DNA of 64,000 nt from assembly GCF_029855045.1 (NCBI RefSeq), contig NZ_CP123228.1:6448001-6512000 (forward strand), given 5' to 3'. The stretch is from Piscinibacter sp. XHJ-5. GTDB taxonomy: Bacteria; Pseudomonadota; Gammaproteobacteria; Burkholderiales; Burkholderiaceae_C. Under the pieces are notes generated by a model, which had not been told where the DNA came from, ran no database searches, and saw nothing but the letters and a program-made list of their open reading frames with translations. The number at the start of each line of letters is the position of its first letter. Within the stretch, counting starts at the first letter, position 1. Made by a program: the position numbers and the translations under genes. Shown here piece after piece: positions 1 to 64,000 of this stretch.

Positions 1-10
1 CGCGTGCCCT

Positions 11-1159
11 CTACTTGTCGGCCCGTCGGTTGTTAGATCGATCATCCTTGTCCGATGAAGGCGGCTCAGGCGGCATCACACTGTCGTCATCGACCAGATG
101 TATGTAAGGGCTGAGTGAGGCAAGGCTTCGGTGCCCTGCTTGATGCATGGTGTGCAGCGCGGGGGCGCGCTGCCCGGCATCTCTTCTGTGCGCCAAGTCA
201 TCCGTTAGTCCACGATGCCGTAGGCCATGACACCACACTCGATCAGTTGGATCAACATCGTGATTAGTGCAAGCATTCTTGAATGCTGTGCGAATAAGAT
301 TCGAATAGGCCCTTGGGTTGAGAGGCGTACCACGGTTCGAAAGGAAAACGGTGTTGGGGGCCGCGTAGCTCACCCTGCGCGCGCGGGCCGCCGCCCCTAC
401 GCGTTCTAGTATCTGTTCCCGGTCGTTCTCGATCCAATCGTGTGCCTCCAGAACCAACAAGGGATGCACGGAGACGGTACGGGAAGCTGCGCCCTTCGTG
501 ACGGTGAGCTTGATCTTGGCAGCACGCCTCTGATCGAGCAACTTCTCCGCATGTCCTCTGCTCGGCAGTTGGTCGATGCGTAGGAGGCACACCTCCTGGG
601 CTCTAAGACCAACGATGGATTGCCACTTCATCATGAATTCGTTTCGGGAATTCAGCCCAGGATCCCGGACCTCGAGATTTTCGATGGTTGCCTCGATAGC
701 TTCGTGGCTCGGAAGTGACGGCAGCGATATTGGCTTCAGACGCTTTCCGCGCCAGATCCATCGTCCGTGATCGTCGAGTTCTATGCGAAATAGATCGCCA
801 ATCCCAATGAGATTTTTCGCTCGGCCATTCGCTTCGAGCCAGGCTAGAAATTCAAGTTGAGTTCGCAGAGCTTGGGGAGCGGTTCGCGGGGCGTTCTTCA
901 GATGCTTGTTGAAGTGTGCAAGCAGCCATTCGTCGCTGAGCGTCGCCCAAGTAATCTCCTCCCGCTCCATTTCGTCGAGCAGTCCACACAGGTGACTCGC
1001 ATAGGTACGGACCGAACGAGGCGCCAGCCCACCAAGGAACCTTTTGCGCAACCAGTCAGAGGGGTCCCAAAGCACTCGCTCCTGACCAACGAAAACGGGT
1101 AGACCCGAGCATGTGCGCTCGCAAATTGAACACCCCACGTCGGTGAAGACGACCTTCAT
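11..1159 (-). CDS. Tyrosine recombinase / site-specific integrase
   Basis: This 382-residue protein belongs to the phage-integrase (tyrosine recombinase) family, which breaks and rejoins DNA through a covalent 3'-phosphotyrosine. The catalytic pattern is visible: the first arginine in VGLRAQEVCLLR, the box-II HGLRHRGLTD (H-x-x-R), then a GHRSLASLSPYIHL segment giving the second histidine and the nucleophilic tyrosine. The N-terminal half carries a SAM-like core-binding region. A CxxC pair near residues 11-14 is unusual for plain integrases and may mark a small zinc knuckle. The ATG at 1159 is the natural start. It is the outermost island gene in the window and is probably the enzyme that inserted or maintains the element. 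The attachment site is not identified. Confidence 0.85.
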   Translation of the reverse strand: MKVVFTDVGCSICERTCSGLPVFVGQERVLWDPSDWLRKRFLGGLAPRSVRTYASHLCGLLDEMEREEITWATLSDEWLLAHFNKHLKNAPRTAPQALRTQLEFLAWLEANGRAKNLIGIGDLFRIELDDHGRWIWRGKRLKPISLPSLPSHEAIEATIENLEVRDPGLNSRNEFMMKWQSIVGLRAQEVCLLRIDQLPSRGHAEKLLDQRRAAKIKLTVTKGAASRTVSVHPLLVLEAHDWIENDREQILERVGAAARARRVSYAAPNTVFLSNRGTPLNPRAYSNLIRTAFKNACTNHDVDPTDRVWCHGLRHRGLTDDLAHRRDAGQRAPALHTMHQAGHRSLASLSPYIHLVDDDSVMPPEPPSSDKDDRSNNRRADK

Positions 1160-1453
1160 TCCTCGGTGCTCCCAGGTTGTTGCCCGAGAGGCCAGCGCAG
1201 CGGGAAGCCGATGTGATCGCGGATGCCTGACAGGCGTCGGTGATTCGGGTCCATGCGACGCATTCTGCGTGTTTTCACGCCGCGCCGCCAGCAGGAGAAT
1301 CGAGAAATCTCCTTTGAAATCAACTACTTGTATAGTTTTCTATCTCCGCAGGATAGCCTCGGACGGACGAGCCAGCGCCTCAATGGAATCCTCGCTGCTT
1401 CCCTCGGTCCGATCTACGTGGTCTGATACCTCTTCTGCCGGGAGCGGGAGCGC

Positions 1454-1939
1454 ATGGCGAACAAGCCCTACCAAGAACTTACCGAAATCGAAAAGCTGCA
1501 GAAGCAGTGGCACAAGCTCTCGGGGCTTCACTCCCGAGAGGAGTGGTCTGCCGCGATCGTGCGTGCGGCGACGGCCGCCGAGTTGGCAGCCAACCATGCC
1601 ATTCGCGCCGAATTTGCGGCGCGCAGCCAGTTTGATGGCGCGTTCGTCGACAGCCTGCTCAAGTGGGCGAACGGGTTGAGTGGAAAGCTACGTAACCTGC
1701 TCGTCCCCCTCGTTGCTACCGATCCGGCAAAGCGAGGTGCCATGGCGGCCCTGCAGACGCTTGCCGATCGCGTGAATGCAAGGCGGAACGCCATCGCGCA
1801 CCAAGGGGAGTTCTGCAACGAGCAGGAAGCGACGGAGGCCATTGCCAACGCCCGCAACTTCATCACCGGCCTCGTGACGCTCTACGAACCGCAGTTCAAG
1901 CTCAAGGATCGTGGCACGACCAAGAAGCCCCGTGAGTAG
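1454..1939 (+). CDS. HEPN-like hypothetical protein
   Basis: This is a 161-residue, mostly alpha-helical protein of no family I can name. Near its C-terminus it has RNAIAH (R111, H116), which fits the R-x4-6-H motif of HEPN domains; many of these are RNases in toxin-antitoxin and phage-defence systems. A purine-rich stretch (GGGAGCGGGAGC) precedes the ATG. It is the first gene of a tight three-gene cassette and overlaps the next gene. HEPN membership is inferred from one motif and helical character, so an RNase role is only a suggestion. Confidence 0.65.
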   Translation: MANKPYQELTEIEKLQKQWHKLSGLHSREEWSAAIVRAATAAELAANHAIRAEFAARSQFDGAFVDSLLKWANGLSGKLRNLLVPLVATDPAKRGAMAALQTLADRVNARRNAIAHQGEFCNEQEATEAIANARNFITGLVTLYEPQFKLKDRGTTKKPRE

Positions 1940-2954
1940 CACCGACAGGCAGCTTGGGCTGGAGGAGCGATTCGGACGTTTCGTCGAGTCGCTTCCCAAT
2001 ACTGAGGTCATCGATCGGCTCGAACTGCCCTCCGATCCCACGCGCCGCCGCAAGGCGGACTATCTGCTTGGTGGGCGCAGCGTCATTGTTGAGCTGAAGA
2101 CACTGTCGGACGATGTGTCCCACAAGGTTGAAGCGATGGCGGACCATCATCGAGAGCGGGACGACTGGCCGTTGTTCTATGGAACGGCGGATGTGCGCAA
2201 AGTGCTGGCGCACCTGCCGGACGGTGAGGCGATCTACGGAAAGCTGGTCAATGCGCTTGGCCGATCGGTAGAAGACGCCGTCCGGTCAGCCGAAGAGCAG
2301 ATCACGCATACAAGGGAGGTGCTTGGCCTTCCCGATGCGGCCGGCGTGCTGGTGATCCTCAACGAGGCCGTGGAGATTCTTGACCCGTACGTTGTGGGTC
2401 ACCGCGTCGCGCGACTCCTGCGGCGTCCCCGGACGGGCAACAGCGCGTCCGAGAAGCCGAACTTCGTCTGGTTGCTCTTCGAGAGCCACACCATGGGGAA
2501 AGTTGCTGGCATGCCCGCCGCCCCCTCCATCCTCATACGGGGAGACGGTGCCTCGCGGTTCCCGTGGTTCGATGCGTTTCACAAGGACGTGGTTCGCCGG
2601 TGGGCGGAGTGGAACGGTGGTATTGCCTTCGAGGGCAATGCACACGATCCTTCGAAGATCCACTTTAGCCCTATGAAGGATGTGCGCGAGCCAGCACCTA
2701 CTCGGATTCCCCGGCACGAGCTGTGGCGCCGACGGTATCGAGCCTATCCCTATCTGCGCGCGCTTAGCGATGAAGGCGTGCTGGCCCGAGGCGCGGACAT
2801 CATGCGTCGCCTCATGCCGCACTTCATCAAGGGAGGGCCGGGCTACGTGCCCGAAGCCGTGAACCCACTGATGGAGGAGTTCACGCACTTCCAGGAAGAG
2901 GCGAGCTTCCGAGCGCTGGACCTGCGGGACATGCCGATGCATGGTGGGGTATGA
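1911..2954 (+). CDS. PD-(D/E)XK nuclease-like hypothetical protein
   Basis: The protein is 347 residues from the GTG at 1911. A GTG at 1932, which overlaps the stop of the preceding gene by a few bases, is an equally good translationally coupled start (340 residues). The N-terminal part has KADYLL followed by SVIVELKTL, giving D50, E61 and K63 in the longer numbering. This is the spacing of a PD-(D/E)XK nuclease core. The remaining ~250 residues match nothing I recognise. Its stop overlaps the start of the following DUF4365 gene (ATGA), so the three genes are almost certainly co-transcribed. A nuclease role is inferred from the motif only. Confidence 0.75.
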   Translation: MARPRSPVSSTDRQLGLEERFGRFVESLPNTEVIDRLELPSDPTRRRKADYLLGGRSVIVELKTLSDDVSHKVEAMADHHRERDDWPLFYGTADVRKVLAHLPDGEAIYGKLVNALGRSVEDAVRSAEEQITHTREVLGLPDAAGVLVILNEAVEILDPYVVGHRVARLLRRPRTGNSASEKPNFVWLLFESHTMGKVAGMPAAPSILIRGDGASRFPWFDAFHKDVVRRWAEWNGGIAFEGNAHDPSKIHFSPMKDVREPAPTRIPRHELWRRRYRAYPYLRALSDEGVLARGADIMRRLMPHFIKGGPGYVPEAVNPLMEEFTHFQEEASFRALDLRDMPMHGGV

Positions 2955-4033
2955 CTACCAAGAGAAAGCGCTCCCAGGCGACCAGCCGAGACGGGATTAA
3001 CTTCGTGCGTACGCTGGTCGAGCGCCACAACTGCACGTTCCAAGAGATCGATCTACAGAACGACCTTGGAAACGATGCCTACGTCGAGTTTGTGGTCGAG
3101 GAAAGTGCCACGGGTTGCTGCGTAGCGCTGCAAATCAAGTCGGGCTCTTCATACCGCACTGCCGGTGGACGCTACGGGTTCCAGTCCGATAGCGACCATT
3201 TCGAGTACTGGGCCTCTCACACGCTGCCCGTGCTTGCGATCATTGTCGACCTCGAAACGAGCAGAGCGGCCTGGGTCGATATCACCGACCATCTTCGACG
3301 CAACCCTGCGGCGGTCAAGGAAGGACCCTTCAGCATCTATGCTGATCAAGACTTTTCAGAGCCTTCGTTTGCTGAGTTTCGGCAGCACTGCCTGGCCTAC
3401 CGCGACCCATACAGCCGCGAGCAGAACTTCGGGAGGGCGCTGGACGCCTTTGCCGATCGAGCGGACGATGAACGCTGCTTTGACGGACTACGGGCACTGT
3501 TTGCGTTCCATAGGCAGCAGGTAGCTACCTGGTACTACCTAATCTCCTGTCTCTCCAACTTCCAAGGGCACAGAGTCCTGCGCCCTCTCGTTGCCCATCT
3601 CTGCCACATCCCCACGCATGGAGACATCTTCTGGAGCCGACAGAACATCATCGAGGAAGAAGTCCGTCAGGAGGCGCTTCGACTAATGCGTCAATTATTT
3701 GACCGCAGGGACGCGCTCACAATGCTCTCGGTGATCGACGATGCGGGCGTTGATCGGGGAACCATCGGGCAAGCGGTACATGTGCTGGTGGACACCATGG
3801 CAAATGTGCCGGCAGTGATGGAGTCGATCGCAATCGATCAGAGCCAGAGCGAGCGCGTTCGGCACAGCGCGATCCTGTTCGCAGCCAGCGCGGCCCAGTG
3901 GCAATCCCCTGCGGTCGCTATTGATCTCCTGGATCGCATACGGGCTTCGATTGCCAGCGATGACGAACTGCGCGCCGTGGTTGACTGGTTGGCAGGCGAT
4001 CTGAAGCAGCACGGCCGTGTGTCGTTCTACTAG
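2951..4033 (+). CDS. DUF4365 domain protein
   Basis: This 360-residue protein has an N-terminal DUF4365 domain (about residues 8-150), a PD-(D/E)XK-related fold often found in defence islands. The putative catalytic positions are D42 in LGNDAYVEF and Q61-x-K63 in VALQIKSG, followed by the typical HFEYWASHTLPVLAIIVD segment. The C-terminal ~200 residues are helical and HEAT-like, with no named domain. It starts with ATGA overlapping the stop of the upstream gene and ends the 1454-4033 cassette. The domain call is firm; nuclease activity and a defence role are inference. Confidence 0.8.
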   Translation: MTTKRKRSQATSRDGINFVRTLVERHNCTFQEIDLQNDLGNDAYVEFVVEESATGCCVALQIKSGSSYRTAGGRYGFQSDSDHFEYWASHTLPVLAIIVDLETSRAAWVDITDHLRRNPAAVKEGPFSIYADQDFSEPSFAEFRQHCLAYRDPYSREQNFGRALDAFADRADDERCFDGLRALFAFHRQQVATWYYLISCLSNFQGHRVLRPLVAHLCHIPTHGDIFWSRQNIIEEEVRQEALRLMRQLFDRRDALTMLSVIDDAGVDRGTIGQAVHVLVDTMANVPAVMESIAIDQSQSERVRHSAILFAASAAQWQSPAVAIDLLDRIRASIASDDELRAVVDWLAGDLKQHGRVSFY

Positions 4034-4063
4034 ACAGCGGCGGCAAATGGGTCGACGTGCTCT

Positions 4064-4447
4064 TCAAGCGGCGGATGCTGGACTGGCCCCGAGCGAGTAG
4101 GACGCCATGCACTGCGCGAAAAGGCCAGTCGGCAGCTTTCCGTTGCGGGCGACATGGGTGAGTGAGCTCGTGCAGACACGCTCCTGATAGCCGCCAACTG
4201 CAGTAATGACGTAGCGGCGCTCCCCACCCCGGTACCTGACTAGGCGGCCTGGCAGCTGCGACATCAGCGACAGCATGGCCGGGTGACGGGCGCGCAGGAA
4301 ATCCTCCATCGTCGCGCCCCAGGCATCGAGCATTGCCGCAGTTCGCTGTTGGCGAGATCGTCCGCTACTTGGACGACGCGATCTCGAAGACTTCAGTTCA
4401 AGCAGTTTCCTGAGTCCGAAACGCGGACCGTCCGGCATCGTCGACAA
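4064..4447 (-). CDS. Possible small hypothetical protein downstream of the HerA-like ATPase gene
   Basis: This open frame of 127 residues begins with TTG at 4447, or ATG at 4438, about 30 bases after the stop of the 1834-residue ATPase gene on the same strand. The C-terminal half, with segments such as RRYVITAVGGYQERV, looks protein-like. The N-terminal third is arginine/serine-rich low complexity and could be spurious. I recognise no family. If real it would be the last gene of the MADS-like operon. Confidence 0.3.
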   Translation of the reverse strand: MSTMPDGPRFGLRKLLELKSSRSRRPSSGRSRQQRTAAMLDAWGATMEDFLRARHPAMLSLMSQLPGRLVRYRGGERRYVITAVGGYQERVCTSSLTHVARNGKLPTGLFAQCMASYSLGASPASAA

Positions 4448-4474
4448 GGTGTTGCGGTCCTCCTCGAACCGTTG

Positions 4475-7400
4475 TCATCGAATCGTCGCGCCGTCAACAG
4501 CCGTTTTCGTGCCACCACCGTGCTGCGTGAATCGCGGCCGAATGGTCACCTTCTGCGGTCGGAGGGCAAATCGCTTGTCTGTACTTCGCTGCGCCCACAC
4601 GAGCGCTTCGCCAGGTTGAAGTGACGTGACTGCTCCGTCCGGAACGTCTTCTAGCGCGGCAAGCGCGCTGCGGAGGTGTTTGAGCCACTGCGGTGAAGTC
4701 ATGCGATGCATGATGAGCACCGACGTTAGTTCGATGATTGCCCTTGGCACAGACAGTGGGTCTTGACTTGCAATGATCACGCTGGTTGCCTGGTGGCGCA
4801 TCTCGCGGATCGTCTCTACAACTTGAGAGATCAGGTCCGACTCCGAGATGTATTTGTGGGCCTCATCAAACACCACGAGCTTGTTGAACTCGCGACCGTT
4901 GTGACGGCTAGCGGCGAATATGCGAAGCATGACAACGAATAGGCCGAGCGCCTCGTCCTTTTCGATCCACTCGTCGCGCAAGTCCACGATGACGGTCCGC
5001 CCAGGTCGTAGTAGAGCACCCAAACGTCGACTGTCGTCGACATAAGGCGCAGCGAGCGCGAGCCGATCCTCGGCGAGTCGCAGCGCCGCAGTAGTTAGTC
5101 CGGCCTGCTGGATTTCCTGGCGAAACATGTCGAGGGTCAAACCGTCCCTGTGGCGACGCATGATGGCCACCAACTGTCTGATGTAGAGCGATTCGTTGCC
5201 GTACGCCCCGAGCAGAAACTTCCAGCTCTCTGCCCCAAGTTCGGACGAACTGAACTTGATCGGCTCCACTGCAAGACCAGGGTAGTCGCGTCGACGCGAC
5301 TCGACCTTTGATTCAGGTGCGAGGAGCACAACGTCCTCTAGCCCCTTGGGACGTGCGCCGTACTCAGCGAGGAGTCGATCCACCTCCGAGGTCTTTCTGT
5401 TAGGTGCTACGGCGGTGACGTATTCCGGCTCGTAGGCGTCACTCTTGTGGAAATGAAAGATCACCGTTGCCAGCGGCGACGGGAGTACGTTAATGCCGGT
5501 GTTCTGCATCGACGCCATTTCCGCGATGACACCCATGGTGTAGCTCTTGCCAAAGCCCTGGACCCCGAACAGAGAAATCGTATTGCAGCCGTTGAGATCA
5601 ATCGCGACCGACTGCGACCCTGAGCGGCCAAGCACGCCGTATTGCGGCGTCAGGGTCATAGCACCGAGCAGGACATCCGGTACAAATGGCGGAACCTCGA
5701 CTCGCGCCCCCTCGTTCGAATCGTTCCGGTCGGCGTGTGGCTCTGCGAGCTTGGGCGTGACTGTGGAATCAGGCGCGACTCCTGCCTCTAGCGAAGCTGT
5801 CGGGGATTTCGTCACAGCGCTGCCCGGCACTGCGGCCGAAGTCACGCTTGTGGGCGACGAAGTGCTTGGCTGTGCCACAACTGCCAGCGCCGATGCTGGT
5901 CCTGTCATTGCGACCCCAAGGTTGGGTGTGCGCGCGAGGCGTGCAGGTGGAACCGAGAGATTGGCACGCAGCGCCTCCAGAAGACGCTCCTCACCAGCCG
6001 CGTCGGCCATCGCAAGAATGCCTCGCTCAATTCTCGAAGGCGCGGAAGATTCGAGATCTCCGCGAACAGAAGAACGCTCGTTGTGGCGGCCCATCGCAGC
6101 GTGGAATAGCCTTCTTGCCTTGTCCGCTCCGAAGCGATGCACGCTGAACCCCGGCTCATCTTCATCAAGGTGGTGACCGGCACCAAGACGCTCGAACACA
6201 ATGCCCATTCGCTGAACGTCGAGTCGGTATCCCTCGTCGAGACGTTCAGCGACAGCTAGGGCCGCATCGCCATCCGGCGGAGGGAGCAGGCCATAGCGCA
6301 CTGCGCGACGAATGTAGAAGGACAGTACACCCGAAAGCTCTTTGGCACGGAGCGCAAGATCGGCGCGAGGCAGGACATAGAGCTCGGGATCGAACAGCCC
6401 CCTTAGTCGCTCCTCAGTGGTATCTGTCTGCTCACGCATCGCCCGGTAGAGAGGGCCACGCGCCGACGATGCCAGTTCATCGCGAAGCTTGACCTCGATC
6501 ACGTCCATGCGCACGACACCATTCCCGGGGAAGCCCACCAGCAACAGGTCAGCTCGGCGCTGAGGGCCAGGACCCATGAACCAGGAACGATGGGCATCGA
6601 GCGGCAAGACAATGCGGTTGTCCAGTGCGCCGATCTCCTCCATCAACCAACGGGCGAACAGCAGGCCAACGACCTCCTTTGCTCGGGTGGATGAGCCTTC
6701 AAGCCTCAGGGCAAGTCTGCCGGACAGCGAGCGAAGGCTGTCCAGAACCATCACTTGGTCGCCAGGGCGCAGATTAATTCCGTACCCGCTGAGCATAGGG
6801 GACAGGACGCCTTCGATTTCCTGGGTGTTCCGCGTGGTCAGAACGATCCGTTGTCGCTCCTCCTGCAAGAACTCGGGCGCGAAATCGAGGAGGTACCCGG
6901 CCTCTTCCCCGGCTGACGGCGTGTCAAAGAAGTCGACACCGAGGTGCCTGTCGATGGTGATCACGCGATCGCTAACCTCGTGCACTTGGCGCAGTAGGCC
7001 CCGAGCCTCGGCATCGAGCTGAAGAGCGAGTACTGGGCCGACCTGGGGCCCAACTGCCTGGCCAAGGGCAACGGCCGCATGCAGTCTGTGCGTTGCGACG
7101 AGAACGTCAGCAATCAGGTTCTCCATCGGTTCTGCGACCGTGCGGGTCGCGGGACGAACGCCCTTGGACCATCCGGTTGTTTGCTGACCAAGAGGATCCG
7201 AACTGTCGAGTGGCACGGTCTCCGGCTCCTGCACGAGCCCACCGACGAATGAGCCGCGCCGGTACTGGTTAAGCAGTCCGACGCGTCCGAGAGCCGTGAA
7301 CTGCTCAACCAGAATCGAAAGGTGCGCCGGGAAACGAGCGTGATCAGACAAGAAGTCCGCCACGTCGTTACGAGCGACAAGTAGTTTCGGGTGAAGGTTG

Positions 7401-9979
7401 TTGCCACTGTCGAGCGTGAACTCGTCATCTTCTCCGACGTGGCGCTCTGGGTCGAGCAGGCTCTCTACTGCCTCACCCACGGAATCGAGCTGGCCAGGCG
7501 GGGCGAAGAGATGCACGGCATATCGCAAAGTCGAAGGCGATCGGTGCTCCCTGCGCAGCGCTTCGACGCCGCGAAGCACATCGGCAACGAGTTCTCCGTT
7601 GCCGGGGTTGAATACATTTAGGCGCAGCTGGTCGACGTACGGGTGCTGCACGACAAACTCGAATAGCCGGCCCGAAATGTCGTCAGGATTGACCGTAGTG
7701 ACAGCGACGGAGCGAGCCCGGACGCCCATGCTGGCCAAGGCCCGGTCTCTTGCAGCCGTGGCGTCGACGTGCCGCCCGTCCTGATCACGGTCCGGAAGAT
7801 ACAGCCCCCAGAAAGGGGTAATTGGAAGCGCTTCGGTATATGCGCGCGCGCGCCGATCGAACAGCGCCATCGGTAGATTCATGGGGAGCAACTCGTCTCG
7901 AAGTTGCTCAATGAATCGGCGCCAATCAGGAGCCTGATGCGTTCGGCGGTCCCACGCTTCAATCGCGTTTGCGCATTCTGCGGTGTGCCGAAGGTGCCAC
8001 AACATGCGCAGGGGATGTGTCGGCGACAGAAGGATGCCCCGACCCGGGTCGCCCGGTTGGCTACGCCAACGCAGCTCCACTGCATCGAGCCACGCGATAC
8101 CGCGGAGGAGCGCAGTTCGCTGGGTGGCTTCGAGTTCCATCGCCTCCCGCACCAAGTCGGCGAACGCTTGCGCGTAAGCGGTGATCGCGTCAGCGTGGGC
8201 TGCAAGATCCACCACTTCGACGGTCCCGAGGCGAGCCGCCCGCTCCTCGGGCATCGCCCCTGGCGGAAGGTGTTGCTCCCGGATGCGGCGGAACACTTCC
8301 TCACGTGCCAATAGGAAGGCTTCGGCGCAAGGGATCCCGGCGAAGTCTGCTGGCTCTTTAAGTACTAGTTCCACGTCCCCAGGCGTCCGCGCCATACCGA
8401 GTGCCATCGAGTAGACACCGAGCGCGCGCGGGTTGTTGAGAAGGGCAACCTCAACCTTGCGCAGCAGACCGGGTACGACGACGGCGAAGCCGTGGAAGCC
8501 GTCGGTCTCAAGGTCAAAACGCAAATCCCCCTTGACTGAAGCACCGACAGGTTGGTTCCACGATCCGGTGAGACCACTGCGGGATGGAACTTGTTCGCGC
8601 GTCTGACCGTCGAGCGCTTTCAACGCTCCACGCAACCATACCGCGAGGAGCGATGGCGCAAAGGTCGCACGTACGTCCGGGTCATCGATGACCACCTCTT
8701 CACGTACTACCAGGAAGGGCTCGGACTCGTTCTCGGCGCGCGAAGTCTCATCCTTAGGCTCAATGCGTCGGGGCGTGGTGAGCAGCGCGCCTTCGGCGTC
8801 ATAGGCATCAACCCGGAGGAAGTAGGTGCCTTCATCCAGGCTCTCCAGATCTTTAACTTTTATTGACCGACGTACCTTCGCAAGGCGTCCGCCCGCTGGC
8901 TTGGGGTAACTATTGCTTTCCCAGGCGACGGTTGCTCCTTCCCCGCCTATGGCGAGAAGCTGGATGCGCCAGTGCTTCCATGCGGGCGCCTGCGCCGGCG
9001 CCGGGACGGAACGAAATACCAGCTTGAGCGGGTCGCGGCCGGTGACGTTCAGTACGGGCATTTGGTCAGCCCCCGCAACGTCGTCTGCGAGTTGACGCGG
9101 CAGGTTGAGCGGGTCGAGCACGATGCGCAATTCGCTATCGTCTTCGGCGTCCGCGAACTCCCAGCGATCGAAGGACAGATTGCCGCCCAGCGCATCACAT
9201 GCGACTACTCGTCCCCACACGCGGGGCTCCTCCGTATGCCGAACACGGAAGAAGTGAAACAGCGGCTGCTGTAGGGTCTCAGGCTTCAAACCGATCGATC
9301 GGAGACGCTTCTGAAGCGGTTGATTCACGTCGGACAGCTTGTCGCATTTCTGCCGATTGCGGCTGATCCAATTTAGCGTAGTGGCCGTGCCGCGAGTGAA
9401 GAGGGAAAAATCTGGTACGAGGCCGAACAAGTAGATAGCCCCACCCGCTGCCTCCCGCGTGGCGCCGTTCTTAATGACTGTGAGAAGGTAGTCCACCTGC
9501 TCATCGGCGTTCCGAATTTGACGGACCTCAGCCAGGTGCTTCAGCACCTCGCGCACTTCTCCGCGAAGTGGCTCATCCAGCCGCCCCAGCAAAACGTCGG
9601 AGAGGCTCTGCGCCATCGACGCCAGCGACAGCTCAGTGAACGTTGCGATGTCAAGCGAGTCTTCAGACGCCGTGCGGGGTCCCGGCGGAAAGAACACGAG
9701 GACCGGGGCCTCGGCATGATCACGGAGCCGGATGATCGTGGCTGCGGTCGCCTCGTGCGCCTTACTCGGCTGTTCGTTGAGTACGCGCACGATCCATCGG
9801 TGGTCAACGAGTGCTACTGCCAGCCGCTCCATCACGGGCTCTGGCAGCGTAGTTACTCGGAGGCGGTGACCGGGACCTGCTGCCTCCAGCACCTCGCGTA
9901 GCTTGGGTGCTAGCTGTTCCGACAACGCATCGTACTGGTCCTCTGCAGAGGCAGGAACGAGAGGAAGGCGCTCTGTCAC
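4475..9979 (-). CDS. Giant HerA/FtsK-like ATPase with embedded nuclease-like motif (MAD8/DptH-like)
   Basis: This 1834-residue protein is the last firm gene of the five-gene defence operon. The C-terminal ~400 residues form a HerA/FtsK-type ATPase: Walker A GVQGFGKSYTMG near residue 1473 and Walker B KLVVFDEAHKYI near 1703, followed by ATSVIIASQDP like a HerA sensor region. In the middle, near residues 1144-1163, RRADLLLVGFPG leads into RMDVIEVKLRDE, a D...E-x-K pattern typical of PD-(D/E)XK nucleases. An Ala/Thr/Ser/Pro-rich linker of roughly 90 residues separates the two modules. The layout resembles DptH/DndH and, as I recall, MAD8 of the methylation-associated defence system. It starts with GTG overlapping the upstream stop (GTGA). 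With no HsdR in the cluster, this is a plausible effector or translocase. Confidence 0.8.
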   Translation of the reverse strand: MTERLPLVPASAEDQYDALSEQLAPKLREVLEAAGPGHRLRVTTLPEPVMERLAVALVDHRWIVRVLNEQPSKAHEATAATIIRLRDHAEAPVLVFFPPGPRTASEDSLDIATFTELSLASMAQSLSDVLLGRLDEPLRGEVREVLKHLAEVRQIRNADEQVDYLLTVIKNGATREAAGGAIYLFGLVPDFSLFTRGTATTLNWISRNRQKCDKLSDVNQPLQKRLRSIGLKPETLQQPLFHFFRVRHTEEPRVWGRVVACDALGGNLSFDRWEFADAEDDSELRIVLDPLNLPRQLADDVAGADQMPVLNVTGRDPLKLVFRSVPAPAQAPAWKHWRIQLLAIGGEGATVAWESNSYPKPAGGRLAKVRRSIKVKDLESLDEGTYFLRVDAYDAEGALLTTPRRIEPKDETSRAENESEPFLVVREEVVIDDPDVRATFAPSLLAVWLRGALKALDGQTREQVPSRSGLTGSWNQPVGASVKGDLRFDLETDGFHGFAVVVPGLLRKVEVALLNNPRALGVYSMALGMARTPGDVELVLKEPADFAGIPCAEAFLLAREEVFRRIREQHLPPGAMPEERAARLGTVEVVDLAAHADAITAYAQAFADLVREAMELEATQRTALLRGIAWLDAVELRWRSQPGDPGRGILLSPTHPLRMLWHLRHTAECANAIEAWDRRTHQAPDWRRFIEQLRDELLPMNLPMALFDRRARAYTEALPITPFWGLYLPDRDQDGRHVDATAARDRALASMGVRARSVAVTTVNPDDISGRLFEFVVQHPYVDQLRLNVFNPGNGELVADVLRGVEALRREHRSPSTLRYAVHLFAPPGQLDSVGEAVESLLDPERHVGEDDEFTLDSGNNLHPKLLVARNDVADFLSDHARFPAHLSILVEQFTALGRVGLLNQYRRGSFVGGLVQEPETVPLDSSDPLGQQTTGWSKGVRPATRTVAEPMENLIADVLVATHRLHAAVALGQAVGPQVGPVLALQLDAEARGLLRQVHEVSDRVITIDRHLGVDFFDTPSAGEEAGYLLDFAPEFLQEERQRIVLTTRNTQEIEGVLSPMLSGYGINLRPGDQVMVLDSLRSLSGRLALRLEGSSTRAKEVVGLLFARWLMEEIGALDNRIVLPLDAHRSWFMGPGPQRRADLLLVGFPGNGVVRMDVIEVKLRDELASSARGPLYRAMREQTDTTEERLRGLFDPELYVLPRADLALRAKELSGVLSFYIRRAVRYGLLPPPDGDAALAVAERLDEGYRLDVQRMGIVFERLGAGHHLDEDEPGFSVHRFGADKARRLFHAAMGRHNERSSVRGDLESSAPSRIERGILAMADAAGEERLLEALRANLSVPPARLARTPNLGVAMTGPASALAVVAQPSTSSPTSVTSAAVPGSAVTKSPTASLEAGVAPDSTVTPKLAEPHADRNDSNEGARVEVPPFVPDVLLGAMTLTPQYGVLGRSGSQSVAIDLNGCNTISLFGVQGFGKSYTMGVIAEMASMQNTGINVLPSPLATVIFHFHKSDAYEPEYVTAVAPNRKTSEVDRLLAEYGARPKGLEDVVLLAPESKVESRRRDYPGLAVEPIKFSSSELGAESWKFLLGAYGNESLYIRQLVAIMRRHRDGLTLDMFRQEIQQAGLTTAALRLAEDRLALAAPYVDDSRRLGALLRPGRTVIVDLRDEWIEKDEALGLFVVMLRIFAASRHNGREFNKLVVFDEAHKYISESDLISQVVETIREMRHQATSVIIASQDPLSVPRAIIELTSVLIMHRMTSPQWLKHLRSALAALEDVPDGAVTSLQPGEALVWAQRSTDKRFALRPQKVTIRPRFTQHGGGTKTAVDGATIR

Positions 9980-11583
9980 GACGCGGTTTCCTCAACCCGA
10001 AGTTCATAGCGGGGACGGATTGTCTGTGCGTTGTAGGCATCGGACAGGTCGTCATAGAAACCGATCTCCCTTAGCCGATCCTTCAATGCGCGAACGTTTT
10101 CTCGAAAGGCCCGATGCTCGTCAACGGAGACCGGCTTGCGACCAGCACTCGTCACACCGGGTGCGATCACAAATCCGTAACGTTGCTCCACCCAGATCAG
10201 GAAGTCCTCAATGAGAATGGGCTCAGTCTCGAACTGGCGGCCGGCCGGCGTGTCCTTCGCCCTTAGAACGGCCAGTTGCACCAACACTTCGAGGGTTCGA
10301 CCACCAAGGTGCCAGCGCCGGGGATTCACCTTTGATTTTCCTTGCACCAGAACCCCAAAAGGCGAGTTCTTCTGGAACAGTTTGTCGAGCATCTGTACGA
10401 GGTACTTGATGTGGTGAGCCTGCCGAACATGGGTGACCAGCTCGATGAGCGTGTCGAAGGAAGACAGGCCAGCATTGAGGATGGCGTCGATCTCCGGAGC
10501 CAGGGTCCCGTCCTCCTCATTCAGACTGCGAATCTGCTTGAGTGCCGCCTTGAAATCAGCCTCGAACTCCGGAGACGGAGTAGCCAGCAACGACGGCACC
10601 TCAAATGGGTCGTCCGTGATGTGCTCCTCCCGGGCATAACGGAGGAGCTGGTTCATCGCGAACACGGACTTGACCAAATCGCCGAGCTTCGCGTACTCCG
10701 ACGCGGCGTCTTCCTGCGCGAGCTGAGCCATGCGGCTCCGGTAGTCGCCCCCCATGTCGGTCGTAAAGGTGACCTGGTACGGGCATGCAGCAAATGGGTC
10801 CGCGTTGTTGCCATAGACAGGGCAGGATCGACATGTCGGATGGGAGCCGCAGTCGCGGATCCAACCTGCGAGCTGCCGCCCAATGCGTAGCGTGTACGTC
10901 CCTAGGTGCAACCCCAAGATCGCCCTCAGGTAGTCGATCATTACGGGTCGAGGAACGTCCTTGTAGGACAAGATTCGTTCGATGTCGTCGCAGAGAACAC
11001 GGGATTGGCCGCGGCACAACGGCGGATAGGGCGTGATCTTCTCCCCTGAGGGGTGTGTATCGCTCACACCTTCGACCAGCTTCAGGACGGTCAACGTTTC
11101 CAAATCGAGCCGCACGCCCGCCTGATACTGCCGACCTCGTTCCAGGTATGCCTTTAGCTCTCTGTGGGCGTTGCCCTCGCCATGTTCCAGCATGGCATAG
11201 AGCGCATCGGCAAAGTTGTAGTCCCGACAATACTTCGCCACCCGAATCTTGTGGGCATCCAAGTGGAGCGGTCGCAGCGAGGCGATGGCTTCGGTAGGTC
11301 TTCCCCGATTCACGAGGTCGAACACATCGGTCTCCAACCACTGCCTGGCGATTTCCTCGTTCTCAAGGAAGCCGGTGACGCCGGGCAAGCCCGCCAAGCG
11401 TTTGAAATGAACATCAACCTTTTCAAACTCTGCCTTCTGGCGACCAATGGTCGCAGGCCGCATCCCCCCAGTCTTGAGCCAGAGAAAGAGCACAACCAGC
11501 ACACGGTCGAGGTCTACGTTCTTTGGATCCGCGTAGAAGATTCGCGGGTTGCGAAACTCCTGGTCTTGTTTGCGGAGCTTCAT
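9976..11583 (-). CDS. MAD7-like defence-operon protein with a four-cysteine cluster
   Basis: This is a 535-residue soluble protein overlapping its neighbours by 4 bases on each side. I cannot assign a named domain. Near residues 239-262 it has C-x5-C-x2-C-x10-C (DCGSHPTCRSCP ... AACP), which could bind zinc or an iron-sulfur cluster. The rest is helical, and the C-terminus includes a WVEQRYGFVIAPG segment. Its position between the kinase and the HerA-like ATPase matches what I recall as MAD7 of MADS. By position it could also be compared with DptG of phosphorothioation-linked restriction. The role is probably structural or sensing within the complex, which is inference. Confidence 0.75.
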   Translation of the reverse strand: MKLRKQDQEFRNPRIFYADPKNVDLDRVLVVLFLWLKTGGMRPATIGRQKAEFEKVDVHFKRLAGLPGVTGFLENEEIARQWLETDVFDLVNRGRPTEAIASLRPLHLDAHKIRVAKYCRDYNFADALYAMLEHGEGNAHRELKAYLERGRQYQAGVRLDLETLTVLKLVEGVSDTHPSGEKITPYPPLCRGQSRVLCDDIERILSYKDVPRPVMIDYLRAILGLHLGTYTLRIGRQLAGWIRDCGSHPTCRSCPVYGNNADPFAACPYQVTFTTDMGGDYRSRMAQLAQEDAASEYAKLGDLVKSVFAMNQLLRYAREEHITDDPFEVPSLLATPSPEFEADFKAALKQIRSLNEEDGTLAPEIDAILNAGLSSFDTLIELVTHVRQAHHIKYLVQMLDKLFQKNSPFGVLVQGKSKVNPRRWHLGGRTLEVLVQLAVLRAKDTPAGRQFETEPILIEDFLIWVEQRYGFVIAPGVTSAGRKPVSVDEHRAFRENVRALKDRLREIGFYDDLSDAYNAQTIRPRYELRVEETAS

Positions 11584-14500
11584 GCACCCTCCGAAGGCCC
11601 AACGGCCTCTATGCCTTGACGCGCCAACACCAACCGTATCCCCTCTGGACGGCTCTCCGCCGAAACCTCGAAGAACTGCTCGTCGTCAGCGGAAAGAAGC
11701 ACGCGGTCGAACGTGGTTGTAATGAGTTCATTGCGGAATATGAGGAGGCTGACGAACAACCCTTGAAGGTCGGCTGCGGTAGGCCTATAGCCATGACGAA
11801 TCAGTTCCATCATCTCCAATAAGTCGAGCGATATGCGCAGGCGGGCTGGACCTTCCGTCGAAACCAACTCGACAGCGTCGGGCGAGAACTCCAAGAAGTC
11901 CCCGTGGGCGGGACGGGAAACCTCAATTCGAAACCGATCCTTTGGGAACAAGCGGTATGAGCGAATCGAGGCAGTGGCGACTCGTGAGACCCGCAATGCA
12001 AGGTAGTTGCGTCGCAGCAGCGGGTTTCGAACACCTTCGGCGACACTCACGGCCTCAACGACGCGGTCGCGGAGATCGTTGCACGCCGTGGCACGCTCGC
12101 CATCGGTGGTGGCCACGATCACGGCCTCTAGCAATCCCACGGAGGTATAGGGCAGCATATCGCGCCATCCGTTGTCGCGCCGCTCGTAGTAGGCCCAACG
12201 ACGAAGCACGGCCGCGAGCTGGCGCCTTGCCTCGACCACGGTGGGGAAAGGCACATCATCGCTGGGGCGTGGAACTTCGGCGGCATACCGCCTGAGCTGG
12301 GCTGCTGCGACTTCGGACCGGCCATCGAAGGTCATCCAAGGCACGGCGCCATCTACGTTGTGGTCAAGCTGCCGGTCGAGCATCGGGTGATTTACCCGAC
12401 CCACGTCTGCTTCGCGGAGTCGCCGCACAAGGCGGTCAACCGCGCGGTCGGGCCCTGGCGTGAGGACAGGTAGTCGCGCGGCAGTATTCGGATCAGCGAA
12501 AGCCTCGGTGTAGTAGAGGGCGACCAAAGGCGCAGAACCGTGTAGGTCTGCGTTGTGGAGCAACGCCTTCACATCGGCGCACCCGTGGTCCCGCAGAAGA
12601 AGCCAAGAGAGCGCAGAGCGCAGATCGCGCATGGTCACATGGGCCCGGCGCCGCAGATGTACCACCTCGAACAGCCGCCGCACGCGTTCTCTCACAGCTG
12701 ACCCGGAGTTCGGGTCCCGAAGCGTGTTCGCGTTATGGAGGAGCGGACACGATGCCCGAATCGAACATCCCTCGCATGGAGCCCACAGCTCAGGTTGCAG
12801 AAGCTGCATGAGCTGCTGCTCGACGAGGGAGGTAATACCGCCGGCGGTCACCGCGCGCAGGTTCAGGTTGACCAGCAGCGCACCCTCGGCCGGCGAACCT
12901 CCGGCAAGGGACGCGTTCACGAAGCGACGGAGCCCACCATAGGCGCTAGCGCGAGGACCGTGTGCAAGGAAGTCCAGTAACCGGCCCTCGTTGATTGCGA
13001 TGAGACGCACTGCCGGCCCAGCGAGTCCAGCCATCTCCTCACCCTCGAAGGGCTTGAGGAATGCGTCGAGGACGGCATCGTTGGAGCGATCTTCCTCATC
13101 CTGCGAGCCGTCGTAGTTTGTCTCGTAACTCCGGTCTTCCCAGGTCCAGCTGGAGCCATTCTTGCTGGGTAGTCGCGTGACCAGTGCGCCGTTCTGGCTG
13201 AACAAAGCTTCGACCTGCTGGAGGAATGCGGTCTTGCCGTCACCTGCGTTGCCTGTGACGATCACAAGGCGATGGCAGCCTGTAGTGATGGTTGGAGCCA
13301 GCTTCTCGTCGAGGCCCGTGCGGACGTAAGTGAGCCGGGCGATCTCATCCAGGCCGCGGGTCCCGCTGTTCGTGCGCCGCGCCTGGCTGTAAAGCGTGAG
13401 CATCCGCGTGACATACGGGTTGTAGTCCTTTCGTCCGACCTCTTCGGGTTCGAGTCGGATGCCGGGGAACGTGTCGGTAGATAGGGCGGGTCGCTTGGCC
13501 GGGGCAAGCATCGACTGCACAGCAACCAGTGCGGTGCGCATCTCGGACGCGGATTGGAAGCGGCGTGCGGCGTACGGTTGTACTGCCTTCAGCAAGAACT
13601 CTGCAAGATCGCTTGAGAGATGCACTTTCACTGCGATCTGGCGGGGGTCATACGGTGTGCCACCTTCGGGCCGGTCTTGGGGAAACGGATGCCGGTGCAC
13701 GACCAATTCGTAGAGGACTATGCCGAGGGAGAACAGGTCGGCGTGCGCACCCCAACCAACGGTCGTCACGTCAGGTGCCCAATACCGGCGAGTGCCGGCC
13801 TTGCCTTTGGCTTCGCTTGCCATCGCCGCGATATTGAAGTCGATCAACTTGGGCCTGTGCGAGGGAAGCTCCAGCATCACGTTCGGTGGCTTGATATCGC
13901 GGTGGTAGACCCCGTTGCCATGCAGTGCCTCCAAGGCATCAAGCAGTTGGACGCCGATGGCCTTGATGTCGGACCACGCCAACCGGCGCTCGCCTGCGCA
14001 GTACGGCTCAAGCGTTTCACCTTTCACGAACTCCGACACGATGTAGGGATAGTCGAGCGGCGGGCTGAGTCGAGCCATCCACACGATTCGGACGATGTTC
14101 GGGTGGGTCGGCAGGAGAGGCTGAACGCGAGTGAACTCGTGCACCGCCAGATCGGCGTTCTCGGTGTCCACCAGCACCTTCAGTGCATAGGTGCGTTGGT
14201 GATCCAGATTGAACACCCGGTAAACCTTCGCGAAAGTGCCTTTGCCGATCTCCTCATCAAGGCGCCATACCCCATCAAGGACCACACCGACCTCAAGCTT
14301 CGCGGGGCCTGGCGCGGATGGTTGCGACGGTTCTTTGCGGCCGAGACCCGTGGTCATGCCGAGTACGCTGCGCAGGCGAGCAAGCGAGTCAGTAGCGGTA
14401 GGCCGGGATCTGAAGTCGTCGGTTCTAAGCAAATCGAGTACAAGCTCGTCGATGCTTGTCTCCACGCCTGCACGTACTTCAGAGGGAAGCTTTGGTGGGC

Positions 14501-15743
14501 AACCACCTGCAGCACGCGCCGCATCTGGGCCATCGAAGGGCAGTTCGTCGGTGAGGAGCTGGTAGAGCAAGACGCCGAACGAGTACATGTCCGAAGTCGT
14601 GTCGAAATCGTAGTTCGACGCATCGGCCAGTTCGGGCGGTAGATAGGCCCTGTTGGTCCGTCCCTGGGTGTCGGGGAAGACAGTGCGTCCCGACTCCATA
14701 TAGGCTCGATCGAAGTCGGTGAGGCGCGGCTTGCGGTCGAAACCTACTAGGACCGTGCCCGGGCACACGTTGCGATGGACGATGCCAGCGGCGTGGACGA
14801 CTTCGAGGGCGGCGGCGACACCCTCCGCGATTTCCAACCGCTCACGGACAGTAAGCTGGTCCCGCTCCGTGTTGGTCAGAAAGCCGTGCAGCGATCCATA
14901 TTCGGACCAGTCGGTGACTTCGAAAAATTCGTTGTCCTCGTCGATATAGTCGAACTGAAGCACGGGAAGCAGGTTTGGATGCCGACCAATTCGCGCGACA
15001 GCCTCGGTCGGGCGCCGCACTACCGCTTTGCGCTGCTCCACTTCCTCATGGCTACCGTACGGAATCTTCCACGTGCGAACACGATAACGCGAAGGATCAC
15101 CCTCAACGTACGCGCGACGAGCGACATACATCGCCTCGTCTGGTCCGACCTGGAGAGTCTCAACGATCTCGTAGCTGCCGACACGCCGCCGGTTCTGCCG
15201 TTGACGCGCTGCCCATTTTCCTTGGAGCGCGTTCTCCATCGAGGGGAACAGCGGTGTCAGGTCTTCACCAGCTCGGTGCGAGGGCACATTGCGCGCATCT
15301 TGCAGCCAGACCGCTAAGTCGCCGAGGTTAACAAGCGAACCCTTCCACGAACCGCCCACATGTAAGGCCGTGCCGTCTGGGACAACGAGCACCGGTGCTA
15401 CGTGGGCATGACTCGCGAGTGCGCCCAGTTCGGTCTTGAGGACCTTGCACTTGTGGTTCACAGTCCACATCGGACAACGCTTCGGAGTGTGGTTGAGCAG
15501 CCACTCCTGGTCGTCGCCCGAGAGTCGCCCGTACCATTCCTTTGCCTCAATCACGAACAAGGCGTGTGCCGCAAGGAGCACGATGTCGTACTCCAAGGCG
15601 TCTTGGCCGCGCTGCTTCAGCTGGAAGTTCGGAGCCAGCCCCCAGGTGCGTGGCAGTGCTTTGCGCAGTACCTCAAGAACGTCGCGCTCGAAGGGTCCAA
15701 CGGGGCCATCGCCGCCAGAGGGCGTGTAAATTATTCGAGCCAT
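11580..15743 (-). CDS. NERD domain - pseudokinase - Ser/Thr kinase - P-loop NTPase fusion (MAD6-like)
   Basis: This 1387-residue protein has four recognisable parts. Residues ~15-130 are a NERD nuclease-related domain with D53, E66 and K68 (EYDIVLL ... FVIEAKEW). Residues ~190-460 are a first kinase fold whose catalytic loop reads HRNVCPGTV and whose DFG reads DFD, so it lacks the catalytic Asp and is probably a pseudokinase. Residues ~495-760 are a second kinase with GKGTFAKV, YALKV, HRDIKPPNV and DFN. Near residue 833 a Walker A, GNAGDGKT, starts a C-terminal P-loop NTPase of ~550 residues, perhaps STAND-like. It contains a Cys cluster CEGCSIRASCP. The start overlaps the specificity gene by 13 bases. 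The protein likely senses or transmits the infection signal by phosphorylation; that role is inferred from the protein-kinase component of MADS. Confidence 0.85.
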   Translation of the reverse strand: MARIIYTPSGGDGPVGPFERDVLEVLRKALPRTWGLAPNFQLKQRGQDALEYDIVLLAAHALFVIEAKEWYGRLSGDDQEWLLNHTPKRCPMWTVNHKCKVLKTELGALASHAHVAPVLVVPDGTALHVGGSWKGSLVNLGDLAVWLQDARNVPSHRAGEDLTPLFPSMENALQGKWAARQRQNRRRVGSYEIVETLQVGPDEAMYVARRAYVEGDPSRYRVRTWKIPYGSHEEVEQRKAVVRRPTEAVARIGRHPNLLPVLQFDYIDEDNEFFEVTDWSEYGSLHGFLTNTERDQLTVRERLEIAEGVAAALEVVHAAGIVHRNVCPGTVLVGFDRKPRLTDFDRAYMESGRTVFPDTQGRTNRAYLPPELADASNYDFDTTSDMYSFGVLLYQLLTDELPFDGPDAARAAGGCPPKLPSEVRAGVETSIDELVLDLLRTDDFRSRPTATDSLARLRSVLGMTTGLGRKEPSQPSAPGPAKLEVGVVLDGVWRLDEEIGKGTFAKVYRVFNLDHQRTYALKVLVDTENADLAVHEFTRVQPLLPTHPNIVRIVWMARLSPPLDYPYIVSEFVKGETLEPYCAGERRLAWSDIKAIGVQLLDALEALHGNGVYHRDIKPPNVMLELPSHRPKLIDFNIAAMASEAKGKAGTRRYWAPDVTTVGWGAHADLFSLGIVLYELVVHRHPFPQDRPEGGTPYDPRQIAVKVHLSSDLAEFLLKAVQPYAARRFQSASEMRTALVAVQSMLAPAKRPALSTDTFPGIRLEPEEVGRKDYNPYVTRMLTLYSQARRTNSGTRGLDEIARLTYVRTGLDEKLAPTITTGCHRLVIVTGNAGDGKTAFLQQVEALFSQNGALVTRLPSKNGSSWTWEDRSYETNYDGSQDEEDRSNDAVLDAFLKPFEGEEMAGLAGPAVRLIAINEGRLLDFLAHGPRASAYGGLRRFVNASLAGGSPAEGALLVNLNLRAVTAGGITSLVEQQLMQLLQPELWAPCEGCSIRASCPLLHNANTLRDPNSGSAVRERVRRLFEVVHLRRRAHVTMRDLRSALSWLLLRDHGCADVKALLHNADLHGSAPLVALYYTEAFADPNTAARLPVLTPGPDRAVDRLVRRLREADVGRVNHPMLDRQLDHNVDGAVPWMTFDGRSEVAAAQLRRYAAEVPRPSDDVPFPTVVEARRQLAAVLRRWAYYERRDNGWRDMLPYTSVGLLEAVIVATTDGERATACNDLRDRVVEAVSVAEGVRNPLLRRNYLALRVSRVATASIRSYRLFPKDRFRIEVSRPAHGDFLEFSPDAVELVSTEGPARLRISLDLLEMMELIRHGYRPTAADLQGLFVSLLIFRNELITTTFDRVLLSADDEQFFEVSAESRPEGIRLVLARQGIEAVGPSEGA

Positions 15744-17113
15744 TGGGGCACAACCTCCTGCTCGATGATTCGGAGCGCCTCCGTCTCAGCGTGTTCGGCT
15801 TTGACGCGAGCGTCAAAGGCGCTTCTGACGAGTTCCGAGACATCTCGTTCCACATCTGTTGGCCAGTCTGGCACGGGCAAAGCGCGCAGCATGTCCTCTC
15901 GCAGACTTAGTATTTTTGTTCCGACCGCGGTTGTTCGGAGGAGTCGAAACCCAACAGTCGTAGTGAGGTAGGCGTAGAGGGCATGTGCTTTGGACGCCTT
16001 TGGGACCACACGAAGCAGGTCTTGGGTAAACGCGGCCTGAGAGTAGCGCCCATGAACGAGGACCGCCCGCCCAAAAACTTCGCCTTCCCCAAGAGTGCCG
16101 TGCCCTCCCACCAAAATGGTCCCCTCTCTCGCAAATAGCAGTCGGTCGTCGAAGCCAGGATGAACAATCTGACGTGGCGCCGGCCGGATCAACATTGCGT
16201 CGCGCTGCGACATAAACTCCACCCCGAATGGGGGTCGGCACTCCACTCGTGCGAAACGCGGCCCGTTGTAGATGCCACCTTGTTCCACAAGATCCCCGAG
16301 CGTGGACTTCCACTTAGTACGTAGGTGTCGCAGGGCGCCGCCGGAGGAGGCAAAATTCCACGCTACTAAAGACGGAAATGGTCCGCTCCACATGATCGAG
16401 TGGCGCCGAAGCGCGCCGCACATCTCATGTGCTTGCTGCATCTCAGGAAGCTGTTCGACCAGCGTTCTCGCTCGCCGAATGTCACGCAGAAATGTTTCCC
16501 TGCCTTCGCTGCAACTTCTCACAAGCGACGCAATCTTCCCTACAACGGATGAGTGCGCAAGAGGAATTGGAAGTGAACCGAGCAGGTCCTTTCGGAGACC
16601 GAGAATCTTGGTTCCATAGCTTGTCGAGCGAATGGCCTGAATGCCTGTCGGGCAAGCCAGCCAAGCGTACGTGAATAGAGAGAAGTCATCGTCTGGAGCC
16701 TCAAACTGCAGGGCCATGGCGTGCGGACCGACGTACTTGCCTACGAGGCGACCATCGGCGAGGATTGATCGTCCGAATAGCTCGTTCTCACCGAGCGTTC
16801 CTGCACCTGAGATGAGCACCTGACCTCGGGTAACGATATGCCGCTCGGGGTGATGCATTGAGTCCAAGCGGATGATTCGTCCGGTGGGCTCGGCCGCAAA
16901 CATGTCACCTTGCGTGATCAGCTCAACGCCGTGATTCGAATCACAGTCGCGTCGGGTGAAAACCGTCCCGTAGGCCCGACCAAATTCTTTAACGATGGAA
17001 CTGAGAGGGCGAGCCGAGTTTGAACCAGCGCGCCGAATTCGCTCCACGGCTGGCGAGTAGTTCAAGGCCCGCAACGCGCCGACACTTGGTTCGTCGACAA
17101 CGAAGGTCTTCAC
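15731..17113 (-). CDS. Type I-like restriction-modification specificity subunit (HsdS family, MAD5-like)
   Basis: This 460-residue protein should choose the DNA site methylated by its partner methyltransferase. It has the internal duplication of HsdS proteins: two target-recognition halves, each ending in a similar phrase (STSYGTKILGLRKDLLGSLPIP in the first, TAVGTKILSLREDMLRALPVP in the second), joined and followed by helical spacers. The GTG start overlaps the methyltransferase stop by 4 bases, showing tight coupling. No hsdR motor-nuclease gene accompanies it, unlike classical type I systems. The target sequence cannot be read from the protein. Confidence 0.85.
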   Translation of the reverse strand: MKTFVVDEPSVGALRALNYSPAVERIRRAGSNSARPLSSIVKEFGRAYGTVFTRRDCDSNHGVELITQGDMFAAEPTGRIIRLDSMHHPERHIVTRGQVLISGAGTLGENELFGRSILADGRLVGKYVGPHAMALQFEAPDDDFSLFTYAWLACPTGIQAIRSTSYGTKILGLRKDLLGSLPIPLAHSSVVGKIASLVRSCSEGRETFLRDIRRARTLVEQLPEMQQAHEMCGALRRHSIMWSGPFPSLVAWNFASSGGALRHLRTKWKSTLGDLVEQGGIYNGPRFARVECRPPFGVEFMSQRDAMLIRPAPRQIVHPGFDDRLLFAREGTILVGGHGTLGEGEVFGRAVLVHGRYSQAAFTQDLLRVVPKASKAHALYAYLTTTVGFRLLRTTAVGTKILSLREDMLRALPVPDWPTDVERDVSELVRSAFDARVKAEHAETEALRIIEQEVVPQWLE

Positions 17114-19221
17114 TTGAATCGCCCCTCGGCGACGAGACGGCGGTATTCCTCGGCGATCAATGGTAGGTCGTCGGCAATACGCTTACCCTTGCGGAGACGC
17201 ACACGCTCGTGCACCTGACCATCACGTTCCCACCGGTCCGGCGTCTCTATTTCAAATAGGCTTTGGGAACCATCGGGCTCGCGCAAGTAGCTCGGCTCGC
17301 CTCGTCGCCCATGGCCGCAGTCTTCTGCGATCGCCATAAAGACCGGCCGCTGCTTCGGGCCGTGTTTCCCCACCATGCGAGTCTCGTTCGATGCGCGACG
17401 GCGCACGAACACGCAGCTTGCCTGCACGGCCACTTGGGGTAGGAATGTTTCTCCTGGCAAGTCGATGCTTGCAAGTAGCTCTCCGTTTCTGAGCAACCAG
17501 GTGCGGACGTACTCCATCTGCTCGCCGGGATTCCCAAGAATGCCGTTAGGTAGGACAAGCGCCATCACGCCCGTCCCGGGCTTCAGGAACTTGAGGCACG
17601 CCTCGATAAACAGAACTTCAGGCGGGACCTTTTTTTGAAGCGCGAACTTGACCCACTGGGTGCCCTCGCGGCGCCACGTGTGACCCAAGTCGTAGTGGCG
17701 AAGTACCTCTGGGTCTTCGACTGGAATCTTGGCTCCGAAGGGGGGATTCGTGAACACGTAGTCGAATTGACCGTGCGCCTCGCCGGGACCAACGCCCAAC
17801 TCTCGCTCCAGCATCTCCATTTCCGGCGTGCGATAGCGCGTGTTGCCGGGAGTCTCTCTAGCGCCGTATACGCCGTACTCCAGACTGTTGAAGTTTGAGA
17901 TATGGCCGTGACCGTCGCCGTTCATGACCATGTTCATTCGAGCAGCCTTGCGTAGGTCGCTATCAACATCGAACCCGAACAAGCTCTCCCGCGCGTAGCG
18001 CTTCACAAGCGGGTCAGCCTTCTTCGTTTCGCTAGGAACGGGATCCTCAGGGTGGGGGCAACCAATCTGGCGGAGAAACCGGCGCCGTGCGTGATTGAGC
18101 GCGACGATCAAGAAGCCACCGCTGCCACATGCCGGATCTAGCACGCGCCGACCAGGCTGTGGGTCAACCATCTCCACCATCATCCGAATGACATTGCGAG
18201 GCGTAAAGAACTGGCCTTTCTTTTGCTTCAGTGTGTGCGAGGTAATGGCCTCGAAGGCCATTCCTTTGGCGTCGGTGTCGGTAGAGAGTAAATCGAATCG
18301 CGCCAACTGAGCAGCGACATAGGCGAGGGCGCGATCGTTCGGCTCAAGCCGCTCGTAGCCATCGAACACATCTTTGAATGCGTCCTTGACGTGATCGAAC
18401 AACGTATGAATACGCTTGGCGATACGCTCTTGGCCCGCGGGCGTATTACGTTCGGTGGCGCCGACAAAGAACAAGCGCTTGCTTTGTTGCTCATCGAGGA
18501 TCTTCGCAAAGATGAGGTAAAGCAGTTGCCAGAACGCTTTCTCGTCGCGAAGTCCTTGCGTCGACAGATAGTCATGACAGTGATTGAACGCGCGCAGTAA
18601 TGAGTCGCCAGCAGCGACGCGTAGCGCGCGCCGGTCGGCATCGTTCAGGTCCTCCAAACTCTCGTCCGGCGCTGGGAAGTCCGTCAGCTCCGTCCCGACG
18701 GGAAATCCGGTCGCCGAATCGTACGTACGCATCCGGAAGGTCATATCTCTTCCGTTGGTCCACACACCGTATACCTCGGGGCGCTCGTCGCTAAGGTTGG
18801 AAAGGACTAGATCGAGCTGCTCCACCGAAGCGTCCGAAGCCTTCGCGTTTGCCTTGCCAATGAGAACGACTCGAATGATGTTGTCATCGTCATGCGGCTT
18901 GCCATGATCGTAGACAGCGATGGCAATCGTGGTGGTCTTCTTTTTTCCAGAGGCGTCACGACACGAGAGCGTCACTTCTCGCTCCATGTCTGAAAGCTCG
19001 ACACGATACTCGCGATGGAGCTGTTCAACGAGGCCCTGAAGTACACGCTCCTCGGGCTTGTCCGGGACTAGCTCGCCGGTGAGCGCGCAAACCAGAGTGT
19101 CAGGTGCAAGGAGTTCAGTGCTGTCCTCATCGCCACCACTGACGCTCGGCTCGTCGTTGTTCTCTTCGCTGGCAGCGGCAAAGTTCGCTTCATTGTCTTT
19201 AGGCTTGCGCTGTCGTGCCAA
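17110..19221 (-). CDS. N6-adenine DNA methyltransferase, HsdM-like (MAD2-like)
   Basis: This 703-residue methyltransferase transfers a methyl group from S-adenosylmethionine to adenine N6. The N-terminal half contains an HsdR-N/HsdM-like helical region. GQFFTPRNVIRMMVEM precedes motif I, VLDPACGSGGFLI (near residue 364), and the catalytic motif IV is TNPPFG near residue 491. Motif I before motif IV fits the gamma class of type I enzymes. Translation begins at a TTG (19221) with a well-placed GGAG seven bases upstream. It is the promoter-proximal gene of the operon, so self marking would be expressed first. In MADS-type systems the methylase protects host DNA. Confidence 0.9.
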   Translation of the reverse strand: MARQRKPKDNEANFAAASEENNDEPSVSGGDEDSTELLAPDTLVCALTGELVPDKPEERVLQGLVEQLHREYRVELSDMEREVTLSCRDASGKKKTTTIAIAVYDHGKPHDDDNIIRVVLIGKANAKASDASVEQLDLVLSNLSDERPEVYGVWTNGRDMTFRMRTYDSATGFPVGTELTDFPAPDESLEDLNDADRRALRVAAGDSLLRAFNHCHDYLSTQGLRDEKAFWQLLYLIFAKILDEQQSKRLFFVGATERNTPAGQERIAKRIHTLFDHVKDAFKDVFDGYERLEPNDRALAYVAAQLARFDLLSTDTDAKGMAFEAITSHTLKQKKGQFFTPRNVIRMMVEMVDPQPGRRVLDPACGSGGFLIVALNHARRRFLRQIGCPHPEDPVPSETKKADPLVKRYARESLFGFDVDSDLRKAARMNMVMNGDGHGHISNFNSLEYGVYGARETPGNTRYRTPEMEMLERELGVGPGEAHGQFDYVFTNPPFGAKIPVEDPEVLRHYDLGHTWRREGTQWVKFALQKKVPPEVLFIEACLKFLKPGTGVMALVLPNGILGNPGEQMEYVRTWLLRNGELLASIDLPGETFLPQVAVQASCVFVRRRASNETRMVGKHGPKQRPVFMAIAEDCGHGRRGEPSYLREPDGSQSLFEIETPDRWERDGQVHERVRLRKGKRIADDLPLIAEEYRRLVAEGRFK

Positions 19222-19396
19222 AGTATTTCTCCAGTTTGATTTTTTGATCGCGGACGCGCGCTGCAGCCACGGCGCCCAAAATACCGCCGACCGACACCCG
19301 CTTCATAAGGCCGCCGGTTCGTGCTCTTGCGCGGTGCCGCTTTGGATGCCCGCAGGAGCCTGAACAGGCATCGTGGGCGGCATTCCGCCGTGGGCT

Positions 19397-19789
19397 TCAA
19401 TGCCCATCCGAAGGCTCCCGTCGAGATTTCTTGGGCTTCCGATGCGTTGACTTGGGTAGCGTGCCCGCCTTCATGGAAGCTGATCTCAGCGGTTGAGCGG
19501 CGCGCACGCGTCCACGGATGTAGTTGGTGGCGTCGACTTCGAAGCGCGGATGGCCGAGCCGCTGCAACAGTACAGCTACGGTGGCGAGCGACGCGAACGT
19601 GCGTGCGTTGCCCCGCGCGCTTGCGAGCAAGGCTCTTCGTTCTCCAAATCGAATCTCCAGCACAAAGCCGCCTTGACCCCCCTGAGCCACCACGCCAGAC
19701 ACAACACGAGCAGCAATGAGCTCACGCAGCGGCGCCTCCTGCAAGAGCGCAACAGCTTGCTCCGTCGGCACGGTAGAGGGCAATGCCAC
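19397..19789 (-). CDS. ParC-family partition-associated protein
   Basis: This 130-residue protein resembles the small ParC-family partition-associated proteins found in betaproteobacterial plasmids and integrative elements. The similarity is an N-terminal PTEQAVALLQEAPLRELI region, a short beta-rich core, and the phrase HPRFEVDATNYIRGRVRAA, followed by a basic lysine/arginine-rich tail. The start is GTG at 19789 without a clear ribosome-binding site. No ParA or ParB partner is in view, so it is probably a relic or a host-interaction factor of the island. It lies on the same strand as the MADS-like operon, 175 bases upstream of the methyltransferase gene. Confidence 0.6.
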   Translation of the reverse strand: MALPSTVPTEQAVALLQEAPLRELIAARVVSGVVAQGGQGGFVLEIRFGERRALLASARGNARTFASLATVAVLLQRLGHPRFEVDATNYIRGRVRAAQPLRSASMKAGTLPKSTHRKPKKSRREPSDGH

Positions 19790-20377
19790 GTTTTGTGTGA
19801 CTTCGTTGATATGTGCGCGTTATTTTGCACTAGATCTGGAATGTTTCGTATAACAAATTATATAAAGTGTCTTACGGACGAGTGACTTCGTATGTCCGAT
19901 TTACATAACAAGCGCGAATGCCCAAGATCGCCGGATTGGCCGGCGCCCTATGCCTTGATGCCGGGATGATGCGGACGGGTCGTCTGAGGCTCCGGGAGCC
20001 GTTGATCTGCGTGCCGAGCCAGCACGTTGAAGCCGCCTCAGCGGCGGAAGAACTTGCCCCGCTCGGCGCGCACGTGCTTTGCCGTCCGGAATCAGGTTGA
20101 ACGGAGCCGAGACCGTCTTGAAGCAGCAGTTGTCCTCATCGTCGCAGCGAGGTGGCTCATTGCGTGAGCTACCTGCGCACCCCAGTCGAAGTGACCACCT
20201 GATCCGTGCAACGTCGGCGGCGGCCGTCGACCCAAAGCGCACAAATCCGACCATCGGCCTTGGCATCGGCGGCGCGATGACGGCGCTAGCCGCGACCCGG
20301 TTGGGCGAGAGGCGATAGGCGTTAGCGCTCGCTCACGACGCCCGCTTGAGGCGTTGTTCCACGATGTTCCAACTTGC
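19790..20377. other. Intergenic region with an AT-rich patch, no convincing gene
   Basis: This gap separates the ParC-like gene (minus) from the GTPase cassette (plus). Roughly 19805-19910 is strikingly AT-rich for this window. It includes a TATAAT on the minus strand (19862 to 19857) that could be a -10 element for the ParC/MADS-like side, but no good -35 is seen. The rest holds open frames of about 120 codons on the minus strand (for example 19901-20266), which are arginine/serine-rich and look spurious. A decayed gene cannot be excluded. Confidence 0.4.
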
Positions 20378-20406
20378 TTGACAACGAGTCGACGCACGAC
20401 TAAAGT
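20378..20406 (+). promoter_or_regulatory. Sigma-70-type promoter of the GTPase cassette
   Basis: TTGACA (20378-20383) and TAAAGT (20401-20406) are separated by exactly 17 bases. This is a near-consensus housekeeping promoter, 39 bases before the chosen start of the GTPase gene. It should drive 20445-24614. Confidence 0.7.
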
Positions 20407-20444
20407 GCACCCGGTACAACATGGAACAACAAGGAGTGCAGATT

Positions 20445-22706
20445 ATGGCCTACACCGCTTCTCTCTCGACGACGCCCGGTAGGCCGGGGTTTAGCGTCAG
20501 CTTCCGGCATCCCCTGAAGCTCGACTCGAAGGGCAAGCCCGGCCTGAAGATGCGTCGCGGCTTGGGCACCGATGACAAGGCCAAGGCCGAGGTCCTCGTC
20601 GCCCAGATGAACCAACTGCTCCAGGACGAAGTCTGGTGGACGGCAGCAAAGCATCAGGACGCGCTCGAGGCTTTCGACCAGCGCATCGTCGATGCGTTCT
20701 ATGACGGCATCCAGGCCGGCGTCGCCGATTCCTTTGAAACCCGCAACAGCGTCATCCCACTGCCCGGCAGGGCCGAGGGCTATGCAAGGACACTGTTCGT
20801 CGGCACGACGGGCGCTGGCAAGACCTCGTTGTTGCGCCACCTGATCGGATCAGACCCAGAGCTGGACCGTTTCCCATCCACCTCGACGGCCAAGACCACG
20901 GTATCGGATATCGAAGTTATTCCGGCTGCCGGCGAGTTCCGGGCAGCGGTGACCTTCTTCTCCGAGACGGTCATCCAGGCCAACGTCGAAGACTGCGTGC
21001 TCAACGCCTGCGCCGCCGTCTGGGACAAGCTGCCCGAGGACAAGGTGGCGGATCGCTTTCTGCATCACCCGGACCAGCGCTTTCGCCTGAGCTACCTGCT
21101 AGGTTCATGGCGCAAGAATCTACCCGCAGAGCCGGCCGCAGACGAATGGGATTTCGGCGAACCGGACCAAGCGGCCACGGCGGCTGCGAGCAGCGACGAA
21201 GCGGTCTCCGGCGCCGACGCCGAAGCGCTGCAAGCGCGGCTGGTGGACTATGTCGGCCGCATCACGAAGCTTGCCGCATCGAAGGCCGGGGCGATCAGCA
21301 AGGAGCTTCTCCCCGATCCGCATTCCGCAAACGCCGAAGATCGCGAAGCAGCCCTTGAAATCTTCCAGAGCGAGCTGTTTGCCGACGAGCGGTTTCACGA
21401 CATCGTCCACGACGTGATCGACGAAGCGCTGCAACGCTTCGATGCGATGCAGGGCGGCGAGCGGACCTACCGTAGCGCCAGCTCGAAGTGGCCGCTCATG
21501 TGGACGTACCGCACGGATGACCGGACCGAGTTCCTGAAGCAGGTGCGCTGGTTTTCGAGCAATTTCGCGCCGTCGTTCGGCAAGCTGCTGACACCGCTGG
21601 TCGACGGCATCCGCGTCATGGGCCCCCTCTTCCCTACGTACACGGACCATCAGGCCAAGGTTGTGCTACTCGACGGCCAGGGCCTCGGCCACACGCCGGA
21701 CTCGTCAACGAGCGTGACGACGCACATTACGCGGCGCTTTTCGGAAGTCGATGCCATCCTGCTGGTGGACAACGCCGAGCAGCCGGTGCAGGCGGCGGCC
21801 CAGTCGGTCCTGCGTGCCGTCGCGTCGAGCGGCAACTACAACAAGCTTTTGCTCGCCTTCACGCACTTCGACCAGGTCAAGGGCCTCAACCTGCCGACCT
21901 TCGCCGACAAGCGCGCGCACGTGCTTGCCTCCGTTCACAACTATCTCTCCAAGCTGAAGGAGGTGTTGAACGCCCCGATCGTGGCCGCTATGGAGCGAAC
22001 GATTGACGACCAGAGCTTCATGCTGGGCGCACTCGACGGGCCGAGCACGAAGCTGCCGCCCGGTGTGAAGGCGCAGCTGAACAAGCTGATCGCATTCGTC
22101 GAGAAATTGGTCGAGCCGCCCCCGGTGCCCGATGCCAAGCCTCAATATGACGCCTCCGGGCTCGGCTTTGCCGTGCAGCGCGCGGCGGACAGCTTCCAGA
22201 AGGCATGGGCGGCACGCCTGGGCCTGGCGATCGGCGCCACGCTGCCGGCAGAGCACTGGACCCGCATCAAAGCGCTTAACCGGAAGATTTCGAACGAGAC
22301 CGGGGTCGAGTACGACTCGCTGCGGCCGGTTGCCGATCTGGTCGGCCGCATCATCGAAGAGGTCGCGAATTTCCTCGACAACCCGATCGGCTGGTCCCGA
22401 TCGCCTGTCGATGCCGATGAGGCGCAGCAGGCAATCGCGCCGATCCGCCAGGTCGTGTTCAGCCGGCTGCATCAACTTGCGCTGCAACGACTGATCGACG
22501 AACACCTGATGGACTGGCGCCGCGGCCTGGAGCACAAAGGCAAGGGATCAGCAGCGCGTCGAGCCGTCGATATCCGCGGCATCTATGAGTTGGCGGCGCC
22601 CGTCCCCGGCACGGTCAACACGGCCCCGGCCATTGAATTCATGCGCGGAGTCCGCGAACTCGTGCGGGCGGCAGTCGAAGAGAACGGCGGGACGATGCTG
22701 CCCTAA
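20445..22706 (+). CDS. GTPase with integrase-arm-like N-terminal domain
   Basis: The protein is 753 residues from ATG 20445, chosen because AAGGAG lies 8 bases upstream; an ATG at 20421 would add 8 residues but has no such site. Residues ~1-60 (FRHPLKLDSKGKPGLKMRRG ... KAEVLVAQMNQLL) look like the arm-type DNA-binding domain of tyrosine integrases, but no recombinase domain follows. Instead a P-loop GTTGAGKT is at 120-127, a G3-like LLDGQG near 409 and a G4-like THFD near 473, indicating a TRAFAC-type or dynamin-like GTPase. The C-terminal ~250 residues are helical. It leads a plus-strand cassette with a DUF4365-like gene and a nucleotidyltransferase. Function is unknown; defence is inferred from context. 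Confidence 0.75.
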   Translation: MAYTASLSTTPGRPGFSVSFRHPLKLDSKGKPGLKMRRGLGTDDKAKAEVLVAQMNQLLQDEVWWTAAKHQDALEAFDQRIVDAFYDGIQAGVADSFETRNSVIPLPGRAEGYARTLFVGTTGAGKTSLLRHLIGSDPELDRFPSTSTAKTTVSDIEVIPAAGEFRAAVTFFSETVIQANVEDCVLNACAAVWDKLPEDKVADRFLHHPDQRFRLSYLLGSWRKNLPAEPAADEWDFGEPDQAATAAASSDEAVSGADAEALQARLVDYVGRITKLAASKAGAISKELLPDPHSANAEDREAALEIFQSELFADERFHDIVHDVIDEALQRFDAMQGGERTYRSASSKWPLMWTYRTDDRTEFLKQVRWFSSNFAPSFGKLLTPLVDGIRVMGPLFPTYTDHQAKVVLLDGQGLGHTPDSSTSVTTHITRRFSEVDAILLVDNAEQPVQAAAQSVLRAVASSGNYNKLLLAFTHFDQVKGLNLPTFADKRAHVLASVHNYLSKLKEVLNAPIVAAMERTIDDQSFMLGALDGPSTKLPPGVKAQLNKLIAFVEKLVEPPPVPDAKPQYDASGLGFAVQRAADSFQKAWAARLGLAIGATLPAEHWTRIKALNRKISNETGVEYDSLRPVADLVGRIIEEVANFLDNPIGWSRSPVDADEAQQAIAPIRQVVFSRLHQLALQRLIDEHLMDWRRGLEHKGKGSAARRAVDIRGIYELAAPVPGTVNTAPAIEFMRGVRELVRAAVEENGGTMLP

Positions 22707-22762
22707 ACGCAGAGCATTGAAGGGCAGAGACGACCGTCACCCGGAACAAGAGGAGATATCGA

Positions 22763-23968
22763 TTGACCAGCGCAAGCGAGCCAGTCTGGCTCAAGATCAT
22801 GGAGCACGGCGCCGCCGGAGAGGCCCGCACGAAGGCATTCCTTCTGGACCGCTTTTGGGTCCTGGAACGATCCGTTGACATTGATGGCGCCGACTTCCTG
22901 ATCCAGCTGCGCTCGTTCTCTACCCGCTTTACCGACGCCGCGCCTCCGCGCGTTGGAATCGTGCAGGCCAAGTATTACCAGGACCAGGCTACGACTCAGT
23001 ACATCCCGTGCCGGTACGTGATCGATGACAAAGGTGAACCGCTCAAGGGATTCTTCGCGGTCCTGCACGTCGGCAACGAGGATCAGGCGGGAATGTATTT
23101 GTTGTCATCCCGCGAAATCGCCGAGACACTTGATCGATCGAAGGACGACCCACCACGCTACATCGCAGGCAAGAAGGCTCTCGATGAAAAGTTTCGCGTC
23201 CTGAACCGGCGACAGGCGCTCGACAAGATTCAGCACGAATTGGCGCAACGCTCTTCCTCAGAGTCCTTGCGGTTTCTGGACCGGGTCAACATCCCGTACC
23301 GCAAGGTTGAAAAGCGCGACATTGACTTCGCATACACGCTGCCAATTCCGAACTCTCAGGAAGACATACCTCGTGCGTTCTACGACTACAGGGACAAGCT
23401 GCGCTCACTCCTGTATGACATGGAGGAGGCGTTGGTCGCGATCGACAACATTCTCAAGACGACCGATCCTCATGTCGCCTTGCAGGAGCTGGAGAAGCTC
23501 GAGCAGTATCGAAGCAGCTCTCACTTTTCCGATGGCCTCACCTTCACAGGCTACAAGTGTGACCTCGACTGGGAATATCTGAAGGACGGGCTCAAAGAGC
23601 ACGATAGAGCGATAAGCGCCCTGGACAAGGTCAGCAAGCGAGCAGCATTCCTAGACCTTTCGGGTCGCATCAAACAAGAGTTGATCGCCAAGGTCACCGA
23701 GATGGATGACGAAGCCAAGAAGGGACAGAGCTATTTCGCGTCGCTGAGTTTCGACCATGAAAGCCTGGCCTTAAAGCGCATCAGATTGAAGCTTCTGGAT
23801 GCAGGAGAGCCTAAGCCCAAGAAGCAGTTTTCCGCATGGCAATCAGTGGACGATCATTTCGTCGATAAGAAGAAGCGGCCGGCCACCGAGGTTGCTGATG
23901 ACTTATGGCATGAACTGGCGACCGAAGTGCTGAAGTTCGTCTGCCCAACCCTGGACGACGAAGAATGA
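22763..23968 (+). CDS. DUF4365-like putative nuclease
   Basis: This 401-residue protein begins with TTG at 22763, supported by AGGAGA six bases upstream. The N-terminal ~150 residues follow the DUF4365 / PD-(D/E)XK plan: an EARTKAFLL helix, D44 in DIDGADFLIQL, and Q68-x-K70 in GIVQAKYY. The C-terminal part is helical, partly coiled-coil, with no named domain. It lies 56 bases after the GTPase gene and 28 before the nucleotidyltransferase gene, on the same strand. Nuclease activity is inferred from the motif. Confidence 0.7.
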   Translation: MTSASEPVWLKIMEHGAAGEARTKAFLLDRFWVLERSVDIDGADFLIQLRSFSTRFTDAAPPRVGIVQAKYYQDQATTQYIPCRYVIDDKGEPLKGFFAVLHVGNEDQAGMYLLSSREIAETLDRSKDDPPRYIAGKKALDEKFRVLNRRQALDKIQHELAQRSSSESLRFLDRVNIPYRKVEKRDIDFAYTLPIPNSQEDIPRAFYDYRDKLRSLLYDMEEALVAIDNILKTTDPHVALQELEKLEQYRSSSHFSDGLTFTGYKCDLDWEYLKDGLKEHDRAISALDKVSKRAAFLDLSGRIKQELIAKVTEMDDEAKKGQSYFASLSFDHESLALKRIRLKLLDAGEPKPKKQFSAWQSVDDHFVDKKKRPATEVADDLWHELATEVLKFVCPTLDDEE

Positions 23969-23996
23969 TCGAGGGTCAGCTGAGGAATCCGCCCAA

Positions 23997-24614
23997 ATGG
24001 ACATCTGTACCGTTCACTTCACCCACGCGACCGCGGCTGAAGTTCAGGCTCTTCTCAGGGCGTTCATGGAGGTGCCCATCGCTCCCCCGCAACAGCTGGA
24101 CGGCGAGTGGGTAGTCCCTCTAAAGAGGCTTTCCGCCGACTTCGTGGCATCGGAACTGGGAGTGCAAGACACGCAGGCTAGAGCGCTGTTCGCCGAGCTG
24201 GTCGAGCGAGGGTACCTGGACGGCAGTGGCAAGCCGCTAACGCCGGCGATGGCGCTGCTTGGCGCGAACGGGCTCCCTCGGATTTCGAGGGCCCAAATGG
24301 ACGTGATCATCGCGGACTTGGTCGCTGCGGCTGCAGCATTGAATGCCCGCCCGGGTGCTCGCATCAAGATCGCGAGCATCGAGCTCTTCGGTAGCGCGCT
24401 GCACATCCGCGACGACTACGGCGATGTTGACGTGCGCGTGGTGTTCGACGAACCAGATGACCTACAGCCCGAGGACATAGACGAGAAGGACACGGTATCG
24501 GAGCAGCTTCAGGCCGTCTCCAACTATGTGAGCATGCTTCCAGAGTTTGACCTTGTGGGACTCGACACCGAGAGGAAAGCGATCTACCCGGCGAAGGCGC
24601 CGTTGGCGCGCTAG
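23997..24614 (+). CDS. Nucleotidyltransferase-fold protein
   Basis: This is a 205-residue protein. The C-terminal half carries the polymerase-beta-type nucleotidyltransferase signature LFGSALHIRDDYGDVDVRVVF: GS at 132-133 and D143-x-D145 with nine residues between, the usual metal-binding layout. The N-terminal ~100 residues look like a winged-helix or helical module (FVASELGVQDTQARALFAELVERGYL). It is the last gene of the GTPase cassette. Such enzymes serve as toxins or antitoxin modifiers, or make nucleotide signals in defence systems; which applies here is unknown. Its stop codon overlaps the stop of the opposing gene within a shared CTAG. Confidence 0.7.
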   Translation: MDICTVHFTHATAAEVQALLRAFMEVPIAPPQQLDGEWVVPLKRLSADFVASELGVQDTQARALFAELVERGYLDGSGKPLTPAMALLGANGLPRISRAQMDVIIADLVAAAAALNARPGARIKIASIELFGSALHIRDDYGDVDVRVVFDEPDDLQPEDIDEKDTVSEQLQAVSNYVSMLPEFDLVGLDTERKAIYPAKAPLAR

Positions 24615-25006
24615 CGTAGGAAGTCGAAGGTGTTGTCAAGGCATTCAGGCTGCAACCAATCTTGCAGACCCCTCAGGCAGTCATCAGCTCGCTCTGCTGC
24701 GGGGAGAAGAGGGAAATGCCGCAACGTGTACGACAGGCGGCGTGTTGTGCTTGTAGAACCTACGCCGCGCGATTGCAGCTCCTCAAACAGCCCTCGTGCA
24801 CGGTCGATTGCCGACCCCACTTCTCCGGGAAGATGTCTCGCGCCGGAGGCGAGCAACTCGTTTAGCGAGGCTGGCGTGGGGTACCGTAGCGCGAGCGACT
24901 TAGCCTCATCGCGACTTTCGACAGGAACAGCTGGATCCAGTTGTATGGCTTCCAGGAGTTCCAATCCCCTCCGCAACGCGCGCATTCGTTCTTCGGGTGT
25001 ACTCAT
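24611..25006 (-). CDS. BPSL0761-like small island protein
   Basis: The protein is 131 residues from ATG 25006; an upstream start at 25072 would add 22 non-conserved-looking residues. The N-terminus, STPEERMRALRRGLELLEAI, followed by VPVESRDEAKSLALRYPT, resembles the BPSL0761 family of small Burkholderiales proteins, which are usually shorter (~70-90 residues). No catalytic motif is visible. It is the last of a minus-strand group with 25176-25619 and 25616-26449. Confidence 0.55.
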   Translation of the reverse strand: MSTPEERMRALRRGLELLEAIQLDPAVPVESRDEAKSLALRYPTPASLNELLASGARHLPGEVGSAIDRARGLFEELQSRGVGSTSTTRRLSYTLRHFPLLPAAERADDCLRGLQDWLQPECLDNTFDFLR

Positions 25007-25175
25007 TTCGGCCTCCGTGGGGCGCGCGTGCGGAAGGAAGTCACTTTGCTGCCTGCAATCAAGATCATGCATTGGGGTGAGCCAAGGCGGGAGCGTTCAG
25101 TGGCATCCGGCCATCGCGTCATCACTGTGCTGTCCACGACAAACTTGGATTCCAAGGCCAACACGTCTTTCTCGA

Positions 25176-25619
25176 TCATCGGTGCAAGTCGGCAATGGCC
25201 TTTTGTTGAGCAAGTGAGAACTTCATGACAACGTCCGCAACCGCGGTGACGGCCGCCTCGACGGACCAGAACGATTCGTCTTTGTGCGTCCTGACGATTT
25301 GTTCCGATACATGCCACACGCATTGAACGTACAGACGCAGCATGCGAGCGTCCATCTTGTTCACCACAGGTTTGAGAGCCGCAACTCTCAATCGATCCAA
25401 GACATCATCGAGGTTCTCGCCGAGGTCTGAAGCGCCTCTCGCCATCGTTGGCAGACGTGGAGTGCGCAAAATCCGATTCGCGAGATCAGCGTCACCATCC
25501 TTCTTCGCTTGAATGAATTGTCCGAGTTCTTCCTCGTCGGCGCCGGCAGCTACGAGGCCGCGAAGCGATTCGGAAATGCCAGAAACCCAATCCTCAGAAG
25601 CGCTATGCCCCATGGTCAC
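25176..25619 (-). CDS. Hypothetical protein
   Basis: This is a 147-residue, predominantly helical, acidic protein with no family I recognise. The GTG start at 25619 overlaps the stop of the upstream lipoprotein gene (GTGA); an ATG two codons in is also possible. There is no signal peptide or membrane segment. Coupling to the lipoprotein gene suggests they act together. Confidence 0.6.
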   Translation of the reverse strand: MTMGHSASEDWVSGISESLRGLVAAGADEEELGQFIQAKKDGDADLANRILRTPRLPTMARGASDLGENLDDVLDRLRVAALKPVVNKMDARMLRLYVQCVWHVSEQIVRTHKDESFWSVEAAVTAVADVVMKFSLAQQKAIADLHR

Positions 25620-26449
25620 AGGCCATCGGACGGTGCCGACAAGGCGTCAATTCGAAGCCACTCGGTCAATGGTCGATTCGTGAGAACTCGGTAGCGTTCG
25701 TCGTACTGAACCAGAACCAGAGGCGGGCGAATGTCAACGATGGTTCCATTCAGCGTCCGATCGCCAATCCGTGGATTTTCCCGAAGTCTTCGCGTTGCGG
25801 CCCCACGTTTGGCCTCGCGGTCACGCGATACCGCAACGGCTTGCTCAGTGCGTTCAATCTCCCGTCTTGCGTACTCATCGTTGAACTCGACTGCTTGTTG
25901 CCTGGTGAAGAAGACACGAGTCACCCTGTCCACCACTTTGCCCTCAGACGTTCGCGCTTCGTTCTTGCCCTGCTCGCTGACCATCGCTGCAATCAGTTCT
26001 GCACTGTGAACATCAACGCAGGCCACTGCGTTGATCGGCTTCCAATCAATTCCACGCGCTTGTTCGGCGTTGCTCTTCAACCCAAGTGCGTCGTGAAAGA
26101 TGCTCACCGTGGGGTTTGAGCGGGCGAGTGTCTGTGTGGCATCGCTCTTGCCACCATGTGCCGCGCACCAGCGTTCAAATCTCGCGTTGCCCCCCGCGAT
26201 CGAAGCGCTCGCGTCAGGGTTGCCGACGACTTTCACTGCTGCGGTTGCGTACTGGGGCTGTTTTCGGGCCTCTCCGGCGAATGAGGCAATGAAGCCGTCC
26301 CAATCAAGCACGGCCTGCGGGTTGTTCGCTGCGCAGCCGGTAAGGACGGCTGCCGCTGCTGCGAGGTGGATCGTGCAGATAGGTCTGAAGACCACCCGCC
26401 AGCGACTGACCTTGGGCAGTATGTCCGGCATATTCATGCTCTCATCCAT
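25616..26449 (-). CDS. Putative lipoprotein
   Basis: The protein is 277 residues, with alternative starts at 26437 and 26431. A hydrophobic stretch ending in the lipobox LTGC (about residue 38) marks a lipoprotein signal peptide, so the mature protein should be anchored by its N-terminal cysteine. The rest contains no domain I recognise; the middle is rich in charged helices (EYARREIERTEQAVAVSRDR). It is transcribed divergently from the XRE regulator, and the C-box-like operator overlaps its first codons. Regulation by that protein is therefore likely. Confidence 0.6.
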   Translation of the reverse strand: MDESMNMPDILPKVSRWRVVFRPICTIHLAAAAAVLTGCAANNPQAVLDWDGFIASFAGEARKQPQYATAAVKVVGNPDASASIAGGNARFERWCAAHGGKSDATQTLARSNPTVSIFHDALGLKSNAEQARGIDWKPINAVACVDVHSAELIAAMVSEQGKNEARTSEGKVVDRVTRVFFTRQQAVEFNDEYARREIERTEQAVAVSRDREAKRGAATRRLRENPRIGDRTLNGTIVDIRPPLVLVQYDERYRVLTNRPLTEWLRIDALSAPSDGL

Positions 26450-26478
26450 GCGACTATTGTCGGTGGACTATAGTCGCA
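26449..26478. promoter_or_regulatory. C-box-like operator pair between divergent lipoprotein and XRE genes
   Basis: Two related dyads, GACTATTGTC (26452-26461) and GACTATAGTC (26466-26475), are separated by GGTG. Together they form a perfect 10-base inverted repeat at the outer edges (26448-26457 with 26470-26479). The layout, two GACT..AGTC boxes around a GTG, is that of operators bound by restriction-modification controller (C) proteins. The classic boxes are one base longer. A third partial copy, ATAGTCTGCG, follows at 26488. Confidence 0.55.
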
Positions 26479-26498
26479 TCGGCCGAGATAGTCTGCGC

Positions 26499-26774
26499 AT
26501 GTCGGGTGCGCGAAATCCTGTTCTGGTCGAAGCCTTTGCGAACATCGTTCGCGAAGCACGTCAGGAATCGGGGATTACCCAGGAACAGCTGGCGCACGAC
26601 GCTGATATCGACCGCACCTACATCGGTCTATTGGAGAACGGCCGCCGACAGCCTTCGTTGTCGGTGGTCTTCTCGATCGCTCACAGCCTTGGGCTCACGC
26701 CAGAGTTGTTGGTGCGTCGCACACGTGAGCGGGCAGTGCGTCTTGCTGCGTCTCCCCCAGGAACCGCCGTGTAG
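26499..26774 (+). CDS. XRE-family helix-turn-helix regulator (controller-protein-like)
   Basis: This 91-residue protein consists almost entirely of one HTH_3/XRE domain: ESGITQEQLAHDADIDRTYI is the helix-turn-helix and GLLENGRRQPSLSVVFSIAH is the typical follow-on. The start at 26499 is chosen because the protein aligns with XRE regulators from there; upstream codons in the frame are not coding-like. Its size and sequence resemble C proteins of R-M systems and small island regulators. The C-box-like operators lie 24 bases upstream, so autoregulation and control of the divergent lipoprotein gene are likely. Confidence 0.8.
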   Translation: MSGARNPVLVEAFANIVREARQESGITQEQLAHDADIDRTYIGLLENGRRQPSLSVVFSIAHSLGLTPELLVRRTRERAVRLAASPPGTAV

Positions 26775-26798
26775 TGGCGCCAGGGTCTGGCCGAGCCG

Positions 26799-27149
26799 TC
26801 AAAGGCCGGCGGCTATAAGCCTGAGGGCAGCCGCCTTAAACTCCGCGCGCGTCAGATGCATGACCAAGTCAATGGCGCCACCCCCACCCACGTGAGCGCG
26901 ACAGTCCCAGAATCTGGGTCCGGTGAGCAAGAGTTCGTAGTCAACACCGCCCACACTTGCGTGCCACCTGGAACTGCTTGTGTCCTTTATCGGAACGAAC
27001 GTCAGATCCATCTTGACGTGTTCGGCAATCGCTGCCAAAACTTGCGAGGCATCGAGCTGACGCCAACGTGTGAGGTGAGCTTCGCCGATAGGCCGGGAAT
27101 GCTTGATCATGACCATCCGATGATGGCACTTCGGTCGCAAGTTATCCAC
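26799..27149 (-). CDS. CHC2-primase-like domain protein (short)
   Basis: This frame has 116 residues from GTG 27149; internal ATGs near 27113 and 27107 are possible starts. The C-terminal half, RFWDCRAHVGGGGAIDLVMHLTRAEFKAAALRL, resembles the segment following the CHC2 zinc finger in primases of plasmids and integrative elements (GGGAIDLVxHL). The zinc-binding cysteines and any TOPRIM catalytic domain are absent. It is either a stand-alone primase-related island gene or a remnant of a larger primase. Confidence 0.5.
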   Translation of the reverse strand: MDNLRPKCHHRMVMIKHSRPIGEAHLTRWRQLDASQVLAAIAEHVKMDLTFVPIKDTSSSRWHASVGGVDYELLLTGPRFWDCRAHVGGGGAIDLVMHLTRAEFKAAALRLIAAGL

Positions 27150-27150
27150 A
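27142..27150 (+). other. Perfect DnaA-box sequence
   Basis: TTATCCACA, the consensus DnaA box, overlaps the GTG start of the primase-like frame. One isolated box is weak evidence for an origin. Between here and 27382 I see only a short dyad, GTGATCAAAGATCAC (about 27265), and no gene. Confidence 0.25.
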
Positions 27151-27382
27151 GGCTCGCGACCCCCTCCCCGGACCCCTCCCTGCTACTCGTCCATAGGACG
27201 AAGCCAGCCAACTCTGTCCAATCTGACGCTGCAATCAAGACACTCCACGGCAAATCAAGTCATGTGATCAAAGATCACTTTGTTGACCGAGGCCATGGAC
27301 CGAACTCCAGATGACGGGAATGCCTCGATTATCGCCTGCGCCGGCGGCTACCATGACGTCCACACGGGGCCCCCGGAAGCAC

Positions 27383-27410
27383 GAACGGCACGGGGAACAC
27401 CGTGCCGTTC
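27383..27410. terminator. Strong hairpin after the DUF2846 gene
   Basis: An 11-base perfect stem (GAACGGCACGG / CCGTGCCGTTC) with a 6-base loop lies 19 bases beyond the stop of the 27430 gene. No real T-run follows, so it may be a weak terminator or an RNA-stabilising structure. It lies close to the probable island/core junction. Confidence 0.45.
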
Positions 27411-27429
27411 GACGACCGGACGAGTCGCT

Positions 27430-27876
27430 TCAGCGCTTGCTGAGCGGCGCGCCGATGTAGCTCGTTTCGGCCAGCTGCTTCGCGCCCTCGGCGTTGTCCA
27501 CCAGCTCCGGATAGACGCGTCCGACCATCAGGCCGAAGCCGATGCTGGTGCGCACGTAGCGGATCTGGCCGGCGCTCAGCGTGAAGCTCAGCTTCTTCTC
27601 CACTTCGGTGGACGTCGCCACCTCGATCGGACCCGCCGGCAGGTCGACGAAGAAGAACCCGCCCGGCTTGGACTCGCCGGCGACCTTCCCGTTGACCAGC
27701 ACATTGGGCTGGATCGCCGCGCCCATCATGCTGCTGCTGCGGTAAACGTAGACACGCCCCTGGTCCGGCTTGAGACCCGGAATGGAGGAGGCCACTTCGG
27801 CGTGCTTGGGGCCGGAAGCGCAAGCGGTCAGAAAAGCCACCACCAGCAACAGCGCAACGCGATACAGGGTCTTCAT
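27430..27876 (-). CDS. DUF2846 family lipoprotein
   Basis: The 148-residue protein has a lipoprotein signal (VALLLVVAFLTAC, lipobox LTAC). The mature part matches the DUF2846 plan: GRVYVYRSSSMMGAAIQPNV, then a beta-rich segment with GGFFFVDLPAGP. Members are envelope lipoproteins of unknown function. It follows another lipoprotein gene by 2 bases, so the two likely form an operon. Its high-GC codon use fits the core genome rather than the island. Confidence 0.8.
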   Translation of the reverse strand: MKTLYRVALLLVVAFLTACASGPKHAEVASSIPGLKPDQGRVYVYRSSSMMGAAIQPNVLVNGKVAGESKPGGFFFVDLPAGPIEVATSTEVEKKLSFTLSAGQIRYVRTSIGFGLMVGRVYPELVDNAEGAKQLAETSYIGAPLSKR

Positions 27877-27878
27877 CG

Positions 27879-28268
27879 TCAGTCTTTCCTTTGAACGAGG
27901 GGAAATGAGGTTGCCAGCGGCAACGGGGAGAACGCTTTCTCGACCGGCAGGTAGAAGCCGACCAGGCGGTCGTCGCGCAGCACGGCGTAGGCCTCGTGCA
28001 TGTGGCGGCCCTCGACGGTGAGCACCGTCTGCGTCGGGCGCAGAACGGTGCCCTGCGGCAAGCTCCCGGCGACGGAAAATTCGGTGTGGGCGCGGATGAT
28101 GCGGGTGTAGTTCGACTCGAGCCTGACCTCGACGTCGTTGCGCAGCGTGTAGAGCCGGCCCGCTTCGGGCACCGACGCGTTCAGCTCCACCGGCTGACGC
28201 ACGACTTCACCCGCACAGCCGACGAGCACGGCGGCCACCAGCAGCGCGCTGCAAGCGCGGTATCGCAT
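27879..28268 (-). CDS. Putative lipoprotein
   Basis: The protein is 129 residues from ATG 28268, chosen because a GGGAGGAATC ribosome-binding site precedes it; longer frames upstream overlap nothing conserved. The signal peptide ends in a lipobox-like LVGC. The remainder is beta-rich with no named domain. It is first of a two-gene unit with the DUF2846 lipoprotein. Confidence 0.7.
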   Translation of the reverse strand: MRYRACSALLVAAVLVGCAGEVVRQPVELNASVPEAGRLYTLRNDVEVRLESNYTRIIRAHTEFSVAGSLPQGTVLRPTQTVLTVEGRHMHEAYAVLRDDRLVGFYLPVEKAFSPLPLATSFPLVQRKD

Positions 28269-28437
28269 GTGATTCCTCCCTCGTTTGTTCCCGGTCGGCG
28301 CCGGGCGATCTGATCTGGAGCGCGAGTGTAACGAGTGGCGTGCGCACCGCCTCTCATGGCTTCCCCCGTTGTGACGGCAGCGCGCGCGACGGCGTCCCGT
28401 ACCATCCCGGTCTCTCGCTCCCGCCGCCTGCCGTCCC

Positions 28438-30315
<1,878 letters not shown>

Positions 30316-30334
30316 GGCGGCGCAGCGCAGCGGC

Positions 30335-30955
30335 ATGTGGTACGTGCGACATCCGCAAGCCGCCGATCGGCCGGCGCTGATCGACATCTGCCTGCGCACC
30401 GGCCATGACGGCGGCGACGCACGCAGCCGCTACGCCGATCCGGGGCTGCTCGCCGAGATCTTCCTGCTGCCGTACCTCGAGCTGGAGCCGCTATGGTGCT
30501 GGCTCGGCGAGGACGACGCGGGCATCGCCGGCTACATCGTCGCCACGCCCGACACGCGCGAGTACGCGAGCCGCGGCGAGCAGCAGTGGTGGCCGGCGCT
30601 GCGCCGCCGCCACCCCCTTCCCGATCCGGATCGGGAAGGCCCGCAGGCGGATCTCACGCGGCGCGCGCATGCCGGCGTGCCCACCCACATGGACTTTCTC
30701 GACACGCATCCGGCCCACCTGCACATCGATCTGCTGCCGCGCGCGCAGGGACGCGGCCTCGGCGCGCACCTCATGGCGACCTTGCTCGAGCCGCTGCAGA
30801 CGGCCGGCGTGCCGGGCGTTCACCTCGGCGTGTCGGCGTCCAATCCACGCGCGAACGCGTTCTACGAACGGCTGGCGTTCGAGGTGCTCGAACAGGCAGC
30901 GTGGGGCCGCTGGATGGGGCGCCGGCTGGCGCTGCCGCCGCCGGTCACGGCGTGA
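30335..30955 (+). CDS. GNAT family N-acetyltransferase
   Basis: The protein is 206 residues from ATG 30335, 20 bases after recQ. The acetyl-CoA-binding motif A is visible as HIDLLPRAQGRGLGAHLM, followed by GVHLGVSASNPRANAFYERLAFEV, which is typical of GNAT enzymes. The substrate is not predictable. It may be co-transcribed with recQ. Confidence 0.88.
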   Translation: MWYVRHPQAADRPALIDICLRTGHDGGDARSRYADPGLLAEIFLLPYLELEPLWCWLGEDDAGIAGYIVATPDTREYASRGEQQWWPALRRRHPLPDPDREGPQADLTRRAHAGVPTHMDFLDTHPAHLHIDLLPRAQGRGLGAHLMATLLEPLQTAGVPGVHLGVSASNPRANAFYERLAFEVLEQAAWGRWMGRRLALPPPVTA

Positions 30956-31349
30956 TGGCCACCGACACGGTGGCGCTGTCGGCCTCGCTGCCGAAGCCGT
31001 CCACAGCCCGAGCGAACACCTGCAGCGAGCTGCGCCCGTCGGCCGGCGCGACGGCATTCCATTCGTAAGGCGCGCTGGTGTCGCTGCCCAGGAGCACCGA
31101 TGCGTTGCCGTCGACGCGGTAGAACGACACCCGGTCCACGCCGTCCTCGTCGGACGCCGCGGCGACGAAGCGCGCGGTTTGGCCGGCTTGCACGCTGACC
31201 GCGGCGGTGGTGAGGTTCACCGAGGGCGGCCCGTCATCGAAGTCGTCGCCGAAGCCGAAGTGAATGCTGCCGCCGCAGCCGTGCAGCACGCACGCCGCGG
31301 CCGTGAGCAACGCGGCCCACGACAGGGCGGCTCGGATCCTCGCGGGCAT
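30945..31349 (-). CDS. Putative lipoprotein with Ig-like domain
   Basis: The protein is 134 residues from ATG 31349. A signal sequence (ALSWAALLTAAACVLHGC) precedes a glycine-rich spacer and an ~85-residue beta-sandwich of bacterial Ig-like type (PPSVNLTTAAVSVQAGQ ... GVDRVSFYRVDG ... SLQVFARAVDGFG). Such domains bind carbohydrates or proteins at the envelope. It converges with the acetyltransferase gene, the ends overlapping by 11 bases. Confidence 0.65.
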   Translation of the reverse strand: MPARIRAALSWAALLTAAACVLHGCGGSIHFGFGDDFDDGPPSVNLTTAAVSVQAGQTARFVAAASDEDGVDRVSFYRVDGNASVLLGSDTSAPYEWNAVAPADGRSSLQVFARAVDGFGSEADSATVSVAITP

Positions 31350-31428
31350 GGGAACTATGCTACGACGAAACATTTCACCCCGGTGATGCGGCTGGGCCGT
31401 ATCACCTTCGCCATGAGCAGATCGATCC

Positions 31429-32070
31429 ATGCTGGCTCCCCGGCCTGAACCCGGCGACGACGAGCTGATGAGCGCCTATGCGTCCGGTGACGCCTCGGCG
31501 TTCGAGCCGCTGTACGCGCGCCACCAGGCGGCGCTGTACCGCTTCATCCGCCGCCTGCTCGGCCCGTCGCTGGCGGGGCAGGTCGACGAGGTGTTCCAGG
31601 ACACCTGGCTGCGCGTGATCCATGCGCGGTCGCAGTGGCAGCCCCAGGGCGCAACGTTCCGCACCTGGCTGTTCACGCTGGCGCACCACCGCGTCATCGA
31701 CGTGTGGCGGCGCAGCGGGCGCGAGGTGTCGCTGGATGCCGAAGACGACGGCGAGCCTTGGGAGCCCGACGCCGCCGCCTGGCAGCATTGGCCGGCGCCG
31801 GCCAGCGCCGCGCCGCACAGCGAGGACCTGGCGTTCTGGCGGCGGGCCGGCGAGCGCCTGCTGCACTGCCTGGACGAGCTGCCGCTGCCGCAGCGCAGCG
31901 CCTTTCTGCTGCACCACGATGACGGGTTGCCGCTGGCCGAGGTGGCGAACGCGCTCGATGTCGGCTTCGAGACCGCCAAGACGCGTCTGCGCTACGCGAT
32001 GAGCAAGCTCAGGACCTGCATGGGGGCGTACCTCGCGCCCATGCAAGGCCCCACCGGAGACACGCGATGA
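31429..32070 (+). CDS. ECF-type RNA polymerase sigma factor
   Basis: This 213-residue sigma-70-family factor of the extracytoplasmic-function class has region 2 in LYARHQAALYRFIRRLLG and DEVFQDTWLRVI, and region 4 in LPLPQRSAFLLHHDDGLPLAEVANALDVGFETAKTRLR (helix-turn-helix). An acidic linker of ~35 residues joins them. Its stop overlaps the next gene by 4 bases (ATGA), the usual pairing with an anti-sigma factor. Confidence 0.93.
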   Translation: MLAPRPEPGDDELMSAYASGDASAFEPLYARHQAALYRFIRRLLGPSLAGQVDEVFQDTWLRVIHARSQWQPQGATFRTWLFTLAHHRVIDVWRRSGREVSLDAEDDGEPWEPDAAAWQHWPAPASAAPHSEDLAFWRRAGERLLHCLDELPLPQRSAFLLHHDDGLPLAEVANALDVGFETAKTRLRYAMSKLRTCMGAYLAPMQGPTGDTR

Positions 32071-33077
32071 ACGGCGAGCGGCCGCTGCCGTCCGAGGACG
32101 CCGAGCGCGACGCCTGGCTGCGCGCGGCCTTGCGGCACGCGCCCGACGTCCACGTCGGTCCGCCGCCGGCGCTCAGCGAGCGCATCCTTCGCGAGGCGCA
32201 CGCAAAAGCGCCGGCGCCGCGTGCTGCATCGACATCGGCGCGCTGGTGGAGCTGGCTGGCGCGTCCGTCGATCGGTGCGGCATTTGCGAGCGTGATGGTC
32301 GCGACGGCCGTGGGCCTGATCTGGTGGGACCGCCCGCCGCAGGAGCACGCGCCGCGGCCCGCAGCCATCGCACCCGAGCCGGACGCCGCCCCCGCGCCGG
32401 CCGCTCCACCGGTGCCGGTGGCCAAGGCGCCATCGACGACGGCGACCGGGTCGACCCAGGCGCCGGCACCGGCCCTCGAGACGCCTGTCAGGCGCGAGGC
32501 GCGGCGTGCGCCGGCGCCCGCGGTCGATGCGACGGCCAAGGCCGCGGGCACGGCAGACGTCATGGCCGCCGCGCCCCCGCCGCCGGCCCCGGCGGCAGCG
32601 GCGGCCACGGTTCCGACACCCGCCGCGCCCGCTTCGCCGCTCGCCGAAGCGCAGCGCGCCCCCGCCGTGCTGTCGGGCGATTCGCGCGAGCTGCGCCAGC
32701 GGCTTTCGCTCTCGACCGAAACGGCGTCGCTGGCCGATCTGCGTGCCACGCTCGCCGTCGATGCTTCGCGCTGGTCGTGGCACCGCGGCGGCGTGGCAGA
32801 GCAGCCGGTCGGCGACCGCATCACCGGCTGGCTGACGCAGCTCGATGCCGAGACCGGCAGGCGCTGGCATCGATCGCCCGGCGCGGGGCCGGCCGGGTCG
32901 GGCGAGGACCTGGTGCTGCGCCACCAGGACGGCACCTCGCATCGGCTGGGCGTGGACAGCGGCGCGGCGCATTGGGAAACCCGCTCGCCGGATGGAACGC
33001 TGCGACGCTGGCAGGCCCCGCTCGGGGCCGCCGACGAGCGGGCACTCCGCGCCCGGCTGCAGGAGGCGACGCAGTAG
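32067..33077 (+). CDS. Probable membrane-bound anti-sigma-like protein
   Basis: This 336-residue protein is translationally coupled to the ECF sigma gene. The N-terminal ~65 residues are cytoplasmic (DAWLRAALRHAPDVHVGPPP ... SERILREAHAKAP). One membrane segment follows (IGAAFASVMVATAVGLIWW, about 72-90), then a long Pro/Ala-rich linker and a ~110-residue C-terminal domain. The topology fits an anti-sigma factor with a periplasmic sensor, but no zinc-binding HxxxCxxC is present. The assignment rests on context. Confidence 0.7.
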   Translation: MNGERPLPSEDAERDAWLRAALRHAPDVHVGPPPALSERILREAHAKAPAPRAASTSARWWSWLARPSIGAAFASVMVATAVGLIWWDRPPQEHAPRPAAIAPEPDAAPAPAAPPVPVAKAPSTTATGSTQAPAPALETPVRREARRAPAPAVDATAKAAGTADVMAAAPPPPAPAAAAATVPTPAAPASPLAEAQRAPAVLSGDSRELRQRLSLSTETASLADLRATLAVDASRWSWHRGGVAEQPVGDRITGWLTQLDAETGRRWHRSPGAGPAGSGEDLVLRHQDGTSHRLGVDSGAAHWETRSPDGTLRRWQAPLGAADERALRARLQEATQ

Positions 33078-33110
33078 GGGTGCGTCCGCCGACTCGGCGG
33101 CGTCGTTATC

Positions 33111-36056
<2,946 letters not shown>

Positions 36057-36068
36057 TCGGCGTCTCGT

Positions 36069-36091
36069 AGCCCGGATGCAAGCCGGGCTTT
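36069..36091. terminator. Hairpin downstream of uvrA
   Basis: A 7-base stem AGCCCGG / CCGGGCT with a 7-base loop is followed by TTTGA, 12 bases after uvrA. The GTAGCCCGGATGCAAGCCGGGC phrase also resembles REP-type intergenic elements. No second copy was noticed in the window. Confidence 0.4.
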
Positions 36092-36153
36092 GAGATCGGC
36101 GCAGCGCGATCCCGGAGCGCTGGCTAGACTGCGGCCAGCCTCGAGGAGACACC

Positions 36154-36759
36154 ATGAGCCTGACCGTCGACTACTACTTCGCTCCCGTCTCGCCATGGAC
36201 CTACCTCGGCCACCGGCGCTTCGGCGAGATCGTCGCTGCGGCCGGCGCGAAGGTGAGAGTGCTCCCGGTGGACCTGGGCGGCAAGGTGTTCCCGGTATCC
36301 GGCGGCTTGCCGCTGTCCAAGCGCGCGCCGCAACGCCAGGCTTATCGCCTCGTCGAACTGAAGCGCTTCAGCGACTTTCTCGGCCAGGCGATCAACCTGC
36401 AGCCCAGGTACTTCCCGATCAACGGCGACGATGCCGCTCAGCTCATCATCGCCGTCGACATGCACGACGGGACCGACGCGGCAATGGCCATCACCGGCGC
36501 CATCCTGCGCGCCGTGTGGGTCGAGGACCGCAACATTGCCGATGCAAACGACCTCGCCGCGCTGCTGGCGGCGTGCGGGCTGCCCGCGCGCCGGCTCGAC
36601 GACGCTCACTCGCAGGCGGTGCACGAGCGCTACGAGGCGGACACGCAGCAGGCGATCGAGACCGGCGTGTTCGGCGCGCCGAGCTACGTGATCGACGGCG
36701 AGATCTTCTGGGGCCAGGACAGGCTCGACTTCGTCGCACGGCGCCTCGCGCGCGGATGA
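36154..36759 (+). CDS. 2-hydroxychromene-2-carboxylate isomerase / DsbA family protein
   Basis: This 201-residue protein has the DsbA-like thioredoxin fold of the HCCA isomerase/kappa-GST group. It opens with [19 protein letters not shown], where the CxxC of DsbA is replaced by a serine motif, and ends with [24 protein letters not shown]. These enzymes use glutathione to isomerise aromatic intermediates; the substrate here is unknown. It overlaps the next gene by 4 bases (ATGA). Confidence 0.88.
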
Positions 36760-37619
36760 CCCTCATGGGACGCTGGCTCGTGGCGTTGTGGCTGGCGGCC
36801 TGCGCCGCGGCACATGCCGAGCCGTATGCCGGCCCGCTGTTCGACGCCCACCTCCACTACAACGACGAAGCCCGGCAGCCGCATCCGATCGCCGACGTAC
36901 TGGCGCGCATGAAGCGCAGCGGCGTGCGCGGCATCGTCGCCAACAGCCGTCCCAACGACGGCACCAAGGCGCTGGCGGCCGCCACCGCGCAAACGCGCGC
37001 GGCCGGCGTGACGGTCGTGCCCTTCGTGCGCCTGTACCGCAATCGCGCCGACTACGGCAGCTGGTTCAAGGACGAGTCGATCCACGAGATGGTCCACGAC
37101 GAGCTCGCGCGAGGCACCCCCGCCGGCCCCTACCGTGGACTGGGTGAATTCCACCTCTACGAAAGCGCGAACGCCAATGGGCCGGTCGCGCAAAAGCTCA
37201 TGCGACTGGCGCAGGAGCGCGAGCTCGCGGTGCTGGCCCACGTGGACGACGACGCCATCGACCTGCTGATGGCCCACGCACCGAATGTGCGCCTGATCTG
37301 GGCCCACACCGGCATCGGCGGCGCGCCCGTGGCGCGCGTGCGCGCGCTGCTGGTCAAGCATCCGACACTGATGGGCGAGCTGTCCTACCGCCCCGGGCTC
37401 ACCGATGGCAGCGGCCGCCTGAGCGCCGACTGGAAGGCGTTGCTCGGCGAGATGCCGGAGCGCTTCCTGATCGGCTCGGACACCTGGGTCAATGAGCGCT
37501 GGGATTCGTACGAGACGCTGATGCGCCAGGCGCGTGCGTGGCTCGGCGACCTGCCGCCCGAGGCGGCGCGCAAGATTGCGTGGGAGAACGCGGCGGCGCT
37601 GTTCGGACTCGGACGGTGA
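36756..37619 (+). CDS. Secreted amidohydrolase family protein
   Basis: The protein is 287 residues from ATG 36756; an ATG three codons later is an alternative. A signal peptide ([15 protein letters not shown]) suggests a periplasmic location. Metal-binding motifs of the TIM-barrel amidohydrolases are visible: FDAHLHYND near the N-terminus, then [21 protein letters not shown] and FLIGSDTW. The substrate is unknown. It is coupled to the upstream isomerase-like gene. Confidence 0.85.
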
Positions 37620-37729
37620 TTGTTGGGTTGGCCGCACGCGGCAACGGCATGGGGCTAGATGCGTGCGACATCTGCACGGCCGGTCGCCGGAGGCGTGTCC
37701 CACAATGGCGCGCTCCTCGCACGACCCGC

Positions 37730-40573
37730 ATGCATCCGGCCCCCCACCCTCCCAACGAAGCGCGCCGCCTGTCCGTGCTGCGTGAGCTGGGACTGCTGGA
37801 CACCGATCCGGAAGCGGCGTTCGATGCGCTGGCCCTGGCGGCAGCGAAGCTCACCGACTGCCCGATCGGGCTGATCACACTGGTGGACGAGCACCGCCAA
37901 TGGTTCAAGGCGGCACACGGGCTGGCGCTGCGCGAGACGCCGCGCGACGTGTCGCTGTGCGCGCACACCATCCTCGGCGATGCGCTGCTGGAGGTGCCGG
38001 ACACGCACACCGATCTGCGCTTTCACGACAACCCGATGGTGACCGGATCGCCGCACCTGCGGTTCTACGCCGGCGTGCCGCTGCAGTTCCGCGGCGCGAC
38101 GCTGGGCACGCTGTGCGTCGTGGACACCGCCGCGCGGCGCCTGCAGGCGGACGAGCGCGATGCGCTCCTCGGCCTGGCGCGCACCGCCACCGAGCTGCTG
38201 CGCAGCCGCCAGCGCATGAACGCGCTGAACGCCGAGCATCGCCGGCTGCTCGATTTCGGGCGCGCCTCGGGCGACTGGATGTGGGAGACCGATGGCGCGC
38301 TGCGCACGACCTGGGTTTCCAGCGCCTTCGGCGTCGCCACGGGGCTGGCACCCGAGTCGGTGATCGGCGAGCCGCTGGCCGACCAGCCGCTGCTCGATGC
38401 CCATGGCGCGGCGCGCTCGAACGGCAGCACGCTCGGCGAGCTGATGCGGCGCCGGCAGCCGTTCTCGCGCGCCGTGACGGCCAAGCAGACGCCACGCGGA
38501 CTGCTGTACGTGTCGCGCAGCGCGGTGCCTGTGTTCGAGGAGGGCGGCGCCTTCGCCGGCTACCGCGGCACCGCACGCGACGTCTCGGCGCAGGTCGCAG
38601 CGATGCGCCGCTCACGCGGTCAGGACGCGCTGTTGCGCAAGCTGTCGTCGCAGGTGCCCGGGGTCATCTTCCAGTTCCAGCTCAACCGCGACGGCTCGTT
38701 CCACTATCCGTACGCCAGCGACGGGCTGCGCGAGATGTTCGGCATCGAGACGCCATTCGACGCCGCCGGCGCCGACGCGTCGCTGCCGCTGCGCATGCTG
38801 CATCCCGAGGACCGTCCCGGCTTCGCCGACAGCATCCGGAAGTCCGCCGACGCGCTCACCGCCTGGCAGCGCGAGTACCGCATCGTGCGCGGGGACGGCG
38901 CCGTGCGCTGGCTGGAAACCCGCGCGATGCCCGAGCGCCTCGGCGACGGCGGCACGCTGTGGCACGGCTTCACCGCAGACGTCACCGAGCGCAAGGAGAC
39001 CGAGCTGGCGCTGCGGCGTTCGGAGGAGCGCTGGGAGATGGCGGCGGACGCAGCGGGCATCGGCATCGCGGAGCTCGATCTGGCCAGCGGCGGGATGGCG
39101 CTCGATCGCCGCGCCTGCATCAACCACGGCGTCGGGTATCCGCTCGCCCACTACACGCTTGCCGCGTGGATGGAGTCGATCCACCCGGACGACCGCGACG
39201 CCATGCGCGTTGGCATCGAGCAGGCGCTGCAGACCCGCGGCACCCACGAGACCCGCTACCGCCTCGTCCGGCCCGACGGTCGGCAGACGACGCTCGAGGC
39301 GACGGCGCGCGGCCGCTACGACGCGCAGGGCCAGCCGATCGGCGTCGTGGGCACCTGCCGCGACGTCACGGCGCAGCTCGAAATCGAGCGGCTGCAGCGC
39401 GACAAGGAAGCGGCCGAGCGCGCCAACCGCGCGAAGAGCGAGTTCCTCTCGCGCGTGAGCCACGAGCTGCGCACGCCGCTGAACGGCATCCTGGGCTTCG
39501 CCCAGCTGATGTCGCTGGACCGCGTCGCGGCGCTGGCGCCCGAGCAGCAGCGACGCCTCGACAGCGTCGTTCGCGCCGGGCGGCACCTCCTCGCTCTCAT
39601 CAACGACGTGCTCGACGTCACGCGCATCGAGAGCGACGACTTCTCGCTGCAGCCGGCCTGCGTCGACGCCGGCGCGGCGCTCGACGACTGCCTCGCGCTG
39701 ATCCAGCCGCTGGCCCAGGAAGCGGGCGTCACGCTGCCGCCGCCACCCAGGGCGGCCTGCTGGGTGCAAGCCGATCCGCGTGCCCTTGAACAGGTGCTGA
39801 TGAACCTGCTGTCCAACGCCATCAAATACAACCGGCCGCGCGGGGCGGTGGCGGTCGACGTGGGTCCGGCCGCCGGCGAGAGCGGCGCCTCGCGGACACG
39901 CATTGCCATCCGCGACGAGGGCGCCGGCATGAGCGACGCGCAGCAGGCGTCGTTGTTCCAGCCGTTCAACCGGCTCGGAGCGGAGCACAGCCGCACCGAA
40001 GGCAGCGGGCTCGGGCTCGTGATTTGCCAGCGCCTGGTGGACGCGATGGGCGGGCGCCTGGAGGTGCGCAGCCAGCCCGGCGCAGGGTCCACCTTCACCG
40101 TCGAGTTGCCGGCCGGTGCGGCGCAGCCTGCCCTCCCGGCGGCCGTCGTGCTAGCCGATGCCGCGCCGGTCCAGCGGGCCACCGGCCCGCGCGAGGTCCT
40201 CTACATCGAGGACGAGCCGCTCAACATGGTGTTGATGAAAGAGGTGTTCCGCACGCAGCCGCACTGGACCTTGCGGGTGGCCGAGGACGGCGCCGCCGGT
40301 GCCCGCATCGCGCGCCAGTCGCGGCCCGACCTGGTGCTGATCGACATGAACCTGCCGGACACCAATGGCCTCGCATTGATCCGCGAGCTGCGCGGGGACC
40401 CGCGCACGAGGCAGCTGCGCTGCATCGCGTTGTCGGCCGATGCGATGCGCGAGCAGATCGATGCGGCGCTGGCGGCGGGCTTCGACGACTACTGGACCAA
40501 GCCGATCGACGTCCAGCGGGTCCTGAGCGACCTGTCCAGGCTGCTGGCCGGCCCCTCCGCGACCCCTGCATAG
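37730..40573 (+). CDS. Hybrid sensor histidine kinase (GAF-PAS-PAS-HisKA-HATPase-REC)
   Basis: The protein is 947 residues from ATG 37730, just before the conserved NEARRLSVLRELGLLDT start of the GAF domain. Order: GAF (~10-165), PAS (~180-300), PAS/PAC (~310-430), PAS/PAC (~440-550), HisKA with phospho-acceptor SHELRTPLNGILGF near 578, HATPase with LLSNAIKYNRP and EGSGLGLVICQ, and a C-terminal receiver (VLYIEDEPLN ... LVLIDMNLPDTNG) from ~823. There is no transmembrane segment, so it is a cytosolic sensor. No phosphotransfer domain or separate regulator is adjacent. Confidence 0.93.
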   Translation: MHPAPHPPNEARRLSVLRELGLLDTDPEAAFDALALAAAKLTDCPIGLITLVDEHRQWFKAAHGLALRETPRDVSLCAHTILGDALLEVPDTHTDLRFHDNPMVTGSPHLRFYAGVPLQFRGATLGTLCVVDTAARRLQADERDALLGLARTATELLRSRQRMNALNAEHRRLLDFGRASGDWMWETDGALRTTWVSSAFGVATGLAPESVIGEPLADQPLLDAHGAARSNGSTLGELMRRRQPFSRAVTAKQTPRGLLYVSRSAVPVFEEGGAFAGYRGTARDVSAQVAAMRRSRGQDALLRKLSSQVPGVIFQFQLNRDGSFHYPYASDGLREMFGIETPFDAAGADASLPLRMLHPEDRPGFADSIRKSADALTAWQREYRIVRGDGAVRWLETRAMPERLGDGGTLWHGFTADVTERKETELALRRSEERWEMAADAAGIGIAELDLASGGMALDRRACINHGVGYPLAHYTLAAWMESIHPDDRDAMRVGIEQALQTRGTHETRYRLVRPDGRQTTLEATARGRYDAQGQPIGVVGTCRDVTAQLEIERLQRDKEAAERANRAKSEFLSRVSHELRTPLNGILGFAQLMSLDRVAALAPEQQRRLDSVVRAGRHLLALINDVLDVTRIESDDFSLQPACVDAGAALDDCLALIQPLAQEAGVTLPPPPRAACWVQADPRALEQVLMNLLSNAIKYNRPRGAVAVDVGPAAGESGASRTRIAIRDEGAGMSDAQQASLFQPFNRLGAEHSRTEGSGLGLVICQRLVDAMGGRLEVRSQPGAGSTFTVELPAGAAQPALPAAVVLADAAPVQRATGPREVLYIEDEPLNMVLMKEVFRTQPHWTLRVAEDGAAGARIARQSRPDLVLIDMNLPDTNGLALIRELRGDPRTRQLRCIALSADAMREQIDAALAAGFDDYWTKPIDVQRVLSDLSRLLAGPSATPA

Positions 40574-40581
40574 GGACAAAG

Positions 40582-40611
40582 AAAAAGCCGGTGCGGGGCA
40601 CCGGCTTTTTT
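40582..40611. terminator. Bidirectional intrinsic terminator
   Basis: AAAAAGCCGGTGC, GGG loop, GCACCGGCTTTTTT: a GC stem flanked by A- and T-runs between the converging histidine kinase and SWIB genes. It can terminate both. Confidence 0.92.
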
Positions 40612-40642
40612 CGGAGAACCCCGGTCTTCGCCGGGGAGGCCA

Positions 40643-41053
40643 TCACTTCAGATGCGCGTTGATGAGCTTGGTCATCTCGAACATCGACACCTGGGCCTTC
40701 TTGAAGATCTCCTTCAGCTTGGCGTCGGCGTTGATCATCGTGCGCTTGGCCGAGTCTTGCAGCTTGTTCGCCTTGATGTAGTCCCACACCTTCTTCGTGA
40801 CCTCGGTGCGCGGAACCGGCTTGTCGCCGATCACGGCGGCCAGTTGCGGGCTGGGGGTCATGGCCTTCATGAAGGCGGCGTTGGGGGTGCGCTTCTTGGC
40901 CGGGGCCTTCTTGGCTGCCGTCTTCTTGGCTGCGGCCTTCTTCGCCGGGGCGGCCTTCTTGGCCGCCGGGGCCTTCTTCGCCGCCGCCTTCTTGGCCGGA
41001 GCGGCCTTCTTTGCCGGCGCCTTTTTGGCGGCGGCCTTCTTCGCAGTTGCCAT
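40643..41053 (-). CDS. SWIB/MDM2 domain protein with lysine/alanine-rich tail
   Basis: The protein is 136 residues from ATG 41053. Residues ~1-55 are a repetitive basic Lys/Ala segment (AAKKAPAKKAAPAKKAA and similar), like eukaryotic histone H1 tails and able to bind DNA. Residues ~58-136 are a SWIB domain (MTPSPQLAAVIGDKPVPRTE ... VWDYIKANKLQD ... MFEMTKLINAHLK). Such proteins are common in betaproteobacteria and chlamydiae and are thought to be nucleoid-associated. An upstream ATG at 41071 is less likely. Confidence 0.92.
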   Translation of the reverse strand: MATAKKAAAKKAPAKKAAPAKKAAAKKAPAAKKAAPAKKAAAKKTAAKKAPAKKRTPNAAFMKAMTPSPQLAAVIGDKPVPRTEVTKKVWDYIKANKLQDSAKRTMINADAKLKEIFKKAQVSMFEMTKLINAHLK

Positions 41054-41348
41054 TTCGATTCTCTCCATCAAGTGAGTTGTTGATGTGCCGGGCTGGGTGA
41101 GAGCCGCATGAACTCTCGTTTCTCCAGGGACCGCGCGGTGCGAATGGTACTGCGTGTGTGCTGCATTGAGAAGCAGTTTTCATAGGAGAAACGCGCAATC
41201 TCCATAGGTAAACAGCGCTTTTGTCGCGATGAGACATCACTCGATGGTCCCTCGGTGGTCTCGCGGCTGTGCGAACGCGCATGGTGAGAACCTCGACTCG
41301 CGTTCGCCGTGGCTTCGCAGCGGTGTTCAAGCGCTATGCTCGCCCCCC

Positions 41349-41702
41349 ATGAAACTGATCGTTCGCTGGATGCTGTTGGCCGCCGCGCTGCTGCTCGTGG
41401 CGCACCTCTACCCCGGTGTCGAGGTGAAGAGCTTTGGTGCCGCGATGATCGCGGCGCTCGTCATCGGTCTGTTCAATGCGCTGCTGCGTCCCATTCTGGT
41501 GCTGCTGACGCTGCCGGTGACGCTGCTGACGGTCGGCCTTTTCCTCTTCGTGATCAACGCCGTGATGTTCTATGCGGCCGCGAGTGTGCTGACGGATTTC
41601 AACGTCACCGGCTTCGTCGCTGCGCTGATCGGCTCGCTGATCTACAGCCTCTGCGGCATGGTGATCGACGTCGCCATGGAGCGAGTGTTCCCCGACCGCT
41701 GA
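41349..41702 (+). CDS. Phage holin family / YvlD-like membrane protein
   Basis: The protein is 117 residues with four predicted membrane helices ([75 protein letters not shown]). This matches the Phage_holin_4_2/YvlD-type family, usually found in chromosomes and not as phage lysis genes. The role is unknown, possibly envelope stress. The start is ATG 41349. Confidence 0.85.
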
Positions 41703-41731
41703 GGCTTCCGGAACACCCCGGGGCGCGCCGC

Positions 41732-43333
41732 TCAGCGAGGGCCGCCCGCAGAGCGCTCGTCGGCCGCCAGAGCGCGGCGTTGCGTTTCGATGTCGCGCAG
41801 ACGCGCGTCGATGACCGAGGCCTCGATGAAGTCCACCGCGCCTCCCCCGCGCGCGAGTCGCTGGCCGGCGCGCAATCGGTCGATCGCGCCGGCGAGGTCA
41901 CCCACCGCCACGCGTGCCTCGGCTTCGGCGCGCATCGCGCGCAAGCGCTGTCCGAGCTGGCCCCACAGCTGTCCGAGGAGCGACCACGCTTCGGCATCGT
42001 TGGCGTGGCTGCTGACCCAGGTCTGCAGTTCCTCGGCGGCGCGCTTCCAGCCGTCTTCGTTGCTGCTGCGTGCCAGCGCGATGCGCGCACCGAGGAGGAC
42101 GACCGGGCGGGACGGCTCGGTGGCGTAGGGCTTCAACGCGGCCTCGGCACGCGCCGGGTCGCCGCGGTCGAGCATGGACTGTGTCGCGAGCAGCGCGACG
42201 GCGCGCTCGGCGCGGGCATCACTGCGCGGACTTCCCTGCACCAGCGTCTGCGCCTTCTGCAGCGAGGCGTCGGCGCGCGCCCAGTCGCGCAACAGCGTCG
42301 AGGCGAGCGCGCTGTCGCAGGCGGCGGCCAGCTTGTCGCTCACGGTGGTCGGGGTGTTGTCCGCATCGCGCGACTGCCAGCGCCGCAGTGCATCGACACG
42401 GGTATCCATCAGCACCCGCGCGCGCGACTGCGCCACCGTGTGCTCCAGCACGCTGACGGGCGCCGCCGGCGTCGTCGTGCCGAGACGGGCGCGCGCTTCG
42501 CCGATGCGCTCGGTGGTCAGCGGATGGCTGCGCAGGTAGGGAAAGCCGCCGCTGTCCATCAGGCGGGACGACTGAGCGAGCTTTTCGAACATCGACGCCA
42601 TGCCGCCGGGCGCGAAGCCGGCGCTGGTCATGACGCCGAAGCCGATGCGGTCGGCTTCGCGTTCCATGTCGCGCGAGAAGTTGAGCTGGCCCTGGATGCT
42701 GGCCGCCTGGCCGCCGGCGATCGCGGCGTTGGCCATGTCGGCGTTGTTGCTGCGGCTCGCCGCCAGGATGCCGAGGATGGTGGCGGCGATGCCGATCATC
42801 GAGGTGCGCTTGCTGTTGGCGATGCTGCGCGCGATGTGCCGCTGCGTGACGTGCGACATCTCGTGCGCCAGCACCGACGCCAACTCGTCGCGCGTGGACG
42901 TCATCGCGATCAGGCCCATGTGCACGCCGATGTAGCCGCCCGGCAGGGCGAAGGCGTTGACGCTGCGGTCGCGCACCAGGAAAGGCTCGAACGCGAAGCG
43001 CTGGTCGAGATCGGGGCCGATCTCGCCGCGCTGGCGGGCGGCCCCCACGAGCGGGACGAACACCCCTTGCAGGTATTCCAGCAGGATCGCGTCGTCGCTG
43101 TAGTCCGGATCGCGGCGGATCTCGCGCATGATCTGGTCGCCGATCTTGCGCTCCTGGCCGATGCCGAAGTCCTCGGAGGCGGTGTCGCCGAGCGCGGGGA
43201 GGCGGTTCTGCGCGAACGCCGGTGGGGCGGCCATCGGCAAGCTCATCGAGAGGGCGCACAGGATGGCGAGCAGCCGAGGGCGCCAGCATCGGTCGGCGAA
43301 AGTGTTCAAGCGAGTCCCTCGGAAGCGAAGCAC
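41732..43333 (-). CDS. M48 family metalloprotease with TPR region (BepA-like)
   Basis: The 533-residue protein starts with GTG 43333; a TTG at 43309 is an alternative with a closer purine-rich site. A signal peptide ending near PPAFAQN exports it to the periplasm. The zinc protease motif is [12 protein letters not shown] (HExxH), with the third ligand in [10 protein letters not shown]. The C-terminal ~250 residues are helical, TPR-like. The architecture is that of BepA/YfgC, which oversees outer-membrane protein (LptD) assembly. Confidence 0.92.
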
Positions 43334-43414
43334 GTTCGAGCGAATACCTTGTCAGGAGTTCGCGCGTCGACTGACTATGATGCCAGCGCCACCTTTGCCG
43401 GATTGTTTCGCGAT

Positions 43415-43921
43415 ATGACTGCCCCCGCTGCTCCCGCGCCCGCCCCGTCGCCGCTGACGCACTTCGATCCGGCCGGCCAGGCCCACATGGTGGATGTGTC
43501 GGACAAGGCCGAGACCCATCGCATCGCGCGCGCGACCGGCGAGATCCGCATGCAGCCGCAGACGCTGGCCTTGATCGTCGGTGGCACCGCGAAGAAAGGC
43601 GACGTGCTCGGCGTCGCGCGGATCGCCGCGATTCAAGCGGCGAAACGCACCTCCGAGCTGATCCCGCTGTGCCATCCGCTGCCGCTCACGCGCGTCGCGG
43701 TCGAATTCGAAACCGATGCGGCCGACAGCTGCGTGCGCTGCACGGCACAGGTCGAAACGCACGGCCGCACCGGCGTCGAGATGGAGGCGCTGACGGCGGT
43801 TCAGGTGGGCCTGCTGACCGTGTACGACATGTGCAAGGCGGCCGATCGCGGCATGGTGATGGGATCGATCCGCGTGCTGGAGAAGCGGGGCGGAAAGTCG
43901 GGCGACTGGCACGCGGTGTGA
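43415..43921 (+). CDS. moaC: Cyclic pyranopterin monophosphate synthase MoaC
   Basis: The protein is 168 residues from ATG 43415, which fits the usual MoaC length plus a short Ala/Pro extension. MoaC, with MoaA, makes cyclic pyranopterin in molybdenum cofactor synthesis. Conserved phrases are [38 protein letters not shown] and [13 protein letters not shown], the last containing the catalytic Lys. It is a lone moa gene here, divergent from the BepA-like gene. Confidence 0.96.
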
Positions 43922-43943
43922 CCGCCGGCCGCTGCCGGTCAAC

Positions 43944-45746
43944 TCAGCGGAACGCGGTGTAGTCCATCGACTTCGTAGGCGGCATGCACTGGAAAGGCAC
44001 GTCGGTGACCGGCTGGCGCGGCTGGTCGCAGGGGGCGAAGAAGGCGTCCGAATCCGGGTTGCGGAACTCGCGCAGGCGCTGCGCGATGTGCCTCGCCCGC
44101 TCGTCGTCGCCGCTCTCGTGCAGGGCCTTGGCCCAGGCCACCATCAGGCGCGTGTCGAGCAGGAAATGCGACGCATAGGCGAAAGACGGCAGCGCCTGCG
44201 CTGGATGCGGGGCGGTGGTCGCTTCGGCGTAGTGGGCGTGATGGGCGAAAAGCCAGCTGCGCTCGCCGAGCGCGATGCGCAGCGCGAGCGGAAAGGACTC
44301 GTCGCTCTCGGGATCGAAGATGGACGCGACCCGCAAGTACTCGACGACCGCCCCCGCGCTGACCAGCAGCATCAGCAACCCGGCGAGGATGAACGAATGG
44401 TTCTTCGCCGGTCTCTTCAACGGCGGGCGAGCGCTCTCGCCCGCCGTGGTTGCATCTCCGGCGAGCAGTTTCGCGGGCAACGGTTCGTGGCCGAGGCACA
44501 GGCCCCAGATGAACGCCGCCGGCAGCATGAAGTAGGCGTACCACAACGGATACTCGAACAGGCTGTGCAGGCCGATCATCAGCACCATCATGAAGGCGCA
44601 GCGCAGCATGGTGGCCGTGTCTGCATCCGCAGTGCGACCGGCGGCGAACGCGCGCCAGAGCGCATAGCCGAGCAGCGCCAGGATCAGCAAGCCCAGCGGC
44701 ACGCCGAGCTCCACCAGCAGCTGCAGCGGCAGGTTGTGCGTGTGATCGAAGAAGGCGGTCGGCCGGTTCGGGAACGGCGTCAGCGACCACGCGAAATTGA
44801 ACTCCCCGAAGCCGACTCCGAGCCAGGGATGGCGGGCGATCAGCGACAGCGTGTTCGACCAGATGTTCAGCCGCGAGTTGGGGCTGTCAGCGGTACTGGT
44901 GACGTGCTGCTGCCCGCCGAACGAATCGTCGGTGAGGGCCAGGGCGCCGAAAATCAGCAGGTACGCGATGGGCGACAGGATCAGGAAGCCGCGCGCTCCC
45001 CGCGACAGCCGGCGGTCCAGCACGCCCCAGATCGCGAGGATCACGACACCGACGATGCCGGTGCGCGAGGCGGTCAGCGCGAGCCCGAGCACCATTGCCG
45101 ACCCCAGTGCGACGCCGATGCGACGCGGCAGTTGGCCGGCCTCGCACAACCAAAGCGTGGCGATCAGCGACCACAACAGCACGCTGCTCAGGTGGTTGGG
45201 TTGCCGCAGGTTGCCCGAGGCACGGCCTTCGAGCGCGGTGGGCGCGACGACACTGCCGGCGCCGGTCCACTCGGGCGCCAGAACCTGGATCACGCCAATG
45301 GCAACGCCGAGGGCTCCCGCGAGCACGAGCGCGATGCACACGCAGGAAAACGCCTTCGCACCGAGCCGGCTCCGGCCGGCGCCCACGCCGGCCCACACCA
45401 CAAGGCCCGCCGCCGCGACACTGGCGACGGGGCCGAGCGCGAGCGACTTGGGCAGGGACCCGAAGGCGTACGACGCGAGAGCGGCGACGGCCGACAGGCC
45501 CAATGCTGCCATCAGCGCCGCCGCTCCCCGGCCGAGCGGCCAGGCGGAGCGACAGCTGCGGCTCCAGGCGAGCATGAACAGCGACCATCCGAGGAGCGCG
45601 GCAGCCTGGTTGACGAAGGTTGCCGAGGGCGGGATGTTGCGAGCCAGCACGGTCGGCAAGGCGATGGCGAGCATCGCCGCGGCAACGCCGAGCTTCGGCT
45701 CGGCCAGCTTGTCGTCGACGGAGAAGGAGGAGGCGAGTGCAGTCAC
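43944..45746 (-). CDS. O-antigen ligase / pilin O-oligosaccharyltransferase (PglL/TfpW-like)
   Basis: The 600-residue membrane protein has 10 or more predicted helices and the Wzy/WaaL core: RASGNLRQPNHLSSVLLW near residue 180, and a large periplasmic loop with HPWLGVGFGEFNFAW ... FFDHTHNLPLQLLVELG. The C-terminal region (Wzy_C_2-like, DARLMVAWAKALHESGDDER-type helices) is typical of PglL-family enzymes that attach glycans to pilin. It lies directly downstream of pilA on the same strand, the classic arrangement for pilin glycosylation. The glycan is unknown. Confidence 0.88.
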   Translation of the reverse strand: MTALASSFSVDDKLAEPKLGVAAAMLAIALPTVLARNIPPSATFVNQAAALLGWSLFMLAWSRSCRSAWPLGRGAAALMAALGLSAVAALASYAFGSLPKSLALGPVASVAAAGLVVWAGVGAGRSRLGAKAFSCVCIALVLAGALGVAIGVIQVLAPEWTGAGSVVAPTALEGRASGNLRQPNHLSSVLLWSLIATLWLCEAGQLPRRIGVALGSAMVLGLALTASRTGIVGVVILAIWGVLDRRLSRGARGFLILSPIAYLLIFGALALTDDSFGGQQHVTSTADSPNSRLNIWSNTLSLIARHPWLGVGFGEFNFAWSLTPFPNRPTAFFDHTHNLPLQLLVELGVPLGLLILALLGYALWRAFAAGRTADADTATMLRCAFMMVLMIGLHSLFEYPLWYAYFMLPAAFIWGLCLGHEPLPAKLLAGDATTAGESARPPLKRPAKNHSFILAGLLMLLVSAGAVVEYLRVASIFDPESDESFPLALRIALGERSWLFAHHAHYAEATTAPHPAQALPSFAYASHFLLDTRLMVAWAKALHESGDDERARHIAQRLREFRNPDSDAFFAPCDQPRQPVTDVPFQCMPPTKSMDYTAFR

Positions 45747-45833
45747 GCGGCGGATCCGGTGGCAGGTCTGCGCGTCATTGTCCGTGCAAATTCGCGGCCG
45801 GCCGGCGCTGCTCCGGAAGGCAGACGGACGAAC

Positions 45834-45859
45834 GCCCCATCAGGCGAACCTGATGGGGC
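45834..45859. terminator. Hairpin between pilA and the O-ligase gene
   Basis: An 11-base perfect stem GCCCCATCAGG / CCTGATGGGGC with a CGAA tetraloop lies downstream of pilA. No T-run follows on the minus strand, so partial termination is likely. Confidence 0.55.
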
Positions 45860-45879
45860 GTGATGGATGCTTGACAGGA

Positions 45880-45904
45880 GAACGGAGCGGCGTGCGCTCC
45901 GTTC
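45880..45904. terminator. Hairpin immediately after pilA
   Basis: A 10-base perfect stem GAACGGAGCG / CGCTCCGTTC with a 5-base loop starts 6 bases past the pilA stop. With the next hairpin it could stabilise the abundant pilA transcript and limit readthrough into the O-ligase gene. Confidence 0.55.
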
Positions 45905-45910
45905 GGTGCA

Positions 45911-46360
45911 TCAGCGGCCGGTGCCCTTGACGTAGTTGCCGAGCGTGTCCGTGGCGGTGGCGACGCAGGTGATGTTGCCACCCGTATCGATGCCGCAGTC
46001 AGCGTTGTAGACCAGCGACTTGACGTCGGTTGCGCCCGTGAAGGCCAGGTTCACCGCCGTAGCGCTGCCGGTCGCGACCACAGCGCCGGTCGAGTACTTC
46101 GGGGTGGGCAGGACGCTGCCGGCGAAGCCGTACTTCTGCAGCTCGGCCACGGTGTCGCACTGCGTGCCGACACCGGCTTCGTCGTTCATGCAGGTCTTGA
46201 TCGAGGTCTTCACGCCTTCGAGCTCGGCGATGTTGGCCGCCCACTTCGACTTGACCGTGTAGTCTTGGTAAGCCGGCAGCGCGACGGCCGCCAGGATGCC
46301 GATGATCGCCACGACGATCATCAGTTCGATAAGGGTGAAACCTTGTTGGACTCGCTTCAT
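45911..46360 (-). CDS. pilA: Type IV major pilin
   Basis: The protein is 149 residues from ATG 46360. A short basic leader precedes the prepilin peptidase site [21 protein letters not shown], with the conserved Glu5 of the mature pilin. The mature domain ends with a disulfide pair typical of type IVa pilins (DCGIDTGG ... ITCVA), and a second cysteine pair lies in [14 protein letters not shown]. It is the structural subunit of pili for adhesion, twitching or DNA uptake. The adjacent O-ligase probably glycosylates it. Confidence 0.95.
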
Positions 46361-46526
46361 GAGAGGTGCTCCTGGAAAGGGTGGTGACGGTTGCGCAGGA
46401 ACAGTTGCAGTGGTCATGCCAGCGTTACGAGCCTCCTGGATCGTGCAATTTGCACGGGCGACTGACGCGATCGGTCACAAATTGTGTCCCACGCTTACGC
46501 GAGATGGAACTCAGTGACGGAAAGCG

Positions 46527-47342
46527 TCAGCTTTGGCGAACGGCGTCCGGCCGAGCCGCCTGGCCGACGCGGATTTCCTGTCCGGCCGCCAGCGCATGGA
46601 TCCGATGGGCGCCGCCGAAGCGAGCGATCTGCGCCATCACCGCGTCCAGCTCCCCCGGCTTGATGTGGGTGATGTGCACATCGACGCTCCCCGGGAGCTG
46701 CAGAAGCTCCTCGCGCAACGACGTCGGGCAGAGGTGGCGACTGATCTGGGCGAGCTGGCGTTCTTCGTCGCCGAAGGCGGTCTCGATCACCAGGTGCGCC
46801 ACTTTCATCGTTGCCAGCCGCTGCCAGAGCGCCGGATTCGGCCCGGTGTCGCCGGTGTAGACCCACCAGCCGAGATCGTCGCCGCCGTCCACCGCAAAGC
46901 CCACCGCCGGCACGGTGTGCGCCGCGCTGAGCACTTCGATGCGGCGGCCGGCCAGCGTCAGGGTCTCCCCCACGGCGATCGGCTTGAACTGCAGCGTGGG
47001 CGCATCCACGCTCGGCAGCCGGGTGAAATCGGGCCAGATCACGCCGTTGAAGATGTGATCGCGCAGCGCCTTCAGCGTCTCGGGCAGCGCGTGCACCGTG
47101 ACCGGGCCGCGCCGGCGCGCAATGCGGCGGCGCATCACGCTGTCGGCCAGCAAGCCGATCGACAGCACGTGGTCGAGGTGCGAGTGGCTGATCAGGATGT
47201 GGTCGATGCGCGCCAGCTCGCTCAGCGTGAGGTCGCCGACACCGGTGCCGGCGTCGATGAGCACCGAGTCATCGAGCAGGAAGGACGTCGTCCTGCAGCC
47301 GGCGGCAATGGCCCCGGAACAGCCGAGGACGCGGATGATCAT
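46527..47342 (-). CDS. MBL-fold hydrolase, class II cAMP phosphodiesterase-like
   Basis: This 271-residue metallo-beta-lactamase-fold protein has the metal motif ISHSHLDHVLSIGLL (HxHxDH), the later ligands in SAAHTVPAVGFAV and VYTGDTGPN, and HITHIKPGE near the end. The sequence plan matches class II 3',5'-cyclic nucleotide phosphodiesterases (CpdP/PDE1-like). It therefore probably hydrolyses cAMP, though other phosphodiester substrates are possible. It lies next to an FHA/PP2C/kinase signalling cluster but about 200 bases away. Confidence 0.85.
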   Translation of the reverse strand: MIIRVLGCSGAIAAGCRTTSFLLDDSVLIDAGTGVGDLTLSELARIDHILISHSHLDHVLSIGLLADSVMRRRIARRRGPVTVHALPETLKALRDHIFNGVIWPDFTRLPSVDAPTLQFKPIAVGETLTLAGRRIEVLSAAHTVPAVGFAVDGGDDLGWWVYTGDTGPNPALWQRLATMKVAHLVIETAFGDEERQLAQISRHLCPTSLREELLQLPGSVDVHITHIKPGELDAVMAQIARFGGAHRIHALAAGQEIRVGQAARPDAVRQS

Positions 47343-47545
47343 GGCGGTGAAGGATCCGGACGTTGCGCCGCGCGCAGCGCGGCGGCGTTTGTTCTAGCTG
47401 AACCGGATGTTGATCGCCACGGCGCCGCGGCGCAAGGCGCCAAAGCCGCAATTTTCGGCCAAACGCGAGGGGGTGGCGTCTCAGTGGGAACCCGCGTGAA
47501 AAGGATCACGCCAGGATCGCGCGCCGGTGTGGGCGCAGTCCCGCA

Positions 47546-48223
47546 TCAGAGCTGCACGAACTGCATCTGCGTGCCGGCCAGCTCGATCACGTCGCCGTTC
47601 TTGAGCTGCACGGTTTCGCCGGTCAGGGGATTGCCGTTGACCGTGGGCCTCGCGGCCCCCTCGACATGCGCGAAAACGTAGCCGCCCGGGCGCTTGGTGA
47701 TGGAGGCGACCTGCACGCCGGGCTTGCCGACGGTGGTGACGACCTTGGTGAGGTTCACCTCTCGCCCCGCTGCCGCGCCGTTGAGCACGCGGATGGAGGC
47801 AGGAACCACCGTCGATCCGAGCGCCCCGAAACCGGAGTTGCCGAATCCGCCGGTCGGGGCGTAGCCGACCGACGATGGGGCCGCCGGCGGTGTGGCGCCC
47901 GGCTTCATGATCATGGTTTTTTCGTAGTCGCTGCCGTCTTCGACGAGGAACTTGATCTTGTACTTGCCGATCTCGACCGTGTCGTTGTGGGTCAGCAGCT
48001 GCTTCTTGACGGCCTTGCCGTTGATGTAGGTGCCGTTGGTGCTGTTCAGGTCTTCGATGAAGACGTCGGCGCCCATCATCTGCAGCACCGCGTGTTCGCC
48101 GCTCACGGCCAGGTTGTCGATGACGATGTCGTTGTACGGGCGGCGTCCGAGGGTCGTCTTGTCCTTGGTGATCTGTACCTCCTTGATCACCACCCCATCG
48201 AGCGATACGACCAATTTGCCCAT
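47546..48223 (-). CDS. FHA domain protein
   Basis: The 225-residue protein has an N-terminal forkhead-associated domain that binds phosphothreonine: LGRRPYNDIVIDN, SGEHAVLQ and DLNSTNGTYINGK (about 26-100). A Pro/Gly-rich linker leads to a second, degenerate FHA-like domain (VTTVGKPGVQVASITKRPGG ... TVNGNPLTGETVQLKNGDVIEL). It is last in a minus-strand group after a PP2C phosphatase and a Ser/Thr kinase, so it is the probable phospho-reader of that pathway. Confidence 0.92.
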   Translation of the reverse strand: MGKLVVSLDGVVIKEVQITKDKTTLGRRPYNDIVIDNLAVSGEHAVLQMMGADVFIEDLNSTNGTYINGKAVKKQLLTHNDTVEIGKYKIKFLVEDGSDYEKTMIMKPGATPPAAPSSVGYAPTGGFGNSGFGALGSTVVPASIRVLNGAAAGREVNLTKVVTTVGKPGVQVASITKRPGGYVFAHVEGAARPTVNGNPLTGETVQLKNGDVIELAGTQMQFVQL

Positions 48224-48308
48224 TCGTTGACCTCTGTAATCGTGTCTCTTGTGTCACCGCCCCGATCTGCGCCGGGACGGTCGCTTCGCTCGTGTCTGCG
48301 GCGCTGCC

Positions 48309-49091
48309 CTACCTTCTGAAGGGCCACCACGAGCGTGTCGGACCGCTGGAGCCGCGCACTCTTGCGAGTATCACCGAAATATTGTCCTTGCCGCCGGCAT
48401 CATTGGCCGCGTCGATCAGCGCGCCTGCCGCCTCCTCGAGCGAGTCGCAGCCCTGCAACAGCTGGGCGATGGTTTCGTCGTCGAGCATGTCCGACAGGCC
48501 GTCCGAGCACAGCAGGTACATGTCGCCGGGCATGAGGTCGTGCAGGTGCGTCTCGAGCAGCACGGTGTCCTCGACGCCGACCGCGCGGGTCACCAGATTC
48601 TTGTTGGCCGAGAACGCCGCCTGCTCGGCCGTGATGAGTCCGGCGTCGATCTGCTCCTGCAGCAACGAGTGATCGTGCGTGATCTGCTGCAGCCTGCCGG
48701 CGCGCAGCCTGTAGCCGCGCGAATCGCCGACGTGACCCATCAGCAGGCGGCCATCGCGGAACACGCCGACCACCAGCGTGGTGCCCATGCCGGCGTACTG
48801 CGGATTCGAATTGGCGGCGTTGAAGATGGCGCGGTTGGCGTTGTCCACGCAGATGTCCATGGCGCGCCGCACGTCGGTATCGGACGCGGTCGAGGAGGCT
48901 TCCTGCAGCCAGCGTCCGAGCTCGGTCTTGATGAACGAGGTTGCCATGCCGCTGGCGACTTCGCCAGCGTTGTAGCCGCCCATGCCGTCGGCCAGCACGA
49001 TCAGTGCGGAAGGTTCGTCGACCGCCACCGAATCCTCGTTGTTGTTGCGAGCACGCCCCGTGTCGGTGGCGCAGAAGAACTCGAAACTCAT
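48309..49091 (-). CDS. PP2C-family Ser/Thr protein phosphatase
   Basis: The protein is 260 residues from ATG 49091. It has the PP2C metal-binding motifs ATDTGRARNNNEDS, VLADGMGGYNAGEVAS, GHVGDSRGYRL and LLCSDGLSDM ... GGKDNISVIL. It should reverse phosphorylation by the kinase encoded just upstream. Kinase, phosphatase and FHA protein together form a standard bacterial phospho-Ser/Thr circuit. Confidence 0.95.
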   Translation of the reverse strand: MSFEFFCATDTGRARNNNEDSVAVDEPSALIVLADGMGGYNAGEVASGMATSFIKTELGRWLQEASSTASDTDVRRAMDICVDNANRAIFNAANSNPQYAGMGTTLVVGVFRDGRLLMGHVGDSRGYRLRAGRLQQITHDHSLLQEQIDAGLITAEQAAFSANKNLVTRAVGVEDTVLLETHLHDLMPGDMYLLCSDGLSDMLDDETIAQLLQGCDSLEEAAGALIDAANDAGGKDNISVILARVRGSSGPTRSWWPFRR

Positions 49092-49141
49092 GGTGGCTGG
49101 ACAGTGGCGGTGGGCGGCCGGACGTTGCAACGCATCCGCGA

Positions 49142-50464
<1,323 letters not shown>

Positions 50465-50491
50465 GCCTGTGCACGTTAGCACAGGCTTTTT
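50465..50491 (+). terminator. Perfect hairpin with T-run abutting the kinase start codon
   Basis: GCCTGTGC / GCACAGGC with a 6-base loop is followed by TTTTT on the plus strand. In that direction it looks like an intrinsic terminator, but no plus-strand gene precedes it. On the minus strand the same hairpin ends exactly where the kinase ATG begins. Confidence 0.5.
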
Positions 50492-50555
50492 CGGCGGACG
50501 GGCGTTCTTTCGAGGGGGACGCGCGGGCGGCGAGCCCCCGCCCGCGCGTGTGCCG

Positions 50556-51005
50556 TCAGTCGGCCAAGGTCAACACCGCGCTGAGGCCGGTGGTGATCGC
50601 GACCGGCGCAGCCCAGCGGCTGGTGTTGCTCGCCGGCTGCCCTGTCGCGATCGGCTCGTCCGTCTTGCCGATCTGCGGCCGGCGCGCGTCGAGCAGGCGA
50701 ACACCGCCCAGGCGGGTCTCGATCCGCGCCGACAGCTCGACGAGCGGCCGCTTGGCAATGAGCTTCTCGACAACGGTGCCGGGCTGCCCCTTCAGGTCGG
50801 GCTCGATCTGCGCGAACACCTCGGCGGCCCATCGCTCTCGCCATTGCTGGCGCGCGGTGTTGGACACCCAGCGGCCGATGTGGCGCGTCAGCGTCGGTGG
50901 GCAGGCGACCAGGACCCAATGCGTGGCCGACGCGCCCGCGAGCATCGGCTGCAGGATGTGGCGCGCATGCTCCGCATCGTTCAAAAATACGGCGATCTTT
51001 TCCAT
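50556..51005 (-). CDS. Hypothetical protein in a TerC-linked unit
   Basis: This 149-residue protein has no transmembrane segment and no family I can name with confidence. The first half looks alpha/beta (EKIAVFLNDAEHARHILQPML ... WVLVACPPTLTRHIGRWV), and the second ends with a small hydrophobic stretch, AAPVAITTGLSAVLTLAD. It follows the terC gene by 33 bases, so the two may be co-transcribed and share the upstream Mn2+ riboswitch. Confidence 0.7.
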   Translation of the reverse strand: MEKIAVFLNDAEHARHILQPMLAGASATHWVLVACPPTLTRHIGRWVSNTARQQWRERWAAEVFAQIEPDLKGQPGTVVEKLIAKRPLVELSARIETRLGGVRLLDARRPQIGKTDEPIATGQPASNTSRWAAPVAITTGLSAVLTLAD

Positions 51006-51038
51006 CGTGATCTCCTGGTGAGGAAAGCGTTGCGGGGC

Positions 51039-51734
51039 TCAGGTCGCCGACGGCGGCGGCGGCTCCTGGTGGTGGCGGTGGGCAGCCCACCATCCGGCGG
51101 CCAGCACGCCGACGATCAGCACGGCATACGTGGCGACGCGGCTGACGGTGCTCGGGTCGTAGATGCCGTCCAGCAGCGGTTCGCTGACGATCATGTGGGC
51201 CGCGGTGTAGGCAAGCACTGCCGCGCCGGCGTAGGTGATGATGGGAAAGCGCTCGACGAGCTTGAGGACCAGCGTGCTGCCCCAGACAACGATGGGCACG
51301 CTGATCAGCAGGCCGATGACGACGAGGTCGAAAGCGCCGTGCGCGGCGCCGGCCACGCCCAGCACGTTGTCCACGCCCATCAGCGCATCCGCGACGACGA
51401 TGGTCTTCATCGCGCCGAGGAACGTGTTGGCATGGGGGTGCAGCACGTCGTCGGTGTCCGAGGGCAGCAGCAGCTTGTAGGCGATCCACACCAGGCCTAG
51501 CCCGCCGACGAGCATCAGGCCCGGGATCTTCAGCAGCCAGACGACGCCGACGGTCATCAGCGAGCGCACGACGACGGCGCCTATCGTGCCCCAGATGATC
51601 GCCCGCTTCTGCAAGTGGGCCGGAAGGTTGCGCGCGGCCAGCGCGATGACGATGGCGTTGTCGCCTGCCAGCACCAGGTCGATCAGGACGATGGCGAGCA
51701 AGGCCGACAGCCAGGCGGTAGAGAAGAGTTCCAT
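51039..51734 (-). CDS. TerC family membrane protein (probable metal exporter)
   Basis: The 231-residue protein has about seven membrane helices and two TerC-type motifs: VLAGDNAIVIALAARNLP near the N-terminus and VVADALMGVDNVLGVAGAA in the second half, with the paired conserved aspartates. Relatives (Alx, MeeF/MeeY) export Mn2+, some to metallate secreted enzymes. A yybP-ykoY Mn2+ riboswitch directly upstream supports this role. Confidence 0.9.
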   Translation of the reverse strand: MELFSTAWLSALLAIVLIDLVLAGDNAIVIALAARNLPAHLQKRAIIWGTIGAVVVRSLMTVGVVWLLKIPGLMLVGGLGLVWIAYKLLLPSDTDDVLHPHANTFLGAMKTIVVADALMGVDNVLGVAGAAHGAFDLVVIGLLISVPIVVWGSTLVLKLVERFPIITYAGAAVLAYTAAHMIVSEPLLDGIYDPSTVSRVATYAVLIVGVLAAGWWAAHRHHQEPPPPSAT

Positions 51735-51799
51735 GCGGTCTCCATGAGCGGTTGCACGACGAACGGTGCAAGTCGCAGAGATCGCAGGAACGTGTTGCG

Positions 51800-51990
51800 C
51801 GGGGGGCGCCTTCGAGCCTGCCGACTAATGCGGCTTGCATCGAAGGTCTTGCTCGGCTGTAGTGCCTTGTTGTCGCCCAGGAGACCGGAAGCTTTCGCTA
51901 CGTAGTGACGGCCTGCTGAAACATTCGCGTCGCTCGCTGGAGGCGGGACGACGGTCGGGTCGAGCTACTCCCCTTCTTGCCGAGGAGTAT
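51800..51990 (-). promoter_or_regulatory. yybP-ykoY-type manganese riboswitch
   Basis: On the minus strand, AAGGGGAGTAGCTCG (51975 to 51961) is the hallmark 5' loop of this riboswitch, and about 50 bases further CCGTCACTACGTAGCG (51911 downward) matches the second conserved loop. Further on, a CCTTCGA / TCGAAGG stem (51846 to 51809) could be the expression platform before the terC start at 51734. These RNAs bind Mn2+ and switch on export genes. Confidence 0.78.
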
Positions 51991-52022
51991 ACCGACCCCC
52001 CTCGCGGTGGGGATACGGGTTC

Positions 52023-52727
52023 CTACGTGGCTGCCCGGTCGGATGCGTTGCGGGCGGCTCGTGCCCGCCGGTTCATCCACACCCCGACACCGACGACGAG
52101 CGCGGCCCCGATGGCGCCGGCGAAATTGACCACCTCGTGCGTGATCCCGGGAAAGCGCTCCGTCATCGCAGGATCGGTGAAGAGCATCTCGCCAGCCAGG
52201 AATCCGAGCAGCGCGGCGCCCGCGGTGATGATGATCGGAAAGCGCTCCATGACCTTCAGCAGCAGCGTGCTCCCGAAGATGATCAGCGGGATGCTGATGG
52301 CCAGACCGATCACCAGCAGCGGCGTGTTGCCCTTGGCGGCGGCAGCCACCGCAAGCACGTTGTCGAGGCTCATGACCAGGTCGGCGACGAGAATGGTGCG
52401 AATTGCCGCCACCATGCCGCCGTCGGCGTTGTGGCCGTTCTCCTCGCCGTCGTCTTCGCTGAGCAGCTGGACGCCGATGTAGAGCAGCAGCAGGCCGCCG
52501 ACGATCTTCAGGTACGGCCAGCGCAGCATTTCGACCGCGATCAGCGTGAGCACGATTCGCATGACGATGGCAGCCGCACTGCCCCAGAAGATGGCCTTCT
52601 TCTGCTGGTGCGGCGGCAGCGACCGCGCCGCCAGAGCGATGACGACCGCGTTGTCGCCGGACAGGACGATGTTCGCGAGGATGATCGAGCCGAGCGCGGC
52701 CCAGAAGGCGCCTGTCGTGAGGTCCAT
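52023..52727 (-). CDS. TerC family membrane protein (second copy)
   Basis: The 234-residue protein is a paralogue of the TerC protein encoded downstream, with the same motifs: VLSGDNAVVIALAARSLPP and LVADLVMSLDNVLAVAAAA. It has about seven helices. I see no riboswitch signature in the ~140 bases between sucD and this gene, so the tandem copies may be regulated differently. Substrate, probably Mn2+, is inferred from family and neighbour. Confidence 0.9.
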   Translation of the reverse strand: MDLTTGAFWAALGSIILANIVLSGDNAVVIALAARSLPPHQQKKAIFWGSAAAIVMRIVLTLIAVEMLRWPYLKIVGGLLLLYIGVQLLSEDDGEENGHNADGGMVAAIRTILVADLVMSLDNVLAVAAAAKGNTPLLVIGLAISIPLIIFGSTLLLKVMERFPIIITAGAALLGFLAGEMLFTDPAMTERFPGITHEVVNFAGAIGAALVVGVGVWMNRRARAARNASDRAAT

Positions 52728-52755
52728 TGGCGATGCCCGCTTGTTGGAGGGGATA

Positions 52756-52777
52756 GGGAGGTCCGTTGGGTCCTCCC
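52756..52777. terminator. Imperfect hairpin after sucD
   Basis: GGGAGG-T-CC / GG-T-CCTCCC forms a stem with one mismatch and a small loop, about 95 bases beyond sucD on its strand and ahead of the terC gene. No T-run follows, so termination is uncertain. Confidence 0.33.
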
Positions 52778-52869
52778 TTATCGAGCTGACAGGATTCTAG
52801 GCAGACGGCCCCGGCAGGAACGTTCGTGATACTACGGACGCAGCGCCACGGCCCGGACGCGGGAAGGTC

Positions 52870-53763
52870 CTACAGCAGGCCCTTGAGCAGCTTGCCCATC
52901 TCGGATGGGTTGCGCGTGACGGTGAAGCCGCACTCCTCCATGATCTCGAGCTTGGCGTCGGCCGTGTCGGCGCCGCCGGAGATCAGCGCGCCGGCATGGC
53001 CCATGCGCTTGCCCGGGGGCGCCGTCACCCCGGCGATGAAGCCCACGATGGGCTTCTTCATGTGGTCCTTGCACCAGCGCGCAGCATCCGCCTCGTCCGG
53101 CCCGCCGATCTCGCCGATCATGATCACGGCGTCGGTGTCGGGGTCGTCGTTGAACATCTTCATCACGTCGATGTGCTTGAGCCCGTTGATCGGGTCGCCG
53201 CCGATTCCGACCGCGCTCGACTGGCCCAGGCCGATCTCGGTGAGCTGCGCCACCGCTTCGTAGGTCAGCGTGCCGGAGCGCGAGACCACGCCGATGCGGC
53301 CCTTCTTGTGGATGTGGCCCGGCATGATGCCGATCTTGATCTCGTCGGGCGTGATGAGGCCGGGGCAGTTGGGACCGAGCAGCAGCGTCTTCTTGCCGCC
53401 CTGGGCCTCCTTGACCTTCATCTTGTTGCGCACTTCGAGCATGTCCTTGATCGGAATGCCCTCGGTGATGCAGATGGCCAGGTCGAGGTCGGCTTCCACC
53501 GCCTCCCAGATGGCCGCGGCAGCGCCCGCCGGCGGCACGTAGATCACGCTGACGGTGGCGCCGGTGTTCTTCGCGGCTTCCTTGACGCTGGCGAAGATGG
53601 GAATGCCCTCGAAGGCTTCGCCCGCCTTCTTGGGGTTCACGCCGGCAACGAAGCAGTTCTTGCCGTTGGCGTAGTCGCGGCACATGCGGGTGTGGAACTG
53701 GCCCGTCTTGCCGGTGATGCCTTGCGTGATGACCTTGGTGTCTTTGTCGATGAGGATGGACAT
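52870..53763 (-). CDS. sucD: Succinyl-CoA synthetase alpha subunit
   Basis: This 297-residue TCA-cycle enzyme, with SucC, interconverts succinyl-CoA and succinate with ATP/GTP synthesis. The CoA-binding N-terminus has [13 protein letters not shown] and [27 protein letters not shown] follows in the middle. The phospho-histidine loop is [16 protein letters not shown]. It follows sucC by 29 bases on the same strand. Confidence 0.97.
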
Positions 53764-53792
53764 GGTGAATCTCTTTCAGGCAAGGCGTGGGG

Positions 53793-54956
53793 TCAGGACT
53801 TGAGGGTGGCCATCACTTTTTGCGCCGCCTCGGCCATCGAGTCGGCGCTGATGATGGGCAGGCCCGACTCGGCGAGCATCTTCTTGCCCAGGTCCTCGTT
53901 GGTGCCCTTCATGCGCACCACCAGCGGCACGCTCAGGTTGACCGCCTTGCATGCGGCGATGACGCCTTCGGCGATCGTGTCGCAGCGCATGATGCCGCCG
54001 AAGATGTTGACCAGGATGGCCTTGACCTTGGGGCTGGCCAGCATGATCTTGAAGGCCTCGGTGACCTTCTCCGCGGTGGCGCCGCCGCCCACGTCGAGGA
54101 AGTTGGCCGGCTCGCCGCCGAACAGCTTGATGGTGTCCATCGTCGCCATCGCCAGGCCCGCGCCGTTGACCAGGCAGCCGATGTTGCCGTCGAGCTGGAT
54201 GTAGGCCAGGTCGAACTTGCTCGCCTCGATCTCGGCCGGGTCCTCTTCATCGAGGTCGCGGTAGGCGACGATCTCGGGATGACGGAACAGGGCGTTGGAA
54301 TCGAAGTTGAACTTCGCGTCCAGCGCCTTGATGCTGCCGCTGCCTTCGAGAATCAGCGGGTTGATCTCGGCCAGCGATGCATCGGTGGCCATGTAGCAGG
54401 CATACAGCTTCTTGAACACGTCGACCGCCTGGGCCTGCGAGGCGTCCGGCACGCCGATGCCCTTGGCCAGCTCGAGCCCCTGCGCGTCGCTCATCCCGGT
54501 CAACGGGTCGATGAAGACCTTGATGATCTTCTCGGGCGTCGCATGGGCCACTTCCTCGATGTCCATGCCGCCTTCGCTCGAGGCCATCATCGCCACCTTC
54601 TGCGTCGCGCGATCGGTCACCGCGGCGACGTAGTACTCCTTCTTGATGTCCGCGCCTTCCTCGATCAGCAGGCGGCGCACCTTCTGGCCTTCGGGGCCGG
54701 TCTGGTGCGTCTTCAGCTGCATGCCGAGGATCTCGCCGGACAGCTTCTTCACGTCGTCCAGCGAGCGCGCGAGCTTGACGCCGCCGCCCTTGCCGCGTCC
54801 GCCGGCGTGGATCTGCGCCTTCACGACCCAGACCGGACCGCCCAGCTTTTGCGCAGCCTCGCTGGCCTCGTGCACGCTGAACGCGGGGTAGCCGCGCGGC
54901 ACCGGCACGCCGAACTGGCGCAGGATTTCCTTGCCTTGGTACTCATGGATCTTCAT
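53793..54956 (-). CDS. sucC: Succinyl-CoA synthetase beta subunit
   Basis: The protein is 387 residues from ATG 54956, matching the usual length (388 in E. coli). It starts with [20 protein letters not shown]. The ATP-grasp domain shows [20 protein letters not shown], and the ligase domain has [15 protein letters not shown]. It is the first gene of the sucCD operon. Confidence 0.98.
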
Positions 54957-55000
54957 AGCGACTCTCTGGAGAGTTTGGAAAACGGTCGGCCCTGGCGGCC

Positions 55001-55573
55001 TCAGCGGGGATTGTCGGCCGGCGCGGCGCGGTGCCAGCGCGGAAAATACTGACGCACGACTTCGCCGTCGGCGCGCAGGGCGTGGCAGCGGTCGATCTGG
55101 AAGGGCGGCTCGCCGGAGGCACCACCCTCGCGGGTGTCGATCACTTCGCCGGCCATCGCCTGGATGACGGCGGTGGGCAGCACCTGCGTCAGCTCGGTGA
55201 GATGGGTGCAACCTTGCACCCCGCGCAACCGCTCCAGGACCTTGAGGCGAAACCCCCGCAGCAGATTGAGACCGACCAGCGCGGCATAGGCGTCGCCGTG
55301 GTGCTCGCAATGTCCGGGATACGGCATCCACAACGTGTCCGACCCGGCCTCGAGGATGTCGAGCTGTTCGTTGATCACGAGGCGCAGCAGCATGTCGTGG
55401 ATGGGATCCCCGGCGCGGCGCGTGCTGCCTACGGTCATCGCGACGTCGCGTGTCTTGACATCGATGAGCCGGGCGTCCACCTCCCAGAGGCCGTTGCCGC
55501 GCGCAAACACTTGCACGTCGAGGCTGCGGCGGTGTTTGAGCTGGCGCTCGGGCGCGGCGGTGGGCAGTGCCAT
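55001..55573 (-). CDS. DUF2889 family protein
   Basis: This 190-residue protein matches the DUF2889 plan common in betaproteobacteria: [29 protein letters not shown], then a helical part with GCTHLTEL and a C-terminal [21 protein letters not shown]. Biochemical function is unknown. It lies between recX and sucC, as in many Burkholderiales. Confidence 0.9.
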
Positions 55574-55744
55574 CGGAGAGATCGCGGGCGGGCCGGGAAT
55601 GATGGGTTTGCCGGCAGCAGAACCGACCGCGCCCGGGGCAGGCGCGAACTTCTACCGGCAGCCGCGCAATGTAACATGCTGCTCCGCGTCAAAGCTGACG
55701 CCGCGGGGAGCAGCCCGCCGCCGGAGCCCTGCCGCGATCGCGAA

Positions 55745-56323
55745 TCAAATCTCTTCGTCGCCCTGGCTTCCCGCGTTGCGCATCACCCGGCTGATGACTG
55801 CGGCCGAAAAGCCGCGTTGCGCCAAGAAGCGCGACTGTCGCGCGCGCTCGGCTGCATCGGCAGGCAGCGTGCCGAACTTGCGACGCCAGACGTCCGTGGC
55901 TCGCTCCAGCTCGCTGTCCCGCAGCGTTTGCGCCGCTTCCGGCGACAGGCTCACACCGTGCTGCGCCAACTCCTGGCGGATGCGCACGTTTCCGTAGCGG
56001 GATGCACGCGCGTGCACGCGGCTCTCGACGAAGCGCTCGTCGCTGAGGTAGCGCTGCCCGCGCAGCCAATCGATGACCGCGTCGACCCGGGCCAGCGCAT
56101 CGTCGGCCGTTGCGTCGTCGCCTTCGTCGCTCGCCCCGGCGCACGGGCGACCCTCAGTGGCACTGGCCGCGTTGCGGGCCGTTTCGGCCCGTGCGTGGCG
56201 CAGAAGCTTGCGTCGCAGTTCCCCGGCGCTGTGTTCGCGCTGCGCCAGCAGGGCCAGCGCGCGACCCTTCAGCGACAGCGGCGTACGCCTCGTGCGAGCG
56301 CCGGCGCCAGCACCTGCGGCCAT
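55745..56323 (-). CDS. recX: Regulatory protein RecX
   Basis: The 192-residue protein binds RecA filaments and restrains strand exchange. It has the three-helix RecX repeats: LALLAQREHSAGELRRKLL, YLSDERFVESRVHARASRYG, IRQELAQHGV and FLAQRGFSAAVISRVM. An acidic insert (~residues 50-75) is longer than usual. It follows recA by 26 bases and is probably transcribed with it. Confidence 0.93.
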   Translation of the reverse strand: MAAGAGAGARTRRTPLSLKGRALALLAQREHSAGELRRKLLRHARAETARNAASATEGRPCAGASDEGDDATADDALARVDAVIDWLRGQRYLSDERFVESRVHARASRYGNVRIRQELAQHGVSLSPEAAQTLRDSELERATDVWRRKFGTLPADAAERARQSRFLAQRGFSAAVISRVMRNAGSQGDEEI

Positions 56324-56349
56324 GCTGCCCGGCGCCGCGAATGCGGCGC

Positions 56350-57438
56350 CTACTCCTTGGCTGCCTTGCCGCGCGCGGGCTTGGCCTCGGCTTCACCCGC
56401 CTCGGCCGCTTCGCCGGCGGCGCGCAGCGGGATGCCGAGTTCTTCGCGCACCTTGTTCTCGATTTCTACGGCGAGCTCCGGGTTCTCGCGCAGGAACTCG
56501 CGTGCGTTGTCCTTGCCCTGGCCGATCTTCTCCCCCTGATAGGCATACCAGGCACCGCTCTTCTCGAGCACCCTGGCTTCGACGCCCATGTCGATGATTT
56601 CGCCTTCGCGGCTGATGCCTTCACCGTAGAGGATGTCGAACTCTGCGGTCTTGAACGGAGGCGAGACCTTGTTCTTGACGACCTTGACCTTGGTCTCGTT
56701 GCCGATGACCTCCTCGCCCTTCTTGATGCTGCCGATGCGGCGGATGTCCAGCCGCACCGAGGCATAGAACTTCAGCGCATTGCCGCCGGTGGTGGTTTCG
56801 GGCGAACCGAACATCACGCCGATCTTCATGCGGATCTGGTTGATGAAGATGACCATGGTGTTGGTCTTCTTGATCGTGCCGGTGAGCTTGCGCAGCGCCT
56901 GGCTCATGAGCCGGGCTTGCAGGCCCGGGAGTGCGTCGCCCATTTCGCCTTCGATTTCGGCCTTGGGCGTGAGCGCGGCGACCGAGTCGATGACCACCAG
57001 GTCGACCGAGCCGGAGCGCACCAGGGCATCGACGATCTCGAGCGCCTGCTCGCCGGTGTCGGGCTGCGAGATCAGCAGCTCCTGCAGGTTCACGCCGAGC
57101 TTCTGCGCGTACTGCACATCGAGCGCATGCTCGGCGTCGATGAAGGCGCAAGTGCCGCCCAGCTTCTGCATTTCGGCGACGACCTGCAGCGTGAGCGTGG
57201 TCTTGCCGCTGGACTCGGGGCCGTAGATTTCGACGACGCGCCCGCGCGGCAGTCCGCCGACGCCCAACGCGATGTCGAGACCCAGTGATCCGGTGGAGAC
57301 GACTTCGATGTCCTCGATGACCTCGCCTTCGCCGAGGCGCATGATCGAGCCCTTGCCGAACTGCTTTTCTATTTGCGCCAGCGCCGCCTGCAAGGCCTTG
57401 GCTTTTTCGGTGTTCAGGGCTTTGACGGGTGCGTCCAT
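56350..57438 (-). CDS. recA: Recombinase RecA
   Basis: The protein is 362 residues from ATG 57438, preceded by GGAGGAAT; an ATG at 57450 is less well placed. RecA forms filaments on single-stranded DNA for recombination and LexA cleavage. Walker A is [15 protein letters not shown]; other signatures are [20 protein letters not shown] and [17 protein letters not shown]. The C-terminus is acidic then Ala/Lys-rich. A LexA box lies 38 bases upstream. Confidence 0.99.
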
Positions 57439-57475
57439 CGATTCCTCCAAAAAGTTGGGCGCATTATCTCAAAAG

Positions 57476-57491
57476 CTGGATATTTGTACAG
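57476..57491 (-). promoter_or_regulatory. LexA (SOS) box of recA
   Basis: On the minus strand the 16-mer CTGTACAAATATCCAG fits the CTGT-N8-ACAG LexA consensus with one half-site mismatch (CCAG). It is 38 bases from the recA start, where a repressor would block the promoter. Confidence 0.85.
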
Positions 57492-57588
57492 TGATTCGAA
57501 GACGTGCTTATTGGGGTATGTCGTGACCCGGCATCCCTCTTTGCAGCACGCGCCAAACCTAGAATGAAAACGCTGTGGAGACAACGCC

Positions 57589-58260
57589 ATGCGCATCCTG
57601 ATCGCCGAAGATGATCAAGTGCTCGCCGACGGCCTGCTGCGGTCGCTGCGCAACGCCGGCTACGCGGTCGATCAGGTGGGAAGCGGCAGCGAAGCCGATG
57701 CCGCGCTCGCCGCTCATGAATTCGACCTGGTGATCCTCGACCTCGGGCTGCCCAAGATCCATGGTCTGGAGGTGCTGCGCAAGCTGCGCGCGCGCGGCTC
57801 GGCGGTGCCGGTGCTGATCCTCACCGCCGCCGACAGCATCGAGCAGCGCGTGAAGGGACTCGACCTGGGCGCCGACGACTACATGGCCAAGCCGTTCTCG
57901 CTGCAGGAGCTCGAGGCGCGCGTGCGCGCTTTGACGCGCCGCGGGCTCGGCACGGCTTCCACCGTCATCAAGCACGGCCCGCTCACCTTCGACGCGACCG
58001 GCCGCGTGGCCTACATCAACGACCAGATGATCGAGCTGTCGGCGCGCGAGCTGAGCCTGCTCGAGGTCCTGCTGCAGCGCTCGGGGCGCCTGGTCAGCAA
58101 GGACCAGCTCGTCGAGCGCCTTTGCGAATGGGGCGAAGAGGTCAGCAACAACGCGATCGAGGTGTACATCCACCGGTTGCGCAAGAAGATCGAGCAGGGG
58201 CCGGTGCGGATCGCGACGGTGCGCGGCCTCGGGTACTGCCTGGAAAAGATCTCCAGCTAG
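57589..58260 (+). CDS. OmpR-family response regulator (QseB/TctD-like)
   Basis: The 223-residue protein is a receiver domain plus winged helix. The acidic pocket is IAEDD with the phospho-acceptor Asp in LVILDLGLPKIHG, and the conserved Lys is in DDYMAKPFSLQEL. The DNA-binding domain includes LSARELSLLEVLLQR and NAIEVYIHRLRKKI ... VRGLGYCL. It is followed 21 bases later by its cognate histidine kinase gene. The signal is unknown; the paralogues govern tricarboxylate uptake or quorum/motility responses. Confidence 0.95.
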   Translation: MRILIAEDDQVLADGLLRSLRNAGYAVDQVGSGSEADAALAAHEFDLVILDLGLPKIHGLEVLRKLRARGSAVPVLILTAADSIEQRVKGLDLGADDYMAKPFSLQELEARVRALTRRGLGTASTVIKHGPLTFDATGRVAYINDQMIELSARELSLLEVLLQRSGRLVSKDQLVERLCEWGEEVSNNAIEVYIHRLRKKIEQGPVRIATVRGLGYCLEKISS

Positions 58261-58281
58261 GCGCGCGGCTATCCTCGCGCC

Positions 58282-59787
58282 GTGGCCACCTCGCGACGCG
58301 AACAGCGCTCTCTCTTCGGCGAGATCCTCGACTGGATGCTCGCGCCGCTGCTGCTGCTGTGGCCGATGAGCGTCGTGCTCACCTGGCTGGTCGCGCAGGG
58401 GATTGCCAACAAGCCCTATGACCGCCAGCTCGGCGAGATGGTCCGCGTGCTGTCCAAACAGGTCAGCGTGCAAGGCAGCGGCAGCGCGCCGGTCGCGAAG
58501 TTCATGCTGCCGGCCGGCGCATCGGAGATCCTGCACACCGACGAGGCCGACGACATCTACTACCAGGTGCTCGGACTGCGCGGCGAATACCTCAGCGGCG
58601 ACCGGCAGCTGCCGGTGCCTTCCGACGAGGACCGCGCCCCGCCCGGTGAGCTGCGCTTTCGTGACGACACTCTCAACAACGACAGCGTGCGCGTCGCCTA
58701 CCTCTGGGTCGATGTGCCGGGCCGCCCGCAGCATGCCGCCCCGCTGGTGCAGGTGGCCGAGACGCTGGGCAAGCGCTCGCGCCTGGCCACCGAGATCATC
58801 AAGGGGGTGATCCTGCCCCAGTTCGTGATCCTGCCGCTGGCGGTGCTGCTGGTGTGGCTGGCGCTGGCCCGCGGCATTGCTCCGCTGAACGAGTTGCAGC
58901 AGCGCATCCGCAAGCGCGACAGCAACGACCTGAGCCCGATCGACGAGCGCGACGCGCCCGAGGAGGTCTCGCCGCTGGTGCGCGCCATCAACGACCTGCT
59001 GGCGCGCCTGGACCAGTCGCTGCAGTCGCAGAAGCACTTCCTGGCCGACGCCGCGCACCAGCTGAAGACGCCGCTCGCCGGCCTGCGCACTCAGGCCGAG
59101 CTGGCGCAGCGGGAGATCGACGCCGGCGAGCACGACCCGAAGGCGGTCAAGCGCTCGTTGCAGCAGATCGCACTGTCCAGCCAGCGCGCCGCCCACATGG
59201 TCAACCAGCTGCTCGCGATGGCGCGTGCCGAGGACAAGGAACATGCGGCGGCGCAGCGCAACGTCAACCTGGCGCGGCTTGCAACGGAGACGGTGCGCGA
59301 CTTCGTGCCGCGGGCGATGGAAAAGCGCCTCGATCTCGGCTACGAGGGACCCGAATCCGGCCATGCGTTGCCGGTGAGGGGCCATGCGCTGCTGCTGCGC
59401 GAGCTGATCCGCAACCTGGTCGACAACGCGCTGCAGTACACGCCCGCCGGCGGAACGGTGACGGTGCGCGTGATGGAGGACCCTTTCGGCCAGGTCGTCG
59501 TGCTGCAGGTGGAGGACTCGGGACCGGGCATTCCGGCGGCCGAGCGCGACCAGGTGTTCCAGCCGTTCTATCGCGCGCTGGGCACCGACGTCGACGGCTC
59601 GGGCCTCGGCCTGGCCATCGTGCGCGAGATCGCGCAGCAGCATGGCGCCGAGATTTCGCTGGAGGACGCCAACCTGCGACACCGCGCCGGCCTGTCGGAG
59701 CAGGCCGCGGCGCCGTTCGGACCGGGCGCACGCTTCACGCTGCGCTTTCCGGCTGCGGCCTCCGCGATGGCGAACCCCGCAGGCTGA
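58282..59787 (+). CDS. Membrane sensor histidine kinase (TctE/QseC-like)
   Basis: The protein is 501 residues from GTG 58282. Two membrane helices (LAPLLLLWPMSVVLTWLVA near 18 and VILPQFVILPLAVLLVWLAL near 185) bracket a ~140-residue periplasmic sensor with a TctE-type 2CSK_N look. HAMP follows, then HisKA (LADAAHQLKTPLAGLRTQAE) and HATPase (LIRNLVDNALQYTP ... DVDGSGLGLAIV). It is the cognate kinase of the regulator just upstream. Confidence 0.94.
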   Translation: MATSRREQRSLFGEILDWMLAPLLLLWPMSVVLTWLVAQGIANKPYDRQLGEMVRVLSKQVSVQGSGSAPVAKFMLPAGASEILHTDEADDIYYQVLGLRGEYLSGDRQLPVPSDEDRAPPGELRFRDDTLNNDSVRVAYLWVDVPGRPQHAAPLVQVAETLGKRSRLATEIIKGVILPQFVILPLAVLLVWLALARGIAPLNELQQRIRKRDSNDLSPIDERDAPEEVSPLVRAINDLLARLDQSLQSQKHFLADAAHQLKTPLAGLRTQAELAQREIDAGEHDPKAVKRSLQQIALSSQRAAHMVNQLLAMARAEDKEHAAAQRNVNLARLATETVRDFVPRAMEKRLDLGYEGPESGHALPVRGHALLLRELIRNLVDNALQYTPAGGTVTVRVMEDPFGQVVVLQVEDSGPGIPAAERDQVFQPFYRALGTDVDGSGLGLAIVREIAQQHGAEISLEDANLRHRAGLSEQAAAPFGPGARFTLRFPAAASAMANPAG

Positions 59788-59829
59788 GACTGCATCAGGC
59801 GAAGCGACGCCCGATCGGCGACGACGAGG

Positions 59830-60984
59830 TCACGTCTGCACCAGGCGCCGGTTCTTCGCGATCGACATCAGGATGCCGAGACCCAGACCCAGCGTGACCA
59901 TCGCGGTGCCACCGTAACTGATGAATGGCAGCGGGATGCCCACCACCGGCAGGATGCCGCTCACCATGCCCATGTTGACGAAGGCGTAGGTGAAGAAGCT
60001 GAGCGTGATCGCGCCGGCCAGCAGGCGCGAGAACACCGTCGGCGCTTCGGCCGCGATCATCAGGCCGCGCAGGATGAGGAAGATGAAGCCGATGAGGAGT
60101 CCGGCCACGCCCATCAGGCCGAACTCCTCGGCGAAGGCGGCGAAGATGAAGTCGGTGGTGCGCTCGGGGATGAACTCGAGGTGCGTCTGCGTGCCCTTCA
60201 TGAAGCCCTTGCCCTCGATGCCGCCGGAGCCGATCGCGATCATCCCCTGGATGATGTGGAAGCCCTTGCCAAGCGGATCGGTCGTCGGATCGAGCAGGGT
60301 GCAAACGCGGTGTTTCTGGTAGTCGCGCAACAGCGGCCACTTGACGTCCGGCTCGCAGATGCGATCGCTCGAGACGACGATCGCGCTGATCGCGATGGCG
60401 CCGACCAGCAGCACGGGGACGATGAGCCGCCACGACAGCCCGGCGAAGAAGATCACGTACAGCCCCGCGGAGAAGACGAGGATCGCGGTGCCGAGATCGG
60501 GCTGCTTCACGATCAGGCCGACGGGCACGGCCAACAGCAGCAGCGCGACGGCGAAGTCCGGCGCGCGCATCTGGCCTTCGCGGCGCTGGAACCACCAGGC
60601 GAGCATCAGCGGCATGGCGATCTTGAGGATCTCGCTCGGCTGGATGACGACGCCGACGTTGAGCCAGCGGGTGGCGCCCTTCTTCGTGATGCCCATCACT
60701 GCCGTCGCCACCAGCAGCGCGACGCCGACGGCGTACAGCGGCACGGCGAGCGCCATCAGCCGCTGCGGCGAGATCTGCGCGACGATGAACAGGATGCCCA
60801 GGGCCAGCAGCATGTTGCGGCCGTGGTCGACGAAGCGGGTGCCGTGGTCGTAGCCGGCCGAATACATGGTCACCAGGCCGAAGGCGGCCAGCCACAGCAT
60901 GGCGATGATCAGGGGCCCGTCGAAGCCGGTGAAGATGGGCCGCACGCGCTGCAGCAGGGACGGCTTCTCGAAGATCGCGCTCAT
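59830..60984 (-). CDS. rodA: Rod shape-determining protein RodA (SEDS glycosyltransferase)
   Basis: The 384-residue membrane protein has ~10 helices. As a SEDS-family enzyme it polymerises lipid II for side-wall synthesis with PBP2. Signatures are GATRWLNVGVVIQPSEILKIAM, KQPDLGTAILVFSAGL, FIPERTTDFIFAAFAEEFG and GIPLPFISYGGTAM. The start overlaps the stop of mrdA by 4 bases, so synthesis of the pair is coupled. Confidence 0.97.
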   Translation of the reverse strand: MSAIFEKPSLLQRVRPIFTGFDGPLIIAMLWLAAFGLVTMYSAGYDHGTRFVDHGRNMLLALGILFIVAQISPQRLMALAVPLYAVGVALLVATAVMGITKKGATRWLNVGVVIQPSEILKIAMPLMLAWWFQRREGQMRAPDFAVALLLLAVPVGLIVKQPDLGTAILVFSAGLYVIFFAGLSWRLIVPVLLVGAIAISAIVVSSDRICEPDVKWPLLRDYQKHRVCTLLDPTTDPLGKGFHIIQGMIAIGSGGIEGKGFMKGTQTHLEFIPERTTDFIFAAFAEEFGLMGVAGLLIGFIFLILRGLMIAAEAPTVFSRLLAGAITLSFFTYAFVNMGMVSGILPVVGIPLPFISYGGTAMVTLGLGLGILMSIAKNRRLVQT

Positions 60985-63062
60985 GGCACGTTGGCGCGCA
61001 CGCTGGTCTGGATGAGGGGCGAAGCCGTCGGCGCCGAAGCGGCGACCGTCGTGACGGCCGGCGCACGCGGCGCCGACGCGGCGGCCGGGATGATCGTCGC
61101 GCCACTGGGTCCCGGCGCGGGCGCGCCCGGCGCCGGCACATCGGCTGCGGGGCGCTGCTTGCCGATCGGCGCGGTGGACTGCGCCTGCTGCGTGGCCGCG
61201 ATGTCCTCCGGGCTGGGATACAGGCCGAGGAGCATGTAGTCGAACACGCGGCGCGCGATCGGTGCCGCAGCGCCGGCGCCGAAGCCGGCGTTCTCGACGA
61301 TGACCGCCAGCGCGATCTGCGGGTTGTCCAGCGGCGCGAACGCGGTGTACAGCGCATGGTCGCGGTGGCGCTCGTCGACCTTGCTCGCGTCGTACTTCTC
61401 GTTGGCCTTGATCGCGATGACCTGCGCGGTGCCGGTCTTGCCGCCGCTCTTGTACGGCGCGCTCAGGAACGAACGCGCCGAGGTGCCTTCCTGCGTCACG
61501 CCGTAGTAGGCCTGGTGGATCACCGCCACGTGCTCGGGCTTGAGGGCCAGCGGCGGCAGCGCCTCGCCGGACAACTTGCGCTGCGCCCGCGTCTCGACGT
61601 TCTCCACCGCGCGCACCAGGTGCGGCTTGTAGCGTTGCCCGCCCGCCGCGACGATGGCGGTCGCCTGGGCGAGCTGCAGCATCGTGAAGGTGTTGTAGCC
61701 CTGGCCGATGCCGAGCGAGATCGTCTCGCCGGCATACCACTTCTGCATCTCCTTCTTGCGGTACGCGGCACGCTTCCACTCGGTGGACGGCAGCACGCCC
61801 TTGAGCTCGCCGTGCATGTCGATGCCGGTGAGCTGCCCGAAGCCGAGCGGCTTCATGAAGTCGTGGATCGCGTCCACGCCCATGTCGTTGGCCAGGATGT
61901 AGTAGTACGTGTCGCACGACTGCACGATCGACTTGTACATGTCGACCATGCCATGGCCGCCCTCCTTGTCGTCACGGAACTTGTGGTTGCCGAACCAGAA
62001 GTGGCCGGGGTCGCTGATCGCCTGCTGCGGCGTGCGTTTGCCGGTACTCAACGCGGCCAGCGCCATGAACGGCTTGTACGTGGATCCGGGCGGATAGGCG
62101 CCGCGCAACGCACGGTTGAGCAGCGGCTTGTCCGGCGATTCGTTGAGCATCTTCCAGTTCTCGCTGTCGATGCCGTCGACGAACAGGTTCGGATCGAAGT
62201 TGGGCTTGCTGACGAAAGCCAGCACGTCGCCGTTGCGCGGGTCGATGGCGACGAGCGCACCGCGGCGCTCGCCGAACATCTCTTCCACCAGCGCCTGCAG
62301 CTTGATGTCGATCGACAGCACCACCGTGTTGCCCGGCGTGGCCGGATTGCTCTTGAGGCGGCGCACGGCGCGTCCGCCGGCACTGGTCTCGACCTCCTCG
62401 AATCCCGTGGCGCCGTGCAGCTCGGCCTCGTAGCTCTGTTCGACGCCCAGCTTGCCGATGTATTCCGTGCCGCGGTAGTTGGCCTCGTCCTCCGATTCGT
62501 CGATCTTTTCCTTCTCGGCGGTGTTGATGCGCCCGATGTAGCCGATCAGGTGGCTCGCCGTCTCGCCCATCGGGTAGTGGCGGAACAGCCGCGCGCGGAT
62601 GTCGACCCCGGTGAAGCGGAAGCGCTGCGCGGTGAAGCGCGCCACCTCCTCGTCGGTGAGCTTGGTGCGGATCGGCAGCGACTCGAAGTTCTTGCTTTCT
62701 TCCATCAGCCGCTTGAAGCGCTTGCGGTCGCGCGGCTGCACGTCGATGACTTGCGCGATCTGGTCGATCGTCGCGTCCAGGTCCTCCACCTTGGACGGCG
62801 TGATCTCCAGCGTGTAGGCCGAGTAGTTGTTGGCCAGGACGACGCCGTTGCGGTCGACGATCAGGCCGCGGTTGGGCACGATCGGCACGACGGTGATGCG
62901 GTTGTTCTCGGCCTGCGTGGACAGCTCGGCATGGCGATACACCTGCAGATACACGAGCCTCGCCGTCAGCAGGCCGAACGCGAACAGGACGAAGGCAGCC
63001 GCCGCGAGCAGCCGCGTGCGAAAGCGGCTCAGCTCCTGCTCGACGTTCTTCAGTTCGGTCAT
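60981..63062 (-). CDS. mrdA: Penicillin-binding protein 2 (elongasome transpeptidase)
   Basis: The 693-residue protein has one N-terminal membrane anchor (LLAAAAFVLFAFGLLTARLVYL), a PBP dimerisation domain and a transpeptidase domain. Active-site motifs are PGSTYKPFMALA (SxxK), the SxN-like SCDTYYYIL and KSGGKTGTAQV (KTG). A Pro/Ala-rich C-terminal tail of ~90 residues exceeds the E. coli protein (633). It cross-links peptidoglycan made by RodA. Confidence 0.97.
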   Translation of the reverse strand: MTELKNVEQELSRFRTRLLAAAAFVLFAFGLLTARLVYLQVYRHAELSTQAENNRITVVPIVPNRGLIVDRNGVVLANNYSAYTLEITPSKVEDLDATIDQIAQVIDVQPRDRKRFKRLMEESKNFESLPIRTKLTDEEVARFTAQRFRFTGVDIRARLFRHYPMGETASHLIGYIGRINTAEKEKIDESEDEANYRGTEYIGKLGVEQSYEAELHGATGFEEVETSAGGRAVRRLKSNPATPGNTVVLSIDIKLQALVEEMFGERRGALVAIDPRNGDVLAFVSKPNFDPNLFVDGIDSENWKMLNESPDKPLLNRALRGAYPPGSTYKPFMALAALSTGKRTPQQAISDPGHFWFGNHKFRDDKEGGHGMVDMYKSIVQSCDTYYYILANDMGVDAIHDFMKPLGFGQLTGIDMHGELKGVLPSTEWKRAAYRKKEMQKWYAGETISLGIGQGYNTFTMLQLAQATAIVAAGGQRYKPHLVRAVENVETRAQRKLSGEALPPLALKPEHVAVIHQAYYGVTQEGTSARSFLSAPYKSGGKTGTAQVIAIKANEKYDASKVDERHRDHALYTAFAPLDNPQIALAVIVENAGFGAGAAAPIARRVFDYMLLGLYPSPEDIAATQQAQSTAPIGKQRPAADVPAPGAPAPGPSGATIIPAAASAPRAPAVTTVAASAPTASPLIQTSVRANVP

Positions 63063-63086
63063 GGCTACTGCGGTGAGTCGTGAATT

Positions 63087-63133
63087 GTGATTCGTGATGC
63101 CCGGCCGCGGGCTCGTGGCGCTGCACGAATCAC
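63087..63133. repeat. Inverted repeat in the mreD-mrdA gap
   Basis: GTGATTCGTG (63087-63096) and CACGAATCAC (63124-63133) are perfect complements around a 27-base loop that itself contains GCCCGGCCGCGGGC. It lies between mreD and mrdA and could attenuate or stabilise the operon mRNA. Confidence 0.6.
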
Positions 63134-63157
63134 GATTCGCCGATCACATTTCACGCG

Positions 63158-63679
63158 CTACAACGGTCGATTCTCGTCCGGATCGGGCGCGCGGCGCTGA
63201 GGTGCGAGCAGCAGCCAGGTGGCCGGCGGCCAAAGCAGCGCTTCGAACACCGGCGCCAGCAGCAGTTCCCAGCCGGGCAGCATGCCGCCGAGGACGATGC
63301 GGACAATGAACGAAACCGCGTGCGCCGCCCCGAACAGCGGCAGGATCTGCACTGCCTGTGACGGCACCGTGAACCAGCGCAGGCGGCGATGGATGGTGAT
63401 CGCGAAGAAGCTCAGCAGCGTGTAGGCCAGTGCGTGCTGGCCGAGCACGGCGCCGTCGTGCACGTCCATCATCACGCCGAACAGGAACGCCACGCCGACG
63501 CCGACGCGGCGCGGCTGGTGCACGTTCCAGAACACCAGGACCAGCGCCACGAAATCGGGCATGGCCGGGTTGCGGCCCAGCGGCACCAGGTTGATCGCGA
63601 AGGCGATCAGCAGCGTGAACCAGACGAACAGCGGATTGACCGGCAGCAGAAGCTGGTCCGTGCCGCGCGGCAGGATCAT
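63158..63679 (-). CDS. mreD: Rod shape-determining protein MreD
   Basis: The 173-residue protein has five or six membrane helices. The FLFGVMMDVHDGAVLGQHALAY segment is the recognisable MreD phrase, with RRLRWFTVPSQAVQILPLF later. It belongs to the MreBCD elongasome. Its start overlaps the stop of mreC (ATGA). Confidence 0.93.
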   Translation of the reverse strand: MILPRGTDQLLLPVNPLFVWFTLLIAFAINLVPLGRNPAMPDFVALVLVFWNVHQPRRVGVGVAFLFGVMMDVHDGAVLGQHALAYTLLSFFAITIHRRLRWFTVPSQAVQILPLFGAAHAVSFIVRIVLGGMLPGWELLLAPVFEALLWPPATWLLLAPQRRAPDPDENRPL

Positions 63680-64000
63680 TTCTTCGCTCCCTTCCTCGCT
63701 TTCGCGGCCGGCTTCACCTCGTCAGCGGTCGGCTCGGGGCGGGGCGGCATCTGCAGGCTGAGCGGCTCCAGCACCAGCACGTGCCGCACGCCGTCCGGCA
63801 GCGCCGCCGGTGCGAGCTGCACGCGTGCGAATCCGGTGTCGACCTTGCGGTCGACGCTCAGCACCTTGGCGACCGGCAGGCCCGGCGGGTACACGCCGTC
63901 CACCCCCGACGTGTGCAGCTGATCGCCCACCTGGACATCGGCATTGCCGGCCATGAAGCGCAGCTCCATGGCCGCGCCGGCGGTGCCGAAGGCGGCGCTG
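63676..64000 (-). CDS. mreC: Cell shape-determining protein MreC, C-terminal part (cut by window edge)
   Basis: About 107 C-terminal residues are visible; the frame is open to position 64000 and the start lies beyond. AMELRFMAGNADVQVGDQL, TSGVDGVYPPGLPVAKVLSVD and a basic tail (KPAAKARKGAKK) identify MreC, the periplasmic scaffold that activates PBP2/RodA. It is upstream of mreD in the same operon. Confidence 0.93.
   Translation of the reverse strand, partial: SAAFGTAGAAMELRFMAGNADVQVGDQLHTSGVDGVYPPGLPVAKVLSVDRKVDTGFARVQLAPAALPDGVRHVLVLEPLSLQMPPRPEPTADEVKPAAKARKGAKK

Follow-up and report, generated by a model that had tools for sequence, protein, structure and literature searches.

The methylation-associated defence system (MADS), reportedly introduced by Maestri et al. 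in 2024, is represented in NCBIfam and PADLOC by models of its proteins, MAD1–MAD8. One paper counts MADS among the systems in which an ABC ATPase is associated with Toprim (PMC12409363), and a 2026 review gives its restriction mechanism as unknown (PMC12904381). PMC10853773, the main text of which does not contain the word MADS, describes DndF as a protein with an N-terminal NERD domain, an inactive and an active kinase, and a P-loop domain whose Walker B position holds Asn, and DndH as a combination of an inactive methylase, a restriction endonuclease and a HerA/FtsK motor, with DndG beside them. For the SspFGH module of phosphorothioate defence, PMC8092258 states that protection is lost when sspF, sspG or sspH is deleted, that SspFGH causes damage to DNA lacking the modification and is harmful to cells without the mark, and that its sequences have no significant identity to those of DndFGH.

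Here we compare these systems with an operon in a 64,000-nucleotide stretch of Piscinibacter sp. XHJ-5 DNA (the window; contig NZ_CP123228.1, positions 6,448,001 to 6,512,000). We consider it likely that the operon represents a MADS-related lineage that is complete with five genes, in which MAD2 and MAD5 would mark the DNA and an SspFGH-like MAD6-MAD7-MAD8 set would restrict it. A sequence-only reading had described five minus-strand genes overlapping by 4, 13, 4 and 4 nt; an ORF check bore this out and found all five frames intact. The genes and their domains are as follows.

17110..19221, minus strand: mad2-like N6-adenine DNA methyltransferase, 703 aa (NF047738, PF02384, motifs DPACGSG and NPPF)
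15731..17113, minus strand: mad5-like specificity subunit, 460 aa (NF047740, internal repeat)
11580..15743, minus strand: mad6-like protein, 1387 aa, with NERD nuclease domain, pseudokinase, kinase and SspF/DndF-like P-loop half (NF047741, Pfam, HHalign)
15381..15692, minus strand: NERD domain of MAD6, residues 18-121, E51-x-D53...E66-x-K68 (PF08378, E 1e-10)
14526..15014, minus strand: first kinase copy of MAD6, predicted inactive, HRN replacing HRD (Pfam)
13659..14261, minus strand: second kinase copy of MAD6, predicted active, HRD, D616, DFN replacing DFG (PF00069)
11580..13481, minus strand: SspF/DndF-like half of MAD6, residues 755-1387, Walker A GNAGDGKT, IAINEGR, Cys cluster (HHalign)
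9976..11583, minus strand: mad7-like protein, 535 aa, SspG-like, predicted DNA-binding subunit (NF047733, PADLOC SspG, HHalign)
4475..9979, minus strand: mad8-like protein, 1834 aa, SspH-like, with a region matching TRD/inactive methylase, a nuclease-type region and a HerA translocase (NF047742, PADLOC mad8, HHalign)
5990..6832, minus strand: predicted PD-(D/E)XK nuclease region of MAD8, residues 1050-1330 (conserved motif, SspH alignment)
4475..5662, minus strand: HerA-type ATPase domain of MAD8, Walker A GVQGFGKS, Walker B VVFDEAH, ASQDP (PADLOC HerA, motifs)

The gene order and the 13-nt overlap, the latter computed with longest-ORF starts, are kept in all four close relatives compared (L002, L003, L004 and L042). 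Against two relatives, dN (0.08-0.33) is far below dS (at least 1.5, near saturation) in all five genes, which are under purifying selection. Because order and overlap recur in every one of the four relatives and dN is far below dS, the arrangement is not due to chance. The small flanking ORFs (4064-4447, 19397-19789 and 19901-20266) and the other neighbours, 10 window queries in total, have no relative in other loci longer than 9 kb and were therefore not counted as operon members. At the ends of the island, a repeat search yielded two 13-base direct matches and nothing more.

The proteins had been assigned to MAD2, 5, 6, 7 and 8 from their architecture, and the best NCBIfam match of each is indeed a MADS model; the mad2-mad5-mad6-mad7-mad8 order on one strand is also that of MADS. 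MAD6 (NF047741, 535 bits against a cut-off of 460) and MAD7 (NF047733, 492 against 410) exceed the curated cut-offs, whereas MAD2 (NF047738, 640 against 720), MAD5 (NF047740, 289 against 400) and MAD8 (NF047742, 128 against 175) fall below them. In PADLOC, MAD8 scores 106 bits to mad8, while the methyltransferase scores 568 bits to a generic 'Type II' model versus 201 to mad2, and the specificity subunit 126 versus 45 to mad5. A better score to another system, which would speak against MADS, was thus seen in part, for MAD2 and MAD5 in PADLOC and alongside three sub-cut-off matches, but in NCBIfam MADS remains the best match throughout. On a Piscinibacter plasmid, a complete eight-gene locus (L031) encodes homologues of all five proteins, likewise ordered, at about 30-35% identity, with MAD5 aligning over its first part only.

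Unlike that locus, the operon lacks MAD1, MAD3 and MAD4, as had been noticed within the window. These have no match anywhere in the 6.65-Mb genome by NCBIfam profiles (E 0.001 for MAD1 and MAD4, 1e-20 for MAD3), so the missing genes do not lie nearby outside the window; in L031, the positive control, all three scored above cut-off in the profile search. The NCBIfam model was used for MAD3 because PADLOC's mad3 recognises ATPases in general, with 256 matches in this genome and matches in all 14 control genomes. Its best match here, at window 35091-36035, falls in a 992-aa frame that is putatively UvrA, judged by size and place.

Among 16 counted loci gathered through MAD7, MAD2 stands beside MAD6-MAD7-MAD8 in all 16 and MAD5 in 15, and MAD3 and MAD4 occur in three and two, respectively. 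Left out of the count were L005 (partial mad7 match on a short contig), L048 and L061 (too partial or too distant), L024/L055 (different order, kinase absent; MAD7 410.6 bits, which passes the cut-off), L026-L028 and L056-L060 (Ssp type or Ssp-like), and L025 and L052-L054, which are FGH-like with no MAD2 or MAD5 relative in the fetched stretch (L025, L052 and L054 being short or cut contigs; MAD7 of L052, at 434.5 bits, passes the cut-off). The five-gene form is found in Myxococcota, Bradyrhizobium and Planctomycetes, where gene order and the 13-base overlap are preserved. The trees of MAD2, MAD6 and MAD8 agree in resolving one set of three lineages, each with 100% ultrafast bootstrap, and MAD3 was seen in just one of these, where it is present in three of seven loci. 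A MAD7 tree of 19 rows, in which two long rows meet, fits gain as well as loss of MAD3. The MAD5 tree intermixes two of the three lineages, as expected if specificity subunits are exchanged.

The absence of MAD1, MAD3 and MAD4, together with the three sub-cut-off proteins, could reflect a decayed MADS locus that lost these genes and no longer functions. We judge this very unlikely and reject it because the frames are intact, with their catalytic motifs, and dN is far below dS; the identical five-gene set in distant phyla and the restriction of MAD3 to some members of one lineage also argue against it. Rather, we propose that MAD1 and MAD3-MAD4 are optional to the system, the latter resembling, in the other loci that carry it, the PARIS and OLD-type ATPase-Toprim pairs. 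Of the earlier description as a minimal or divergent subtype, "divergent" stands, but "minimal" needs rewording, since within this sample the core usually consists of the five genes and MAD3-MAD4 is exceptional.

Pfam confirmed the N6-adenine methyltransferase domain of MAD2 (PF02384, E 9e-29), in which NPPF is present in 15 of 15 aligned rows and motif I, DP(A/S)CG(S/T)G, in 14. The specificity subunit was confirmed by PADLOC. Its two target-recognition halves, residues 13-221 and 248-452, lie in tandem and repeat each other (31% over 213 aa, E 2e-26), and in the dN/dS comparison it evolves fastest of the five. As the sequence-only reading had noted, no hsdR gene accompanies this pair: Pfam and PADLOC gave no HsdR match in the five genes or 10 neighbours, the single sub-threshold Pfam match to HSDR_N_2 lying inside the methyltransferase. 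Plain Type I restriction-modification was rejected for this reason. The suggestion that another component must supply restriction is right, and we propose the MAD6-MAD7-MAD8 trio for this role.

In MAD6, both domains of the supposed NERD/kinase fusion were recovered by Pfam. The E-x-D and (D/E)-x-K motifs of NERD are present in all 15 rows; the first kinase copy has HRN in 12 rows and HRD in three, and the second keeps its catalytic Asp and DFN in all 15. The C-terminal half contains a P-loop domain that had been overlooked: GNAGDGKT and IAINEGR, the latter having Asn where Walker B is expected, are invariant in the 15 rows.

With NERD, pseudokinase and kinase in its N-terminal half, MAD6 resembles PglW of BREX type 2, and residues 17-746 match PglW in both NCBIfam (NF033442, 202 bits) and PADLOC (208 bits). 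The set might accordingly work as a BREX type 2 (Pgl)-like system, an explanation that we find scarcely credible and reject because only half of PglW matches: the match covers profile positions 12-773 of 1391, the N-terminal half only, and its 202 bits are far below the cut-off of 990. The C-terminal half of MAD6 is unlike PglW and instead SspF-like, and PglZ, BrxC and BrxL are absent among the PADLOC matches listed for the five genes, up to 25 rows in the case of two of them, and for 10 neighbours.

The C-terminal half of MAD6 matched SspF by HHalign at 99.5% (E 1.5e-22), MAD7 matched SspG at 97.5% (E 5e-12), and the middle of MAD8 matched SspH at 98.6% (E 7e-16, profile columns 598-1418), the E-values applying to a single comparison and not to a database. 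Each matched its own partner only: nine mismatched MAD/Ssp pairs stayed at or below 1.4%, and three reversed and 15 column-shuffled controls at or below 0.7%. By domain, the SspH match lies in MAD8 residues 600-1050 (96%) and 1050-1330 (95%), with no secure match for the HerA domain (7.8%) or the first 600 residues (14%). In these alignments, the Walker A, Walker B Asn and D...E-x-K residues coincide. MAD6 (C-terminal half), MAD7 and MAD8 (middle) are thus gene-for-gene homologues of SspF, SspG and SspH. The link between MAD7 and SspG is partly circular, because the Ssp loci were reached through the MAD7 model; SspF and SspH were not selected in this way. Among the PADLOC matches listed (for MAD6, the best 25 of 42), the only direct match to Ssp is that of MAD7 to SspG (40 bits).

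The SspFGH reference sets adjoin SspB-C-D (L026) and SspA-B-C-D (L027), the two loci at which neighbours were scanned. In contrast, no SspABCD or Dnd modification genes are found among the 10 neighbours here, and the proposed self mark is adenine methylation by MAD2-MAD5 instead of phosphorothioate. MAD6 further differs in its added NERD domain and two kinase copies, and MAD8 in its HerA-type motor; for the two SspH proteins that were scanned, NCBIfam gave FtsK. A bridging locus (L024/L055) has the order F (without kinase)-G-methyltransferase-S-H. The match of MAD6, MAD7 and MAD8 to SspF, SspG and SspH is new here; no statement of a MADS-SspFGH link was found in the parts of the literature searched, which did not extend to the original MADS description.

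MAD7 had been called a four-cysteine protein. The C-x5-C-x2-C-x12-C pattern is present, but five of the 15 rows lack the last three cysteines and still more lack the first, and the pattern is therefore not family-defining. A MAD7 profile search against the PDB gave nothing significant, only four unrelated sequences at E 0.08-0.2. The HerA-like ATPase of MAD8 was corroborated by PADLOC HerA matches and by profile matches to solved HerA structures.

Ahead of this motor lies a nuclease-type region that had also been overlooked. It carries a D...E-x-K motif and is predicted to be of the PD-(D/E)XK type; E1102, P1126-x-D1128-x-H1130, D1144, E1162-x-K1164 and Q1184 are invariant in 16 of 16 rows. 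A profile search of this region against the PDB gave no sequence match, and Pfam on the 16 rows touched seven families, each in one member only and none counted (the best was YycH at E 0.0004; PDDEXK_9 came at E 0.07).

An ordinary Type I methyltransferase-S pair might also share the operon by chance with an independently acting MAD6-MAD7-MAD8 module. The higher PADLOC scores of MAD2 and MAD5 to generic models are in line with this, as are the FGH-like loci lacking MAD2 and MAD5 relatives in the fetched stretch (L053, besides the three short contigs) and the common decoupling of the Dnd modification module from DndFGH, as described in PMC10853773. However, MAD2 and MAD5 accompany the trio in nearly all counted loci (MAD7-found, L025 and L052-L054 not among them), the MAD2, MAD6 and MAD8 trees share their three lineages, and the genes overlap. 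We regard such independence as improbable and retain the joint reading of marking and restriction.

The scheme that we favour, whose biochemical steps we infer throughout, is as follows. MAD2 and MAD5 would form a Type-I-like adenine methyltransferase that marks the host genome, the two MAD5 recognition halves choosing a split DNA site. MAD6, MAD7 and MAD8 would form a restriction complex built as SspF-SspG-SspH (and as DndF-DndG-DndH in published descriptions): MAD7 would read the DNA, the HerA motor of MAD8 would translocate it and the PD-(D/E)XK-type region would cut it, and the P-loop half of MAD6 may be a nucleotide-binding sensor or assembly part. DNA without the methyl mark would be attacked and its replication would fail. 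The NERD nuclease and kinase of MAD6 may act as a regulator or back-up effector, and MAD3-MAD4, an ATPase and a Toprim-type protein, would be optional, as would MAD1.

The gene-for-gene match with SspFGH leads directly to the prediction that MAD6-MAD7-MAD8 is toxic without MAD2-MAD5 and that the MAD8 residues named above are needed. The five-gene form, spread over distant phyla, is the simplest material for testing it; callers that require all eight genes may miss such systems. More broadly, we lean towards the view that MADS, Ssp and probably Dnd share one F-G-H restriction engine with exchangeable marks and front-end effectors; the five-gene operon would be its complete methylation-based form, to which some lineages would have added MAD3-MAD4 as a PARIS-like guard. 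The engine would comprise a nucleotide-sensing P-loop, a DNA reader, and a nuclease with a HerA/FtsK motor, and would target DNA without the self mark; the modules exchanged on it would be the marking (phosphorothioate or adenine methylation) and the effectors (NERD, kinases). If true, one restriction engine can be blocked by chemically unrelated DNA marks. The likeness to DndFGH/DptFGH, in which MAD6-MAD7-MAD8 have the architecture of DndF-DndG-DndH, is judged by published description; of the 120 relatives of MAD8 listed by JGI, 10 bear the name 'DNA phosphorothioation-dependent restriction protein DptH'.

The five minus-strand genes of the operon, which the sequence-only reading had described as overlapping by 4, 13, 4 and 4 nt, are intact ORFs in the window, and exactly these overlaps were found:

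17110-19221, minus strand, first gene (mad2-like), intact ORF
15731-17113, minus strand, second gene (mad5-like), intact ORF
11580-15743, minus strand, third gene (mad6-like), intact ORF
9976-11583, minus strand, fourth gene (mad7-like), intact ORF
4475-9979, minus strand, fifth gene (mad8-like), intact ORF

Each start is preceded by a purine-rich, ribosome-site-like stretch, as judged by eye. The gene order is the same in the four nearest relatives, namely the loci of Nannocystis (L002), Bradyrhizobium (L003), a Planctomycetaceae MAG (L004) and a viral-collection contig (L042). With the starts in these relatives set to those of the longest ORFs, the 13-nt overlap of genes two and three is exact in all four and the 4-nt overlaps recur in four (genes three/four), three (one/two) and two (four/five) of the four. 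Substitution counts against L002 and L042 gave dN values of 0.08-0.33 across the five genes at dS values of at least 1.5, near saturation. The five-gene set is real and maintained. The mad8 product (window 4475-9979) is listed in the protein database with 1785 aa, from a shorter start than that of the 1834-aa ORF.

The assignment of the genes to MAD2, 5, 6, 7 and 8 of the methylation-associated defence system (MADS), proposed in the sequence-only reading, held in model searches: the best NCBIfam match of all five proteins is a MADS model. MAD6 (535 bits, cut-off 460) and MAD7 (492, cut-off 410) exceed the curated thresholds, and MAD2 (640, cut-off 720), MAD5 (289, cut-off 400) and MAD8 (128, cut-off 175) fall below them. 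PADLOC also detects mad2, mad5, mad6, mad7 and mad8 in the five genes; its generic Type II models outrank mad2 for the methyltransferase (568 vs 201 bits) and mad5 for the S subunit (126 vs 45 bits), and mad6 is slightly ahead of a kinase model from a different system (247 vs 239 bits). Pfam identified an N6 methylase, a NERD domain and two copies of a kinase domain; the remaining three proteins had no match at E 0.01. The two MAD8 models sit at opposite ends of the protein (NF047742 of NCBIfam at residues 37-231 and PDLC04140 of PADLOC at residues 1457-1828), and neither covers its predicted nuclease region.

MAD1, MAD3 and MAD4, which had not been seen in the window, were also unmatched in the whole genome of the host with NCBIfam models at E limits of 1e-20 (MAD3) and 0.001 (MAD1 and MAD4), and PADLOC gave no match to MAD4 in this genome. 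As a positive control, a Piscinibacter plasmid (L031) scored over the cut-off with the models of all three; it carries all eight mad genes in order, the other five being identified by BLAST to the window proteins. In the genomes of L002, L003 and L004 and the plasmids of Hymenobacter and Bacteroides, MAD4 had no match and MAD3 none over the cut-off, with weaker ATPase matches of at most 91 bits in two of them. Among these five, MAD1 exceeded the cut-off solely in the genome of L004, where it lies on contig C39 and the MAD7 of the operon on C212. The window operon is a genuine, complete five-gene MADS-related lineage; strictly tested, it is outside the eight-protein family as modelled, and it probably relies on the same core.

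The comparison with the single-strand phosphorothioate defence SspABCD-SspFGH started from a weak PADLOC match of the window MAD7 to SspG (40 bits). The MAD7 model turned up SspFGH operons in several genomes; in three of these loci (L026, L027 and L028), PADLOC names all three proteins SspF, SspG and SspH with high scores, and the two neighbourhoods scanned contain SspB-C-D (L026) and SspA-B-C-D (L027). When profiles of 15-16 MADS rows were compared with those of 7-8 Ssp rows, the C-terminal half of MAD6 matched SspF (99.5%, E 1.5e-22), MAD7 matched SspG (97.5%, E 5e-12) and MAD8 matched SspH over profile columns 598-1418 (98.6%, E 7e-16), the E-values being those of a single comparison and not of a database search. 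Nine mismatched MADS/Ssp pairs reached at most 1.4%, and no more than 0.7% came from three reversed profiles and fifteen with shuffled columns. The MAD7-SspG link is partly circular, because the loci had been retrieved with MAD7; no such selection applied to the F and H genes. By domain, residues 600-1050 and 1050-1330 of MAD8 matched SspH at 96% and 95%, and the N-terminal 600 residues (14%) and the HerA domain (7.8%) exceeded their own shuffles without being secure. The Walker A motifs GNAGDGKT (MAD6) and GTAGDGKT (SspF) are aligned, both families having Asn in their Walker B strand, as are the catalytic positions of MAD8 (RADLLL...IEVK) and SspH (IADILG...VESK). Judged from these alignments, the restriction half of the window operon is homologous to SspFGH.

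MAD8 has E1102, P1126, D1128, H1130, D1144, E1162, K1164 and Q1184 invariant in 16 of 16 rows; such a D...E-x-K pattern is typical of PD-(D/E)XK nucleases. In MAD6, all 15 rows keep E-x-D...(D/E)-x-K of the NERD domain. Its first kinase copy shows HRN in 12 rows and HRD in the other 3, the second retains the catalytic Asp with DFN for DFG (15/15), and neither the Walker A motif nor the INEGR strand varies. MAD5, the fastest-evolving of the five, is internally duplicated (31% over 213 aa, E 2e-26), and its halves diverge differently against two relatives, as is the case in Type I S subunits.

The locus L024/L055 (L024 8907-20000 and L055 2-11534) has an operon in the order F-G-methyltransferase-S-H, where F, G and H denote SspF-, SspG- and SspH-like proteins. 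Its F protein (643 aa) lacks NERD and kinase domains by Pfam and matches SspF with 97 bits (PADLOC), the G protein matches mad7 with 97 and SspG with 27 bits (PADLOC) and is barely above the NCBIfam MAD7 cut-off, and an H protein of 1755 aa follows the methyltransferase and the S subunit. This locus is a bridge between MADS and SspFGH, with both families in one operon.

To describe the distribution, we counted 16 MAD6-7-8 loci gathered via MAD7 (the window, L002, L003, L004, L021, L022, L031, L032, L033, L034, L042, L043, L044, L049, L050 and L051); divergent loci were excluded, namely L024/L055 for its other order and the FGH-like L025, L052, L053 and L054. The fetched stretches of the latter four, three of which are short or cut contigs, hold no MAD2 or MAD5 relative; the F protein of L053 has NERD and kinase domains (Pfam). 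A MAD2 relative is present in 16/16 counted loci and MAD5 in 15/16, MAD3 in three (L021, L022 and L031) and MAD4 in two (L022 and L031). By BLAST, L031 and L049 have a MAD1 relative adjoining the operon; weak relatives lie across one gene in L022 (50 bits) and 5 kb from the operon in L033. MAD7 over the cut-off is rare (4/398, 1/369, 4/282, 1/297 and 1/294 genomes in five samples, each of which counts the genome on which it was centred). Trees of MAD2, MAD6 and MAD8 gave the same three groups with 100% ultrafast bootstrap each: that of the window (with L002, L003, L004 and L042), a Bacteroidota-type group and one with the eight-gene loci. In this sample, MAD3 is absent from two groups and present in 3/7 loci of the third. 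Transfer between hosts is probable for the window's group, given its spread across Myxococcota, Alphaproteobacteria and Planctomycetota.

Several loci depart from the common plan. Successive mad2-type genes precede mad5 at L043 256-4463 and L051 2522-6642, giving a second methyltransferase without mad3 or mad4, and mad2 of a Phocaeicola plasmid is broken into two ORFs (L034 8417-10428). The MAD6 of L050 (8035-12843, 1602 aa) seems to have a different front end, its best match beginning at reference residue 429. A Schlafen/AlbA_2-type gene is inserted between mad5 and mad6 at L044 3898-5667, and a GmrSD-type restriction gene (L049 16045-18417) lies directly upstream of a mad1-mad2-mad5-mad6-mad7-mad8 operon.

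HerA proteins are DNA motors, and HsdS-type halves read split sites. Because of the homology to SspFGH, MAD6-7-8 would attack DNA that lacks the MAD2-MAD5 methyl mark, as SspFGH does with unmodified DNA. The MAD6 kinase and NERD domains may act as a regulator or back-up. A PP2C-type phosphatase gene directly follows mad8 in three Bacteroidota-type loci (L033 23118-23783 and L034 23016-23678 by Pfam, L044 17037-17729 by tblastn), which fits a use of the kinase in control. MAD3-MAD4 could be an optional guard, given their patchy presence and the inclusion of MADS, in PMC12409363, among systems that associate an ABC ATPase with Toprim.

According to PMC8092258, F, G and H of SspFGH are each needed, and the trio damages unmodified DNA, harms cells without the mark and suppresses phage replication. 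The restriction step of MADS is listed as unknown in PMC12904381, and the SspFGH homology supplies a testable mechanism for it. The plan published for DndFGH also fits MAD6-7-8, by description and not by sequence: in PMC10853773, DndF may have a NERD domain and an inactive and an active kinase before a P-loop domain whose Walker B carries Asn, and DndH combines an inactive methylase, a REase and a HerA/FtsK motor, acquired from several sources. That paper's main text never uses the word MADS. Two of its authors describe the NERD-kinase-kinase arrangement of PglW and DndF again in a BREX paper (PMC12839542), which does not mention MADS. No paper among the matches listed, as represented by titles, abstract starts and passages, links MADS to DndFGH, SspFGH or DptH; the original MADS paper may make this link. 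PMC13321033 notes a PADLOC catch-all class with similarity to genes of all three kinds, MADS, phosphorothioate and BREX.

A low-GC island (window 1-28000 and L029 15600-20000, about 55-63% vs about 66-73% around it) carries the operon and begins beside a gene named ssb by eye. At one island end, two genes that Pfam identifies as tyrosine recombinases (window 11-1159, and 16309-18156 of the stretch L029, slightly below the cut-off) form a row with a long minus-strand ORF that lies between them and has no Pfam match (L029 18161-19999). Two overlapping genes adjoin the end of the operon (window 1911-4033), the second with matches to DUF4365 and to PADLOC models named 'Aga_REase', a name that we take to mean Argonaute-associated. 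Three consecutive plus-strand genes at window 20421-24614 encode a 761-aa GTPase-like protein (MMR_HSR1, below the cut-off), a 401-aa protein without Pfam matches that has, close to its start, a D...Q-A-K-like stretch, and a 205-aa protein showing a GS...D-x-D pattern like that of nucleotidyltransferases, the latter two features being seen by eye; these genes are possibly another defence cassette.
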